From Ceratodon purpureus (taxonomy: Eukaryota > Streptophyta > Bryopsida > Pseudoditrichales > Ditrichaceae), in assembly GCA_014871385.1 (NCBI GenBank), contig CM026423.1:24250906-24314905 (forward strand): 64,000 bases of DNA, in the 5' to 3' direction. This document shows positions 1 to 64,000 of this stretch, one piece after another. Position 1 is the first letter of the stretch. Every line of letters begins with the position of its first letter. Made by a program: the position numbers and the translations under genes. Below the pieces are notes generated by a model that saw only the letters and a list, made by a program, of their open reading frames with translations, searched no databases and had not been told where the DNA came from.

Positions 1-2
1 GA

Positions 3-371
3 GCAAGGATTGTCAGTCCATCAGCTCGAAGCATAAAAACGACTACCGAAGGAAATCCCCGACTACCCTCAAAGAGTCTCTCATCCCCCATACTAGAAGA
101 TTTTCACAATGGGTTGGGAGGATTGCGAGAAGACGAGATGATTCCGGGAAAACAAAGTATAGCACACGCAATAAGGAAGAAGGGCGCTGTGAAAAAGAAC
201 TTGGCTCCCTCCACATTTAAAGTAGTAGAGGAACCAAAATACAATGTTGGAGTCAAATTCAAGGACGGTGAAGATAGAGTCACATCCAATTCCAAGCGAA
301 GCAAGACAACTGCAGATAATCAAGAAGATGATGACGACGTCGAGACTCCAGCAAAGAAAAAATTGAGATGA
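3..371 (+). CDS. C-terminal fragment of an unidentified basic/acidic protein (5' end outside window)
   Basis: The frame is open from base 3 to the TGA at 369-371, so the protein starts outside the window. There is no convincing ATG in this frame. About 122 codons are visible. The tail is polar, with a run of aspartates followed by PAKKKLR, which looks like an acidic patch next to a short nuclear-localisation-like basic cluster. No domain is recognised. Such tails are common at the end of plant transposase-like and nuclear proteins. It could also be chance coding in a decayed element, because downstream DNA is non-coding AT-rich sequence. Confidence 0.35.
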   Translation, partial: ARIVSPSARSIKTTTEGNPRLPSKSLSSPILEDFHNGLGGLREDEMIPGKQSIAHAIRKKGAVKKNLAPSTFKVVEEPKYNVGVKFKDGEDRVTSNSKRSKTTADNQEDDDDVETPAKKKLR

Positions 372-1349
372 TCCGAGAAATCTAACCTTGCAACAAAGCC
401 ACCGACATGCAAGAGTAAAGGAGCTTCAGAGAATGCGAGATCAACTACACAGAAGACAAAGGGTCCACTGAGCGGGCTTTGAAGCTCCCGGTCAACCTTC
501 ATGTGTCACAAACAAAATTAAAGCAATCTGCTCCAAAAAAAAAACGACTGTGACCATTGTAGGTGCTTGTATTTGTATATATACCATAATTTCTTATCAG
601 ACCGTTGCCTCCTTTTAGTGCAAACAGACTTGATTACACTCTTGGATGTTTGATTTTGCATTTCTATAAATGATTGCATGGTCTAGTAGAAGAAGAAGAA
701 CCTAGTACTCCCATAGATTTTCCTTTAATCCTTAAGTGTACAAGCAGCCCTGAGGTTCGTTGAAACGCCTAAGTCCCAGATGTCCATATGTAGAAAACCA
801 AATGAAATTCATCCATGACTAATTTGAAAATGAATGAAATCCATCTACAACTACTATACTATAATGTGGCACATATTATTTAAGTTGCAGTTTTTAGAAC
901 ACTTTAAAGCGCAAAGCCGTAAAATTTCGATATACACTATTGGAAAATGTATTTTCTATCCATTTTCTTTTTATGTAAGAAATGGGAAACATGCCATCTA
1001 CATCTTTGTTGTTCATTGCTATCATTTATATTTTTTCTCTAAATTTCATACTACTTAAATAAGTTTAACAATACTTTTTACAATAAGAACACAAGAAAAA
1101 TATAATATGTTGTCAAATGTGAGGAATTGATTAAAATTTACCAACTATGTGGATGCTTAAGGCATTAGAGGGATATTATGAACTTGATGCATGAAAAAAT
1201 AACTTTAGATTGAGAATTTAAGATTCTATTAATATAGTTCAGTCTAAGATTGCAATGACCAATATTCCTCTTTAAAATTTGTAACTAAAAATCCAAAATT
1301 ATTTTTTAAAGAATCAAAGTCTATTGTTATTCAATTATGAATAAGACAT
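372..1349. other. No gene seen; AT-rich intergenic DNA
   Basis: I see only short random frames and moderately AT-rich sequence. No splice-consistent exons, tRNA folds or repeat units stand out. Confidence 0.5.
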
Positions 1350-1720
1350 TAACAATAGAGTTATTTGTAAAGGCATCCGGTATTTGACTTAGATACCATG
1401 AGTTTTGCTTAAATGTATTATTTTTTTTACTTCAAATAGTCGGGAGACATGGAAGAACCTAGAGGTCTCACTATATTCGGTGTGTAAGGGCTTGGTGGTC
1501 TTAAAACTCAAGGAAAACTAGTTTTCAAGGATGGAATGACGGCAAAACTAGTTTTCCTTGAATTTAGAGACCACCAAGCTCTTACGCACCAAGTATAGTG
1601 AGACCACTAAGTTCTTCCATGTCTCCCAACTATTCAAAGTAATAAAAATATATATATTAACACAAAACTCATGGTATCTTTTTAAAACACAAGGTGACTT
1701 TAAGGATAACTCTAATATAT
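1350..1720. mobile_element. Foldback / MITE-like inverted repeat
   Basis: Two arms of roughly 170 bp lie head to head around a short centre near 1535-1545. The inner parts (about 1435-1535 and 1545-1640) pair with only scattered mismatches, including AAAACTAGTTTTC at both inner edges. Outside these, ATACCATGAGTTTTG at about 1393 is matched by its complement ending near 1680, and weaker pairing continues to the stated limits. There is no coding sequence inside. This fits a non-autonomous foldback or MITE-type DNA element. The outer ends and target duplication could not be fixed by eye. Confidence 0.8.
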
Positions 1721-1799
1721 GGATGAAATTTGATGTGATACGTTGAAATGTGATGCTCTAAGTATATTTATTATAAGAGATTTTTTGATTGCTTAACTT

Positions 1800-2380
1800 T
1801 ATGAGTTGATTATGTGAAGAATTAATGGAAGATTAACAATTGAAAATTGAAAATTATATATTAAGAATGGAAGATTAAAAATTAAAAATGATGATTAAGC
1901 TAAATTGAAGGATTGTGCCTCACAAATTGGAAGCTTAAAATTAGAAATTTGAGATTAAAAATCATAAATTAAGGAATAAAAACTAAATTGGAAGAGTAAT
2001 GATAAAGAACGGGAGATCAAAATCCGTATATGAAAGATTATAAATAAAAATTGGAAGATTAAAAATTTTAAAAAATGAAGATTATAAATTAAAAACCAAA
2101 GATTAAAAACTAAATAAGGAAGATTATAAATTGAAAACCAAAGATTAAAAACTAAATAAGGAAGATTATAAATTGAAAATGGAAGATTAATTATCCTAAA
2201 TATACTATTGAAGATCATAAACGGAAGATTGTAAATCATAATAAAAATAAAAATAAATTAAAAATACACCTAAATGGTTGGATAGTTCAAATATCTCAAG
2301 ACGATTTTGGAGAATCAATAAACAAAAATTGAAGATCCAAAAATAAACGTTGAAGATTCAAAAATGAAAGATGAAAGTTG
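1800..2380. repeat. Degenerate A-rich tandem repeat (GGAAGATTAAAAATT-like units)
   Basis: Imperfect copies of a unit like GGAAGATTAAAAATTGAAAA recur with variable spacing. A 55-bp stretch beginning AACCAAAGATTAAAAACTAA is duplicated almost exactly near 2092 and 2137. The apparent minus-strand reading frame through here is a product of the repeat. Confidence 0.7.
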
Positions 2381-3402
2381 AAGGTTCAAAAATATGAATG
2401 TATAAAATATATAAAAATAGATATAAATATATTGTACTATAATACATTTATTAAAAAAGCTTCAATCACCAAATACGGTGTATAGATAAATGTTATCAAA
2501 CTTTTATAACATATGTGTAAAAATATATTCTATGGAGAAAAATGTATATTTTAAATGATCAACTCAAAAATATATAATTTTAAAATTAGACAAAGTCACC
2601 AAATATGACTTCTTTTCTCATCCATCTTAAATAATATTATATCAACGTGATGTCTTTATATACTATCTTCAAGCTAATGAAAATAAAAATGATTTAAAAA
2701 TACATATAACCAAATGTATAATACAATTCAGATTCCGAATTATCTTAAGTTTATACAAACTGTAGATTAAAAAATAAATGTAAATAAAGATTGACTTTGA
2801 AAGCAACCAAAAATATATAACAACCATCACAAATTAAATTAATTTTAAATATAGATTATATTGTGGTTTTTTTGGATATAAAATTAAACATATAAATCTA
2901 AAAAGAGGCATATAAAAAATAGATTGGAGTATACCTTCAAAACATATATACTATTAAATTCTTTCATTTATTCATATAGAACAAAAAACGTAAAAATGTT
3001 CATAAATTTAGATTGTAGTATGGGTATAGTTATATACAATTAAAGTTCTAAATAAAAAAATAATAATAATAATAATAAACATGCTAGATTTAGATTGTAA
3101 ATCCATTCTCTTTAAACATATTGTTGAAGTTCAAAGCCTTATAGTTCTACAAGGGGGTACCTTGGAAAAATGAGTTAAGCTAAAATTTCACATAAGTATC
3201 TAGAAGCTATACATAAGCATTCCATAGTCAAAAACAACACACATACACCATTTTTGTTTGAATGTTCAATTCCTGAAGAGAATCTGTACAAAATTTAAAT
3301 CATCTTTACTGTATGACTCCCACCCAACCAAAAAAGTGAGATGTTATCTTCTTCATCCACCAAGCCACACTTATGAGCTAAGCCTCTCATAATCTGTCTA
3401 AC
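2381..3402. other. No gene seen; very AT-rich DNA
   Basis: Very AT-rich sequence without a supported gene. It contains a short TAA microsatellite, listed separately. Confidence 0.5.
3060..3079. repeat. (TAA)n microsatellite
   Basis: About six to seven uninterrupted TAA trinucleotides follow a short A run. Confidence 0.85.
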
Positions 3403-4050
3403 TCAATCTTCTACTTCTATAGGCAATACATAATGGAGATCATAACTAGTCACCCTACAAGCTTGTGGAATCATTGGGAAGTTTACAGCTCTTATGTCTT
3501 CTACGTGCCAATATGTAATCTGAAACTTGCTCTTGTAGACATAATTTTGGAGCCTTTTACCGCACTTCTGGTAGTAACGTGCCAATTGTTGATGTGTGAA
3601 CTTCTCTCTCCACGGATAGTTGAAAGGCTTCCGCACAACATATAATTGTGATCAACAAACTAACAAATAAAGTTCTATGCCCTCGTCATTGTTATCCTCA
3701 GCCTTAATGGCGAAATTCTCCCCTAACCTCAAATAGCATGTTAGGTTCTTGTTGTTTGAACCAAATATGTTCCACAGTTTGAACACAAATGCGTCCTACA
3801 TGGTAGCTTACACATACCTTGCATTATTCATTCTCAACATCTTTACCTTCCAATTCTTGCACCATTCCACGTTAATGCATTCACCCCATCTCTCATCAAC
3901 ACAAGCATGGCAAAAACAAGCTAGACTCTTTATCAATAACTTATCAACATTCATGGCTGAGAGAGATTTAATGGAGTGTAATTTGTATGTCCCAACAATT
4001 TTGTCAAACAAAAATTCATGAAACCACAAGAAAAAGCAATTCCGTTCCAA
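3403..4050 (-). pseudogene. Decayed coding region, Cys/Trp-containing unidentified protein
   Basis: Two open stretches on the minus strand, 4050-3808 and 3636-3403, are joined by about 170 bp that still translates sensibly on the same strand if a few stops and a frameshift are ignored. The first stretch contains CFCHACVDERWGEC and WCKNWKV, a Cys/Trp pattern suggesting a metal-binding segment. The linking part reads as acidic residues around ENFAIKAEDNNDEG. The last stretch has LARYYQKCGKRL and FPMIPQACRV. The overall character is a single degraded protein-coding sequence of at least 210 codons, most likely from a mobile element or an old gene. I do not recognise the family. Confidence 0.45.
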
Positions 4051-5700
4051 CAGATTTCTATGAATGCTACCTATTGATTAGGAACTCTTGATTCGGAACA
4101 ATTTTAACACAAATTTTTTGATTGAGGCATTGGTTCAATGTCCAAGTCATAGTAATAAAAATGATATCCATTATTAATTTCTTTTCTCACATCCCGGGCC
4201 TAATTACCTAGGTGTTAAGGGTGGAGGCCACCTAACCTAGCTTAGGCTAAAGGACATATCCACCTACCTACCTTAGGCAAAGCCAACGGCGAGGGATCAA
4301 GAGAATCGATCTTAGAATTTTTTGGCTCTCAAGTAGAGGCCTTAACCACAAAGCCACCACTCCTTACGTGACATATGGCAAGAATTTAAAAGGAGTTATT
4401 ATTAACTGCTATAATTTAATGTAATTACTATAATTTACAATAATTGAAGTAAATATTACAATTTTTAATTAATAGATATTATAATTATAATAATAATTAT
4501 AGTAATTGATTATTATAAATCATAATTGATAAATTAATTACAATAATTAATTATTGTAAATTAATTAGTGTGATTAAAATTGCATTACTTACACTAATTA
4601 AAATCAATATTGCAATATTTAAAATTTTGTATTGGAATCAACAAATAAATGATTTTTTTTGTTAATATCAACAAATAAATGTTCATCTCCGTTGATTTGA
4701 GTGGCACAATGGATTTATTTCACAAACATTTTCCCAAACTTGTTGAAACCAATAGATAAATGTTCACCTTATTGATTTGAGTGGCACAAATTTCTTGAAT
4801 TTACAGTTGTTTTTCCAAATTTGTTGAAACTAGTAGAAAATAATTGATTTTATTATGAGCTAAATTGTTTCATTAACTAGTCGCTTGTCCTTGGTGTAAC
4901 AATTGTCCAGCGAGCTAATTAGCTTCTCCTCTAACACCTGCACAACATCTTCTGGGCATTGTAACTACGGACCACGTGAGTCCAATTGAACTTAATAGAT
5001 ATATTGCTGAAGAACAGCCTCAGCTCCGTCATGGAGTTCCAGTGACGACCTAAGTCGGAACTGGTTTAGCATGGCTGGGAGGGTCGTTCGTCGACATGAC
5101 AATTATTTCGTCACCCACGACAGTTCCATTTCGTCACCTACAATAGTTCCATTTTCGTTCGACACCACGACAATTCCGCAACGTTCCCAGTCACATCGCA
5201 TTCCGAGTCATCGAGTTCCCGGCGTTTCAACGTTCCCGGTAGCGGATCACTACTTGCGTTACGGTACCTGCGTTGCGGTAGAGGAGTGAGCGGGAGTTAT
5301 ATATGGAGGGAGTGTCGTTTGGTGTGCAATTGTTGTGGGTTATGTAGTCGTAATACATGCTAGATTCAACCATCATTCAGTCGAAGCAGGTGTAACGAGT
5401 AACTCTGCGAATTGTGGGAAGCCACACATTAAATTTGGTGCGAGTGCTGCGAGGTGTGGAACTAGGGTTAAGTTTCAGAATTCAACGAGTTGAGGAACGT
5501 ACTGGAGAATCGACACGATTCATCAGGTTCTAAAGATTTTGTTTGGTTTTGTTTAGATTTCCATTCTTCGCCCTTTAGGATGGTGTCTTGGGCATGGAAG
5601 GTCGGATTGGGGTTTCGTCTTTTAGTTCTTTTGATGGGGAATTGTTCTGGTGGCCAGGCAGTCATGGCTGTGTTGACGAGGGGAAAAAGCATGCTAGACT
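4051..5700. other. No supported gene; AT-rich then mixed sequence
   Basis: The stretch 4380-4660 is almost pure A/T. Two related direct repeats around 4660-4790 share ATAAATGTTCA and TTGATTTGAGTGGCACAA. From about 4980 the base composition becomes balanced and gene-like, but I could not support an exon before about 5740. Confidence 0.4.
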
Positions 5701-5739
5701 TTGGTGGCTGGGGAGACCACTTTGAAGGAGATTCTTGGT

Positions 5740-6220
5740 GGATAATTCTTCGGAGAAACAAGCGGAACTCGAGCGTTCACCTTCGGGCACTCGGAAATGG
5801 ATAAAAGAGCTGTCTTCACTTGCCAACGTTGTGGTTGGACATTGTGCAAGGTAAGACATTTTTCTCTGTTGTTGATGATGTTATCAAAGCTCCAGGAGCA
5901 ACCATCAGGCTTGTTTTGAAGGTACGGTTTCTTGTCTTTTCCAAGTGTGTATACCATTTTTAAGATTTATGTCTGAAATGAAAGGGAACGAAAATTATTC
6001 AAGAATTATATTGTAAATGAATATGTAGGTTGATGTGGAGAGCACTGTTGGACCTGATGCTTTTGCTTGGCTAGCACCTGCCTTCCTACAGTGGCAGATG
6101 CACTAACTGTGCACAGCCACTTTGAAGCTCTCATTGCGAGCATTGGAGGGCGCCTTCCCTTTCCCATCTACGATAAATACATTGAAAAGCTCGACAATTA
6201 GTTTGATCAGTATTTCTTCG
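5740..6220 (+). pseudogene. Fragment of an unidentified conserved plant-like protein gene
   Basis: Coding-like pieces occur in order on the plus strand. One reads KELSSLANVVVGHCAR and ends at a GT near 5851. The next reads FFSVVDDVIKAPGATIRLVLK and is followed by GTACGG near 5923, a plausible donor. After an apparent intron ending TATGTAG, a third piece begins VDVESTVGPDAFAWLAPA, shifts frame, and continues DALTVHSHFEALIASIGG. The pieces have the flavour of one conserved protein, but there are frameshifts and almost no room for an intron between the first two, so this copy looks broken. I do not recognise the family with confidence. Confidence 0.4.
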
Positions 6221-7943
6221 CACTTAGTGCCACAGTTTGAATTGCTCATTTGGGAAGGTGAAGGCAGGGACGGGATTCGGGATTTTACTTGCTTGAGGTG
6301 CGTTTTGGAATTGAACTTCAGGGGTTTTCGTCTCTCTGAGTCTAGCTTGAAGTGGCGAGGGATTCGCAGGGATGGGCAGGGTCGAGTGTTTCGTGAGGAG
6401 GAGCTGTAGTAAACCCTAAGTTAGTGACTTTGCGGTTCATAGACTAGTGGTTGTTGCGAGTATCAGCGCAATTGGATGTTGTGTTGTGCAGATGACCTCT
6501 TGTCGTCTGCCGTCCGTTGGCGATTGCTTGTTGTGTTTTCACAATTTTGACCTAAAATGCACAATTGAGTTGGTATCTTTGTAAACTGTGCGTTCCTTGG
6601 GTTTACACTTCCTGTTTTCGATTCTCATAGCGCAGAGACTTGATTGTTAACGTGTTAAAATAAAAACGAGATGAAGTCGTAGATTAGAATAGCACTTTTT
6701 GTTTTCGATTCTTAGGCCAGTGATCGCCAATCATTGGAGCTTTATGAAGGTGATTGGAACACGGTCTGCTTGCTACAGTTCGTCAGGATCGTCACATCTT
6801 CTAAGATCATCGATTCTTCGGGTTGCTCAGCAATCGGTGAGCTGTAGGGTGCTAATCAACATTGTCTGTGTTTGGTTAGGGTTGTGTATTCACATTGTGG
6901 TCTGCACTTGGTTGATGATTGCAGGGACTGCCTTTGGTTTGAAGTTGGGAATAGAGTGGAAGCTACAGAGGACTTCGAAAGCTGCTGAGCAAAAGTCTGC
7001 AGGGTTTGACAATGGATTTTGAGTTGCGAGCTGCAAATGCAAAATGAGAGAAGGAGCAGAAGGAGAAGAAGGAGAGGGCGAGGAAGCGGTTGGAGCAAGA
7101 GAAAAAAGCCAGAGAAGAAGCTGCGAAGCGATAGGAAGCGCTTGAAGCCGCACAACGGATTTGCCGAATGGAAGAATTCGCTCCAACCCTTGCCGTATGT
7201 GTTCGATCTCTGCACTGAATGTTGAAACTGAACAAATAATGCGTTGGAATGCGCTGGTATTGTGATTCATCGATATACATTGTTCTTCCATAGTTAGGGT
7301 TTTGAGAGAAGCAGCTCGAAGCTTGCTATGCGTCTATGAGGTCTGATTAGCTGAAGCATGTGATGAAGATAAGATCATATTCATTTTTTGAGATGGAGAG
7401 TTTGCTTTGTATCGAGGTCTGTCAGTAGGAGCTCCTGGATTTAAGAAATAACTGAATTGATGTACTAATTCTCCATATTCACCATGTTTTTCTTTTTCTT
7501 TTTCCTTTATGACAATTCTTGTATACTTATCTTATGAATGGATGTACTAGCCACTCTTCGGGAATGATAAATTATTCTCCTTAACATAGATATGGAAGCG
7601 TATTTGTGTGTGAGTTTTGAATCTTGATTGAAATTTGTCGTATAGATCAATCAAGGCAATAAAGAATCAAGTTACACCGGCTCTGCTAAAGGCATTGCAA
7701 TTGGGAAAAGATGAGACCTGATTGATATAGATAGGATTGCCACAACTCAGCCTATCCTCTAGCATGTTGGTGTATCCACCTGGCCTGGTATGATTAATGG
7801 AAGTGTTAGCTGCTCTTGCCACTTTTTCTTGCTTGTGTGGATGTAAATAGATATGAATTGCTGAAGCAGCTTATTGTAGAGGTGCTAAATTTTTGCGCTT
7901 CTGGCTTCCTAACTTTGTGCAAGACGGCTGACTCTTACGGATC
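6221..7943. other. Mixed-composition DNA with a Lys/Glu/Arg-rich coding-like stretch near 7040-7200
   Basis: Around 7040-7200 one plus-strand frame reads as a charged coiled coil (QKEKKERARKRLEQEKK, then EEAAKR) before an in-frame stop. It may be a relic exon of the gene to the left or right. No start, splice sites or domain could be fixed. The rest shows no gene. Confidence 0.3.
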
Positions 7944-8508
7944 ATGCATTCTACTTCGAAGCCACTAGTGTTATATCTTACGATAAACCCTGCGTACTTC
8001 CACCAATATAGCGGCGCTTTAGTGGCGGGAGTCCCTACTTATTTCCAGCAGTATGCTTACTTGGGCTATGATACAATATATCTAACTAGCTTTCCTCCGC
8101 ATGCTCAAGAAATTAATTTGGTTTGTTTTGAGTCAGTCAGTCGTTAGAGGTGTAGCTCTTTGTATATTTGAAGCTCGCTCCTGTTGCTAAACATCTGCCA
8201 CACCTGGTCTTTTGGTGACAATAGGAACGGATCATCTTAAATTTCTTCCAATTTTAACTGACCAGAGAATTGGTTTTGTTTTGCAGGCCAATTTTGCACT
8301 GAATACCATATTCTCTTTGAATATGGCTATTGCACTCCTTGTCGCCTTCTTTCTGGACAATATCGTGTTTGGCAGCCGTCAAGAAAGAGGCACATATGCT
8401 TGGAGCAAGGGAAGAACTGCCAGGAACGAGCCATCTGTGATGAAAGAATATGGCCTACCCTTTGGGCTAAGTAGATATTTCACGTGGTGTAAATGGATCG
8501 GCCTTTGA
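7944..8508 (+). pseudogene. C-terminal remnant of a nucleobase-ascorbate (NAT/NCS2) transporter
   Basis: Two exon-like blocks match the end of plant nucleobase-ascorbate transporters as I know the family. The first contains ALVAGVPTYFQQY, the membrane segment and PxYFQxY region. After an apparent intron with an acceptor TTTTGCAG at about 8280-8287, the second reads NTIFSLNMAIALLVAFFLDN, a final transmembrane helix. It then gives GSRQERG, YGLPFGLSRYF and KWIGL, the usual cytosolic tail of the NAT11/12-like branch, with a TGA at 8506-8508. The family carries nucleobases or related compounds across membranes. Upstream parts of the roughly 700-residue protein are not recognisable here, so this is a fragment, or the last exons of a gene whose 5' portion has decayed. 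Confidence 0.65.
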
Positions 8509-11500
8509 GTCCTGTAACAACAAAAATTGACGTAGAAGTATTTTCATGCCTAGTTGTGAGCACTGTGGCATGAGATTCTTACTGTTCTAAAGAGTAGACA
8601 TTTACGATGTGGGCCATAATTCAAGGAAGCATCTCTAGTTAGTTCTTAGTGTACCACCAAATGCTTTTGTTATCATTTCAAACCATTTCTAAAAAATTGT
8701 GCTTGTGCTTTTAATACTGCAATCAAAACACTTCCATGTTTCCTTTTTTTCTCGACTGGATGTGACGATGGCTATTGTTGCAATGTTGACTGTTGAAGTG
8801 CAGGACACAATCGTAAGAACGATAAAAGTATGAGACATGGAAATAGAGACTGGGTATTGGTTGAGTCTTCTTCGAGAATTCAAGGAGACTTTCCCGTGTA
8901 GAGGGATTGAGGCTGCACTGTCTCTATGCGGCCTCCGCATTGTACGAACGGGCAAAGCGAAGTGAAAATTAAGTGTATTGGACACTGGTATCGCACAAAG
9001 CTGTGCGTCACGGTTATTTGCAGTATAGGCTATTTGCAGTATTGTGGATTGTTCGCGTCTGCATTGTACTGAAACTCTTCTACCCGCTCTGTTCTACTAT
9101 CTAAGTTTAATTATATCTATGTGGGAGATGTATTTATATCTCATACATTTTGGTTGATTGGGTGCAGAGTGGAGCGAGTGGAGCCTGTTGTGCTAGAGTT
9201 TCCAAAGCTTATAGAGCGTACTCGTTGTGACTATTTGTTGGAGAAATGTGTGGTGGAGATTTCAATCATGTACGAATGTATCATAAGATATCAATCGTCA
9301 CTGGTAATGCGAAGAGTAGCGAAGCCCTAGTTCCTTACTATGTCTAGACCAAAAAAAATTCCAAATACAATTACAACGGACATTGATATGGGGATATCTC
9401 TTTACAAAATACCACGGCTTTCTGGACTTAAACTTTGTTGCACATCCATCAGACTATATCTACTGATTCCTAAGTTTGAAACTACTTTCCTCCAAGCTGT
9501 CCTAGTGAAGCTGGAGACAACGCTAGTCAAAAGAACTATCATGATTTTTATCATCTGAATATTAAAATGGTACTTGATCAAGGTCTTAGTATTGACGTCA
9601 TTAAGATTAGTGTCAAGATTTTGCATGAATGAAATATGTACCAAAATAGTGACTTGGTAGCTATGCCAACGTATAAACTGGACCTTGTTTGCACTGTGAA
9701 AAAGTAATTCTCATCAAAATCAACGATAGTGACTATGATATCATTGAGAAAATTCTCTAAACACTAGCGAAACTGATGGTTTCCCATCGTGCAACAAAAT
9801 TGTGTTGCACAAAGAACTGCAATTTCAGATTAAAGTGAGCAAAAAATTCATCTACAATAGTCTCCTTGTACACGAGCTGTAGTTTTTTCCTTTACTCATC
9901 TTTGGTAGTGAAAATATCTACCATTTTGAAGCACTTCCGCGGCAACTTCCCAACAGAAAGACCTTGCTCCTCAAAGGGGCAAATGCTAGGAGAAAATCAC
10001 GTCCAAATCAACAAAAAATTAACAAAAACTTGTCGATTTAGAATCTGCATTGACTGTTTTTAACAATTTTTTGTTGATTTGGACACAAGTTAACAAAATG
10101 GTTAACATATTTTTGTTGATTTGAGCACTAGTTACCAAAAATGGTTTAACAAATTTTTGTTCATTTGAATAGGTTTAGGGTTTAGGTTTTGGAATCTTAG
10201 ACTCCAAAATCTTTTACAGCTATTCAAAAATTGTAAATGTAGAGTTCAAATTGTATTTTATTTTTAATTTCATTCTGAATTTGATTAAAATTCTAATTGC
10301 ATTCAGAACCTAATTCAACTTAAATTCACAAAATTTGATTCTATTAAAGTTTTAAATTTTAAAAGAATCGAATTTGAATAGTTCAAAATTTTAATTGAAC
10401 TACTCAAGAAAATTGTTCAAATTCTAAGTATTAACCTCTATATTCTTTATATTCTTTTATATGTTCAAGTCCATAATTGCTTTTAAATATTAGTCTTCAA
10501 AACAAGGCTATAATCTTCATTCTGTTTATTTTTTCAAAAACATTAACTAGACAATCTACCTTGTGCTTCAAGGTGACCTATTACTTCCTTTTGAAATTGT
10601 GAAATAACAACTTTTGCTAATTGCAAGATCATGATGCTTGAATGCAAAAAAAAGATTTGTTCAATTCATTCAAATGAAGGAATTTAAATTTTGAGAAACA
10701 TTTATGCATAAATTAATGTACATAACAATTTTACAACTAGCAAATTTTCATCATATGTTGAAAAAATATGTTGAGGAATATTTATAAAAAATTGCAAAAA
10801 AAATAATTTCATATTCATGCTTTGAGAAAATAGTAAGTTGATAAAAATTGAGAATGATTTACAATATTTACTAAAAAAAATTAGTTATGAAAATAAAGAT
10901 TTCCAAACCCATTGGCCTATATTTTTTGACGGTAATAGGTCCCCCCCTTTACCACAATTACAAATTTCTTTGCAAAATTAGAATCAAATTTTAAAATATA
11001 TAGACTTACTGCTCAAAACAGTCCAAATTATTAAAAAACTCCAGATCTTACCGCTCACTGCTCTTCGCTGACCGCTCGCAAAATAGCCGCGTTTCGGAGA
11101 TTGCAATACAAATAAATAATGCACTTAGAATGAGAAACAAGGAGTGAGTGTGTATGGATTGTTTCACATTGCTCGGATTGTTGCAGTAGGCTCCTTGCCG
11201 CGCTTGGAGATATTTGTGTATTGCATGTTTAGATCCCAAATTTGTTACTACCCCTCCACGCTTGCTCTGCTTGCCGCCTGTTGCCAACACTTTGCAAGCA
11301 GACTTGGATCTAGCTTGCATCAGTTCAAATTTCTTCATAGATAATAGTTAAAGTAAGGCAACATGCTGCTTGGATCTAGATCTAAATTTAAAAGGTTTGT
11401 GCAAGAGTCGACCATTTGGTCGTCATTCCTCTCAGAGACTTTTCAAAATCAACAACAATTCATTGCATCCCTCTGCAACCAAGACCTCCCTACTGGTTGT

Positions 11501-13806
11501 GCTCACTATTGCTCCGCCATCTTTTGATAAAGCAATGTAGGATTAATTTTGAAAATTGGAGGTGCAATTTCTTGCATCTATTATAAATTCTCGAACCATT
11601 CTTGTCCGTGCAACTCCTTAAAAGAATCTTTATTCAAACTGCATCCGTCAATGCTTTGAAAAAAATAATTGAAGAAAATAAACAACCCAAAATGACAAAT
11701 ACAATAAGAATCAAGGCATACAAAACAAATAAAGGAATGGTAGAAGGAAAGTAATGACCTTTTCTACTTCAACTTCAAAGTGTAATGGTATGAGGTAAGA
11801 AAGGATAGCTACCATTGAATGTATAATAACGTTGGACTCCATTTAAAAAAAATTGTTCAAAGGATAATAAAACGACATTTGATGCATAGAGTCTCTTTGT
11901 TCAACAATGAAAGGCAATTTTGCCTCTATTGCCACAAAATCCAAAGGACCCTTCAACATTATTTATTGGACTTGTTTTTAGGCCTTTTCAAGACCTCAAC
12001 TTTTTTGTTCACATAGTGTTACCGTCATCTCGGGACAAGTTGATAGAACCAATTACCTGTTTGTGAGTTGCATGGGACGAATTCTTGGTCTAAACCGTAA
12101 ACTATCCTTAAGACTCAGAAGAATCAAGACTTTCTTCAAGCTACTTTTCGACTATGGACATTGAACAAATTTTAGAAGGATTGTATACAAAGCTATCTTT
12201 GCTAATGTAATACACAACAACTAGGGTTGATGTACTCAAAACCACCATCACCCTGAGGACCAACCTGCAGGTCTCTCCATAACCGCAATTAGGTTGAACT
12301 AGCATTGTCAGAACACTCAATTCAAATTGACCAATCAAAACACTCAAAAAGCTTGTGGTTTTGGGTTGGATCATAGATAAAAATTAGTACCAACTTTGTG
12401 TGACAATGGAAAAAGTCTGCAGATGAGTTTTGGATCACTAAGTACTTTTGCCTTTGAAAATTAGTACCTATTTGTGTATTGGGAAAAAAAAAATTGAAAA
12501 AATTTGCATTCTATGAAAAACCTATTTTTCTACACATGAAAATTACATCCCAAAAATAACCCTGAAAAAAAAGCTCAAAGTCCTTAACCCTAATTGCCCA
12601 AACAGGCCTTTTTGGCCTGATGTAAAAATATCATCTATATTTTCTCATCCGTCACATTGCACTTTTTGTGGTGTGATTTTTTACTGAATTTTCTAAGGGA
12701 AGTTAGCTTCATGTATGTGTGATTCGATCGAAAGGGAAATAATTTTTGAAAAAACTATGCCTCATTTTGTGTTGTAGTGTTTCATTGAAAATCTTGAAGA
12801 TTTTGGTCTAAAAGTGTTCTTGAGTAAAAAAACTATTCAAATAAAGCCTCCAAAAAATCTCCAAAAATCACTACACCTAAAATACTACATTATAACCCAT
12901 CACAAAAAATTTCATCCACTTATAGTCAATATCTTGTTCGTAAATGAATTACAAAATAATTTTTTATTTTATGTTTCAAAATTTATAAAAAAAGATTAGT
13001 GATAACAGTCATAGATCTAACAGTATTAACCGTATAGATAGAATCTAAAATTAAAAATGTATAAATTTTATTTATATAACAAGTTCTACATATTCATATT
13101 AACCCCCAACCGCCTGTGTCTGTCACCGTGGCTGAAAGTGACTGTGAGCACCTATGGCCGTGTTAAATCCTTTGGAGCTCTTTGCATGAGCAGATTGAAA
13201 TAGTTTTAGGGTTGTAAGTCATGGGGTGTGTAGAGGAACTCTGATTATACAACTCTACAATGATTGATTGTGCAAAGAATGATTGAATAGTGAAAAAACT
13301 AAGATAGAATGTTGGAATGGAGAGTTGACCAAATCAGGGCAGCAAGAGAAAATCTAATATAGGGAAGTGAGATTCTCGTACAAGGTAGGATTAGAAGGTG
13401 GAAAGCATAGTTTAAATGTATGAGGAGCTTTTGTAAAAAGAATCTCCTCAAAAGCTATAATAGTCTAAGAGAAATTGGCCTTGCAATCATTACCTCATCT
13501 ACACTCTAAAAACAGGTTGCACATGTAAAGTCACTGCTCAAACAAATCACACACACGAAAAGGATGATCAGACCATTGTTACAAAAAGGGGATTATATTA
13601 GGAAGAAGATGAGCATAAAGCTTATCACAAAACAACGCAAAAAGAAACAAGGTGGAGTTCAAAATGGGAGGTACAGCACATGTGCTGCCCCTCCTCAAGC
13701 TCGGCGTGCCTTAGACACAGTGCAGCAGAATTGTGGGAGGCGGGCAGGCGGGGTCTGCACTGACCATCGCAAGGTCAGAGGCTGTTGGAAGGCTGCCCGG
13801 CCGCGC
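8509..13806. other. No supported gene; AT-rich intergenic DNA with dispersed short repeats
   Basis: Composition is mostly AT-rich. Around 10,000-10,170 a TTTTTGTTGATTTG-like motif is repeated three times with variable spacing, similar in flavour to repeats near 4,660-4,830. The stretch 11,040-11,340 is less AT-rich and has frames on both strands, but no recognisable protein. The last 130 bp before 13,807 is GC-richer and is the left flank of the LTR element. Confidence 0.45.
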
Positions 13807-13811
13807 CCCGT
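13807..13811. repeat. Target-site duplication CCCGT, left
   Basis: CCCGT directly precedes the TG of the 5' LTR and is repeated directly after the CA of the 3' LTR at 41,156-41,160. Confidence 0.9.
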
Positions 13812-14612
13812 TGTTAACTGGGGATTTAAGGTAGTAGAATAGAGGGGCAGTAAAACTGTAGGGGAGCAGTAAAACTGTAGTTACTGGGGGGGGGCAATAA
13901 ACTGTTAAGTTACTGTCCTGCCCTGTAGAAACTCTATTGGATGAAAACTGCCTGTTTTGGATGAAAATTGCCAGATGGATGAAAACTATCAGATGGATGA
14001 AATCTGGTGGTCGGATGAAAACTGTTGGCAGTTAGGGTTTTGGGGGTGGCGGCTAGGGTTTTGGATGGGGTTGTGGGAGAGGGGGCTGCGAGGCTCATTC
14101 TCTCTCTCTCCCTCTCAGTTCAGAGCTCTGAGATGGTAGTTTGTGTGTAGGACATGTTGTAGGACTGTAGGAGGATGCTGTTAGAGCAGTTTTCAGGACT
14201 CTGGGGGGTCCAGATAGTGATATCAGTAGGGAGCAGAATCATGTACGGAATTACAGTGAGTAAAGGGAAGGAATTGATTACATTGGGTGTAAATGTCTGA
14301 AATTGCAGTTATGAGTGCTTGAGGGACCAGGTTAGTGGATTCACCTGGTGGGTCCAGTAGATCTGGTGTTTAAATGAGTGGGTATTGTAGATCAGACCAA
14401 GGAGAGTAGAAAAATGTATCAGATCTAGGAAAATACTACCAGGATTTGAGTAGATCTAAGTTGGCAGTTTCAGATCTAGGACCCGGATTTTGGACAGTTT
14501 CAAGGCAGTTTCAGGGCAGTTTCAGGGGGTAGTACAGAATTTTTTGCAGGATTTCAGAGAGTTTTTGGACAGTATTCATTTTTGAAGGAGTAAGAAAAAT
14601 ATTCCTTTCACA
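13812..14612 (+). repeat. 5' LTR (801 bp)
   Basis: It begins TGTTAACTGGGG and ends CTTTCACA. By eye it differs from the 3' LTR at only about five bases plus one G-run length change, so the insertion is young. Inside, 13,938-14,025 has several imperfect tandem copies of GGATGAAAACTGCC. The 60-residue frame found identically in both LTRs is LTR sequence and not a gene. Confidence 0.95.
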
Positions 14613-14632
14613 TTGGCGACCATGCAACAGTT
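14613..14632 (+). promoter_or_regulatory. Candidate primer-binding site
   Basis: TTGGCGACCATGCAACAGTT lies immediately inside the 5' LTR. A TGG one base after the LTR is the usual start of a site pairing with the CCA end of a tRNA. I cannot tell which tRNA. Confidence 0.55.
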
Positions 14633-15772
14633 CAAACCATGTGGCTCTAGCTGCACACACCAGGACAGTACCAGATCCGCACTGTTCTAGGGGTGACAGG
14701 TACAGTGGCGATCCAGGGTCTGGGGGGAGCAGATCTGATAGTTCTAGGGAGCAGATATGCACCAGTGGCAGTCACAGTGACCAAATCTGTGGCAGTCAGG
14801 TTACTGTGACCAGATCTGGAACTGTAAGAGCTTTCGAAGCAGTCATGGGAGGCGTTTCATTCGTGACACCAAGAGCAGTGCAGACAGGATCAGTCAGGAC
14901 CAATCAACAGCCCGCTGGAGAAGAGGCGCATCTCTGGAGCTGAGGGCAGCTCTAGAGCAAAAGGGGGATAGTCTGCCAGGACCAGGTAAGTTGCTGTTTC
15001 CCACTGATTTGAGGTTGCATTGCAAGGAACAGTAGGCTGAATGTATGACCAGCAGTAAAAAACGGAGCAGTCAGTAAAAAAAAAAAAAAACAGTCATAGA
15101 TCTACTGTCTACGTAAATGGGTAGACAGTAAAAATGTCGCAGTAAAAAAAAATGAGGTAAAAAAACGGAGCAGTCAAAAAATCGCAGTAGAAACGGTGCA
15201 GTAAAAAATTGAGGTAAAAAATTAAGATAAAAATGTGGCAGTAAACATGAACACCAAGAAAAAGGAAGGAAAGGAACCTAGGGACCAGTGATAGGAGTCT
15301 GGGAAGGAAACTGGACCTAAAAATCACTAGATCTAGGAAGAAACAGTCAAACTGGACCAGGACAGTGAAAAACTGGACTAGTTTCACTGAAAACTGTAAA
15401 GGCAGTACTGGAGGGTCCAGGACAGACCTTTTGGAAAACACTGTAAAACTGTATTGCTAAGAAATCTGGTATAATTCTAGACTAAGGATAACCTTGAAAA
15501 CCTAAAAGGCAGTTAGGATCAACCTAAGTAGGAGCAGTAGCTACTGACTGATCCACAAAGGACCAGACTGGGGTGGCAGACGGCTGTACTGACAGGGACC
15601 AGGAGTACGAAGGACTAGTACCGGCAGGGACCAGAGGAGGACTAGGACAGAGATCCACAGTACCTACCCAAGAGATCACCTGGAGGGGCAGACTCGACTT
15701 ACTGGAAGAGCGGACAGACCAGAAGACCACCAGCAGGAAGGACCAGGAGGGAGGAGCAGTAACTGCCCTATC
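14633..15772 (+). other. Untranslated leader of the LTR element
   Basis: The leader is rich in CAG, ACCAG and CAGTAAAAA motifs, with a poly-A run near 15,075-15,090. Short frames occur, one of them from about 15,573, but none has a recognisable domain, and the gag frame opens cleanly only near 15,773. Confidence 0.55.
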
Positions 15773-17137
15773 ATGGAAGACAACTACCAAGGGTGGGACA
15801 AGGAAGAATTGGCTAGAAGACAGGCAGCAGAGAGGCTGGCCAGATACGAGCTCAGGGAGCAGCAGAGAGCAGCAGTTGAACCAGGCAGGAACATGGGGGG
15901 GCAGCCCAGTTCTGAGGAGAGCATTGCCAAAGGAAAGACCAGGGACTTGATTGACATGGACCTGGTGGGCGAAAATTCAAGCCAGGAGACAATGCTTGGA
16001 GTAAGCAGGAGGATCGGATCAGCTAAAGGTGAACCTGGTCCCAGTTTCAAGAACTAGCAGGGGGATGAAGAGATTTGGAAGTACGATGGCACAATGCCAT
16101 CCCCAAGGACCAGCAGAAGGGAGTTTCCAAGACCAGGAGGTGGAGACGTCCATCACAATTGGAATCCTCAACTGGAGACAGCAGTAGCATACGACCAGTT
16201 TCAAGAGGAGCAGAGGAGGAACACCAGCCGACCTAATACACCAAGACCAGGAATACAGACACCAGGAGACTTGGGGGAGACGCTGGAGACACTGAGGAAG
16301 AAACTGGACCAGGTCAGGAGTGAAGACAGGGCCTCAGGAGAGGCAGTACCCAATTCAGACCCGACCAGGACCAGCAGACAAGGACAGCAGACCACCAGGA
16401 AGCAGACAGTCCAGTTCGTCCAGGACCAGTTCCAAGGACCAGAGCAGGATGAAGAAGAAGAAGATAGGAGACAGTTGGAGCAGATTAAGGCCAGGCAGCA
16501 GGCCAGGAGGAAGGCAGAGCAGGCCAGGAGGCAGGCAGAGCAGGCCAGAAGGGACCAGCAGACCATGGAAGAGGTGTACAGACACCAGATGGAGGAGCTA
16601 GGACAAGCCACTAGGTTCAAGGAAACCATGTAGGCTTGGGAGCAGAAGAATAGGGAAGAAATTCAAATGAAGGAAGCCATGAGGCTATGGCAGGAGACCA
16701 AGAGGATAGAGGAGCAGGACCAGGAGAGACAGAGGCAGGAAGCCCTTAGATCCTGGCAGGAGGCTCAAAGGAGGGAAGAAATCAAGCAGGCAGCCGAGAA
16801 GCAGGAGGCCATGCAGCAGTACCTGCTACGCCAGGAGGCCATGCGTCTATGGCAGGAGGCCCAGAGACTGGAGGACCAGAAGAAAAAGGAGGAAGAGAGA
16901 CAAGAAGCAACCCGCCAGTCCACCATGTATAGGTGGCAGGAGGTGTTGAGGGAGGAAAGTCAGAAATTACAGGCCCAGCAGAAGGACATGTGGCCAGGAT
17001 ATGAACAATGTGAGGTACCAGGTGGAAGATCGGGTCCAGCAAAATCAGCAGAAGTGATGGGGGTACCAGTACCAACAACTGCTATACCCCAGGGACCAGC
17101 AGAGAGCCATTTCCACCACCAGACAAGACCAGCAGGT
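15773..17137 (+). pseudogene. Gag N-terminal part (first half, interrupted)
   Basis: The frame starts at ATG 15,773 (MEDNYQGWDKEELARR) and runs to the insertion site of the nested element at 17,137. It encodes a Gln/Arg/Glu-rich protein with a long predicted coiled coil from about 16,440 to 17,000, built on QARRKAEQARRQAEQ and repeated RLWQEAQR-like units. Two in-frame TAG codons lie at 16,055 and 16,631, and both are followed by more sequence of the same character, so the frame is a single reading frame with nonsense changes. The same frame resumes at 35,211 once the nested element and its 4-bp duplication are left out. The role by family is the structural protein of the virus-like particle of an LTR element. 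Confidence 0.7.
17134..17137. repeat. Target-site duplication AGGT, left copy
   Basis: AGGT precedes the left terminus and is repeated at 35,207-35,210. Removing one copy with the element keeps the gag frame in phase, which supports both the duplication length and the boundaries. A shorter TA duplication would shift the frame. Confidence 0.75.
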
Positions 17138-17164
17138 AACACCATATTCGTTATTTTGGGAGAT
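17138..17164 (+). repeat. Left terminal inverted repeat (27 bp)
   Basis: It begins AACACCATATTCGTTATTTT and ends GGGAGAT. It is a perfect complement of the right end at 35,180-35,206. Partial copies of its inner part (ATTTTGGGAAAT, CATCTCCCA) follow within 60 bp. Confidence 0.9.
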
Positions 17165-17720
17165 ATTCTTGATTTTGGGAAATCAGAGTGCAGAGAAATG
17201 GCGACATTTGTCATCTCCCATTTACTTCAATCTTGCGGAAATCAATATTGAATCATTAATAACACCTTAAAGGAACAATGAGGCCCATGTCATTTAGGTC
17301 GAGTGGACCTAAATGCACGGACATACAGGAGAAAACTTAGTAATGTTCATTGATTCATCAAAAACATGTTTAAATAGAGATGATGATTAAGTCATTTAGG
17401 TCGATCACACCTAAACGCAATATAAACAAGGAAAAAGAATATACCACGTCCCCTGTAATTTTAGTAGTAACTATCCGTTACCTTTTCTAAACCAAGGTTT
17501 CAATAAAAGGCAATGTCCACTCACATAAATTACATTCGGAAACTTGAATAACACAAAAAGTGTGCAAGACAATGAGGCAAAAATAGCAGACGAGAAAATT
17601 TGACAAACAAATCAATCGTTTTATTCAAAACATAATTACATTGAAATAACACAGAGGAGTCTTATAATCGTCTATATTGTCTGCGCCATTGCTATACAGT
17701 ACATAGTATCCTCTATATGG
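17165..17720. repeat. Left subterminal region with two outer-class palindromes
   Basis: There is no gene. Two 21-bp palindromes of the TTTAGGTC...GACCTAAA class lie at 17,293-17,313 and 17,395-17,415, with centres GAGTG and a less perfect GATCACA. Their spacing to the end and class match the right subterminal region. Confidence 0.75.
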
Positions 17721-18550
17721 TTATGGAGTCCCTCCGTAAGCCTCAATTCTTGACTTGACAAATTCCCGTTGGCGCTGACGTGTCCACGACATTCCCTCAA
17801 CCTGCATCATTGGACTATCAAGAAGACGTTGCAACTTCTGCCTACGCCTGTCACCGATGCTTGACTCTGGCAGAGAGTGGCGACGGGTACTGGATGGTTT
17901 AGAGTGGGAGTCGGCGGACTTCCTTGCCCTGGATCCAGTAGTTGTTGATCGCAGCCTCGGCATCTGCAAAGGGGATAAATTAGCATTGGGAAGAGATTTC
18001 GGTTTAGGTCGAATCGACCTAAACTGCTGAGTGCAATTGTAAAGGTCGAACGGACCTTGAACGAGGAGGCCTACATAAGCTACAACTAGACCTACACGAG
18101 AGTATAAGAAGATCAATCATTTTAGGTGGCCTCGACCTAAAATAAGGACATCAGAATGAAACATCATGAAAGAAACTTACAAGAATGAAACATCAGAAAG
18201 GAATGAAGAGTGAATACTGAGGAATGAAAACCAACCTTTGCCGGTGGTGGTGACGGCATGTCCACCACATTGTTATAAAGAGCACGCTTCGTAGGGGTAG
18301 AACTCTGTCGTTTCGGAGATAGAACATGCAGTACGGTCCGTGGCCACATAGGAGAAGGGGATTTCAGGGTCTTGGGAACGGACAGGTTAACCGGGCTGTC
18401 CACAACCCCTTCGTCGACAGCCATAGTTGAATAGTCCATCGTGGACTGCGCTGTTGCAACGGATTGCAACAGAAGCCCTCTGCTACGTAGAGAGGGCCCG
18501 CAGCCATAAGCATAATTCAAAGAATCCACAGAGGCTCGACATGCATTATC
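17721..18550 (-). CDS. Small basic protein with Ser/Thr-Pro motifs (two exons visible)
   Basis: Two exons are supported: 18,550-18,236, preceded by the acceptor TGTATTGCAG, and 17,963-17,721, joined across an intron with GT at 18,235 and acceptor CTTTGCAG. Both junctions are phase 0. A first exon may lie upstream, but internal methionines also give a start (TMDYSTMAVDEG). The product is basic, with SPK and TPTK motifs (VLSPKRQSSTPTKRALY), and a C-terminal Arg/Gln-rich helix (RRRQKLQRLLDSP, WTRQRQREFVKSRIEAY). No family is recognised. The SP/TP sites look like substrates of proline-directed kinases, and the neighbouring gene is an FCP1-like (pseudo)phosphatase, which is suggestive only. The intron holds outer-class palindromes at 18,003-18,023 and 18,121-18,141. 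Confidence 0.6.
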
Positions 18551-18781
18551 CTGCAATACACAAAGCGAATAGAAACATACATCCACCAATAATTCAGCAA
18601 TGGATAAGGGTTCGTCGCAAGGGGGCAGAGTAGATCAAGAAAGAAATATGATCTTCGTATTACAAAAGGAGTAGTCTGGATACAAAGATTACGCAAGTGG
18701 TTAAGATGTACAACATACTAATAGGTGCGCGGCAGTGATGAAATGTCTATTCACAAAGTAGAGAACCGGAACCATGCGAAA

Positions 18782-19895
18782 TTATGGTCTACGACTAATT
18801 GCCTCATTAATCTTAGCGTATTGTTCACAGGTAGAACGGTCATCATAATACATTTTCTTCCCGATCGGACGCTCGGCCCTGAATCTAGCGATTGTCCCCA
18901 CAAAGTGGTGTAGGTCTACAAGATATGGCAAAAGTTTCGACAACAAAAAACGATCATCTGCGGCATCGGGATTCTGGTTGTTCCAAGTGGAGAGTAGAAG
19001 GACATTGTAAGAATTATTCTGACAGTGCTTGATCGGGCTGTCGTCGATAAAAATGGTGTTGGCTTCGGAATATATGCCACCAAATTTACGAAAGAGACCA
19101 TCGGACATCGGCTTAAGGAAGATGTACTTCTGAGTCCCGGGTTCCTTCATATATACCGGACGACCTCGAAAATCTACGCCCATAGGAACTCTCTGACAGT
19201 CCTCTTGACCTAGAATTCTGAGTGGATAGACAGGACGAATCGGACCGAACAGATAGTCGCAGATCATTTTTGTCGTCGAAGTCTTCATCGAACTCCAGAC
19301 GGTTATGGTTGCGAATGCTGACAACCGACGAAGGAAATCAGCGCAATTGGGCCTGACACAAACAAGCTTGGGGCCCACGACTGTTGGCTTGGACGCTGAG
19401 TGGATGCTAAGGTCATGGCTAACGAATGATTTTCCAGGCCAATTAGGAGTACTGGAGCATAGTATTCCATTAAGGTCGAGGACAACGTTCAACCAACCAC
19501 TCTGAGGTCTTGTCGGGACAGGACTCAATTCTTCACTAGAACTTACGTCACATCCAGATGCCTCGCGCACCTGGAGAGGAAATACCGATGACAGATGGAC
19601 ATTACTATATTATACTAGGACGGGGTTATACGAATGATACAATAAGGACAGTTGCAAGGCAAGTCATTCTCGAAGGAAATAGTGCAACGAGATATAATGA
19701 TAGATGAAATACCTGAGCATCCTCGGCTTGGCTTTCTACAACATCCCGATCCTCCACAGGACCCATCGACCCTAATGAATTCTGAGGTTGATCGCTAGGA
19801 AAGACCTCTACGCACGTTGGCAAGGTCAGAGCGCACTGGGCCGTGACATCTAAATCCATATTTGTGCATCCAGTCTCATCCGCAGTTTGGGCCAT
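18782..19895 (-). CDS. FCP1/NIF-like HAD phosphatase-fold protein, probably a pseudophosphatase (two exons)
   Basis: Exon 1 runs from ATG 19,895 to 19,713 (donor CAG|GTATTT). Exon 2 starts at 19,570 (acceptor CCTCTCCAG) and ends at the stop at 18,782. Both are phase 0, giving about 320 residues. Exon 2 has the NIF/FCP1 order: LNVVLDLNGILCS (motif I), ITVWSSM (motif II), KYIFLKPMS with the motif III lysine, and TIFIDDSP (motif IV). The family dephosphorylates Ser-Pro sites such as the RNA polymerase II tail, using DxDGT. Here the second aspartate is Asn (DLNG), so the general acid is missing and activity is doubtful. I recall a plant FCP1-like subfamily that also reads DLNG. It lies on the same strand between the ParB-like gene and a Ser-Pro-rich small protein. 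What it does for a transposon is unknown. Confidence 0.75.
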
Positions 19896-20155
19896 GACAA
19901 CATCATCCACGACCCGAAGATATTCCACTTCCTCATTCACTTCGTGACCTGGGCATTGCAAGAGAACTATTGAATCATCAGAGAGTGATCAATGAAGCTG
20001 ACATAGAAGGGATTGGTAAACAGTTGAACGGTTTAGCTCGGGTCGAGCTAAACAGCCCATTTGTATTAATTACAATCGTTTTGGTACAAAATGCACATTT
20101 CAGTGAACTACTCCGGTATTAACACCTCATCTACAAAATTCCGAGTTCAAAAAAT
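19896..20155. other. Intergenic spacer with one inner-class palindrome
   Basis: A palindrome with centre G lies at 20,032-20,052 (one half-site base changed). No gene was seen. The 3' end of the ParB-like gene and the upstream region of the FCP1-like gene fall here. Confidence 0.6.
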
Positions 20156-23100
20156 CTAAGTTTGGGAGGGACCTGAAGATGTCTCGGGAGCATCTCCCTG
20201 AGTCTGATTGTGGGAGGGAGAACGGGGAGGACTGGGACTACGGTCACGCATGACCTGGTCGGTGGAATGATGGCTTGGCTCAGGCACTGCTGCGGGACTC
20301 GGATCCGACTCTGGCAATTTTGCACCACCAGTAGGGGAGCCCAAAATCTCAAGTACTCGCGAAGTAGGCAGGGCACTACCTATCGGCTGGACATTGGGCA
20401 GAACTGGACCCGCATTCGGGAAAAGAGTGGCACTACTCATGCCTTGCAGAACATTCTGCAGTGCCGCCTGCACGGTCTTCTCTATATCCTTTTCCTGCTG
20501 TGCCATCCGATCTTGTAATGCTTTATTCCTCGCATTGGACGCCTGCAATTCTGCGAGAATAGCTTGAATATCCGGATCGGGAGCGGCTCTCCCCAACGGG
20601 GAGGCTTGCCGAGCTGGAGGATTGACCCTCTTTTTCTTCTGAGCCGGCTTTCCAGTACTTCGCGCAGCGCCAGTCTTTCTCCCACTTCCGGATCCCAGCT
20701 CCGGTGCAGAACCCGGTCTCTCATCATCCGTACGTGTAATGTCGACGTCTGGAAACTCGAGTCTTCTCCCCACTCCACCCTCAGATGCTGTCTGACTTAC
20801 CGGATCAGAAGGCGGAGCATCGCTCTCATTGCTAATGTCCGCAGCACTGGAGGAGGGGGTCTGTTCCTCGGTGGGGGCATCCTCCTCCAGATCAACATCG
20901 TCACCCTCCTCCGCAGCTCTGCCTTTCCCTTTCCGCACGGCTCTGCCGTATTCCGGAAACCGTTCCTTATCGACAAAATAAGCGTCTACAGTAAAATCGG
21001 TTGGGTCCAGAGTTAATCCAAGTGCCTGAGCTTCGACCATATGAGGAGAGTCACTATCATCCGCGACCACGAAAGACGAGATCGAGAGCATCTGAAGAAA
21101 ACAAAGACAAGGTAAACACGGTTTAGCTCGACTCGAGCTAAAGTGTGGAAGTGTGTGCATACATGGTGCATGTGATAAAAACAGTGGAACGATTCAACTC
21201 GACTCGAGCTAAAGTGTGGAAACTTACCGCGGCGGCTATGAGGGACTTCGTTCCCGCATAGAGCTGATAAACCGCCACCCCAGTACTGCAGAAAGTGTCG
21301 AGGACCTGCAGGTAGAACTCCATCCTTAACTCGGATGGATACATTGCGTACCTCCTTTCGTTGAACTTCCTGTTGTCCTTGTACAGTGGGTGGTCTGCAG
21401 TTCTGTACTCGCTCAGAGGTTCTGGCGTTGACACTTCGTTCTCAAGTAAATTATCATCAATGAGAAACAGGAGTTTGACGGGTTCCATCGCGATTCTGCT
21501 CTTTGGGGGGTGTCCGCCGAGTCGCTCGTTAGGAGCGGGTAAATACTCTGAATGGACTCTTCTGCGACCACTCAAGGTGTTTCGCTCCACCCAAGTGAGC
21601 ACCTGGGCGAAGTCCTCATCGTCTCCGCAAATGAGAAGCCAGTGCCGAACATCGTTAAACTGGGGCTGCCCATACTCTTCGATCATATTGAAAAACTCCA
21701 TGAAGAAGGGGTTCTCCAAAGTGTAGTTCTGCCTCGTCTTGTAGGTTGGGAGGAACCGGAAGTCGATGATTCCGAATGTGAGTGCGCCGCCCGCCAACCT
21801 CCATATATCGGAGGGCCAAGATCCGAAGGCGAGTCGAGGCTCCCTGATGAATGGGAGGAACCACATCTCAGCTGAAGGACACTTAAACGCATGTCTAACC
21901 TTCAGGAAGGTTTTAAAGAACTCAACCGCATATGGGGAGAGATCCTTGGCCGACTTGTTGCGGAACTGTGTAGCTCTGGAGTTAGTCCAGTACGAGTCTG
22001 GAATACCCCAATCAAGCAGAACGTGCTTCGACTCCTTAGAGACAAAGTAAGTCTTCTTGAACTGCTTCCAAGCGGGTACATCAAGGCCGTCTCTCTTGAA
22101 TAAATGGAGCGTTGGATTAATGTTGTTGAACTCCGCTTGAGCTACAGCCTTACGTTTTCTCCGCTCCGCCCACTCCTTGACCGAGTAGCAGTCCTCCAAT
22201 ACACTCGTATTCTGCTTGATGGTCACCTTCGGATATGTGTACTTCCGACTTGGCCCAGACTTATGCAGGATGTGCTTACACATCTTCTGGTGATCTGCCT
22301 CTGTCAAGTTCCCGAGCCATTTGAAGAACTCCCTCGGAAGCGTCCCATCCTTGTCCGGAACGAACCCCTTCCTCTCATAGAATTTCTTATGCGGAGGTTC
22401 GGTGTCGGGATCAATGAGTCCACCACATGCTGCAGACGCGATCACCTCCTTCCACAGGTCCCATGTTTCATCACTGGATGTGATGATAAACAGCTCGTTT
22501 GTTAGGGAGATAGTGTTCTTCCCTCCCTTCTTCGCCACCATGGCTTGATGCTTCGCCACATCGATCATAGCGAAGCGCTCCCTGATAGCATTCAAAAAGT
22601 TCTGCATACGCACAGGAAGAAACCTTAGATGATGCTGTCTCGGAACTACTCTTTAGCTCGACTCGAGCTAAATTGATCGAGATATACCAGAATATTGATA
22701 ACGAAAAAGATTATCAATATTTAGCTCGACTCGAGCTAAACTGCAGGAAGTTTAGCTCGAGTCGAGCTAAACTGCTAATGCTAATGAATCAGTGAACTTA
22801 CCTCATATGTCTTCGACGCTGGATTACTTTTCGGACCTGTACTCCTGCGGTCCGCAGCACCAGCGGCAGCATTTTTCTTCTGGGGCTTACCATACCTCTC
22901 CCACACTTTTCTAGCGGCAAGTATATTGCTCGCCCAAGTTGGCTTGAAGGGTGCGAGATGGTTCACCCGATTATAGAATGCTGAGATTTTTCGCAGCTTA
23001 TCATGATCCTTCGTCCAGACGATGTACGCATCCCACCTCCTGAAGTCCCTCAACAACTCCTCACTGGCGTTATCCTCGATGAGAGATTTGGACGCCGCCA

Positions 23101-24259
23101 CGCTGTGTTGCCCGTTGATGATGTGGAATTCACAGCCTTCCAGATCCGATTCTTGTTGAGGTCGTGCCTTTGTGTCTGGCATCAGACACAGGGTTTGCTT
23201 TTGACCCCTATCAGGCATGTTGACCAGGTAATTCTTCATCTCCTCCATGCCCCGCTTCTCATATGCACGGATAGTCCATGCGGCCGGTGCGGGCTTGCAC
23301 CGCGTCACGTCCACACTGAACTTCTTTGGTTGCCCATTCGTTTTGAAGACGAACTCGTCCTGGCAATCAGAAAAGAAATTCTGGTAAATGCGATTGGCGT
23401 TGTCGAAGTCCAGGATCTCTCCAGCCTTGTTCACCTTGGGGAGTTCTCCGAGAACAGAGTTCAAACTTGTTGCCAAGTCCTCCGCAGATAAGAGCAAGTC
23501 CTTCTTGGGCTTTGGCTTGTCAGTTTTCTTCTCGAGTCCTTTCTTCTTCAATGGTGAGTGGGGCGTGGGAGTTGCAGAAGCGCCCCGGCTTTGGGATGGA
23601 ACTATCGCTCTCCCCCTACTGCGTCCTGTCTGTTGGCTCCCCATTTGACTCCCGGTTGCTGTCACTCCAGAAACGTCAATTTGAGATTTTCCGAGGTTCT
23701 GCTTCACCTTTGCCTCCGTTGCGCGGAGAGCAAGGGTGCAGACAACATTCCTCAGTTTCCACGCTAGGGATTTCGCCCCGAGAGTTCGTCCATCCTTTGT
23801 TGCCCATTTCTTGTCCAGTATTTCTTGTCTCATCGTGGACACTATCTCCTCGAAAGGTGAATTGGACAAACTTTCCATTAAGGAAATGGGGTCGAAGAGG
23901 TTCTCCGCTACGTCTACTACTATGGAGAAGAGGTATGGATTAGCCCCGGTAGATGAGCAGAGGATCCTGATTTGGTCTTTTCCCTTATTGTCACACTCGG
24001 TGACCTTTGTATCCATATCGATGACCTCGGGATCATTGACTTCTCCCTTGAAAATGGTTGCGAAGGTAAGATATGGGGTGTATGCAACCCATCGCAGAGT
24101 CCAATGTTTGACCTTCGTGGGGTCTTTGAAGGTCCACGGCTCGTATGTGCTTGAGTCATCCCCGTCATCGTCATCTGAATCAGATATAGGAACAGGCTTG
24201 AAGAAATGTCGTAGCGCCTCAGTTACCCTTGCTCTCTCCTCACTGCAAGGAGGACACAT
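20156..24259 (-). CDS. Large nuclear-type protein with ParB-like (IxGQHS) and possible DNA-methyltransferase-like segments, three exons
   Basis: Exons are 24,259-22,802, 22,601-21,228 and 21,091-20,156. The junctions GAG|GTAAGT...TATGCAG|AAC and GCG|GTAAGT...TTCTTCAG|ATG are all phase 0. They give about 1,255 residues. Exon 1 has an acidic N-terminus (SDSDDDDGDD), a Lys/Ser-rich linker, and near residue 385 CEFHIINGQHSVAASKSL, which matches the GxHR-type loop of ParB/sulfiredoxin-like nucleotide-binding domains. Exon 2 ends with FYLQVLDTFCSTGVAVYQL, like the DxFxGxG motif I of permuted (beta-class) DNA methyltransferases. ParB-like plus methyltransferase fusions are known from phages and mobile elements. 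No DPPY motif is visible, so catalysis is unproven. Exon 3 is acidic and Pro/Ser-rich with a short coiled coil (MAQQEKDIEKTVQAALQNV). Five palindromes lie in its two introns, none in its exons. Confidence 0.72.
21092..21227 (-). other. Intron 2 of the ParB-like gene with two palindromes
   Basis: Consensus GTAAGT donor and TTCTTCAG acceptor. Palindromes lie at 21,122-21,142 and, with two half-site mismatches, at 21,193-21,213. Confidence 0.75.
22602..22801 (-). other. Intron 1 of the ParB-like gene with three palindromes
   Basis: Donor GAG|GTAAGT and acceptor GCGTATGCAG. Palindromes lie at 22,652-22,672, 22,720-22,740 and 22,751-22,771. The last two are separated by only 10 bp. Confidence 0.78.
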
Positions 24260-24284
24260 TTACCATTAGTCAAATTCAAAGCCA

Positions 24285-24974
24285 TTTAGCTCGATTCGAG
24301 CTAAATGTTGATACTATTAATCAAGTAACCGATTGCATCCCAGCAGTTTAGCTCGAGTCGAGCTAAACTGCTTGGGCTTTCAGCATGGGAGCCTTGCAGT
24401 TTACCTCGACTCGAGCTAAACTGCAAGGGGATCATGCGGGGCATCCTAGCAGTTTAGCTCGAGTCGAGCTAAACTGCAAGGGGATCATTGAGGCAGTTGA
24501 GAAATTTAGCTCGACTCGAGCTAAATTTCTCGACGCCCACCATGATCCTCTTGCAGTTTAGCTCGGCTCGAGCTAAACTGCCAGGACTTTAGAAGGGAGA
24601 ACCTTACAGTTTAGCTCGACTCGAGCTAAACTGTAGGTTTCTCTTCTAGGAAATTAGGGGAGTCACACCTCTAGTTTAGCTCGACTCGAGCTAAACTCTA
24701 AGGTTCTCCGCAGTTTAGCTCGAGTCGAGCTAAACTGCAGAGCTCCCACAGTTCACAACTTACAGATTAGCTGTAAGTTCAGTACTGTGAGAGCTCTGCA
24801 GTTTAGCTCGACTCGAGCTAAACTGCAAAGCTCCTTACAGTTTAGCTCGAGTCGAGCTAAACTGCAAGGCTGTATAACAGAATTTTTCTCGTTTAAATGT
24901 GTCAAAATTATTGTTTTTATTCAGTTTTAGTACTTTTTTTTTGGAAGCTGCAGTTTAGCTCGACTCGAGCTAAA
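24285..24974. repeat. Palindrome array A (12 copies, main period 52-53 bp)
   Basis: Palindromes start at 24,285, 24,347, 24,400, 24,453, 24,505, 24,557, 24,610, 24,675, 24,714, 24,802, 24,841 and 24,954. Each is a TTTAGCTCGA half-site, one central base (C, G, T or A) and the complementary half. Most are extended by GCAG/CTGC to 29 bp. Six successive steps are 52 or 53 bp, five DNA turns at 10.5 bp. Spacers carry partly related sequence (TGCAAGGGGATCAT and its complement), so some neighbours form larger inverted repeats. The array lies immediately upstream of the ParB-like start codon. Confidence 0.92.
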
Positions 24975-26440
24975 TTGTTGACGTTCTATATGGAGATTTA
25001 TACAAAATTGGCATTTGGTTGGTTACCTCTCTGCCATTTCTTGATGGATTTATTCAATTTCTGGAAGGAATGTCTTGTCAAATTTGTTCTTCCTGCAAAA
25101 AAGAATCATGGTTGCAGAGGATCAGAACATACATCTATAATTAAAATGTTGTAGAATTGTGCCGAAAAATACGGGTGAATAGTACAAATGAACTTGGATT
25201 CCATATGTACAGTTCCTATAATAAGCTAATGGGATCTAATAAGCATACGGTGAAACATGTGAATGTGAGCATTGGCGCCAAATTGTACCCAATTCAGGAA
25301 AAGATGTGATTAAACATAACTTCAACTATAACACAAACTACATCTGAATGCAGTCACCTCATCCATAAAATCTATAAATTTCTTCACACAGCAATGACAC
25401 TCATGCAGAAACAGTCCTAACACAGATTCAGAATCACTTGAAATGCATGCCCTCTAATCCCAATACAAATAACACGAGAATTCCTATCCAAACCTAGCAA
25501 TTACAGTCAAGCATCGAACATACACACGCTGAATCCAATTACAAAGACTCAAGTTGTCCATGATTTCTGTGGATATTCACTGTAGAGATTACTGGACATG
25601 ATACGACAGGATTCTATTACTCATTTGCAGTCAACAAAACCAATTTGCAAGCGAATTTGCAAAAAAGAGACTCAATTTACGATACAGATAGCACCGATAG
25701 AAAAAGAACACACACAGAAAACTGCAAGAAGAGGGGGAGGATGATGACTGACCTTGAAATGGTCTCGACAGACCCGTACTTCGTACACCTCCGCAATCTC
25801 CACTACACGTTGCGTTTGTCGATGCAGTCTGAACTGAATCACCGCAGTCTAAGCAAATCACCGCCAGTTTGTCCTAACAAAATACGTGAAACCCTAATAG
25901 TTCTGTAGCTATTCGAACACTCAGACGCGCAACTCTCAAAGTATATCCCCGCATCAAAGTATGCACAGAATCCCTAAAACAAGTTTGGTATACACCTAAA
26001 AAAGCCTCCGCGCACAAACCCCTCTCAAACATGCACCGAAAACCTAAACCTTCAACACCGAAAACGCTGTCAACTAATCACACCTCATTGAAACTACTCA
26101 ACCGCAATGGAGCTAACAAGTCTACACACTAAAACCCAATGAACTCGCGGGAAACTATCAATAAGCAGTAAGCAAACTACTACAACGAAACAAATTCGCG
26201 CCACAAGAACGGAAACTCGTGCCACAGAAAACCCAGAGACAAGAACACGATGAAGAGGTCGGGGGTGGGGGTGAACTGTTCCTCGCCCCCGCGGGGGCTG
26301 AAGACCGCGCCGCCGTGAAGATGAACTCTGTCACCGCGGGGTCCAAAGCCCGTGCCCACGGCTTAAGAGTTTTGAATTTCAATTTAAATGCTAAGAGTTC
26401 GAACTTTTGGAATTATTGGTCTTTAGGAATTTATGTGTAT
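24975..26440 (-). promoter_or_regulatory. Upstream/leader region of the minus-strand gene block
   Basis: There is no recognised protein. Composition is balanced, in contrast to the AT-rich DNA beyond 26,440. A candidate 5' splice donor on the minus strand (TTTCAAG|GTCAGT) lies at 25,753. An acceptor-like TCCTCCTTGCAG at 24,243-24,254 overlaps the predicted start codon, so array A may lie within a leader intron. A GC-rich segment with CCGCGGGG lies near 26,280-26,345, in the likely transcription-start region. The corresponding part of copy 2 (57,265-58,690) keeps the same order but is much diverged. Confidence 0.45.
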
Positions 26441-27244
26441 TGATAATAAATTTATGTGTATTGATAGGTTTGAATTAAAATTGAGGCCCACATAAATTTC
26501 ACGCCAATTTGGAGGTTTTGACATAATACTCCATTTTAAACCTTGAAGTAGGCAAATTATTAACAATTTTTAAAGGATGACAATGTTTATTTTTATTCAA
26601 GAGAAATAAATATTTATGACATTGAATGCCTCGTAACATTGTCATGAAATTGATTAAATCTTCATATATATTGAAATGAATTGATTCAATCAAAACTTAA
26701 CTCCAACTATTATTTATGTATTGATGTATTGTTTAAGAAATTTAATCCAATTGAGGTCTAGTTTATATTCCAAATTTATTAATATTAATTGAATACGAGA
26801 CGTCTACAAATTTAATTAACATAATAATCCTTTCAAATATATGAAGTTAAAATATTTTCGAGGGGAAATTTAATTTGACTACACAAGAGTAGTGTTTATA
26901 TAATAATTTGTAATTATATAACGAAAGCGTCAAATATGAATACACTATTAGCATAAAAAAGGAATTTACTATACTTTAATTGGAAACATATTTACGTAAA
27001 TGTTATCATCATATTCTTAAAGTACATGTTAGTATCATAATTTATTTATAATATAATAATATAGTATAGTTTACTAAGATACTAATATATTCATTTACAA
27101 TTTCATATTTAATTAATGATAATAATACTAGAATTATAATCTATATTCAAATCTATATACAAATCTAAAAATGATATATAAGTATATTCATGGTATGCCT
27201 TGTATGATTAGCATTTTTAAAATAATAATAACTAAAATACTATT

Positions 27245-27365
27245 AATGATTTAATAGTATTATAGTTATCATTAATAGTATTATAGTTATCATTAATAGT
27301 ATTATACTATAAATGCTTTAATAGTATTATAGTTATCATTAATAGTATTATAGTTATTGATAATA
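27245..27365. repeat. Short tandem repeat (TTAATAGTATTATAGTTATCA-like units)
   Basis: About five imperfect units of roughly 21 bp containing AATAGTATTATAGTTAT are arranged in tandem inside the left arm of the island. Copy 2 lacks this expansion. Confidence 0.8.
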
Positions 27366-28200
27366 ATGGAATGCCTTGTATGATTAGCATTTAATGATAA
27401 TAATACTTCAATTTTATATATAATTAGTATTTTTAACAATGTACTTCATATATATGCCTTGTATGATTAGCATGTATATTACAATAGTTTTAATCAATTC
27501 TTTCACGTTCTACCTTGACTAATATTTTTACAACTTTATTACATTCTAATAAGAGAGTGGAATGCTTGCTTCATTTGCATAATTTTAAAATACAGAATTC
27601 ATAATTCATAGATTCAAACGAAATTTACTACTACATTTACTAGTTAGCATGGACATATAAGAATACGAAATACACAAATATGAAAGCATCAAATGAAACA
27701 CTGGTTTTCGTCTAGAAGAGCCCTGTTTTGAAGGCATTCCATTCCAGAAATAGTTTACAATCCACACGGGGAATACCAGCAGCAAAAGTTACCAAAAGAT
27801 GAAAGTCATATCTTTTCACATCTATGGTTTCCAAATATTGTATAATCTAACGGTTGTGCTAACTACTCCTGGAGTCGCCATTCCATATCTGAGGTGTTTA
27901 GCAGCAAAAAGTAAAATCGTAGAAGTATATGGAAGATGCCTGGGAGTTCTGGAGAAAAGATAAAAACAGGATCAGATGGTATGATGTTTAGGGTTCAAAA
28001 CGGAAAAGTGCATGTCAAAAGCAAGGACTCATCCTCCTAACAATCAGAACGAACACAGCATGAGCCACTACAATGCTGCGCAATCTATATTTATGAAAAC
28101 ATCAAACTGAGGACAAGGTTAAGGGTTCCGAGGAGATAACAATTCACCTACTCCTTCATGTGGTGGGCTCCCCAAATCCACGCTCCCCTCCTCATTAGAA

Positions 28201-28728
28201 TCAGACCTCCCCAGAGGTGAGGGGAAAATCGATGTTAGAAGCGGTCATAATCGCCACTAGCTCTAGAGTATGTGCAAGAGTCCAATCCCACTCCGCACCA
28301 GGCTGCATTACGCGTGCAATGTAGTTCCATGGGGGAATCTCTACGCCGCGACCACGGGCGCGTTCCACCGCCATAAACCACGGACGAACCTCCTCCACTC
28401 CTTGTGGCCAAACAACCGGCTGCCACTCATCCTCATTAGAATCAGCCATGGAGAAGCCCTCGTTGGAGGTGAGGGGGAAATCGATGTTGGAAGCGTTCAT
28501 AATCTCCACTTGCTCTAGACCATGTGCAATAGTCCAATCCCACTCCACACCAGGCTGCATTTGGCGTGCAATGAGGTTCCACGGAGGAATCTCTACGCCG
28601 CGACCACGGGCGCGTTCCACCGCCATAAACCATGGACGAAGCTCCTCCACTCCCTGTGGGAAAACAACCGGCTCCCACTCGTCTGGCGAGTAACTTGACA
28701 CCCTAAAACCACCGCCCGCCCTCCTCAT
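28201..28728 (-). CDS. Small protein of two tandem ~77-residue Trp-rich repeats
   Basis: From ATG 28,728 (MRRAGGGFRV) the frame encodes 175 residues made of two related repeats. Shared features are W-PVV-PQGVEE-RPWFMAVERA, GRGVEIPPWN, IAR-MQPG-EWDWT-AH-LE, and ASNIDFPLTS. The frame stays open upstream to 28,935, but the equivalent upstream stretch in copy 2 is frameshifted while the repeat itself is kept, so I prefer the internal ATG. Copy 2 has one repeat only (61,206-61,541). The repeat is rich in Trp and charged residues and has no known motif. It sits in the centre of the AT-rich inverted-repeat island, facing the minus-strand genes. Function is unknown. Conservation in two diverged elements argues that it is a real gene. 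Confidence 0.6.
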   Translation of the reverse strand: MRRAGGGFRVSSYSPDEWEPVVFPQGVEELRPWFMAVERARGRGVEIPPWNLIARQMQPGVEWDWTIAHGLEQVEIMNASNIDFPLTSNEGFSMADSNEDEWQPVVWPQGVEEVRPWFMAVERARGRGVEIPPWNYIARVMQPGAEWDWTLAHTLELVAIMTASNIDFPLTSGEV

Positions 28729-29780
28729 CACGGCAAATGAACTAGAAGCAGATGAAACAAAAGGGAAACTAAGAATGAAATTACTGTTTCGTCGCCCTAA
28801 GGAACTTATGCTTATGAAGCGGCATTGGGGGAAGCCGAATGTTCCAGAGTAACGAAGGGGACTTTGTCTAGACTCGGTAACGGGACTTTGACCGATGTGG
28901 GCTTTTGAAAGTCCGGATTTACTGAAATGTGTCATTTTACTCTATTATTAAAGAATTGATTAATGGGATTGTATGCTTAGACAAGCATCTAGAGCCTCTC
29001 TCGACATTATATATTAATACTACAATTATAATTATGATCATTGGTTTAATACGTTTCATTTGAATCCATAATTTATGAGTTTTTTTTTTTAAAATGAATG
29101 AACCAAACATTCCACTTTTTTATTAGAATGTAATAAAATTGTACAAATAGAAGTCAAGGTACAACATTAATGAATTGATTAAGGTTTGTGTAATTTCCAT
29201 GCCAATCATACAAGGCATACCATGGTTTAAATATTCGCTTCTCATGAATATATATAAAAAACCATAAACCTTTTAAAAAATATAAAGAATTTGCCATAAT
29301 AAACGAATTGATTTCTATAATCTAATACTTTTATTTTTAACAATGTACTTCGTATATATACTTGAATATATTTGTATATCATTTTTAGATTTGTATATAC
29401 TTGAATATAGATTATTATTCTCATATTATAATCAATAATTAAATATAAAATTGTAAATGAATATATTAGAGCCTTAGTATACTATACTATATTATAATAT
29501 TATAATTAAATTATGATACTATCATGTACTTTAAGAATATTAGGCTTACATTTAGGTCAACGTACTTTCACCCCATGCCTATCATACAAGGCATACCATG
29601 GTTCAAATATTTGCGTCTCATGATTAAATATAAAAAATTCAATCTTCTAAAAAACGTATATAATTTGCCATGAGAAATGAATTAAATTCTATAATCTAAT
29701 ACTATTATTTTTAACAATGTATTTCGTATATACTTGAATATACTTGTATATCATTTTAAGATTTGTATACATTAGATTTT

Positions 29781-30258
29781 AGTTAATTATTCTCGTACTA
29801 TTCTTAAGTGGACATTAAATTGTTAATAAATATATTAGTACCTACTTGTAAATGAATATATAATTATATTATATATATTATAATCCTAACATGTATATTA
29901 AAAATATACATGTTAAGATGTAGAGTTCCAAAAATGAAAGAACAAATCTACACCATTCACGGCGTAAAGAACACATTATGAAATAAATAGAGACATAAAT
30001 AAAAGTACATTAATATATATACATGATAATTATATCTGACTAAATTTATAGAATAAATAAATGTTTCTAAATTTGATTTCATATATCATATATAATAATG
30101 AAATTGAGCAAAAATACATATTTAGTAAATGGAGGTATGAATATTTGCAACGATATACTTCCCTGTATCAACCAGACTCACGAATTTCAATTAGGTTCAA
30201 ACAATTTTCGATTTAATTTTATTCCATGTACGACATATTTAATGTCCCTAAAAATGCC
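29781..30258. other. AT-rich DNA, no gene
   Basis: Nothing supported apart from near identity with 62,600-63,130 of copy 2. Confidence 0.5.
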
Positions 30259-30341
30259 TTAACCCTAATACCCTAAACCCTTGACCCTGGACCTAAGACC
30301 CTAAACCCTTAACCCTGAACCCTATACCCTAAACCCTGAAC
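30259..30341. promoter_or_regulatory. Cluster of CCCTAAACCC telo-box-like motifs
   Basis: Several degenerate CCCTAAA and AACCCT units occur within 80 bp. In plants, AAACCCTAA boxes occur near transcription starts of growth-related genes. This cluster sits about 600 bp before the transposase array and is conserved at 63,131-63,219 in copy 2. The units are too irregular to be true telomeric repeat. Confidence 0.45.
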
Positions 30342-30344
30342 GCT

Positions 30345-30861
30345 GATAGAGGAAGAAAAGTTCGCGGCCAAAAGTCAACACTCTATCTGGCGCTATAGGG
30401 ACTTCCAACCCATCCCATTTGATTAAATGCACCAAATATTTCGCATCTGCATCTATCTAAAGGGCCGAGAAGTGTGGAAAGTGGTACTTCCCGCGCTTTC
30501 TCACACCCCGAAATGTGGAGGGTCGAATGGTCATGCATGATTCCCGCCTATTTTCAAAACTCAAGCGGCATGAAAACGGTCACACGTTAGAGAATGACCT
30601 CTGGAATCGTCCCCGCTCGAAGTCTTTTCTCTACTCACTTGCTTCTCTCGCTTGTAGGAGCTCTCGGCGCTCACTTGGAGGTTGTTGTTTTCTGGGCGGA
30701 AGCTGTATTGCGCCGTTTCTGTTGTACGTCTTCTCTTTAGTTTTCTCCGATCATCAGTACACTTCATTGATATCTGCTTGTTTTATGCTTTCTATTGATT
30801 CAGACATTGTGTATTTGCAGTGTCTCTCTTTCCTTCTTACAGACGTTTTAGAGCGGACACC
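30345..30861 (+). promoter_or_regulatory. Putative promoter and non-coding first exon of the transposase gene
   Basis: This less AT-rich block is nearly identical to 63,226-63,733 in copy 2. A donor-like ACACC|GTAAGC at 30,861-30,862 could pair with the acceptor TTACATTTCAG at 31,371-31,381, which would put palindrome array B in a 520-bp leader intron. In copy 2 the GT of this donor is AT. No protein is recognised in the block. Confidence 0.45.
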
Positions 30862-30940
30862 GTAAGCGTACTCTGAGTCTGCGACTCAGAATTCCGAAGA
30901 TGGAAGCACCTATTAAAGCGCCGCTTTTTGCGGACGGCAG

Positions 30941-31291
30941 TTTAGCTCGACTCGAGCTAAACTGCTGCATCCAAAGAGCATCATGAGTTTAGCTCGACTC
31001 GAGCTAAACTCAAGCACCCAAAGGGCAGCATAGGTTTAGCTCGACTCGAGCTAAACTACCGCACCCAAAGGGCGGAAGAAGTTTAGCTCGACTCGAGCTA
31101 AACTTCTGGCCCCATTTGGGTGCGGTAGTTTAGCTCAAGTCGAGCTAAACATCTGTATCCAAAGGGCAACACGAGTTTAGCTCGACTCGAGCTAAACTTC
31201 TGCATCGAAAGGGCAGCAGCAGTTTAGCTCGACTCGAGCTAAACTCATGCTTCCCATTGTCCAGGATCAGATTAGCTCGACTCGAGCTAAA
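30941..31291. repeat. Palindrome array B (8 copies, 47-bp period)
   Basis: Palindromes start at 30,941, 30,988, 31,035, 31,082, 31,129, 31,176, 31,223 and 31,271. Six of the seven steps are exactly 47 bp and the last is 48. Spacers of 26 bp are related, with a CTGCATCCAAAGGGCAGCA-like core. The array ends 96 bp before the transposase ATG and probably lies in a leader intron. It resembles a CRISPR array in geometry only. Confidence 0.93.
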
Positions 31292-31386
31292 CTGCGCCTG
31301 GGATAAGTTCTCAAATTTAGAGATTAATTCTCTTTAAGGAGTATAATATGTTCTAACAGAATTGGGTCTGTTACATTTCAGGTACA

Positions 31387-34224
31387 ATGGACTATGTCTT
31401 AGATGACGAGGTTCCCGTTGAAGTGCCCGTAAACCCAGACCTTCCAGACTTCGTGGTTGTACCCTCAAGACAATGGCAGAACAAGACTGTAACAATATAT
31501 AGCGACGACAATATCCCGTTAGCAGAAGGTTTGATCCGGAACCCACGGTCCAGCTTGGTATCTGACACGGTTGGTCCCCTTGGTGATTCCGTTGTCGTCG
31601 TCCAGGTATCACGTTCTTTGGTCGAAGAAGAGTCAGAGGATGATTGGATGTACTCCTTCAAAACGTGGCCTATCAGCCACGTCTATCTGGATGGAGTTAG
31701 CCTAGAGCACCATAGTCAACGTGATGTGTATAACCGTTGGGTTGCGGAGCGTAACCGATCCCTGGGAGATCGTACCCGATCGTATGATAACTCCTCTAGG
31801 AATACCCCCCCTCCTATATCACGTCACGCTGAGTTTCTGATGACCCAGCCATCTATCAACTCTGTAGCGGCAAACACGTGCTGCGCTCACCTATGCGTCC
31901 AACACTATCCCAGAGATAAAATCTCTAGTCTACGGTCGCGTATGTACGACAAGACCACAGTGCAGTTCCGTAATCACATAAAACTCGACGTGCATAGACA
32001 GATCCACAAGAATTCAGCGGGGAAGAGTGTGGTGACTCTGGAGGGCATAGATGTTTGCCCCTTCGCCTGGATGAAGATTATGGGAGTGAGCTCCAGTACA
32101 TTCTATAGAAATGCCCAGTATGCTGCTGCTGGTTTCGAGGCTCAATTTCACGGTAATACTGGTTTACGTAAACCTCGAAATCACACAGTGGTAGCAACTG
32201 CCGTCCTAGGGGCCATCCTGGACAGGCATGCCGACCACATGCCCCACAAGAGTCGTGTTCTGCCTTCAGGGGAGACAGTTGTAGCTAAAGTTCTGCCTTC
32301 CAGTTTCAAATGGAAGGAACAGATTCCCATCCTCGATGAGCATTTAGCGGACTGCGGATTGCCTCCTATGTCCGCTTCTAACTTGAGCAAGATCAGGAGG
32401 CTTAGCTATCCAGAATATTACGCCAAACGAGCAGGAGACAACTTCGCTCGTTGCTCAAAATGTGATGAGTTCCAGTCCCAGAAGAAGTTGACGGTTACAG
32501 GATCTCAGGCGTCCCTGTTGTGGTCTAAGAAAATGAGGCTGCACAATGACTCTGCAATGGCGCATAGGGACTTGTACTACCTAAATCGATTCAGGTCGAA
32601 GGCTACTCCGCATGAAGTTCTTACTATTATGCATGACAAGATGGACCACTCGAAGACGGCGTCGCCGGCCTTATCCCACAAGGTCAAACACTTAGACGGT
32701 CTCATGAAGCTTCCTCTCGCTGTCACGGGAATGCTTGCTCATGGGCATGTGGACCAACGTTACGCCCATTATGGCCTTGACATTTACTCACACGACGCTA
32801 ATTACACGGTTGGATCGTTTGCGAAGCTCCTTCGGGACCTTGAGTCACCCCCTAAATCCACCTCTAGGGAACTCTTTCAAGAGAATCCTTCCCACCCATT
32901 GTATGCCGCGCTTTTGCATGGTTCAGAGATGTGTTTGGATCCTCTTGGCCCTCCTCCTGAGGTTCCTGTTGCTGCTAAACCCTTGCCTCCCATTCTTAAC
33001 GTCCAAATGGATAACGCTGTCAGTGATAACAAGAATAGGTTTGTATTTTCATTCTGGTCCCTATTAGTCGCGAAGCGGGTGTTTCGCGAAGTGTACGTGA
33101 ATTTCATGCTGGTCGGCCATACTCATGACGATATAGATGCCCTTTTCGGACGATGGAGCATGGCTTTGCGGAGGGAGGACTTCCCCACAGTACCTCTCCT
33201 CATGAAGTCCTTCATGAAACATGAAGCAGTACCAACAATTCCGCATCTTATTCAGGAGGTCCCAGATTTCAAGAAATTCATCGCGGAGTGGATGCTTGAT
33301 GGCGACGATACGTTAATGGGTCACACTAAAGCTCATCAGTTCAAATTCTATGTAGATTCTTCAGGATGCCCAGTCATGAAGTATAAAATCTTCTGTCACG
33401 ACGACGACTGGTTGCCAAAAGGAGATGGTTGTGGCATCAAGTTGTGGAAGGAGGATTCAAAAGGTCGATCTTTATGGCCCCGTGGTGTTCCTGGTGCCGT
33501 GGCGCCTCGCGAGATGCGGCACCTGCCTGATGTGATTAAGGGCTTGTCGGGTTTTGTAGATCATTGGGAGAGGCTATCTTCGGATTCAGTCGAGTCCAGA
33601 AGAATCTATGAGCCACTCTCATACTATTGGAACGATGTTAAACAGGCTCTTTCCATTCCCTTTGATGTTGTCCCCGCCTTGGAGCATGGTTTTTGGCCAT
33701 CCACGCGGCTCGCTCACTCCGTCGAAGACGAATTTCAGGAAGATGGAACTTTGCGCGAGGAGTTCGCAGAGGATGATCACTTTGTTGGTCACAAACGAGA
33801 TCGCCCAGGACCGTCGTTCCGTGTTGCGCGAGACCTTTTTGCAGGGTACTTCTTAGCATTACGACCCTGCGATGAAGACGATCGTCCTTTCTGGCTTGCG
33901 CGGGCCTTGACTGACCCTAATTCGAACCCTGACCTCCCAAACACGCTCCAAGTAGAGTTCTACCGCCCAATTTCCCGAGATGAAAATGTTTTGAAATTCT
34001 ATACCGGCTGGGAGGTGGATGGGAGACTTCGTTGGACAGTTGAGAAGGATGTACCCGAGTCGTGGCAGAGTACTGATGCAGTCATAACAGCTTGGAAATC
34101 CAAAGTTAAAAAAAATGTCAACGACCGGGGCGTTGGCAAGGATCCAACGCTGAAGATCCCACTGAAACAACTGGACATTATAAAGGCCTCCTTGGAGAGA
34201 TTTGTGTCTCCGGATTCTGAATAA
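31387..34224 (+). CDS. Transposase candidate with RNase-H-like DDD core (DUF7869-like), 945 aa
   Basis: One intact frame begins at ATG 31,387, six bases after the acceptor TTTCAG. A Cys pair (CSKCDEF) lies near residue 356. The core has IMHDKMDHSK (Asp 417 and 420), LNVQMDNAVSDNKNR (Asp 542) and FMLVGHTHDDIDALF (His 578 and 580, Asp 582 and 584). That spacing, with DN..NKN and HTHxDID, is the pattern I associate with the RNase-H-like domain catalogued as DUF7869 in transposon-derived proteins. The C-terminal 200 residues (FAGYFLALRPCDEDDRPFW, KFYTGWEVDG) look like a compact beta-rich domain, possibly chromatin-binding. It is the only transposase-like gene in the element and is transcribed away from the centre towards the right end, opposite to the other genes. 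Confidence 0.75.
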   Translation: MDYVLDDEVPVEVPVNPDLPDFVVVPSRQWQNKTVTIYSDDNIPLAEGLIRNPRSSLVSDTVGPLGDSVVVVQVSRSLVEEESEDDWMYSFKTWPISHVYLDGVSLEHHSQRDVYNRWVAERNRSLGDRTRSYDNSSRNTPPPISRHAEFLMTQPSINSVAANTCCAHLCVQHYPRDKISSLRSRMYDKTTVQFRNHIKLDVHRQIHKNSAGKSVVTLEGIDVCPFAWMKIMGVSSSTFYRNAQYAAAGFEAQFHGNTGLRKPRNHTVVATAVLGAILDRHADHMPHKSRVLPSGETVVAKVLPSSFKWKEQIPILDEHLADCGLPPMSASNLSKIRRLSYPEYYAKRAGDNFARCSKCDEFQSQKKLTVTGSQASLLWSKKMRLHNDSAMAHRDLYYLNRFRSKATPHEVLTIMHDKMDHSKTASPALSHKVKHLDGLMKLPLAVTGMLAHGHVDQRYAHYGLDIYSHDANYTVGSFAKLLRDLESPPKSTSRELFQENPSHPLYAALLHGSEMCLDPLGPPPEVPVAAKPLPPILNVQMDNAVSDNKNRFVFSFWSLLVAKRVFREVYVNFMLVGHTHDDIDALFGRWSMALRREDFPTVPLLMKSFMKHEAVPTIPHLIQEVPDFKKFIAEWMLDGDDTLMGHTKAHQFKFYVDSSGCPVMKYKIFCHDDDWLPKGDGCGIKLWKEDSKGRSLWPRGVPGAVAPREMRHLPDVIKGLSGFVDHWERLSSDSVESRRIYEPLSYYWNDVKQALSIPFDVVPALEHGFWPSTRLAHSVEDEFQEDGTLREEFAEDDHFVGHKRDRPGPSFRVARDLFAGYFLALRPCDEDDRPFWLARALTDPNSNPDLPNTLQVEFYRPISRDENVLKFYTGWEVDGRLRWTVEKDVPESWQSTDAVITAWKSKVKKNVNDRGVGKDPTLKIPLKQLDIIKASLERFVSPDSE

Positions 34225-35160
34225 ACATGTAGCTTTGAAGTTGGTGGTCTTGAAGTTGTGAATTTAGTCAGATCGCTTATATTCGTTTGAAGACGACTGA
34301 ACTGAATACTGTTCGTCCCTTCATCCAACATTATGTTTTCTAGACAAAGGTAGATGTTTAGCTCGAGTCGACCTAATCAGTTATAGCGTATTAGTTCTAG
34401 CGTATTTATGTTTTGAATACTAGCTAATTACATATATTTAATTGGAGGGAACACTACTTAAGTGTTTCAGTCCATTCCTTATTATCATGTGTACCACATT
34501 ATAGGCCGCAGTTTAGGTCGACGCGACCTAAACTGCATTTGGCGTTGAAGTTCGTACTTTACGAGTGCGGGATACCAACAGGTCACCTATAGTTCTTAGT
34601 GTAGCTTTTTACTTAGTACCCTAAAGCGTTGATTCTATATCATATGTACTGCCACATAACAGCCATTTAGGTCGAGGCGACCTAAACGACATCTAGCGTT
34701 GAAGTTCCTAGTTTGGATCTCTGAAGTAGAGCCGATAACATACATTTGTTGGCATGGGACTATTATGAAGTCCGTATGTTCTTGGATTGCATATCATACT
34801 CCGGAAACTGTAGGCAGCTATGTTAGTCGAACAACTTGATTGTTTGTACAGGTCTGAAAGAGCCTGTCACGGATTCAACATTTAAGGAGTGTCGACCTAA
34901 TTTGTATTTCCACACATATATATAATATAAGATTTCCCGGCATATCCGTTGTGTCCATTTCTTGTTATTTGTTTGATGTTCATTTCGGGTGGTTCGACCT
35001 ACCTTGTATTTTTTCAAGTATTTCTAGTAAACCACTACCTTCTTTCATTTCCCATTAGTACTGTGTGATCATGTCCCAAATTAATGGAAATTGCTTATAA
35101 GCTTTTCCTTGCCAAGTATGGGACCATTGTGCCCATTTTAACTCGACCTGACCTAATGCA
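34225..35160. repeat. Right subterminal region with outer-class and hybrid palindromes
   Basis: There is no gene. Palindromes lie at 34,357-34,377 (hybrid: inner-class left half, outer-class right half), 34,512-34,532 and 34,666-34,686 (both outer class). Isolated outer-class half-sites (TCGACCTA) occur near 34,893, 34,994 and 35,142. Confidence 0.75.
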
Positions 35161-35206
35161 TTATTTTGGGAGATGATAAATCTCCCAAAATAACGAATAT
35201 GGTGTT
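35161..35206 (-). repeat. Right terminal inverted repeat with adjoining hairpin
   Basis: The 27-bp repeat is 35,180-35,206. The 14 bases TTATTTTGGGAGAT at 35,161-35,174 pair perfectly with 35,180-35,193 across a 5-base loop, so the right end can fold into a hairpin that the left end lacks in this exact form. Confidence 0.88.
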
Positions 35207-35210
35207 AGGT
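35207..35210. repeat. Target-site duplication AGGT, right copy
   Basis: Matches 17,134-17,137. The gag reading frame resumes directly after it. Confidence 0.75.
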
Positions 35211-38200
35211 CCATCGGGAGGAGGAGGAGCATCATCAACCTATGTGGACCACCTGACTGGTGATCTATACCAGCCAGAGGCACCCCAGTTAGTGTACTGG
35301 CCAGGTGGGGGAGCAGAGGTGGCAGCAGGAGCCACCAATCCAGGGACAGGATTCCGAAGACCAGCAGAGGCAGTTGGAGGAACATCACATGGGTCCAGAC
35401 CACCAGTGGGGGGTGGAGTACTAGTGGCAACAGCAGCCAGCAGTTATCCAGAACGGCCGGTACCACCAGTTTACCCACCAGTTGGAAGGCCAGGTATACC
35501 ACCAGTATACCCGCCAGATGGAAGGCCAGGTATAGGACCAATGTACCCACCAGTTGGAGGACCAGTATACCCACCAGTTGGAGGACCAGTGTACCCACCA
35601 GTTGGAGGACCAGTATACCCACCAACTACAGGACCAGGCTACCTACCAGCTACAGGACCAGGCTACCCACCAGCTAGAGGACCCGTATACCCACCAGTTG
35701 GAGGACCAGTCGGACTACCAGCATCAGGACCAGTAAGTATGGCACATAGGAAGCCACTGCCATACTCCAAGTACAAGGAAGGTACAAATCCTGATGCTCA
35801 TATTCGTCAGTTTGAGCGCACTTTGTGGCACAATGGGGAAACTGATGAGCAGGTTATCATTAACGTGATGGGTACCACCTTACTGGATAAGGTCGGGGCC
35901 TGGTATGAGAATTTTTTGGAGAGTCACCTTTACTGCTCATGGGAAGAAGTCAAGGCAGCCTTCAGGAGAAGGTATAGGGACCAGACAACCGATGAAGCAG
36001 TTTACAGGGAGTTGAAGTCCTTCAAGCATGTAGATAGGGAGAAGGTGCAGGATTACTATGACAGGTTTATGACCCTGATCAAGTGTCTGCAGTGAGACCC
36101 TGGAGAAGGATTTCGAATTACAAATTTCAGGGCAGGTTTACTGGAGTACATCAAGATTACGACCAGTATTGCACCAGTCAAGACCCTGACAGAGCTGGTG
36201 GATGCTGCTCTGAGGTGTGAAGAAAACTGCACCGATTCAAGTGGCAAGCCAACCAAGATTGAAGTCAAGAAAATGGAGACCACCAGTAAGCCAGCGACTG
36301 TGACTAGGAAGGAACCAGGTCAGGATGCTCCTAGGCGAATCTGTGGCACATGCAAGAAACTGGGCCATGAAGATCGTGACTGCTAGTACAACCCAGCAAA
36401 CCAGAGGGGACCAGGTGTTGAGAAAGATGGAGATGTACCAGTAGGAGTGAATGTGGTGTCTGCTCAGAAGCCTGCTGCAGTCTACACTCCTGGATACCAG
36501 AGGTCACCAAACACCAGAGCAGGTAATGGCCAGCAGGGAAGTTATGGTGACAAGCCAGAATGTTGTTTTTTGTGTGGTAAATCAGGGCACAGGAGCTGGG
36601 ACTGCCCTCTGAAGGCCCAGTGGGACCAGTTTCGGGGACAAGAGGACCAGTTTCGGGCACAAGGGGACGAGGCAACCAAGAAGCAGGACCACCATGTGAC
36701 AAATGTGGAAATTGAATGGCTAGATGAGCCACAGGACCCAGTAGACGTGGCCAGTATGACCAGGGCCCAAAGGAAGAAGGCAGGATTACCTCCTATTGAA
36801 GACCAGTCCAAAGAACCTGAACCAAGTAAGTTCCAGACCAAGGAAGATGAACGGCTCAGGGATACTATGCTTGAAGCTTTGAAAGAGATTCAGCTCAAGG
36901 AGGAGCAGGAGGCCAGAACAGCAGAGCAGACCAAGACTGTTCACTCACTTGAAGCTCAGGAGATGGCTGAAGTAGAGATACAAGACAATGAGTGGGCAGG
37001 ATTTCCAGATTTTGACGTCTTCAATTACAGCTTAAAGACTGCTCAACAGGGACCAGGAGTACCTGCAGGGACCAGTATAAGGGAGGACTAGGAGCAGTTT
37101 TATGCAAACCTGGTGGGCAGGAGGATATTGGCCAGTCCAGTCACTGTGCCTTTGGGTCAGCTACTACAGCTGGCTCCAAACATGACTGAGATTGTCAAGG
37201 CTCATGTGTTTCCGGAGTTAAGGGCCAGTAAAGATTCTGGTCAAGGAGAAACGGCTGAGGCGGAGCACATGACCAGAAAAGGAGGTCAACCAGGTCTGAT
37301 ACCCAGCTTGGCAGTAGATGTTGACACAGAATTGCCTATGTTAACTGTGCAGATTGGCAACGGGACCTTGGACAAGGTATTGCTGGACGGTGGATCTGGT
37401 GTCAATCTCATTACTGAAGAGGAGCAGAAGCGTTTAGGACTGAAGGACCCGCAACCTGCTCCCTACAGATTGAGGATGGCAGACCAAATAGTGGTGGAAC
37501 CGGTAGGGATAATCAGAAATGTTAAGGTACACATCCATAGCATTCCTTTTCTGATTACACTCACCGTCATCAAGAATAAGGAAGTGAATGAGGAGTATAG
37601 CATACTGTTAGGTCGTCCTTGGTTGATCGATGCAAAAGTCAATCATGACTGGGGTAGAAATCTGGTCACAATTCGAGGCAACGGGATAGTCAAGACAGTT
37701 TCAGTGAGCTAGAAGAAGGGGTCAGGACCAGATTTACCTGAGGTACCGGTCTGCTACAACCTTACTGAAGGACTCATAGATGAAGAGGAGGAACGTTGGC
37801 TGGCCACCAAGCAAGATGTACTGGTTGTTGAGACAGTAGCACTGCCCCAAAAATATGGAGACCAGGAGCCGGTGGCAGGAGCAGAAAGGGCCTATCTGGA
37901 CCAGTTTCTCACAACCATACCAGAGTACTCGACCAAGGGACTGGTCGAACAGCAAAAGGGGGATAGTGGGCAAGTAGGCCAGAAAGGGACCAGTTTGGGT
38001 GACCAAGCAAGCCAGGAAGGGACCAGTTCGGGTGACCAAGCAGGACAGGAAGGAACCAGTTCGGGTGACCAGGACAGCATTAGCACCAGACAGCGACATA
38101 CACCAGGAGCAGAGGACCAGGACGGCAGACGCACTAAGGACCAGGGAGAAGACCAAGACCAGCAGAGCAAAAGAAGAGAGGACCAGGGAGAAGACCAAGA

Positions 38201-40217
38201 CCAGCTGAACAAGACAAGAGGGGACCAGGGAGAAGACCAAGACCAGCAGAGCAAGACAAGAGGGGACCAGGGAGAAGACAAAGACCAGCAGAACAAGACA
38301 AGAGGGGACCAGGGAGAAGACCAAGACCAGTAGAACAAGACAAGAGGGGACCAGGGAGAAGACCAAGACAAGTAGAACAAGACAAGAGAGGACCTGGAGG
38401 CAAACCAAGACAGTGCAGGCCTTAAGGACCAGGACCAAGACCAGGACAACAATTTTTTCAAGGATCAGGAAGCAGACCAAGATGAGCGGAGCAGGAATAG
38501 ACAGGACCAGGACAGCAAAAATGAAGAGGGACAGAACAAAGATCAGAAGCAGCAGAACAGGTGGGAAGAGGGCCAGAGTTCAGAAAAAAGATATGAGGGC
38601 GAAATAGAGGAAAAAATAATAGAAAAAAGAGAAAAAAAAGATGAAGTAATAAAAAAAGGGGCAGGAGAGAAAGAAAGGAAGCAGCTAGCAGTATTGTGCG
38701 GGGTAGTGAGAATCAGCCCTCTAAAACATGAACAAGATATAGGACAGCAGGAGGAGCTCTATGAGCCAAGAGGAGGAGGCAGCCAAGGTTACAGTAGGAG
38801 CAGTTGCCAAGGCAGAGAACAGCAAGAGCTAGGAGACCGTGAGCAAGAGCTTGAAGACCAGAAGAAAGAGGTTGGAGACCAAGAAGATGAGGCAGCAGCC
38901 AAGATAGAGGACCAGAAGAACGGGAGTCTGGAGAAGGACCAGCAGGACACCAGTCCAAATGACCAGGAAAAGAGAGTGGATAGGTTGGACCAGGAAAAAA
39001 GGGACCAGCCAAGGTGGACCAAAGATGGAGGAGGTGAGAAAAATAAAAAAGAGAAAAATGAAGGAACTGACCAAGAGAAATGGGACCAGCAAGAGGTAGA
39101 ACAAGAGCAGCAAAGATCCAAAGACCAGGCTAGGATGCCACAGGAATCTAGAAGAGGACATCAGGGGAGGAGGATGCCGGGCCAGGTGAGCAGTCCAGTA
39201 CTGATCTGCAATAGTCCAGAGTTGGTGTTAGTATCGACACCCACCAGGCAGCAGCCAGTTTCAGAGAGCCAGTACCAGGATCAGCCCCAGGAGCAGCCTC
39301 AGGAGCAGCACCAGGACCAGGACGTGGGGGACCAGGTACAGGAGCAGGATCCCATGGACCACTAGGAGGAGCCAGTTGTGGATTTTCCCACAGGCTCGGT
39401 AGGGACTAGGATTCGACCAGGACCAGTAGGGATGGGGGACCAGGAGGATGTCACCAAGGAGGTGGACGAGTTGGTCCAGCAGTTGCAAGTGGCATTGGCC
39501 CAAGCATCTCGGGTGCAGATGTTACAGGGGCAAGAGGACAGGTCTGGACCGACTTACCAAGTATTGTTGACCACCAGACAGGCCCAGGAGGAGCAGATTA
39601 GGCAGTTGACTGACCAGTTGCAGCAGGCTCAGCACCAGCTGGTAGTACTCCAGGAGGACCAAGACAGGGAGAGGCAGACTTGGGTGGATCAGGGGGTCCA
39701 GGCAGAGGCAGTCAGGGCCCGGAGATTGGAGTTGGAGGCTAGGACCAGTGCCAGGTTCAGGGACTTTGATCGGCTGGCCAGGGAGAACCAGCAGCTCATG
39801 CAGAGGGTGGAGTTGGCTGAGGCCAGTTCTACTCAGGCTTCTAGGGGGTTGACCAGGCATCTGCTGTCTACCACCAAGAAGCAGGTACTGGACCAGATTC
39901 AGGCCTACTCAGAGGACCAGGCCAGGTACTCCAGGTATTTGATGAGGTTTGCTGAGGCTTACCCATCTTTTGTGTACTGGTCTAAGGATGACCAAGATGA
40001 GGGGGACCCGGAGATGCCTGATGGGGGGCAGTTTGCGGATGATGGAGGGGCTTCGAGCAGTGGCCTGGGGACCACTTCTGGTATTGGATCTCAGTCAGGT
40101 GATGGATTAGCAGGTACCGCTCCTGCTGTACTACCAGTACCAGCAGCACCAGGACCAGAGGCAGCACCAGGGGGACCAGCATCAGCAGTAGGAGGGGCGG
40201 CACCAGTTCGTGGCTAG
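35211..40217 (+). pseudogene. Gag domain, two zinc knuckles, retropepsin and long Asp/Gln-rich coiled-coil tail
   Basis: One frame runs about 1,670 codons. In order it has a Pro-rich repeat with GPVYPPVG units (35,450-35,740), and a retrotransposon gag domain (35,760-36,200) with FRRRYRDQTTDEAVYRELKS. CCHC knuckles follow at 36,341-36,383 (CGTCKKLGHEDRDC) and 36,565-36,605 (CFLCGKSGHRSWDC). A retropepsin at about 37,310-37,700 has the active-site loop LLDGGSGVNLI, with DGG in place of the usual DTG or DSG (common in plant elements), and LLGRPWL. Then come Asp/Gln-rich GDQGEDQDQ repeats (37,980-38,420) and a coiled-coil domain (39,420-39,960). In-frame stops are TGA 36,093 and TAG 36,384, 37,089, 37,710, 38,331, 38,373 and 39,363, with no TAA. 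No polymerase or integrase follows. Confidence 0.8.
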
Positions 40218-40355
40218 ACAGTAGATGTAGGCCATATTACTGGTAGGACCAGTAGTAATTCTTTTTTGATTTTTTGATACCTTAGTTTTTTTGGTTAACC
40301 CCATAAAACTTAAAACCGAGCATCTGAGGGCAGATGCAAATTAAAAGGGAGATAA
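40218..40355 (+). promoter_or_regulatory. 3' untranslated segment and polypurine tract of the LTR element
   Basis: After the TAG at 40,215 a short non-coding stretch leads to AAATTAAAAGGGAGATAA, a purine-rich tract ending directly at the 3' LTR, where plus-strand DNA synthesis is normally primed. Confidence 0.7.
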
Positions 40356-41155
40356 TGTTAACTGGGGATTTAAGGTAGTAGAATAGAGGGGCAGTAAAAC
40401 TGTAGGGGAGGAGTAAAACTGTAGTTACTGGAGGGGGCAATAAACTGTTAAGTTACTGTCCTGCCCTGTAGAAACTCTATTGGATGAAAACTGCCTATTT
40501 TGGATGAAAACTGCCAGATGGATGAAAACTATCAGATGGATGAAATCTGGTGGTCGGATGAAAACTGTTGGCAGTTAGGGTTTTGGGGGTGGCGGCTAGG
40601 GTTTTGGATGGGGTTGTGGGAGAGGGGGCTGCGAGGCTCATTCTCTCTCTCTCCCTCTCAGTTCAGAGCTCTGAGATGGTAGTTTGTGTGTAGGACATGT
40701 TGTAGGACTGTAGGAGGATGCTGTTAGAGCAGTTTTCAGGACTCTGGGGGGTCCAGATAGTGATATCAGTAGGGAGCAGAATCATGTACGGAATTACAGT
40801 GAGTAAAGGGAAGGAATTGATTACATTGGGTGTAAATGTCTGAAATTGCAGTTATGAGTGCTTGAGGGACCAGGTTAGTGGATTCACCTGGTGGGTCCAG
40901 TAGATCTGGTGTTTAAATGAGTGGGTATTGTAGATCAGACCAAGGAGAGTAGAAAAATGTATCAGATCTAGGAAAATACTACCAGGATTTGAGTAGATCT
41001 AAGTTGGCAGTTTCAGATCTAGGACCCGGATTTTGGACAGTTTCAAGGCAGTTTCAGGGCAGTTTCAGGGGGCAGTACAGAATTTTTTGCAGGATTTCAG
41101 AGAGTTTTTGGACAGTATTCATTTTTGAAGGAGTAAGAAAAATATTCCTTTCACA
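40356..41155 (+). repeat. 3' LTR (800 bp)
   Basis: TG...CA ends, nearly identical to 13,812-14,612. It is followed by the CCCGT target duplication at 41,156-41,160. Confidence 0.95.
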
Positions 41156-41585
41156 CCCGTCACCAAGGTGGCCGTTACAGCTAGCCCCACGCCCAGCCTT
41201 GTTAGCACACTTCCCGTCCTCTCATGCCCCCAGCTCCCGCGAGCCCTCTCACCCACCGTCGCTAGCTCTATATCCATCCAAACCCTTTCCTCTCCCCACA
41301 TCGCATTCAGCTTCGTGTTCACCTGGACTCCATAATCAATCATCACCTTCATCCTCGCCTCTCCACTTCAATCAATGAGCCAGGTAGCACGAGCCCAAGT
41401 TGCGACGTTACATCTCATGCTCACGAGGTTGTCATAATAGACGGACGGGCCATAAAATTGTCGTGTAGTCACGTGACGGACGTGACGGACGGTTATCGGA
41501 CGGACGCTTATCGGACGGGCTCCCCCGCGCGAGCAAAATTACTGTCCTCACAGTTTACTACTGTTTACCATGGGTGGCGCCCGTC
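41156..41585. other. Right flank of the LTR element; no gene
   Basis: The first five bases are the right CCCGT duplication. Balanced-composition sequence follows, including ACGGACGG / TTATCGGACGG repeats near 41,480-41,520. No protein is recognised. Confidence 0.5.
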
Positions 41586-41652
41586 GTCGCGTTTGCTCGC
41601 GCCCGTAGGCACACGCGCGAGCACGCGGGCGCGCGCGCAAAAAAAAAAAATT

Positions 41653-41709
<57 letters not shown>

Positions 41710-42013
41710 TTTTTGGTTTTTTGGTGCTCGCGCCTGAATGCTCGCGCCCGTAGGCACGCGCGCGCGCGCAAACAAATTAAAAATAAATAATTAAATAAAT
41801 AAATAAAATGGTTTTTTGGTGCACGCGCCCACATGCTCGCGCCTGAATGCTCGCGCCCGTAGGCACGCGCGCGAGCACTCGGGCGCGCGCAGAAAAAAAA
41901 AAAAAAAAAGTTTTTTTTTATTTTTTTATTTTTTTTTATTTTTTTTATTTTTTTTAGTGCGCGCGCCTGAGTGCTCGTGCGCGTGCCTACGGGCGCGAGC
42001 ATTCAGGCGCGAG
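41586..42013. repeat. GC-rich 57-bp repeat units, one inverted, separated by poly-A/poly-T tracts
   Basis: Units built on GCTCGCGCCCGTAGGCACGC occur at about 41,598, 41,725 and 41,836 in direct orientation and at 41,957-42,013 inverted. The last two can pair along most of their length around a loop made of A and T runs, giving a large cruciform. A poly-T of about 50 bases lies at 41,658-41,708. Frames translating as poly-Lys or poly-Phe here are artefacts. Confidence 0.8.
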
Positions 42014-42419
42014 ATTTTTACAAAGAAATTGTTCATTTCATTTTGGTGATAGTTCATCCTTTGGGCATGTACATGTAGGCATGTACATAGGAAAAAATAA
42101 AGCACCAAAATGAAATGAACAACTTCTTGGTGGAGGTTGGGTACGTGCGTGTCGGTGTGCGTAGAAAAAACTAGCACAAAAATGAAATGAAACCGAACTC
42201 CCAAAACTCATGTAGATATGTTCTTGTATGATTTGAATCCTAATTTTTGTACTATTAAAGTTATTCTTGTTAAATATAGTTTTATATTTTGTTCATGATT
42301 GCATTCATTAATTAAATATGTAAATAACTTATATTTCATGTTATTCTTAAATTTATTTATCATGTTTCATTCAATTGGTTCATATAATAAGTTTACATAA
42401 CAAATATAGGAAAAAAAAT
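42014..42419. other. No gene seen; AT-rich spacer
   Basis: There is a short inverted pairing between TTCATTTCATTTTGGTG (42,031-42,047) and its near-complement at 42,097-42,120. Nothing else is supported. Confidence 0.5.
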
Positions 42420-43345
42420 ACATCATAGACTTGGAATGATAAAATAAATACATGATAGACTAAGAATGGAAGAAAAAGAAAACAAGAAGATAGAATGGAA
42501 TAGTAATGAACTTCAAAATAACAAGATGATAGAATACAAGACAATTAGAAAAATAAATAAAAATAAAAGATGGAATGTGTGACTAATGGAAGAATAAACA
42601 AATAAATAAATACATGATAGACTAAGAATGGAAGAAAAAGAAAACAAGAAGATAGAATGGAATAATAATGAAGTTAAAAATAACAAGATGATAGAATAGA
42701 AGACAATTGGAAAAATATATAAAAACAAAAGATTGAATGGGCGATTAATCGAAGAATAAATAAATAAATAAATAAATACATCATCCACTACAAATGGAAG
42801 AAAAAGAAAATAAGAAGATAAAACGGAATAATAATGAACTTAAAAAGAACAAGATGATAGAATAGAAGACAATTGGAAAAATAAATAAAAATAAAAGATG
42901 GCATGGGCGACTAATCGAAGAATAAATAAATAAATAAATACATCATCCACTAGAAATGGAAGAAAAGGAAAACAAGAAGATAGAATGGAATTATAATGAA
43001 GTTAAAAGGGACGAGATGATAGAATGGAAGACAATTGGAAATTTTAATACATAAAAATAAAAGATAGAATGTGAAACCAATGGAAGAATAAATAAATAAA
43101 TAAATACATGATAGGCTAAGAATGGAAGAAAAGGAAAAGAAGAAGATAGAATGGAATTATAATGAAGTTAAAGGGATGAGATGATAGAATGGAAGACAAT
43201 TGGAAAAATAAATAAAAATAAAAGATGGCATGGGCGACTAATCGAAGAATAAATAAATAAATAAATACATCATCCACTAGAAATGGAAGAAAAGGAAAAC
43301 AAGAAGATAGAATGGAATTATAATGAAGTTAAAAGGGACGATCTA
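42420..43345. repeat. Tandem repeat of ~165-bp units (GATAGAATGGAA / AATAAATAAATA)
   Basis: AGAAGATAGAATGGAAT-like motifs recur at about 42,485, 42,647, 42,814, 42,973, 43,140 and 43,305, and ACAATTGGAAAA motifs recur once per unit between them. Each unit also contains an AATAAATAAATA run. The last unit runs into the coding frame of the hAT gene. Confidence 0.85.
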
Positions 43346-43357
43346 TCAAGTGCACCA

Positions 43358-46339
43358 ATGGCGTCTAAAAGTTACTCCCCATGGTATACCGAAGTCCATA
43401 TGATCGATGCGGAGAAGAAGACTGAGATGGTTCAATGTATGCTATGCAAGAACACTTTCGCAAAGAGGATTGAGCGGATGCTTAGTCATTTGGGCTATGA
43501 CAAAGTTCTAGGGCTACGGACTAGTGGAGTAGGTCGTTGCACTAATTTGTCACCCGCTATACTGTCCTTGTTCAAGAATTGCGGTGGCAAATTCCCTAAC
43601 GACTCCAGAATATTCATATCGGAGCAGAGTACTTCCCCGGTGACTCGTGGCAATATATCCCCGAGAGTGAACACTCCCATGGATGTGGACTCATGCGCTG
43701 GATCCCGGGTTTCTACTCCGAAGAATGAACCCGTTTTATTTGGTGAGGGTGTACCTTTCATTTCCACTTTTCCGGGGGAAGGTAGTGGACCGTTTCCTCC
43801 TTTGAAGGCAAAGAGGCAATCTACCCTTCAAGAGGGCTTCGAAGAGACTCAGAGGCGGGAATGCGACAAAGCATGGGCCACATGTTTTTACGAGAACAGT
43901 ATCTCGTTTAACGTGGCTCAGAGTGCCTCTTTCAAGGACGCGGTGTTGAAGACGTCCAACATGAAGAGATCATACACACCTCCATCTTACCACCATCTCC
44001 GAACAAATTTACTAGCCCAAGCAAGGACTGATTTGGAGACTTCCTTGAATGATAGGATTTTTTCAAGTGTTAGGAAGTACGGGGGAACGTTGGCCCTGGA
44101 TGGGTGGACTTCTGTAAGCAGTCGCCCTCTAATAAACGCAATGCTGGTATCTCCAGCTGGTGAGTTATTCTTGGGAGCCGTTGACACGAGTGGGAAAGAG
44201 AAGGATGCCGTTTTCGTAGCAACCGTCATTGAGAAGCTTATCCAACAAGTTGGAGAACAGAACATCATTCAAGTATGCTACGATAATGCTCCGGTGATGC
44301 TTAATGCCGGAAAGTTGGTCCAAGCACTCTATCCATCCATATTTGTCCAAGGATGTGCTGCCCATGCGATGGACCTTTTGTTGGAGGATTGGAGTAAGAT
44401 GAAGTGGGTGAAGGAGCTCCTAGATCGGGCTAAGAACTTGGTTAAGTTCATAAAGATAAGGCAAATGCCACTCTCGGTATTTTGAAAGCACGAGGCAAAA
44501 CTTAGCTTGCTGATGCCTGGTCAGACTAGGTTTGCATCGCACTACATTATGATTTCGCGTCTACTGAAGGTTCGAGGAGCATTGGAGCAGAGCGTTGTGG
44601 ATCCTGACTGGAGAAACTACGAAACGAAGAAGACCTTATCTGCCCGTGACAAAGCGAAGATCTCACGCGATGTTAAGAGGGTTGTCTTGGATGACGTTTT
44701 CTGGGAGCAATGTGCAAACTTCAAGTGGATGACGAGTCCCGTTGTATATGCCCTACGAGAGTTTGATGCGAAGGAATCGGCATTGGGTAAAGCCTACGTC
44801 GTTCTCCGCAACCTTGAGAAGCATGTTCTCTCTTTACGCCATGAGCCCTTCAAACTAGACTCAGACAATGCTGATTACTGCGAGGACTCATTTTACGAGC
44901 GTAAAGCCATGATTAAATCACCCTTACAGTGTGCTGCTGCGCTTCTAAACCCTTATCTTATTGACAATGAGGACCTTCGCAATGATACTGATGCAATGGC
45001 ATCGGCGAAGGAGGTCTTGTTGTCGATGGCTCCTCCGACACTGAAGGAAGTGGTCATAGAAGAGTTCTTTGCATTTCGTGAAGCTTATCCTCCGTTTCGT
45101 GACGTACGTGAATCCTCTAAGTCACAACTGCCGCCTTCTGGTTGGTGGGATATATACGGATCCGCTGGTAAATTCATTTCCCCAATTGCAAAAAGGATTT
45201 TAGCTCAGCCCCTGTCTTCTTCTTCATGCGAGCGGAATTGGAGTAGCTACTCCTTTGTCCACGACAGGAAGCGAAACCATTTACTTCCGGAGAGGGCTAA
45301 TGACCTCGTGTTTGTGTATACAAATTCCAAGATAATTTCCCAGTCCAAGTTGAGTGCCTTAGGCAGGTTCTACGGGGAGTTGGAGGGGAAGGAGGATCCG
45401 AAGGCCGTGGAAACCGAGGATGTTGACTACTCTAGTGAGTCTGATGTTGATCTACCCTTTGATGATCTATCAATTGACCCCCCCATCGAGGCCCCAGTCG
45501 ACGACCTCGAGGTGTCTCCGAAAGGAAAATCCCGTTGTTCTCCTGCGCCAATGGGGCGTGCTTTCGAGTATGATGATGTCGAAGAAGAAGGTACCAACGA
45601 GGAGGATACGATTCATCTTTCCTCGTTTTTGAATGGAGACGGTTTATTAAACAGTGATAAGATTCTCCGGAGAGGATCCTCTCATACTACCGTGGATTTG
45701 GTCATACCAAAGAAAGAGGGAGACCCCACCATTGATACTTCTAAGGTTGTTTCTCCAAACTTCAACCGCCTGAAGGACGATATGGTTCCACCCACTACAA
45801 AGGAGGATGTGCCCGTACCCGTATCGGGTGCATCTCGCACATTGTTTGGAACTGCAAAGACTACGGTCCAAGTTGGTGGGTTCGAATCGTCCACGAGGTT
45901 GGTTGAGTTGTCTAAAAAAATGAAGGCAGATGCTAAGGCTGCTGAAGTAGCGGAGAAATGTAGGAAGAGATTGGTCCGAACCCGACAAGCGGACCCGGGC
46001 CTCCTCTCTACTGATGACGGACTTCCAATTGGGAATCTCTTTGGGCCGAAGTTGGCTTTGGGAAAACCGGACATATTTCCTGAGAAACCCCCTGCTAGAG
46101 CCACGTCCAAGCGAAAGGCTGTAGACAAGACTCAGAAGGTGTTGGCTTTCAATCCTGGGAGGCCAAAAACTCCTTTGGATGACCCGAATGGCCCAAAGAA
46201 ATTCCTGAACCCATTCGAGTCAAAGAAGAAGACTAAGGCGAGGGTGAAGAAGGTACGCGAGAGCGATGGCGATGACGAATACGATTCTTCCGGTCCTAGT
46301 GGGGCCGAAGTGAAGGACGACAGCGATTATGTGGCCTGA
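43358..46339 (+). pseudogene. hAT-family transposase with one in-frame TGA and a long C-terminal tail
   Basis: One frame of 993 codons from ATG 43,358 is broken only by TGA at 44,483-44,485. A more 5' ATG at 43,283 lies inside the tandem repeat and is less likely. The N-terminus has a BED-like finger (VQCMLCKNTFAKRIERMLSH). A DUF659 segment follows with GGTLALDGWTS (catalytic Asp near residue 248), IQVCYDNAPVM and CAAHAMDLLLEDW. After the stop the frame resumes at once with the RFASHYIMISRLL segment. The hATC dimerisation region reads LSSSSCERNWSSYSF and LVFVYTNSK. About 330 acidic/basic residues without a known domain follow. Transposases of this family cut and paste DNA with 8-bp duplications. 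No terminal repeats could be assigned, and the TGA makes this copy probably inactive unless read through. Confidence 0.85.
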
Positions 46340-46810
46340 TTGGGCACGATAGTTAGAAGGCGGCATTTCCAGTGCACCACCCTAGAATGCCACTCTTTTA
46401 TGAATGTCCATTTCTAGAAACCATTATCATATTATATCTCATTTAAGCGGTGGTGCTTGCCTCTTCAATATTGTCCTCCACGTTGTATACTTATTTTTTC
46501 TTTGATTGTACTTCTCGCAATTTCTTTCTCGTAATGAATGTACACAATCTACATATGAAGTTCGATGCATCTAAGTACTAACAATTATTTCAACACAAAT
46601 CATAAATGCAACTTCGAGAAAACATAAATGAAATTGTATTAAAACCAGAGGTAATTTTTGCAAGTACATATAGAAGTAGTGTAAAGTCCATACACCCGGC
46701 TCCGCAACCAATATATATATATATATACTGCTCTAAATACGACTATCACCCAGTGTATTGTCACATTAACCGTAGTAATGCGGGTACCATGTCCAACGTA
46801 AATACTCTAC
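46340..46810. other. Convergent 3' spacer between hAT and RING genes
   Basis: Non-coding. It includes an (AT)n microsatellite at about 46,710-46,728. The two genes end facing each other here. Confidence 0.6.
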
Positions 46811-49800
46811 TCAACGTCCATTGTTTGCATTTGACCTCCAAGTTTGGCGTCGCTGGCTTGGATGTGTAATCGTACCCCCCGATGGATATTCTTCTTCCAC
46901 GCGATCCAAAGAACGACGATTATCTTCCCTCCATTCGGGATCATCTTCATAAGGGTTGTCTCGATTGCGCTTCTTGGAATTCTTCCCGTTCCACAACTCC
47001 TTTGCCTTCTCAATCTTGGCTACTGTTTCTTGCACAATCTTCTCAATCCTATTGCGTGACCAACGAGAGGAATTATCCTTCGCACGAAGTGCCCTCCTCC
47101 AGTCGTTAACTATTTTCTGAAGAGCATCGTCAAACTTCTTAGTGATCACCCAGTAGCATAGGTCCGAATATTTGAAGGATTCCTCTGTAAAAGTGCGACG
47201 ATGCTGAATGGCTTCTTCTAGTTTGGCCAATACAAGTGCCCTCCCAACCGGGGTTCTGTCATACATCTTGTACTCATCAAGTTGGCCATAGTCCCGTTCT
47301 ACTTCTCTTCTCTTACCGTCGGCATCTACCACAACTTCCGGTTTTGGAAACCGGAAGAAGCGATTGCCATGTATACTCCAATGTCCACCGAAGTTCCTAC
47401 AAAAAAATTCTCGGTCCTTGGCATCCGGAATTTCACGTGCCCTCATCTCCACCTCATAGTCGTGTGTCATCCATGAAAGATCGTCCATTCCGGCATCGTT
47501 AGCCGTAGATAGTTGATGAGTCATTGTCTCCGGGTTCCAAGCCAGTGATTTGCCCCAATCATAATAATTCAGCTCTTTCTTAGGTAGTTGGTCTAGTGGT
47601 AAATTCCACCGATCAAACTCATACCCAGGCGGCATCACGTGTTGTAGTCCCAGCATCTCGTAAAAACGTGAACTAATTGGGGAGCGACACATAACACACT
47701 GTTTGTTGTTTAAAGCAGCCTTCGCGATGCAGGTTATGTGGAACTTGTGATTACAATTTCCCATCTCAAAGGCCCCTTCCGGCCCAAAATATTGTTGACA
47801 GATGGGACACGTTTCCTTCGAATATTCCTCCGACGGTTTGCGGGTATGGATAACCACACGTTTCGATTCATCCAAATGAGATGATAGTACATCGTACGGC
47901 ATCCACCCCTCCTCGACCTCTAGCGCCCAGTCAATGACCCCTTCTTTATTTTTGGAACTATGTAATGTGCGCTCCATCATTTCTCCTACATCGCGCCATA
48001 TCGTGATTTTTGTAGCATCCTCGCCGCCCTTGGCTGCTGCCTCGTTATACTTCTGTAAAGATGATTGGATAGCTTCTTCGACATCCATAGAAGTAATTGC
48101 ACATTTCTTCATATCCTGTTGTGCTCTAGAGACTATTGTCTCCTTATCTCGTAGTTTGTGGACCCAACCAAGCCACGATAATGCCCTTATGGAAGATGGT
48201 GTATCATCTACCATCTTTATGGTGGTCTTCAGCCTTTCCAGTTCCGTACGGGCCTCGTCTCTTTCCCTTCTAGCCACCTCCAAATCCCGTAAAAGAATGT
48301 CTAATTCTATTGAATCATCCATAGGCCCTTTTCCTCTATCCTCATGTCCTGGTGTTGCTTGGCTAGAGCCAATGTCCAATGGAACTGGACCAGATGTCAT
48401 TTTAGACTTCTGAGACGCCGTCCCTTGTGTGGCCCCATCTCCACTTTTATTTGAAAATTTAGAAAGGCCAAGGTCATCGGAATCCTCACCATCGCTCAGT
48501 ACTTCAATGATACGAACCTTTCCTTCCACCTTCACCACTTCCTTCTTCACCGTAGGCTTCACTTCTTTTGTTTTGTTTTTCTCCTTCTCTACCGGGTGGT
48601 AGATTTTGCACTCTTCCAATTGTGCATAAAAATTCATCTTCACATGGTCCAACCTTCTTGTCAAACTCGTGATTTGTTCCGTTGCATCCATTAAATCCTT
48701 ACTCAGGGCCACGTTCTCTTCGCCTAACTTCACACGGTCTTCCAGAAGAGGCTTAATGGAAGATGCCAAAGTGTCAAAGCCAAGGGCACCCTGTATCATG
48801 CCCGGAGTGATACTTCCAAATGCATGAGCCATATTTATGAGATCTGGTGCCATAGCGCCTAATACGGAAGCCCCTTCTTTCAGGGTGTGTGCAATCTTCA
48901 ACACATTATGAATTTGTTGCACTTCCTCCGTGGTTTTTCTTGCAGCGTCTCCCTCTGTGGTATTCTCTAAGCCCCCACGCTGTTCATCAGAGGACACCTC
49001 CGTCAATTTGATGCTAAAATCTAGTAACTCCTTCAATGATTCGTTGTTTGGCATCGACTTCACCAGCTCCATAATCTCCGAAATGGAATGAACTGCATCC
49101 TTTGTGCTATCCTCTTTGGTAGGCACTTGTACTATTGCCAAGGAACTTGGACCATCATCCACTGAACGAGGGTTGGAGCATCCGGCTTCCGTAGCCGTAA
49201 GATGTGTTGAGCAGTCATTGTCCACCTCCATTTCCACCTCATCTACGGCTGCCTTGCCCTTTGTATCGTTGGAAGATTTCACCGTGATTCCCACGTCTGC
49301 TCTAGGAATAGTAGGGACATTAGTTTCTGTGGCAACGGGGAACATCGTAGCGATCACATTGGCAATGGCAATGGGCTTCTTTTCCTCTGGACGATGCGGA
49401 GTTTCATTCTGTAATTTTTTTACTTCATTCTTCGGAAAGCTCTTTAGATGTGGCCACTGCCGCTTTCGGAACTCCGCTACGACCTTCTTTGCTTCCAAAG
49501 GATCGATCAGATATAAATCCGGAATGTCTCTTACCATCCATCCAATTTTCAACGGCCTGTCTTTCGTAGTGGGGTACGTACACCAACTAATCTTCCGCTT
49601 CAATATTAGCTCCGCATATACCATACTGCAAATGGTATAATTGAAATGGCCTTTGCTGGGCTTCCGTTGCCCAAACATAGTAGTCCAGACTTCATATGCC
49701 CGATGCAAGAAATGGTCATCCATGCATGACCAGGGCTTGCAACTAAAAGTCCGTGTGTTCATCTCGTGTTCTTCTCGGGGCCACAACTTGTCAATGTGAT

Positions 49801-49981
49801 ACATCTTCACATACTTCTTGCACTCCTTGAAAGTCCAGAAAATCTCCCCTACAGATTCCCAGCCTTCTTCTGCTACAATGTTTTTGTTGTCTAGGATCTC
49901 CCAAGAAAAGTTGTGGCACATTCCCTTCGGCCTGTTCCTCTTCCCGGTTCCTCCAATCTCATCATGTTCCGGATCCGCCAT
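46811..49981 (-). CDS. RING-H2 protein, 1,056 aa, with N-terminal domain shared with the 54,465 gene
   Basis: It is a single intact exon from ATG 49,981. Residues about 20-155 form a domain (GWESVGEIFW, CKKYVKMYHIDKLWP, MVYAELILKRKISWCTYP) that is also found in the gene at 54,465. The middle is low-complexity acidic and helical, with a coiled coil (LRDLEVARRERDEARTELER). A RING-H2 finger at about residues 724-767 reads CPICQQYF, CNHKFHITC and CVMCRSPI, the C3H2C3 ligand set. A charged C-terminal region of about 290 residues follows, ending basic (KNSKKRNRDN). RING-H2 proteins are usually E3 ubiquitin ligases. The gene is convergent with hAT and divergent from the gene at 54,465. It may be part of a large hAT-type element. 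No intron is needed. Confidence 0.8.
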   Translation of the reverse strand: MADPEHDEIGGTGKRNRPKGMCHNFSWEILDNKNIVAEEGWESVGEIFWTFKECKKYVKMYHIDKLWPREEHEMNTRTFSCKPWSCMDDHFLHRAYEVWTTMFGQRKPSKGHFNYTICSMVYAELILKRKISWCTYPTTKDRPLKIGWMVRDIPDLYLIDPLEAKKVVAEFRKRQWPHLKSFPKNEVKKLQNETPHRPEEKKPIAIANVIATMFPVATETNVPTIPRADVGITVKSSNDTKGKAAVDEVEMEVDNDCSTHLTATEAGCSNPRSVDDGPSSLAIVQVPTKEDSTKDAVHSISEIMELVKSMPNNESLKELLDFSIKLTEVSSDEQRGGLENTTEGDAARKTTEEVQQIHNVLKIAHTLKEGASVLGAMAPDLINMAHAFGSITPGMIQGALGFDTLASSIKPLLEDRVKLGEENVALSKDLMDATEQITSLTRRLDHVKMNFYAQLEECKIYHPVEKEKNKTKEVKPTVKKEVVKVEGKVRIIEVLSDGEDSDDLGLSKFSNKSGDGATQGTASQKSKMTSGPVPLDIGSSQATPGHEDRGKGPMDDSIELDILLRDLEVARRERDEARTELERLKTTIKMVDDTPSSIRALSWLGWVHKLRDKETIVSRAQQDMKKCAITSMDVEEAIQSSLQKYNEAAAKGGEDATKITIWRDVGEMMERTLHSSKNKEGVIDWALEVEEGWMPYDVLSSHLDESKRVVIHTRKPSEEYSKETCPICQQYFGPEGAFEMGNCNHKFHITCIAKAALNNKQCVMCRSPISSRFYEMLGLQHVMPPGYEFDRWNLPLDQLPKKELNYYDWGKSLAWNPETMTHQLSTANDAGMDDLSWMTHDYEVEMRAREIPDAKDREFFCRNFGGHWSIHGNRFFRFPKPEVVVDADGKRREVERDYGQLDEYKMYDRTPVGRALVLAKLEEAIQHRRTFTEESFKYSDLCYWVITKKFDDALQKIVNDWRRALRAKDNSSRWSRNRIEKIVQETVAKIEKAKELWNGKNSKKRNRDNPYEDDPEWREDNRRSLDRVEEEYPSGGTITHPSQRRQTWRSNANNGR

Positions 49982-50199
49982 AGTAACCTCGTTTTAAACA
50001 AAAACGATATGGTTTTGTTTTAAAGAAAACAAGGAGTTGATAAATGACGTTTACAAAATAACGAATACAGAAAATTCAAAAACTCCCCCCCCCACAATAA
50101 AAAGGGACCCCCATCTCCTCACCCCCACGTACCAACAAGCTCCCAAGTGAATTGGGAAACTGTAGCAATAGGAGAGGGACTATTGAGGAGAGTGAAGTG
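49982..50199 (-). promoter_or_regulatory. Immediate upstream region of the RING gene
   Basis: Short non-coding interval with a C-run at 50,086-50,094. No clear motif beyond that. Confidence 0.35.
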
Positions 50200-50765
50200 A
50201 GGAAGTGGGGGACGGCCGTCGCCATATATGGCGACGGCCCCCAACCCTACGGCCGTCCCCCCGAGCCTAGTGCCGTCGCCCCCCGATCCTACGGCCGCGG
50301 CCAATGGCCGTCGTCCCGAACCTGACGACGGCCGTTGGGGGACGTCGGGTCTGGGGCGACGGCGACGGCCGCGGAGGCCCGTGCCTCCGCGGCCGTCCGA
50401 TCGGGCCGTGTCCTCGGCGACGGCCGTCCGATGAAGGCCATCGCCGAGGGGACGGCCTTGGAGACGGCCCCCGAGGGGGCGGCTTGCGGCCCTCCGATCG
50501 CGGCCGTCCCCGCGGCCGTCGCCGTCCGATGGCGGCCGACCGCGCGGGGACGGCCGCGGGGACGGCCTTGGAGACGGCCGCGGGGACGGCACCGTCGGCG
50601 ACAGCCCGCGGCCGTCCGATCGGGGCCGTCTCCAAGGCGACGGCCGTTCGATCACGGCCGCGATCGAAGGGCCGTCCCCGCGGACGGGCCCTCGCGGAGA
50701 CGGCCCACGGCCGTGGAAACGGCCCCCGACCGTGGGGACGAGGCCGTCGCAGCCGCGGGAAATTT
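50200..50765. repeat. GC-rich array of GGCCGTC / GACGGCC motifs (left)
   Basis: Almost pure G/C sequence in which ACGGCCGT, GGCCGTCC and GATCGGGCCGT recur many times in both orientations with irregular spacing. Long frames on both strands (Arg/Pro/Ala-rich) result from composition and are not genes. It lies upstream of the RING gene and mirrors the array at 53,508-54,085. Confidence 0.8.
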
Positions 50766-53390
50766 CCCTCCCCCCCTTTTTTAAAATACAAATGAAAAGA
50801 ACATATAATGCTACATCTTCCGACCACATATTACACTAAACCTGTTAATTTCTTTCACCAATTAAAATGAGAACTGCAGTTAATGTAAACATGAATTAAA
50901 ATACTTCATGGTATGCAAAGCATCTAAATTCTTCAACGAGTCATTATTCCGTACGCTCCACTGAAGTTAATGTATGTGTCATTTATTCGAATCATTATTT
51001 CTGTTGTTTCTATCGTACGCATTTCAAGGTGGTCTATCATCGCACTCCAGAAGTTCCTTGCAGAAATCGAACTCATCTAAACTTGTTTCAGAAATTGTAA
51101 TCTAAATAGTTCTCCGTCTTCTTATTCTCCGCTTTGAATTTTTGTTTTTTTAAATACATAAGTGCTTCTATTATACTTTCATTAAACGGCTTCATATTCT
51201 CAATTTAATTCGAGTTACCATCTCTTTATGTACTTTTAACGTTCCTCCCTCTATAAAATTTCCACTTTCGAATATTGTTTTCATTTACCTCTTCTTTATT
51301 TTCCTCTATGTTTATTCCCCTCTAGTTTATGCCCTTTTTTTAACGTCTAATTTGTCTAATTTAGAACTCCAACCCTCGAAGTTCCATAAATGTCATTTCG
51401 TGAATTTCTTCCTTTCATATCGTTTTGAACGTTCGTATTTCGATTTATTTCCTCCATGACCCATGTTAAAGTATATTTTACTAATTCGACCACTATTCCA
51501 CCATTTTACTAATTCTACCCTACTGCTTTAGTTTTGAATTATATTCTACTAGATGTACCCTACTGCTTTAGTTTTTATTGAGTACTGTACCCCTCTTTCA
51601 TATATACGTTTTCAACTCTCCATGTATCACTACATCATGGCCGACTTCTATTTCTTGTAATAATTATAATTTCGATACTTTCCCTCTCAAACTATTCTTT
51701 TTTCGTCTATTATTTTGATGGTTCACTCATTTGTTTACTTATGAATATACTTCTACTTCACAGCTTTCCCCAAGTGTATCGATACGTTATTTCTTAATAT
51801 TACACCCGTCGTCGTTATAGTTCTAATATTCATATCCGTCCTCAAACCTCTTGTTCTTTGTATTGTTCATTAATTTAATTAATTACTATTCCGAAACAAT
51901 ACCACCCTACTAAACATCGTTCATCAGTATTTTTAGTATTCCAATAATATATATATATATTTCTAAAATTATGTCCCGTCAATATACGTTTTCGTGTAAT
52001 AATTTTATTTCCGTACTTGTAGCTCCAAGTATTTCACGTCGTGACTTTTTAATTTTTCCTTGGTACAGTATAGTCTATGTGTCTCTATGAATTATTGTGC
52101 TTGTTAAATTCTCTCATTGTGTCATTAGTAAGTGATTACTTTTGTACGTATGTACTATACATTGTACAAGTTAGAATCCAATTCCATATTTATATTTACG
52201 TTAAAGTGTATATGAATAAACATATATTTGTATAGTGTATAATGTAAATGTGTTACCTAATTTATTTATTTTATTTCATATAAGTTGCAAGGTACAACTC
52301 AATTCTGGGCGTTGGAAACTAGAATTGTTTATAAAAACAATGATTTCAATTTTAGTCGTTCACAAATTGGCATTATTCAGTGACGGTTGAATGTTTTCTG
52401 TTTTAATTTTGTTTTTTACTATTATCCCTTCCTCATCTCATAATGTGAGCTAGTGATTTTTTTTTTTTTTTTAAATGATAACACAGTACTACGGTATGGA
52501 AGTTTGTAAAATAAAAGACATTAAAGAGCAAGGAGAGTTTTTATATTTCATATAACTCTAAACCAGGCATGAGAAATTAGAATTGGACCATTTGTTATGA
52601 AAACAATGATTTGAGTTTTATTCCTCCCATGAATTGCATAATCCCAAGAGAATTGAATGTTTGTTTTGGTTTTTTTCACTTTATTATTATCTCCAGTTTC
52701 TCTCATAATCTAAACTACTATTTATGTTTTTATTTTTGATTCTACCATAATACTAAAGAACGAGAGTATGTAAAATTAAAGAAATAAAACTGGGGTAAAT
52801 CATTCCATTAAAAATTACAGTCAAAGAATCTATATAAATATTTTCATTGTATACCACTATTCGAGAAGAAATTGGATCTATATTTCTAAGAGATTTATGA
52901 AACCGTAAACCGGTGAAATATAAATGCAAATCTCTTAACCATTTAAACGTAAGGTGCACCGCATGAAAAACCAAGTGTGTACATCAATTTATGCGTTGAA
53001 TTACTTCTAGTGCATTCTCTCCGCGATGTTCCTCTTATCATATTGTTGTTGACATTTACTCTTTTGATTCGTTAGTATAAAATGTTAATTCATTACCGTA
53101 TGCTAAAACATGAGTAACTTCGTTTCTTTAAATGACAATTGGTAAAAACTGTTTTAGTGTACCCACAATGTTTACGGTTCTTTCCATTCAATAGGATATA
53201 TATTCTTCTTCATAAACGTGTTCACATTATTTGTAGATCCTAGGGGGTTATCCACCCCTAAAGAACCAAAATATCACATAGTTCATTGGATCCCAATTTC
53301 AAACGTCGACCCCACCTCCCCGATCACAGGATCTTCAGGACATTCCCCACAATATCCAGGATATGTCTGAATTTTCCATTTGTAGGAGAT
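50766..53390. other. AT-rich core between two divergent genes; no gene
   Basis: About 2.6 kb of very AT-rich sequence with an (AT)n run near 51,948. Two loosely related stretches near 52,280-52,450 and 52,555-52,700 share AGAATTG, AAAACAATGATTT and GAATGTTT. No coding sequence is supported. Confidence 0.55.
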
Positions 53391-53397
53391 ATGCTGT

Positions 53398-53425
53398 CCA
53401 AACAATCCCAAGTGGGATTGTTTGG
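53398..53425. repeat. Perfect 13-bp-arm hairpin
   Basis: CCAAACAATCCCA is followed after AG by its exact complement TGGGATTGTTTGG. It lies just left of the right GC-rich array. Confidence 0.9.
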
Positions 53426-53507
53426 GACAAGAAGGAGGGGGGAGAGTAGGGGAGGAGAAGAGGGAGGAGAGGAGAAAAAACACAAGGGGAGGGGAGTTCC
53501 TTCGACC

Positions 53508-54085
53508 CTCCCCCCCCCCCCCCCCCCCCCCGGCCGTCCCCGGGGACGGCCACGGCCGACCCCGCGTGGACGGCCGTCGCCCACGGTCGTCGGATCTTCT
53601 CCGACGAGAAGATCCTACGGCTGCGAACGACGGCCGTCCCCGCGGGGTCGGACAAGGCCCGTCCCCGGGGACGGCCACGGCCGACCCCGCGGTCGGAAGG
53701 TCCGTCCGCGTGGACGGCCCTGGCCGACCGCGTGGACAGCCGTGGCCGTCCCCGGGGACGGCCACGGCCCACCCCGCGGTCGGAAGGGCCGTCCGCGTGG
53801 TCGGCCGTGGCCGACCACGCCGCTGCAGCCTCCGACCGCGGGGTGGAGCACGGCCGTCCCCGCGGTGGGCCGCGACCGACCCCGGGGACGCCCGTCGACG
53901 TGGTCGGCCGTCCCGACCGCGGGGCGGCGGTCCACCGACGCACCCTTTGGGGAGCGGTCGCGGCCGCACGACCGGTCGCGGCCGCGATCGTGGACGGCGG
54001 CGACCGCTCCCGCGACGGACCAGTTACGGCCGTTGGATTCTCCATTCCCCGAGATCCAACGGCCGTTGGGGGGCCGTCGTTTGAC
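53508..54085. repeat. GC-rich array of GGCCGTCC / GACGGCC motifs with a poly-C start (right)
   Basis: It starts with about 22 Cs, then GGCCGTCCCCG-GGGACGGCCACGGCCGACC blocks repeated several times, with Arg/Pro/Gly-rich artefact frames on both strands. It lies 380 bp upstream of the plus-strand gene, mirroring the left array. Confidence 0.8.
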
Positions 54086-54464
54086 CTAACTCGCTGCATA
54101 GGGGTTCGGGCCAACATAAATGGCTGGCCCTTCTTCCTTTTTCTTCACTTGGGTGCTCGTGCTACATGTGCTGGATTTACTTCAGCTCAGTTGCGTTCCT
54201 CCAAGCTTTTACTACTTCCCCACGGGTTATCGTGGTATTGTGTTTTGGTTGTCAGAAATGTTTGTTGGTTATTATGAAACCAACAATATAGTGCTTCATA
54301 CGTACGGTTTTTTGGCAGGAGTTCTGGGTTTTGTTTTAGTCCTTATGCACTAGATATATACGAGATTAAATCAACTTTTATACGGTGGGGAGAAGTTACA
54401 GGCATTGTTACGAGGTTGGTTCGATACACGGTATTCACAGCTACTCGCTTACCGGACTTTCGCC
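54086..54464 (+). promoter_or_regulatory. Upstream region of the 54,465 gene
   Basis: Balanced composition, no domain in short frames. A weak acceptor-like GGTATTCACAG ends at 54,440, so the coding exon may begin after a leader intron. Confidence 0.35.
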
Positions 54465-55967
54465 ATGCCTCGTAACGACCGGGGAGGACCCTCCACTCCT
54501 AAAAGGAAACACCCCTTGGATCCATACGCTACGAATGACCCTGATTGTGTAGCAGAGATTGGATGGGAGGGGGAACCATCACCATGGCGGATGGTAACTT
54601 GCAAGGAATATGTCAAGATGAAGCACCTCATGAAGTTGATCCCAGTACATCTACGTACCGAGGCTGCGGAGAAACAAGCAACACAGGGAGAGATTAGGAT
54701 CGACAATTGTGAAAGTAATCATTTCAAAATTCGATACAACGAGGTTTTTCGAGCAGCACGAATCCAGAACTCCCGACCTCATATCATGTTGTATTCGAAT
54801 ATGGCAATGGTGTGGGCGGAGATAGTCTTACACAAGAGGGTTGACTGGACCACAGTCTCGGGCCTGAGGACAGATAGAATGAACAGAGACAGCATGGATC
54901 TTGTAACAGACTGGAGTGGACATAGCGATTGTCCCCCATTACATATTTCAAACCGTCGGAGTCCACCGGCACAAGATGCAGGAATACAAACTCTAGCCAT
55001 CGAATATAATGATGAGGAACAGGAGAGACGTCGTTTAAGCTATGATGATGAAGACAACTATCGAGGGCGTCGCTCAAACGAAAATCCCAGGAATCGCAGA
55101 GGGCATCGTGCCAGAGAGTCATCACGTACCAACCATGAGGAGTATGGACAAAGCTCTGCCCACGGGGGACACCGTTCGCTAGATCGTCAGGACATGGGAC
55201 CCCACGAACAAGGCTATGGCCACGGGGAACCGGAAGGAGCTGATTTACCCTTTGACTTTGCGGATGGTGCGTATGGACCCTATGGGAGACGACCGTGGCC
55301 AGATTATGCAACGGGATCAAGATACTTTAGTAACTATGACGACGGCTGGACGGAAATACCGAGTCCTCCAAGGAGTGCTAGTCCGCGCCATCGAACACCT
55401 CCGAGAGAGGTACCTCACGGTTATTCCCCAGATCGCGAAGAAGATACGCAGAGACTGGGACGTGATGATTACGCAACTCCCCCTCCATACCGCGGATATG
55501 GTGGTCATGGTACCCCATCTGCCCTATTTGCAGAAGATGATTTCAGATCATCTTCGCGGACTCCGCCTAGAATATTTCCTCCACCTCTAGGTTATCACAC
55601 CGACGGTACTGATCACAATAGCGGGGACAACTGCAACGTACTTCATCGCGATGACAGAGTACCACCTCCTCCTTTTGGATACCCTCCCGGTCGAGTTGTA
55701 AGAGATAGCTATTTTGAGGAAGAACTAGAGTTGGAGCGAACAAGGCAAACTTACGTACTACAGATGGAGAATCATGCATTTCACCTTAGACGGGATAATC
55801 AAAGATTGATGGAGGAGAGAGAGAGACTTCTGAGAGCCTCCACAAATTCTGCAAGGCACGGGCCACAAGAAACGTACAATCGGGGAGGTCCAAGCGAACT
55901 CCCCAATGATGGGAACTATTATCATCCATATGACTACAATGGATTAGGGTGGAGGGGAGACTATTAG
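54465..55967 (+). CDS. Protein with RING-partner N-terminal domain, disordered middle and C-terminal coiled coil (500 aa)
   Basis: I start at ATG 54,465 (MPRNDRGGPSTPKRKHP), although the frame is open from 54,405. Residues about 25-140 parallel the N-terminus of the RING protein: AEIGWEGEPSPW, CKEYVKMKHLMKLIP, HFKIRYNEVFRAARI, MVWAEIVLHKRVDW. The middle (residues 170-430) is Arg/Asp/Tyr/Pro-rich and probably disordered. A coiled coil near the end reads EEELELERTRQTYVLQ and RRDNQRLMEERERLLRAS. There is no catalytic motif. By its shared domain it may bind the same partner or DNA site as the RING protein. It is transcribed away from the shared AT-rich core. Confidence 0.72.
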   Translation: MPRNDRGGPSTPKRKHPLDPYATNDPDCVAEIGWEGEPSPWRMVTCKEYVKMKHLMKLIPVHLRTEAAEKQATQGEIRIDNCESNHFKIRYNEVFRAARIQNSRPHIMLYSNMAMVWAEIVLHKRVDWTTVSGLRTDRMNRDSMDLVTDWSGHSDCPPLHISNRRSPPAQDAGIQTLAIEYNDEEQERRRLSYDDEDNYRGRRSNENPRNRRGHRARESSRTNHEEYGQSSAHGGHRSLDRQDMGPHEQGYGHGEPEGADLPFDFADGAYGPYGRRPWPDYATGSRYFSNYDDGWTEIPSPPRSASPRHRTPPREVPHGYSPDREEDTQRLGRDDYATPPPYRGYGGHGTPSALFAEDDFRSSSRTPPRIFPPPLGYHTDGTDHNSGDNCNVLHRDDRVPPPPFGYPPGRVVRDSYFEEELELERTRQTYVLQMENHAFHLRRDNQRLMEERERLLRASTNSARHGPQETYNRGGPSELPNDGNYYHPYDYNGLGWRGDY

Positions 55968-56665
55968 AATGGGGTGCATGGTAGTACTTTCTACAGCATC
56001 GGAGCGTACCGAGACTTTAATGTGGACTTCGCATATTACAAATTTACAACGGAAAGTAAAAGATGCAAGCATAGTATGTACGTAGTTTGCAGTTTTGTAG
56101 ATGGAGGTTTAAAATGTACGGACTCAAGAATACTGGCACGTGCCACATTTTGCAAGTAGAATAGATATAATTAGTGTTTTAGAGTGTAGTTGTGTTGTCT
56201 TTTATATTGTAGTTGTCTTCACATTTGAAAGGAATTTACCTTTTTAATATTCTTGTAGCCGTATTCGAAGTGCACATTACTATCAATATCACTATTTTTA
56301 AAATGACAACTTCCTATTGACATGGGTTACGAGTCTACGACTTACGAGCACTAGAATATAATGAATCTCAAGACAAGTATGCAAAATAATTTTCAATTAT
56401 TTTTTTGGCTAAATTAATAAGAATATCGTGAATGATATTTTTTGATGGATGCATATTTATATCTAAGGTATTTGTTTGTACAGGGGATTATAAGCAATCA
56501 CGTTTTGCGGCCCTTACGCTTTCGTCTTCACGAAAAGAACTTCAGTATACGCTTGCCAATATTTGTAAGAATAAAAATTACAAAGCATAACGGTTACAAT
56601 TCACATATCGCATCATTTTCATAATTAGAATTGAGAGTATCGACTTTTAGCTAGATGTGCGGATG
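55968..56665. other. 3' flank, no gene
   Basis: AT-rich sequence with short frames only. The junction with the second palindrome element falls near 56,666, where half a palindrome is missing. Confidence 0.5.
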
Positions 56666-57264
56666 ATGACTTCGAGTCGAGCTAAACTGCAAGGGGCCCA
56701 TGGTAGGGGTCTCAGCAGTTTAGCTCGACTCGAGCTAAACTGCAAGGGCCCATGGGTGGCGTCCCAGCAGTTTAGCTCGACTCGAGCTAAACTACTGGGA
56801 CGCCCACCATGATCCCCTTGCAGTTTAGCTCGAGTCGAGCTAAACTGCTTGGGCTTCATAATGGAGCACTCACAGTTTAGCTCGACTCGAGCTAAACTGC
56901 AGTGGATCTCCCTGGTATGTTTCGGGAGGTTGACCTTACAATTTAGCTCGAATCGAGCTAAATTGTGAGTTCTCCCATATGAAGTCTCAGCAGTTTAGCT
57001 CGACTCGAGCTAAACAGTGGCCAAATGTTACTTAGTACACTACGGTTTAGCTCGAATCGAGCTTACCTGCACTGTACAAAATAATATTTGGCTGCAGTTT
57101 AGCTCGAGTCGAGCTAAACTGTAGCAGTTAATGGACTATTTTTAAAGTGTTTTTAGTTTAGTGACCCTTTTTTATACATGTTGTATGTGAGTTTAGCTCA
57201 AGTCGAGCTAAACTGTCAAGCGGGAGTTGTCTTCTGCACGCAGTTTAGCTCGACTCGAGCTAAA
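56666..57264. repeat. Palindrome array A of copy 2 (11 sites, 52-53-bp period)
   Basis: Full sites start at 56,719, 56,771, 56,824, 56,876, 56,942, 56,994, 57,046, 57,098, 57,192 and 57,244. A right half-site at 56,677-56,686 marks an eleventh at the truncation. Seven steps are 52 or 53 bp. Central bases vary (C, G, A), and 57,046 and 57,192 carry half-site mismatches. Confidence 0.92.
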
Positions 57265-58690
57265 CTTTTCGTGATTTTTGAGGGATTGGTTACGCAATTT
57301 GCAGAAATATTTAGTACTTTTCGGCCATTTTATTCTTCTCTCTTCAATTTCCTCCGTTCTAAAGCTAGAAAAACGTGTTCCGTCTGCAGAAATGAAGGAT
57401 TTCAGATGGTCAGAACACTAACATACACAGAATGAAACAAATGTTTCACATCAAATTACAGTAAACCCTAAAAATGCGGAAGTCTAATGACTAAACTTCT
57501 TCCAAACAGCTCTGTAATTAGAAACAAGATGCAAATGTCAATGAAATGTAAGAAACAAGACAACGAATATGCTACTAAAAGCATATATTAATAATCACAT
57601 ACATGATACAGACGACTACAAAACAGACATTAATTCAGACACGAACACCGACACCGCTCACAATGAAATTCATGTGGGCAGAAATACAGACAAGTGCACG
57701 CACACACAGATTCTATCAAAACCACAACTTACATACGAAGCACATGCGAATGATACAACCCGAATCCCTGGACCATATGATACAACAACCACAGAGAATG
57801 ATAACAATGATACATTAAATCAGTATAACTGACCTAAAGGGACCAAGAAACTTATTTACGAAATCAGACAGAACACTCGGATACGCACAGACAGACAGGG
57901 ATAGGTTTTTCTTTCCAATCACTCACACAAACAGACAGGTTTTATTTCCAATCACCAAGGTTTATTACGAATGGAAAATAAAAATCAAACAGCAAATATG
58001 GCTTACAGTATGATGCACAAACAAGCAGGATGGAGGCTCCGAATGAAGAAAAGTCCACGCTCCATAAACTGGACGCGCCCGTTGTCGAGGTCTCCACTCC
58101 CAAACGGCACGGGACGAACTCTGCCACTTGCAAATTGCAAATCCTTCGAGGATAGTACGTGAGTTTAACCCTAAAACCCTCAAACAATATGAGCAGGTCT
58201 GCCGAGAACTCGCTTCTGAAACCCTAACCGTGGATCATTCTTTCTACTCTTGAAGGCAAATAAAAGAAACACAAACCCCAGCAATGAACACCTGAAACGA
58301 AAGGCGCGCAATAACACTTCTAACCATCCGAGGAAAACATAAACCCTACAGACCGCAGTCTATGTCAATTGAAGAACTCGCACTCTCTGGAGCAAAGAAA
58401 CGAAACAAACTATATCCCTCGAACTTGCGCGATGAAACTATTTCACTGTAGCACTGTGGCGCACATAACCCAACTGTCACGAACTCGATTCCCGCACACG
58501 GAAACACAGTCGCAGTAAGCAAGACACAGACACAGAAAACAAGGAAGACGAGGAAGAAGACCTCCGTGGACGAGGTATTGGGCGGACCAGTTCCTCTCTC
58601 GCGGGGGCCAGTGACCGCGCCGCCAAAAGGCGGATCCCTGTCACCGTGGGTTCGGATTCGTCCTATGCCCACGGGTTAAAATGTTTTCAA
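57265..58690 (-). promoter_or_regulatory. Diverged leader-like region of copy 2
   Basis: It corresponds by order and patchy similarity to 24,975-26,440 (shared TCAGAACA and GTCACCG-GGG-TCCG / CCCACGG blocks). No gene was seen. AAACCCTAA-type boxes occur near 57,463, 58,166 and 58,220. Confidence 0.4.
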
Positions 58691-59039
58691 TCTTTATAGA
58701 CCTAGAAATTTAAACTAGTAGAACTAATTTATATACCTAGTAATTTAAACTACTAGAAATAATGTTTCATAGTGTAGGCTAAATCTTGAAATATATTAAA
58801 ATTAATCCATTCAATTAAAATTGCACTCCAACTATTATTTATGTATTGATGAATGGTATAAGATATTTAATCAAATTGAGTTCTACTTAATTCATATAAT
58901 TCAAATATTTTAATATTATTTGAATATGAGACGTCTAAAAATTTGATTAACATGATAATCCTTTCAAATATATGAAGTTCATATTTGTTCAAAGACGAAT
59001 TTAATTTGAATACATAAGATTAGAGTTTAAATAATAGTT

Positions 59040-62000
59040 TGTAATTATATAACGAAAGCATCAAATATGAATACACTATTAGTTCCTGAAAATGAATTTA
59101 CTATACTCTAATTGGAATCATATTTACATAAATGTTATCATCATATTCATAAAGTACATGTTAGTATCATAATTTATCTATAATATAATAAATTATTAAA
59201 GTATACTAAGGTACTAATATATTCATTTAGAATATCATATTTAATTAATGATTATAGTACAAGAATAATAATCTATATTCAAGTATATACAAATCTTAAA
59301 ATGATATACAAATATATTCAAGTATGTATTATACGAAATACATTGTGTGTATATAAAATTTTTGTATATATATACTGAATTAGAATTCTATTCCAAATAA
59401 ATTCCATGCCATTTCAAAGATTTTGATAATTCAGAATTCATATACAAGCATGTACATAGATACTGCAATTTAAAAATTTGATTTTCAGTACGGAATAATA
59501 ATTTTAGTAATATCAGAATCACTGAATGGTATTATTAAAATTTGTAAGAATTGCGAGTTAAATATTACTGGCCCTTTTTTTATTTTATTTTTATGAACCT
59601 GATTCGGGTAGTGAGAAAGTGAAAATAACTTTTTATAGGAATTTACTTTAAAGATAGATAGTGCGATTCAATCTCCATATTGTTAACCCCATATGGTTTG
59701 GTAAACCTGCTCTTTCTTACCTTAAGAAGAATTCACCATGATGGCTCCAATAACTCACATGGGATTGGAGAACCATGACCCTTAATGTGTACTGTGAATG
59801 GAGTTGAGGTTACCAACCCAGTGTGAGTTTCAATGAAACCTAAACAGGATAGGGAACTCGTTTTTTTAGGGTTCTGATGAAAAGTATTGGTAATATTTTA
59901 CAATGCTTCACAACATGCTTGCATTATGTGAAGTTGGTTTAGGGTTTTGATTGTATTTGCATTTATATACATTTCTGAATCTACATTAGATTTTGATTTT
60001 TGATTTTTTTGAATTGACTAAATTTAATCAATTCAATAATGCTTCTTCCAATTTTGTAATAATAATTTGTAATTATTTGACTAAGCATCAAATTCAAATA
60101 CACTATTTGCAATGATAATGAATTTCATATACTCAAATTGGAAACATATTTACCTAAATATAATAATCATATTCCTAAAGTACATGTTAGTAACATAATT
60201 TAATTATAATATAATAATATAGTATAGTATACTAAGGTACTAATATATTCATTTACAAAATTATTTTTAGTTATTGATTATGAAACGAGAATAATAATCT
60301 ATATTCAAGTATACACAAATCTAAAAATGATATACAAATATATTCAAGTATATATACGAAGTACATTGTTAAAAATAAAAGTATTAAATTATAGAATTCA
60401 ATTCATTTATTATGGCAAATTCTTTATATTTTTTAAAAGGTTTATGGTTCTTTATATTTATACATGAGAAGCGAATATTTAAACCATGGTATGCCTTCTA
60501 TGATTGGCATTAAATTACACAAACCTTAATCAATTCATTAATGTTCTACCTTGACTAATATTTGTACAATTTTATTACATTCTAATAAGAAAGTGGAATG
60601 CTTGCTTCATTTGCATAATTTTAAAATACAAAATTCATAATTCACAGATTCAAACGAAATTTACTACTACATTTACTAGATAGCATGGACATATTAGAAT
60701 ACGAAATATACAAATATGAAAGCATCAGATGCAACACTGGTTTTCGTCTAGAAGAACCCTGTTTTGAAGGCGTTCCATTCCAAAAGTAGTTTACAATCCA
60801 CACGGGGAACACCATCAGCAAAAGTTACCAAAAGATGAAAGTCATCTGTTTTTACATCTATGGTTTCCAAATATTGTATAATCTAACGGTCCTGCTAACT
60901 ACTCCTGAAGTCCCCATTCCATATCTGAGGTGATTAGCAGCAAAAAGTAAAATCGTAGAAGTATATCGAAGATGCCTGCAAGTTCAGGAGCAAAGAGAAA
61001 AACAGGATCAGATGGTATGATGTTTAGGGTTCAAAACGGAAAAGTGCATGTCAAAAGCAAGGACTCATCCTCCTAACAATCAGAACGAACACAGCATGAG
61101 CCATTAAAATGCTGCGCACCACATACAGCAAACGCAATCTATTATTATGAAAACATCAAACTGAGGGCAACGTTAAGGGTTCTGAGGAGATAACAATTCA
61201 CCTACTCATTCATGTGGTGGGCTCCCCAAATCCACGCTCCCCTCCTCATTAGAATCAGGCATAGAGAAGCCCTCGCCGGAGGTGAGGGGAAACTTGATGT
61301 TGGAAGCGTTCATAATCTCCAGTTGCTCTAGACCATGTGCAATAGTCCAATCCCACTCCACACCAGGCTGCATTTGGCGTGCAATGAGGTTCCACGGGGG
61401 AATCTCTACGCCGCGACCACGGGCGCGTTCCACAGCCATAAACCAGGGACGAAGCTCCTCCACTCCTTGTGGAGAAACAACCACCTCCCACTCGTCTGGC
61501 GGGTAACTTGACACCCTAAAACCACCGCCCGACCTCCTCATCACAGCAAATGAACTACAAGTAGATGAAACAGAAGGGAAACTAAGAATGAAACAACTGT
61601 TTCGTCGCCCAAAGGAACTTATGCTTATGAAGCGGCATGGGCGGGAAGCCGAATGTTCCAGAGTAACGAAGGGGACTTTGACCAGACTCGGTAATGGGAC
61701 TTTGACTAATGTGGGCTTTCGAAAGTCCGGATTTACTTAAATGTGTCATTTTAATTTATTATTAAAGAATTGATTAATGGGATTGTATGCTTAGACAAGC
61801 ATCTAGAGCCTTTTTCGATATTATATATTAATACTACAATTATAATTATGATCATTGGTTTAATACGTTTCATTTGAATCCATAATTTATGAGTTTTTTT
61901 TTAAAAAAATGAATGAACCAAACATTCCACTTTCTTATTAGAATGTAATAAAATTGTACAAATATTAATCAAGGTAGAACATTAATGAATTGATTAAGGT

Positions 62001-62740
62001 TTGTGTAATTTCCATGCCAATCATAGAAGGCATACCATGGTTTAAATATTCGCTTCTCATGAATATATATAAAAAACCATAAACCTTTTAAAAAATATAA
62101 AGAATTTGCCATAATAAACGAATTGATTTCTATAATCTAATACTTTTATTTTTAACAATGTACTTCGTATATATACTTGAATATATTTGTATATCATTTT
62201 TAGATTTGTATATACTTGAATATAGATTATTATTCTCGTATTATAATTAATAATTAAATATAAAATTGTAAATGAATATATTAGAGCCTTGGTATACTAT
62301 ATTATATTATAATATTATAATTAAATTATGATACTATCATGTACTTTAAGAATATTAGGCTTACATTTAGGTCAACGTACTTTCACCCCATGCCTATCAT
62401 ACAAGGCATACCATGGTTTAAATATTTGCTTCTCATGATTAAATATTAACAATTCAATCTTCTAAAAAACGTATATAATTTGCCATGAGAAATGAATTAA
62501 ATTCTATAATCTAATACTATTATTTTTAACAATGTATTTCGTATATATTTGAATATACTTGTATATCATTTTAAGATTTGTATACATTAGATTTTAGTTA
62601 ATTATTCTCGTACTATTCTTAACTGGACATTAAATTGTTAATGAATATATTAGTACCTACTTGTAAATGAATATATAATTATATTATACATATTATAATC
62701 CTAACATGTATATTAAAAATATACATGTTAAGATGTAGAG
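59040..62740. repeat. Central AT-rich large inverted repeat island of copy 2
   Basis: The left side has two direct versions of one sequence (59,050-59,345 and 60,060-60,370), continuing to 60,670 in the second. The right side has their complements (61,855-62,375 and 62,400-62,700). Shared words include AAAGTACATGTTAGTA, ACTAAGGTACTAATATATTC and ATATACGAAGTACATTGTT. The arms pair around the ORF at 61,206. This copy shows the inverted repeat more completely than copy 1. Confidence 0.82.
61206..61541 (-). CDS. Small Trp-rich repeat protein, single-repeat version (111 aa)
   Basis: From ATG 61,541 (MRRSGGGFRV) the frame encodes one ~77-residue repeat (DEWEVVVSPQGVEELRPWF, IPPWNLIARQMQPGVEWDWT, NASNIKFPLTSGEG) plus a tail ending GSVDLGSPPHE. 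In copy 1 the same tail DNA follows a second repeat but is out of frame, so the two copies end differently. The frame upstream of the ATG is broken relative to copy 1. Function is unknown. Confidence 0.58.
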   Translation of the reverse strand: MRRSGGGFRVSSYPPDEWEVVVSPQGVEELRPWFMAVERARGRGVEIPPWNLIARQMQPGVEWDWTIAHGLEQLEIMNASNIKFPLTSGEGFSMPDSNEEGSVDLGSPPHE

Positions 62741-63130
62741 TTCCAGAAACGAAAGAACAAATCTACACCATTCACGGCGTAAAGAACACATTATGAAATA
62801 AAGAGAGACATAAATAAAAGTACATGAATATATATACATGATAATTATATCTGACTAAATTTTTAGAGTACATAAATAATTCTAAATTTAAAAACATATC
62901 TACCAAGGTCTATCAAGAACTTTTCATGAACTCACATATAATGATTTGATTTCATATATCATATATAATAATGAAATTGAGCAAAAATACATACTTAGTA
63001 AATGGAGGTATGAATATTTGCAACGATATACTTCCCTGTATCAACCTGACTCACGAAATACAAATAGGTTCAAACAATTTTTGATTTAATTTTATTCCAT
63101 GTACGAGATATTTAATGTCCCTAGAAATGC
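62741..63130. other. AT-rich DNA, no gene
   Basis: Collinear with copy 1 apart from an extra ~60 bp near 62,880-62,945 that copy 1 lacks. Confidence 0.5.
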
Positions 63131-63219
63131 CTTAACCCTATACCCTAAACCCTTAACCCTGGACCTAAGACCCTAAACCCTTAACCCTGTACCCTATACC
63201 CTAAAACCTGAACCCTGAT
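63131..63219. promoter_or_regulatory. Telo-box-like CCCTAAA cluster, copy 2
   Basis: Same position relative to the leader block and array as 30,259-30,341 in copy 1. Confidence 0.45.
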
Positions 63220-63225
63220 AGAGGA

Positions 63226-63812
63226 AGAAAAGTTCGCGGCCAAAAGTCAACACTCTGTCTGGCGCTATAGGGACTTCCAACCCATCCCATTTGATTTAAT
63301 GCACCAAATATTTCGCATCTGCATTTATCTAAAGGGCCGAGAAGTATGGAAAGTGGTAATTCCCGCGCTTCTCACACCCCGAAATGTGGAGGGTCGAATG
63401 GTCATGCATGATTCCCGCCTATTTTCAAAACTCAAGCGGCATGAAAACGGTCACACGTTAGAGAATGACCTCTGGAATCGTCCCCGCTCGAAGTCTTTTC
63501 TCTACTCACTTGCTTCTCTCGCTTGAAGGAGCTCTCGGCGCTCACTTGGAGGTGGTTATTTTCTGGGCGGAAGCTGTATTGCGCCGTTTCTCTTGTACGT
63601 CTTCTCTTTAGTTTTCTCCGATCATCAGTACACATCATTGATTTCTGGTTGTTGTATGCTTTCCATTGTTTCAAGTCATGGTGTATTTGCAGTGTCTCTC
63701 TTTACTTCTTACAGACGTTTTAGAGCGGACACCATAAGCGTACTCTGAGTCTGCGACTCACAATTCCGAAGATGGAAGCACCTATTAAAGCGCCGCTTTT
63801 TGCGGACGGCAG
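63226..63812 (+). promoter_or_regulatory. Leader block of the copy 2 right-hand gene
   Basis: Nearly identical to 30,345-30,940. At 63,734-63,735 the donor-like GT of copy 1 is AT. Confidence 0.45.
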
Positions 63813-64000
63813 TTTAGCTCGAGTCGAGCTAAACTGCTGTATCCAAAGGGCATCATGAGTTTAGCTCGAGCCGAGCTAAACTTCTGCATCCAAAGGGCAG
63901 CATGAGTTTAGCTCGAGTCGAGCTAAACTTCTGCATCCACACGGCAGCAGAAGTTTAGCTCGACTCGAGCTAAACTGCTGGACTATGGGCAGCATAAGTT
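63813..64000. repeat. Palindrome array B of copy 2 (four full sites, runs off the window)
   Basis: Sites start at 63,813, 63,860, 63,907 and 63,954, each step exactly 47 bp, with CTGCATCCAAAGGGCAGCA-like spacers. A further site appears to begin at the window end. Confidence 0.92.

Follow-up and report, generated by a model that had tools for sequence, protein, structure and literature searches.

A large DUF7869 DNA transposon in the moss Ceratodon purpureus with family-specific palindromes that may be read by an element-encoded protein

In En/Spm, the transposase is accompanied by a second gene product, TnpA, an element-encoded DNA-binding regulator that recognises arrays of repeated sites. 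In Arabidopsis, VANDAL transposons encode VANC proteins that bind tandem motifs specific to the family, located in non-coding sequence of the element itself (PMC5735166, in the portion available). According to the available part of another paper, Sola elements have 4-bp target-site duplications, a DDD transposase, terminal inverted repeats of 11-1124 bp and a size that can exceed 15 kb, and they occur in a moss (PMC10741241). Lanisha and the other CMCT superfamilies (EnSpm, Plavaka, ESTA, Transib) are described, in the accessible text of a third, as carrying C(2)C and H(3-4)H motifs between the second D and the last E, mostly with 5'-CA..TG-3' termini and with 2-5-bp duplications (PMC12730594). 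The same text describes the fungal KDZ elements, DNA transposons with a TET/JBP dioxygenase gene thought to counter silencing (PMC12730594).

The window analysed here, a stretch of 64,000 nucleotides from Ceratodon purpureus, contains an element of 18,069 bp, measured from one terminal inverted repeat to the other (17138-35206), with the termini AACACC..GGTGTT. The perfect 27-bp terminal inverted repeats described in an earlier note on this DNA are inverted copies of each other at 17138-17164 (forward strand) and 35180-35206 (reverse strand), and are flanked by AGGT duplications at 17134-17137 and 35207-35210. For the window copy alone, the arithmetic allows a 28-bp repeat with a 2-bp duplication; across the genome, 19 of the 20 copies tested have an identical 4-bp duplication and one (C6:87.33 Mb) is without a matching duplication. 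The note had also claimed that the duplication preserves a gag reading frame, and the frame indeed stays open when the element and one AGGT are excised. The joined 220-bp flanks, which represent the empty site, are present uninterrupted and with the joint spanned at all 40 scored places (out of 135 candidates), at 100% identity in three. These are the empty sites that the note had proposed to look for, found elsewhere in the genome.

A genome-wide search with the 27-bp ends, also proposed there, returned 356 ends (177 + 179) at up to two mismatches and none with the reversed pattern. The first 100 listed ends include 31 facing pairs, none of them shorter than 17.5 kb, and all copies tested share the same ends. 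Upstream of the 48 listed transposase copies and in the opposite orientation, we found a Trp-repeat ORF in 47 cases, an FCP1-like ORF in 44, accessory exon 1 in 42 and all three together in 39, with the partner lists entered in part (61 of 153 matches for the Trp-repeat ORF, 60 of 87 for accessory exon 1, 70 of 146 for the FCP1-like ORF). Stop codons occur in 13 of these 48 transposase copies. The 87 scored matches to accessory exon 1 range from 86 to 100% identity; 64 are without stops and 23 have stop codons. More diverged copies were also seen, almost all of them on one 110-Mb contig.

There is practically no chance that the inverted repeats come from a small element and that the genes derive from a single capture of host sequence: the same gene set recurs from copy to copy and is retained in a second family, the facing ends lie at least 17.6 kb apart, and we found nothing in favour of this reading. 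The large multi-gene DNA transposon proposed earlier is supported by these copies, bounded by inverted repeats and carrying a repeated gene set. The element is best explained as a complete DNA transposon of about 18 kb that moves by cut and paste and was active recently.

The candidate transposase is a 945-aa protein (31387-34224, forward strand) whose earlier description as DUF7869-like is borne out by a score of 145.9 bits against DUF7869 (PF25273, Pfam; curated cut-off 26). Its likely catalytic acids are D417 or D420, D542, and D582 or D584. This candidate DDD triad is drawn from an alignment of seq­uences numbering seven (three of which resemble one another closely), in which D542, D582 and D584 are invariant (7/7), and D417/D420 are conserved in the six that cover the region. 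The pN/pS ratio is 0.105 over the 20 best copies. We infer that the DUF7869 protein is the transposase, cutting at the inverted repeats and joining the ends to the target with a 4-bp stagger. The domain was detected in none of the 14 control genomes, and 34 of 44 further selected DUF7869 matches have the accessory exon upstream. The element is to all appearance one of several families of about 18-22 kb that have in common a transposase with DUF7869, ends of the AACACCATATTC type and duplications of 4 bp.

Whether the element belongs to an already named superfamily, either Sola with extra genes or Lanisha of this moss group, is in our estimate an even question. Lanisha was reportedly described by authors working on Ceratodon and is probably from the same moss genus. 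The 4-bp duplication of our element lies within the CMCT range; in contrast, under our own assignment of catalytic residues the C(2)C and H(3-4)H motifs are absent between D542 and D582/584, and the ends are AACACC..GGTGTT rather than CA..TG. As for Sola, no described member is known to us that has palindrome arrays, an accessory gene of three exons or a gene resembling FCP1. Set beside Sola's description, our element is alike in its 4-bp duplication, candidate DDD transposase, 27-bp repeats, length of 18,069 bp and moss host, and since a DDD transposase, 4-bp duplications and sizes above 15 kb are all reported in the available part of that description (PMC10741241), the earlier label of an undescribed type is not established. 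KDZ elements differ in their longer duplications (8 bp in Zisupton and 7 bp in Kyakuja, in the accessible text of PMC12730594), and the ORFs searched against Pfam had no dioxygenase domain of the TET/JBP type. Among the papers searched, none mentioned DUF7869, none named Ceratodon purpureus together with Lanisha, and we found none describing the present element.

The earlier note listed a ParB-like, possibly methyltransferase protein in the element. We read this ORF, together with the two adjacent ones, as the three exons of a single 1,255-codon gene on the reverse strand, modelled on splice signals and homology. Exon 1 (22803-24259) contains the motif IINGQHS and has a homologue in a sister family (E=1.5e-43); exon 2 (21229-22601), also with a sister homologue (E=5e-53), ends in YAGTKSLIAAA; and exon 3 (20156-21091), which has a sister counterpart, is acidic, Ser/Pro-rich and coiled-coil-like. 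Both introns (intron 1, 22602-22802; intron 2, 21092-21228) have GTAAGT..CAG borders. The protein aligns with that of the sister, which was assembled from two copies, at 29% identity over 1,026 columns (E=1e-102). Because the splice sites are conserved and this homology spans both junctions, we favour a single gene and reject separate ParB and methyltransferase genes. The two names rest on the short motifs IINGQHS and [YF][AS]GTKxxxAA; searches of Pfam, PHROGs, NCBIfam, PDB sequences and phages gave no ParB or methyltransferase match.

The other genes named earlier (the 945-aa, FCP1-like, Ser/Pro-rich and Trp-repeat ORFs) are all present. The FCP1/NIF-like HAD ORF (18782-19570, reverse strand; PF03031, E=1e-13) is probably an exon, with an upstream exon predicted within 19626-19961. 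In both families Asn replaces the second Asp of its DxDx(T/V) motif (DLNG for DLDE here, DING in the sister); the sister homologue is 44% identical (E=1e-42), and pN/pS is 0.165 over the 12 best copies. The Ser/Pro-rich ORF (18164-18589, reverse strand) is weakly similar to the sister's leftmost gene (E=4e-6). The Trp-repeat ORF (28201-28935, reverse strand) has an internal 252-bp duplication and had no counterpart in those parts of the sister that we searched. A copy of it at 61.2 kb raised the suspicion that it was an intruder, which we rejected given its position upstream of 47 of the 48 listed transposase copies; the copy at 61 kb is part of another, degraded element in the window. No product of the element has a recognised DNA-binding domain. 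The pN/pS values show that the transposase and FCP1-like genes are under purifying selection. Because these two genes are so constrained and the order and orientation of genes are kept in a sister with a 49% identical transposase, the genes are not cargo captured once, contrary to the cargo-like character first ascribed to them.

The palindrome arrays noticed earlier are also real. The element has 30 sites of a 21-bp palindrome at up to one mismatch, and five letter shuffles had 0-1 sites each at up to five mismatches. Arrays of them precede the two main genes, and further sites lie in introns. Array A (24285-24974) places 12 sites upstream of the accessory gene, and array B (30941-31291) places eight, spaced 47-48 bp apart, ahead of the transposase gene, a number found in 19 of 20 copies, the other having seven. 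Intron 1 of the accessory gene contains three palindromes and intron 2 contains two (21122, exact; 21193, two mismatches), and another lies between the accessory and FCP1-like genes (20032-20052). Near the left end are four subterminal palindromes of the TTTAGGTCGA class (17293-18141; at 17293, 17395, 18003 and 18121 with 1, 3, 0 and 2 mismatches), the first three kept in 8/8 left ends and the fourth listed in 6/8. On the right, a mixed-class site (34357) and two of the TTTAGGTCGA class (34512, 34666) span 34357-34686 and are present in 20/20 right ends. Subterminal sites differ from array sites by one base per half-site. Two further palindrome sequences are TTTAGCTCGANTCGAGCTAAA and TTTAGCTCACNGTGAGCTAAA, and mixed sites also occur.

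Genome-wide, we counted 3,199 palindrome sites at up to one mismatch and none for the reversed control; 49 of the first 50 listed lie within two copies or fragments of the element, and one is isolated (C1:15616582). Within the two arrays of the window element, identity is 96% and 94% among sites but 64% and 61% among spacers; in three sister arrays the corresponding values are 95/79, 90/75 and 96/82. Diversity in array B across copies is 0.0166 for palindromes and 0.125 for spacers, which does not serve as our principal evidence, since the repeats of different copies may have been aligned out of register. Spacings of 26, 41, 47, 52-53 and 54 bp fall within 0.14 turn of half-turn multiples, which is no more than suggestive of helical phasing.

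The sister element measures 22,139 bp, is flanked by a CATG/CATG duplication and keeps most of the same genes. In its palindromes, the inner bases are replaced consistently in both main arrays and in intron 1, a change that removes both CpG sites of each palindrome; intron-2 sites are imperfect, and a tandem array 3' of the transposase is a partial exception, with mixed half-sites. There is also an accessory lineage at 33-41% identity. A closer relative, 68% identical, has the original palindrome upstream of its transposase, exact at one site and with near-matches at two more, one of the three being of the mixed type, and its alignments with the window element in that region centre on the palindromes. 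This relative (L085) is the sole match in a bacterial catalogue, on a contig in a desert-crust cyanobacterial bin, and is probable plant contamination. A viral or bacterial origin was rejected: viral contigs gave no relatives of the transposase or of accessory exon 1, the palindrome was absent from the viral contigs searched, and phages returned nothing for accessory exon 1. In a DUF7869 family of 678 codons, an 8-bp-arm test found no palindromes in loci of 3.4 kb; the test also missed those of L077, whose locus stops short of its array.

The inner bases, switched consistently in the sister and kept in the 68% relative, suggest an element-encoded, sequence-specific regulator, by analogy with VANC in VANDAL. 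Similarities to that system are the tandem arrays and intronic sites, and a family-specific motif in non-coding sequence that changes together with element proteins (PMC5735166, available portion). The two differ in that VANDAL motifs are of 8-9 bases in the same orientation (same source, PMC5735166), against 21-bp palindromes here, and Mutator duplications are of 7-12 bp (PMC10741241, available part), against 4 bp. VANC proteins are anti-silencing proteins; for our element such an activity is a proposal.

Taking these points together, we think it probable that this is a cut-and-paste element with an encoded protein that binds the element's own palindromes, each family activating itself. The likeliest candidate is the accessory protein of 1,255 residues. 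It would form a symmetric complex on the 21-bp palindromes that precede the transposase gene and its own gene, and on those in its own introns. Bound at the arrays, it would keep both promoters active, probably against host silencing, and each family would thereby activate only itself. The FCP1-like protein, with its altered catalytic motif, might couple the system to the transcription machinery, and the variant sites lying no further than 1 kb from either end may have their role in transposition, not in transcription. Our choice of the palindrome-reading protein is a guess, the transposase being also a serious candidate.

Host factors can drive transposon promoters, and palindromes upstream of genes could be host transcription factor sites that the element exploits. 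Two families in one genome nevertheless differ in inner bases throughout their main arrays, and 49 of the first 50 listed sites are inside copies or fragments of the element; we consider this reading the less plausible of two improbable ones. The other takes the palindromes as RNA or DNA hairpins, for processing, termination or small-RNA precursors, given their perfect dyad symmetry and the intronic, hence transcribed, position of several. It is highly doubtful in view of array sites changed on one side and uncompensated (such as 24400, 24557 and 31129), of a whole sister array that keeps asymmetric inner halves, and of arrays that also lie upstream of start codons.

In En/Spm, subterminal TnpA sites act in transposition, and here too the palindromes might be transposition enhancers bound by the transposase or a cofactor, rather than expression switches. 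A palindrome class is kept within 1 kb of the terminus at every end examined (20 right, 8 left), which points that way, as do the joint change of palindromes and transposase between families and the 31 facing pairs among the first 100 listed ends, none of which is under 17.5 kb, as though internal sequence were required in cis. However, TnpA sites are short and subterminal, whereas the two dense arrays here are internal and directly upstream of two divergent genes, with more sites in both accessory introns, and the subterminal sites are unlike the array sites by one base per half-site. We regard such enhancers as unlikely, though well ahead of hairpins or host sites, and favour the self-activating regulator.

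We hold more tentatively, and at somewhat less than even confidence, that the group with DUF7869 and AACACCATATTC ends has private gene control, in which the large protein with ParB-like and methyltransferase-like traces would read family-specific palindromes in promoters and introns, new families arising when both change together. If true, self-activation would make this a second case, outside Mutator, of a plant transposon acting on itself through a protein and a site code that change together, and the CpG loss in the sister palindromes would also alter the effect that CG methylation by the host can have there. With two related palindrome codes present in one genome, specificity can be tested directly through half-site swaps. 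For DUF7869, a Pfam domain of unknown function, the suggested function is that of a transposase. The concentration of diverged copies on one 110-Mb contig is useful for studying transposon build-up there.

The DNA transposon at window 17138-35206 is bounded by perfect 27-bp inverted repeats (17138-17164 and 35180-35206) and flanked on both sides by AGGT, bearing out the ends and the 4-bp duplication claimed in the earlier note. The genome spans 362 Mb in 151 contigs, the window being C3:24250906-24314905, and carries the inverted repeat 177 times in forward and 179 times in reverse orientation at up to two mismatches; the same pattern read backwards has no occurrence genome-wide. The earlier note had also proposed looking for duplications in other copies and for empty sites, and both were found. 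The 4-bp target duplication varies in sequence between copies and is identical on the two sides in 19 of 20 copies with both ends available (mismatched in one), and the joined empty-site sequence was located at 40 of 40 scored places, with the joint spanned in all and three at 100%. The retrotransposon gag frame stays open once the element and one AGGT are removed, as had been claimed. The duplications, together with the empty site, imply that the element inserted with a 4-bp stagger. The flanks of the target show a weak bias across 20 copies, with C before (8/20) and G after (10/20).

Searching the genome with the ends and the 945-aa protein, the check suggested earlier, recovers many near-identical copies. 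Identity over the left 263 bases is 98-100% in the best 40 of 185 candidates, and the transposase is full length at 97-100% identity in the best 48 of 1,779 candidates, 35 of these 48 having stop-free frames. The right 5.3 kb has a pairwise identity of 96.9-100% across 20 copies (median 98.0%). Among the first 100 ends listed, 31 adjacent pairs are in facing orientation less than 60 kb apart (separation 17.6 to 39.2 kb). DNA transposons usually have short internally deleted derivatives; none were seen among these 31 pairs.

The 945-aa protein has a DUF7869 match (E = 1.4e-42). When seven relatives are aligned, D542 (QMDN) and both D582 and D584 (HTHDDID) do not vary, and HDKMD at 416-420 offers a likely first acid. 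The candidate second and third acids are ~40 residues apart, with no inserted domain between them. Because of these motifs and its constant presence, we infer that the DUF7869 protein is the transposase. The left block, previously read as several proteins, is read as largely one accessory gene, both introns having GTAAGT donors and AG acceptors. The predicted gene model places its three exons on the minus strand at 24259-22803, 22601-21229 and 21091-20156. An FCP1-like ORF matches FCP1/NIF (E = 1e-13).

The same gene set, whose recurrence the earlier note had looked to, is found in further copies. As lower bounds from partial partner lists, the Trp-repeat ORF lies upstream of at least 47, accessory exon 1 of at least 42, the FCP1-like ORF of at least 44, and all three together of at least 39 of the 48 listed transposase copies. 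The Trp-repeat ORF is shorter in many copies (about 176-179 codons), and the window copy contains an internal 252-bp duplication. pN/pS is 0.105 for the transposase (20 best copies) and 0.165 for the FCP1-like ORF (12 best copies), the choice of best copies favouring intact ones. CCCTAAA telomere-like repeats lie within the element at 30257-30346, between the Trp-repeat ORF and palindrome array B.

Age and place were compared across the FCP1-like matches that were scored (146 of 755 candidates), split at 96% identity to the window copy. On contig C6 (110.5 Mb, 30% of the genome), which may be the V sex chromosome of Ceratodon purpureus, are 80 of the 83 matches below 96% versus 28 of the 63 at or above it (Fisher p = 3.5e-13); among the matches scored, C6 is mainly where the more diverged copies are located. 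A second, degraded copy of the element occupies window 56666-64000 and extends past the window edge; its palindrome arrays lie at 56719-57264 and from position 63813 onward. Beyond the window on that side, C3:24332113 carries a right-end repeat that matches. The window also contains a hAT-type transposon remnant at 43265-46336 (DUF659 and hAT dimerisation domain, two open frames split by one stop) and, at 46814-49993, an open frame of 1,060 codons in which a RING finger is the sole Pfam domain at E<=0.01.

A genome search with DUF7869 scored 150 of 1,398 candidates, all above the cut-off and in several size classes. The 966-codon class has a transposase 49% identical to that of the 18-kb element, and a full copy of this sister family (C5:19938702-19960840; 22,139 bp) has CATG on both sides. 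The genes seen in the sister family are, from the left, a Ser/Pro-rich ORF (E=4e-6, 31% identical to ours over 99 aa), an FCP1-like gene (E=1e-42, 44% over 198 aa), the accessory gene (E=1e-102, 29% over 1,026 columns, two copies being combined to give the sister protein) and the transposase, in divergent orientation. The sister family has the same plan. For accessory exon 1 of the sister and for part of the stretch preceding its transposase, the C1 copy is the only source, and the end of exon 2 differs between the C1 and C5 copies. In both families the FCP1-like proteins have Asn in place of the second Asp of DxD and keep IDDSP. The accessory proteins share [YF][AS]GTKxxxAA and IINGQHS, the first resembling the motif for S-adenosylmethionine in permuted methyltransferases and the second resembling ParB; profile searches gave no support to the ParB-like or possible methyltransferase identity proposed earlier.

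An accessory exon lies upstream in opposite orientation, 11.7 to 27.1 kb away, for 34 of 44 hand-selected DUF7869 hits (three of the 34 in one element, two sharing one exon), and a further exon 2 lineage is present in the genome at 33-41% identity. Three DUF7869 matches spaced 2.3 kb inside one sister element (C6:84407513-84412565) are read as a partial transposase gene multiplied in tandem. An open frame of 678 codons with DUF7869 is present dozens of times, spread over many contigs and scoring identically (loci L075, L076, L078-L080); this appears to reflect recent amplification of another DUF7869 element.

Sola elements, as described in PMC10741241, make 4-bp duplications, can exceed 15 kb and encode a DDD transposase; by that description the element's duplication length and size fit Sola, as would its candidate DDD triad. 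Lanisha, which Maumus, McDaniel and Carey reported in Repbase Reports (reference cited in PMC12730594), is described as EnSpm-like with defined motifs (PMC12730594). The motifs described there are absent from our transposase, and on present evidence the element would by that description not be Lanisha.

Within the element, 30 sites match TTTAGSTCGANTCGASCTAAA at up to one mismatch; five letter shuffles of the element gave 0-1 sites even at five mismatches. Twelve sites form an array upstream of the accessory gene and eight another upstream of the transposase gene; one accessory intron has three, the other one exact site and one with two mismatches, and a single site is at 20032. Close to the element ends, less than 1 kb from each, sites of a variant class (TTTAGGTCGA) are present, with two sites kept in 20/20 right ends and three in 8/8 left ends. 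Within the arrays, sites are 94-96% identical versus 61-64% for spacers, so the palindromes are retained while the spacers drift. Genome-wide, 3,199 sites of this type occur at up to one mismatch (reversed control, 0).

The two main arrays and intron 1 of the sister read mainly TTTAGCTCACNGTGAGCTAAA, in which the outer bases of our palindrome are the same and the inner bases changed, with symmetry retained. Exact matches to TTTAGCTCNNNNNGAGCTAAA number 3,532 genome-wide (reversed control, 0). The sister intron-2 palindromes are imperfect, and one exact sister-type palindrome lies inside the coding sequence of accessory exon 3 (sister locus L087+L086, position 4790). The sister also has an array 3' of its transposase (L081 7745-8304), its third, which consists of tandem 54-bp units with asymmetric palindromes, one half-site like each family's type.

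A transposase with 68% identity to that of the window element is encoded on contig CADCWO010000071.1, which is binned as a Synechococcales cyanobacterium but is probably misplaced plant DNA. Within 500 bp upstream of this transposase are our exact palindrome once, one near-match and one mixed site. Upstream of the gene, alignments to our element are centred on palindromes, and two longer ones link adjacent palindromes at 69-76% identity.

The palindromes might act as hairpins, a role that their symmetry would allow but that is less likely because in several sites just one side is altered and a whole array of the sister lacks symmetry. In their behaviour they resemble binding sites for a factor that varies from family to family within a single genome, so the factor is probably element-encoded. 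The accessory protein (preferred) or the transposase would read the palindromes, and the putative DUF7869 transposase would insert the element with a 4-bp stagger. VANC of VANDAL is described as binding arrays of a family-specific motif within its own element, in introns and in intergenic and terminal regions, and as causing loss of DNA methylation (PMC5735166). VANDAL/VANC is the closest precedent for the palindrome system proposed here.
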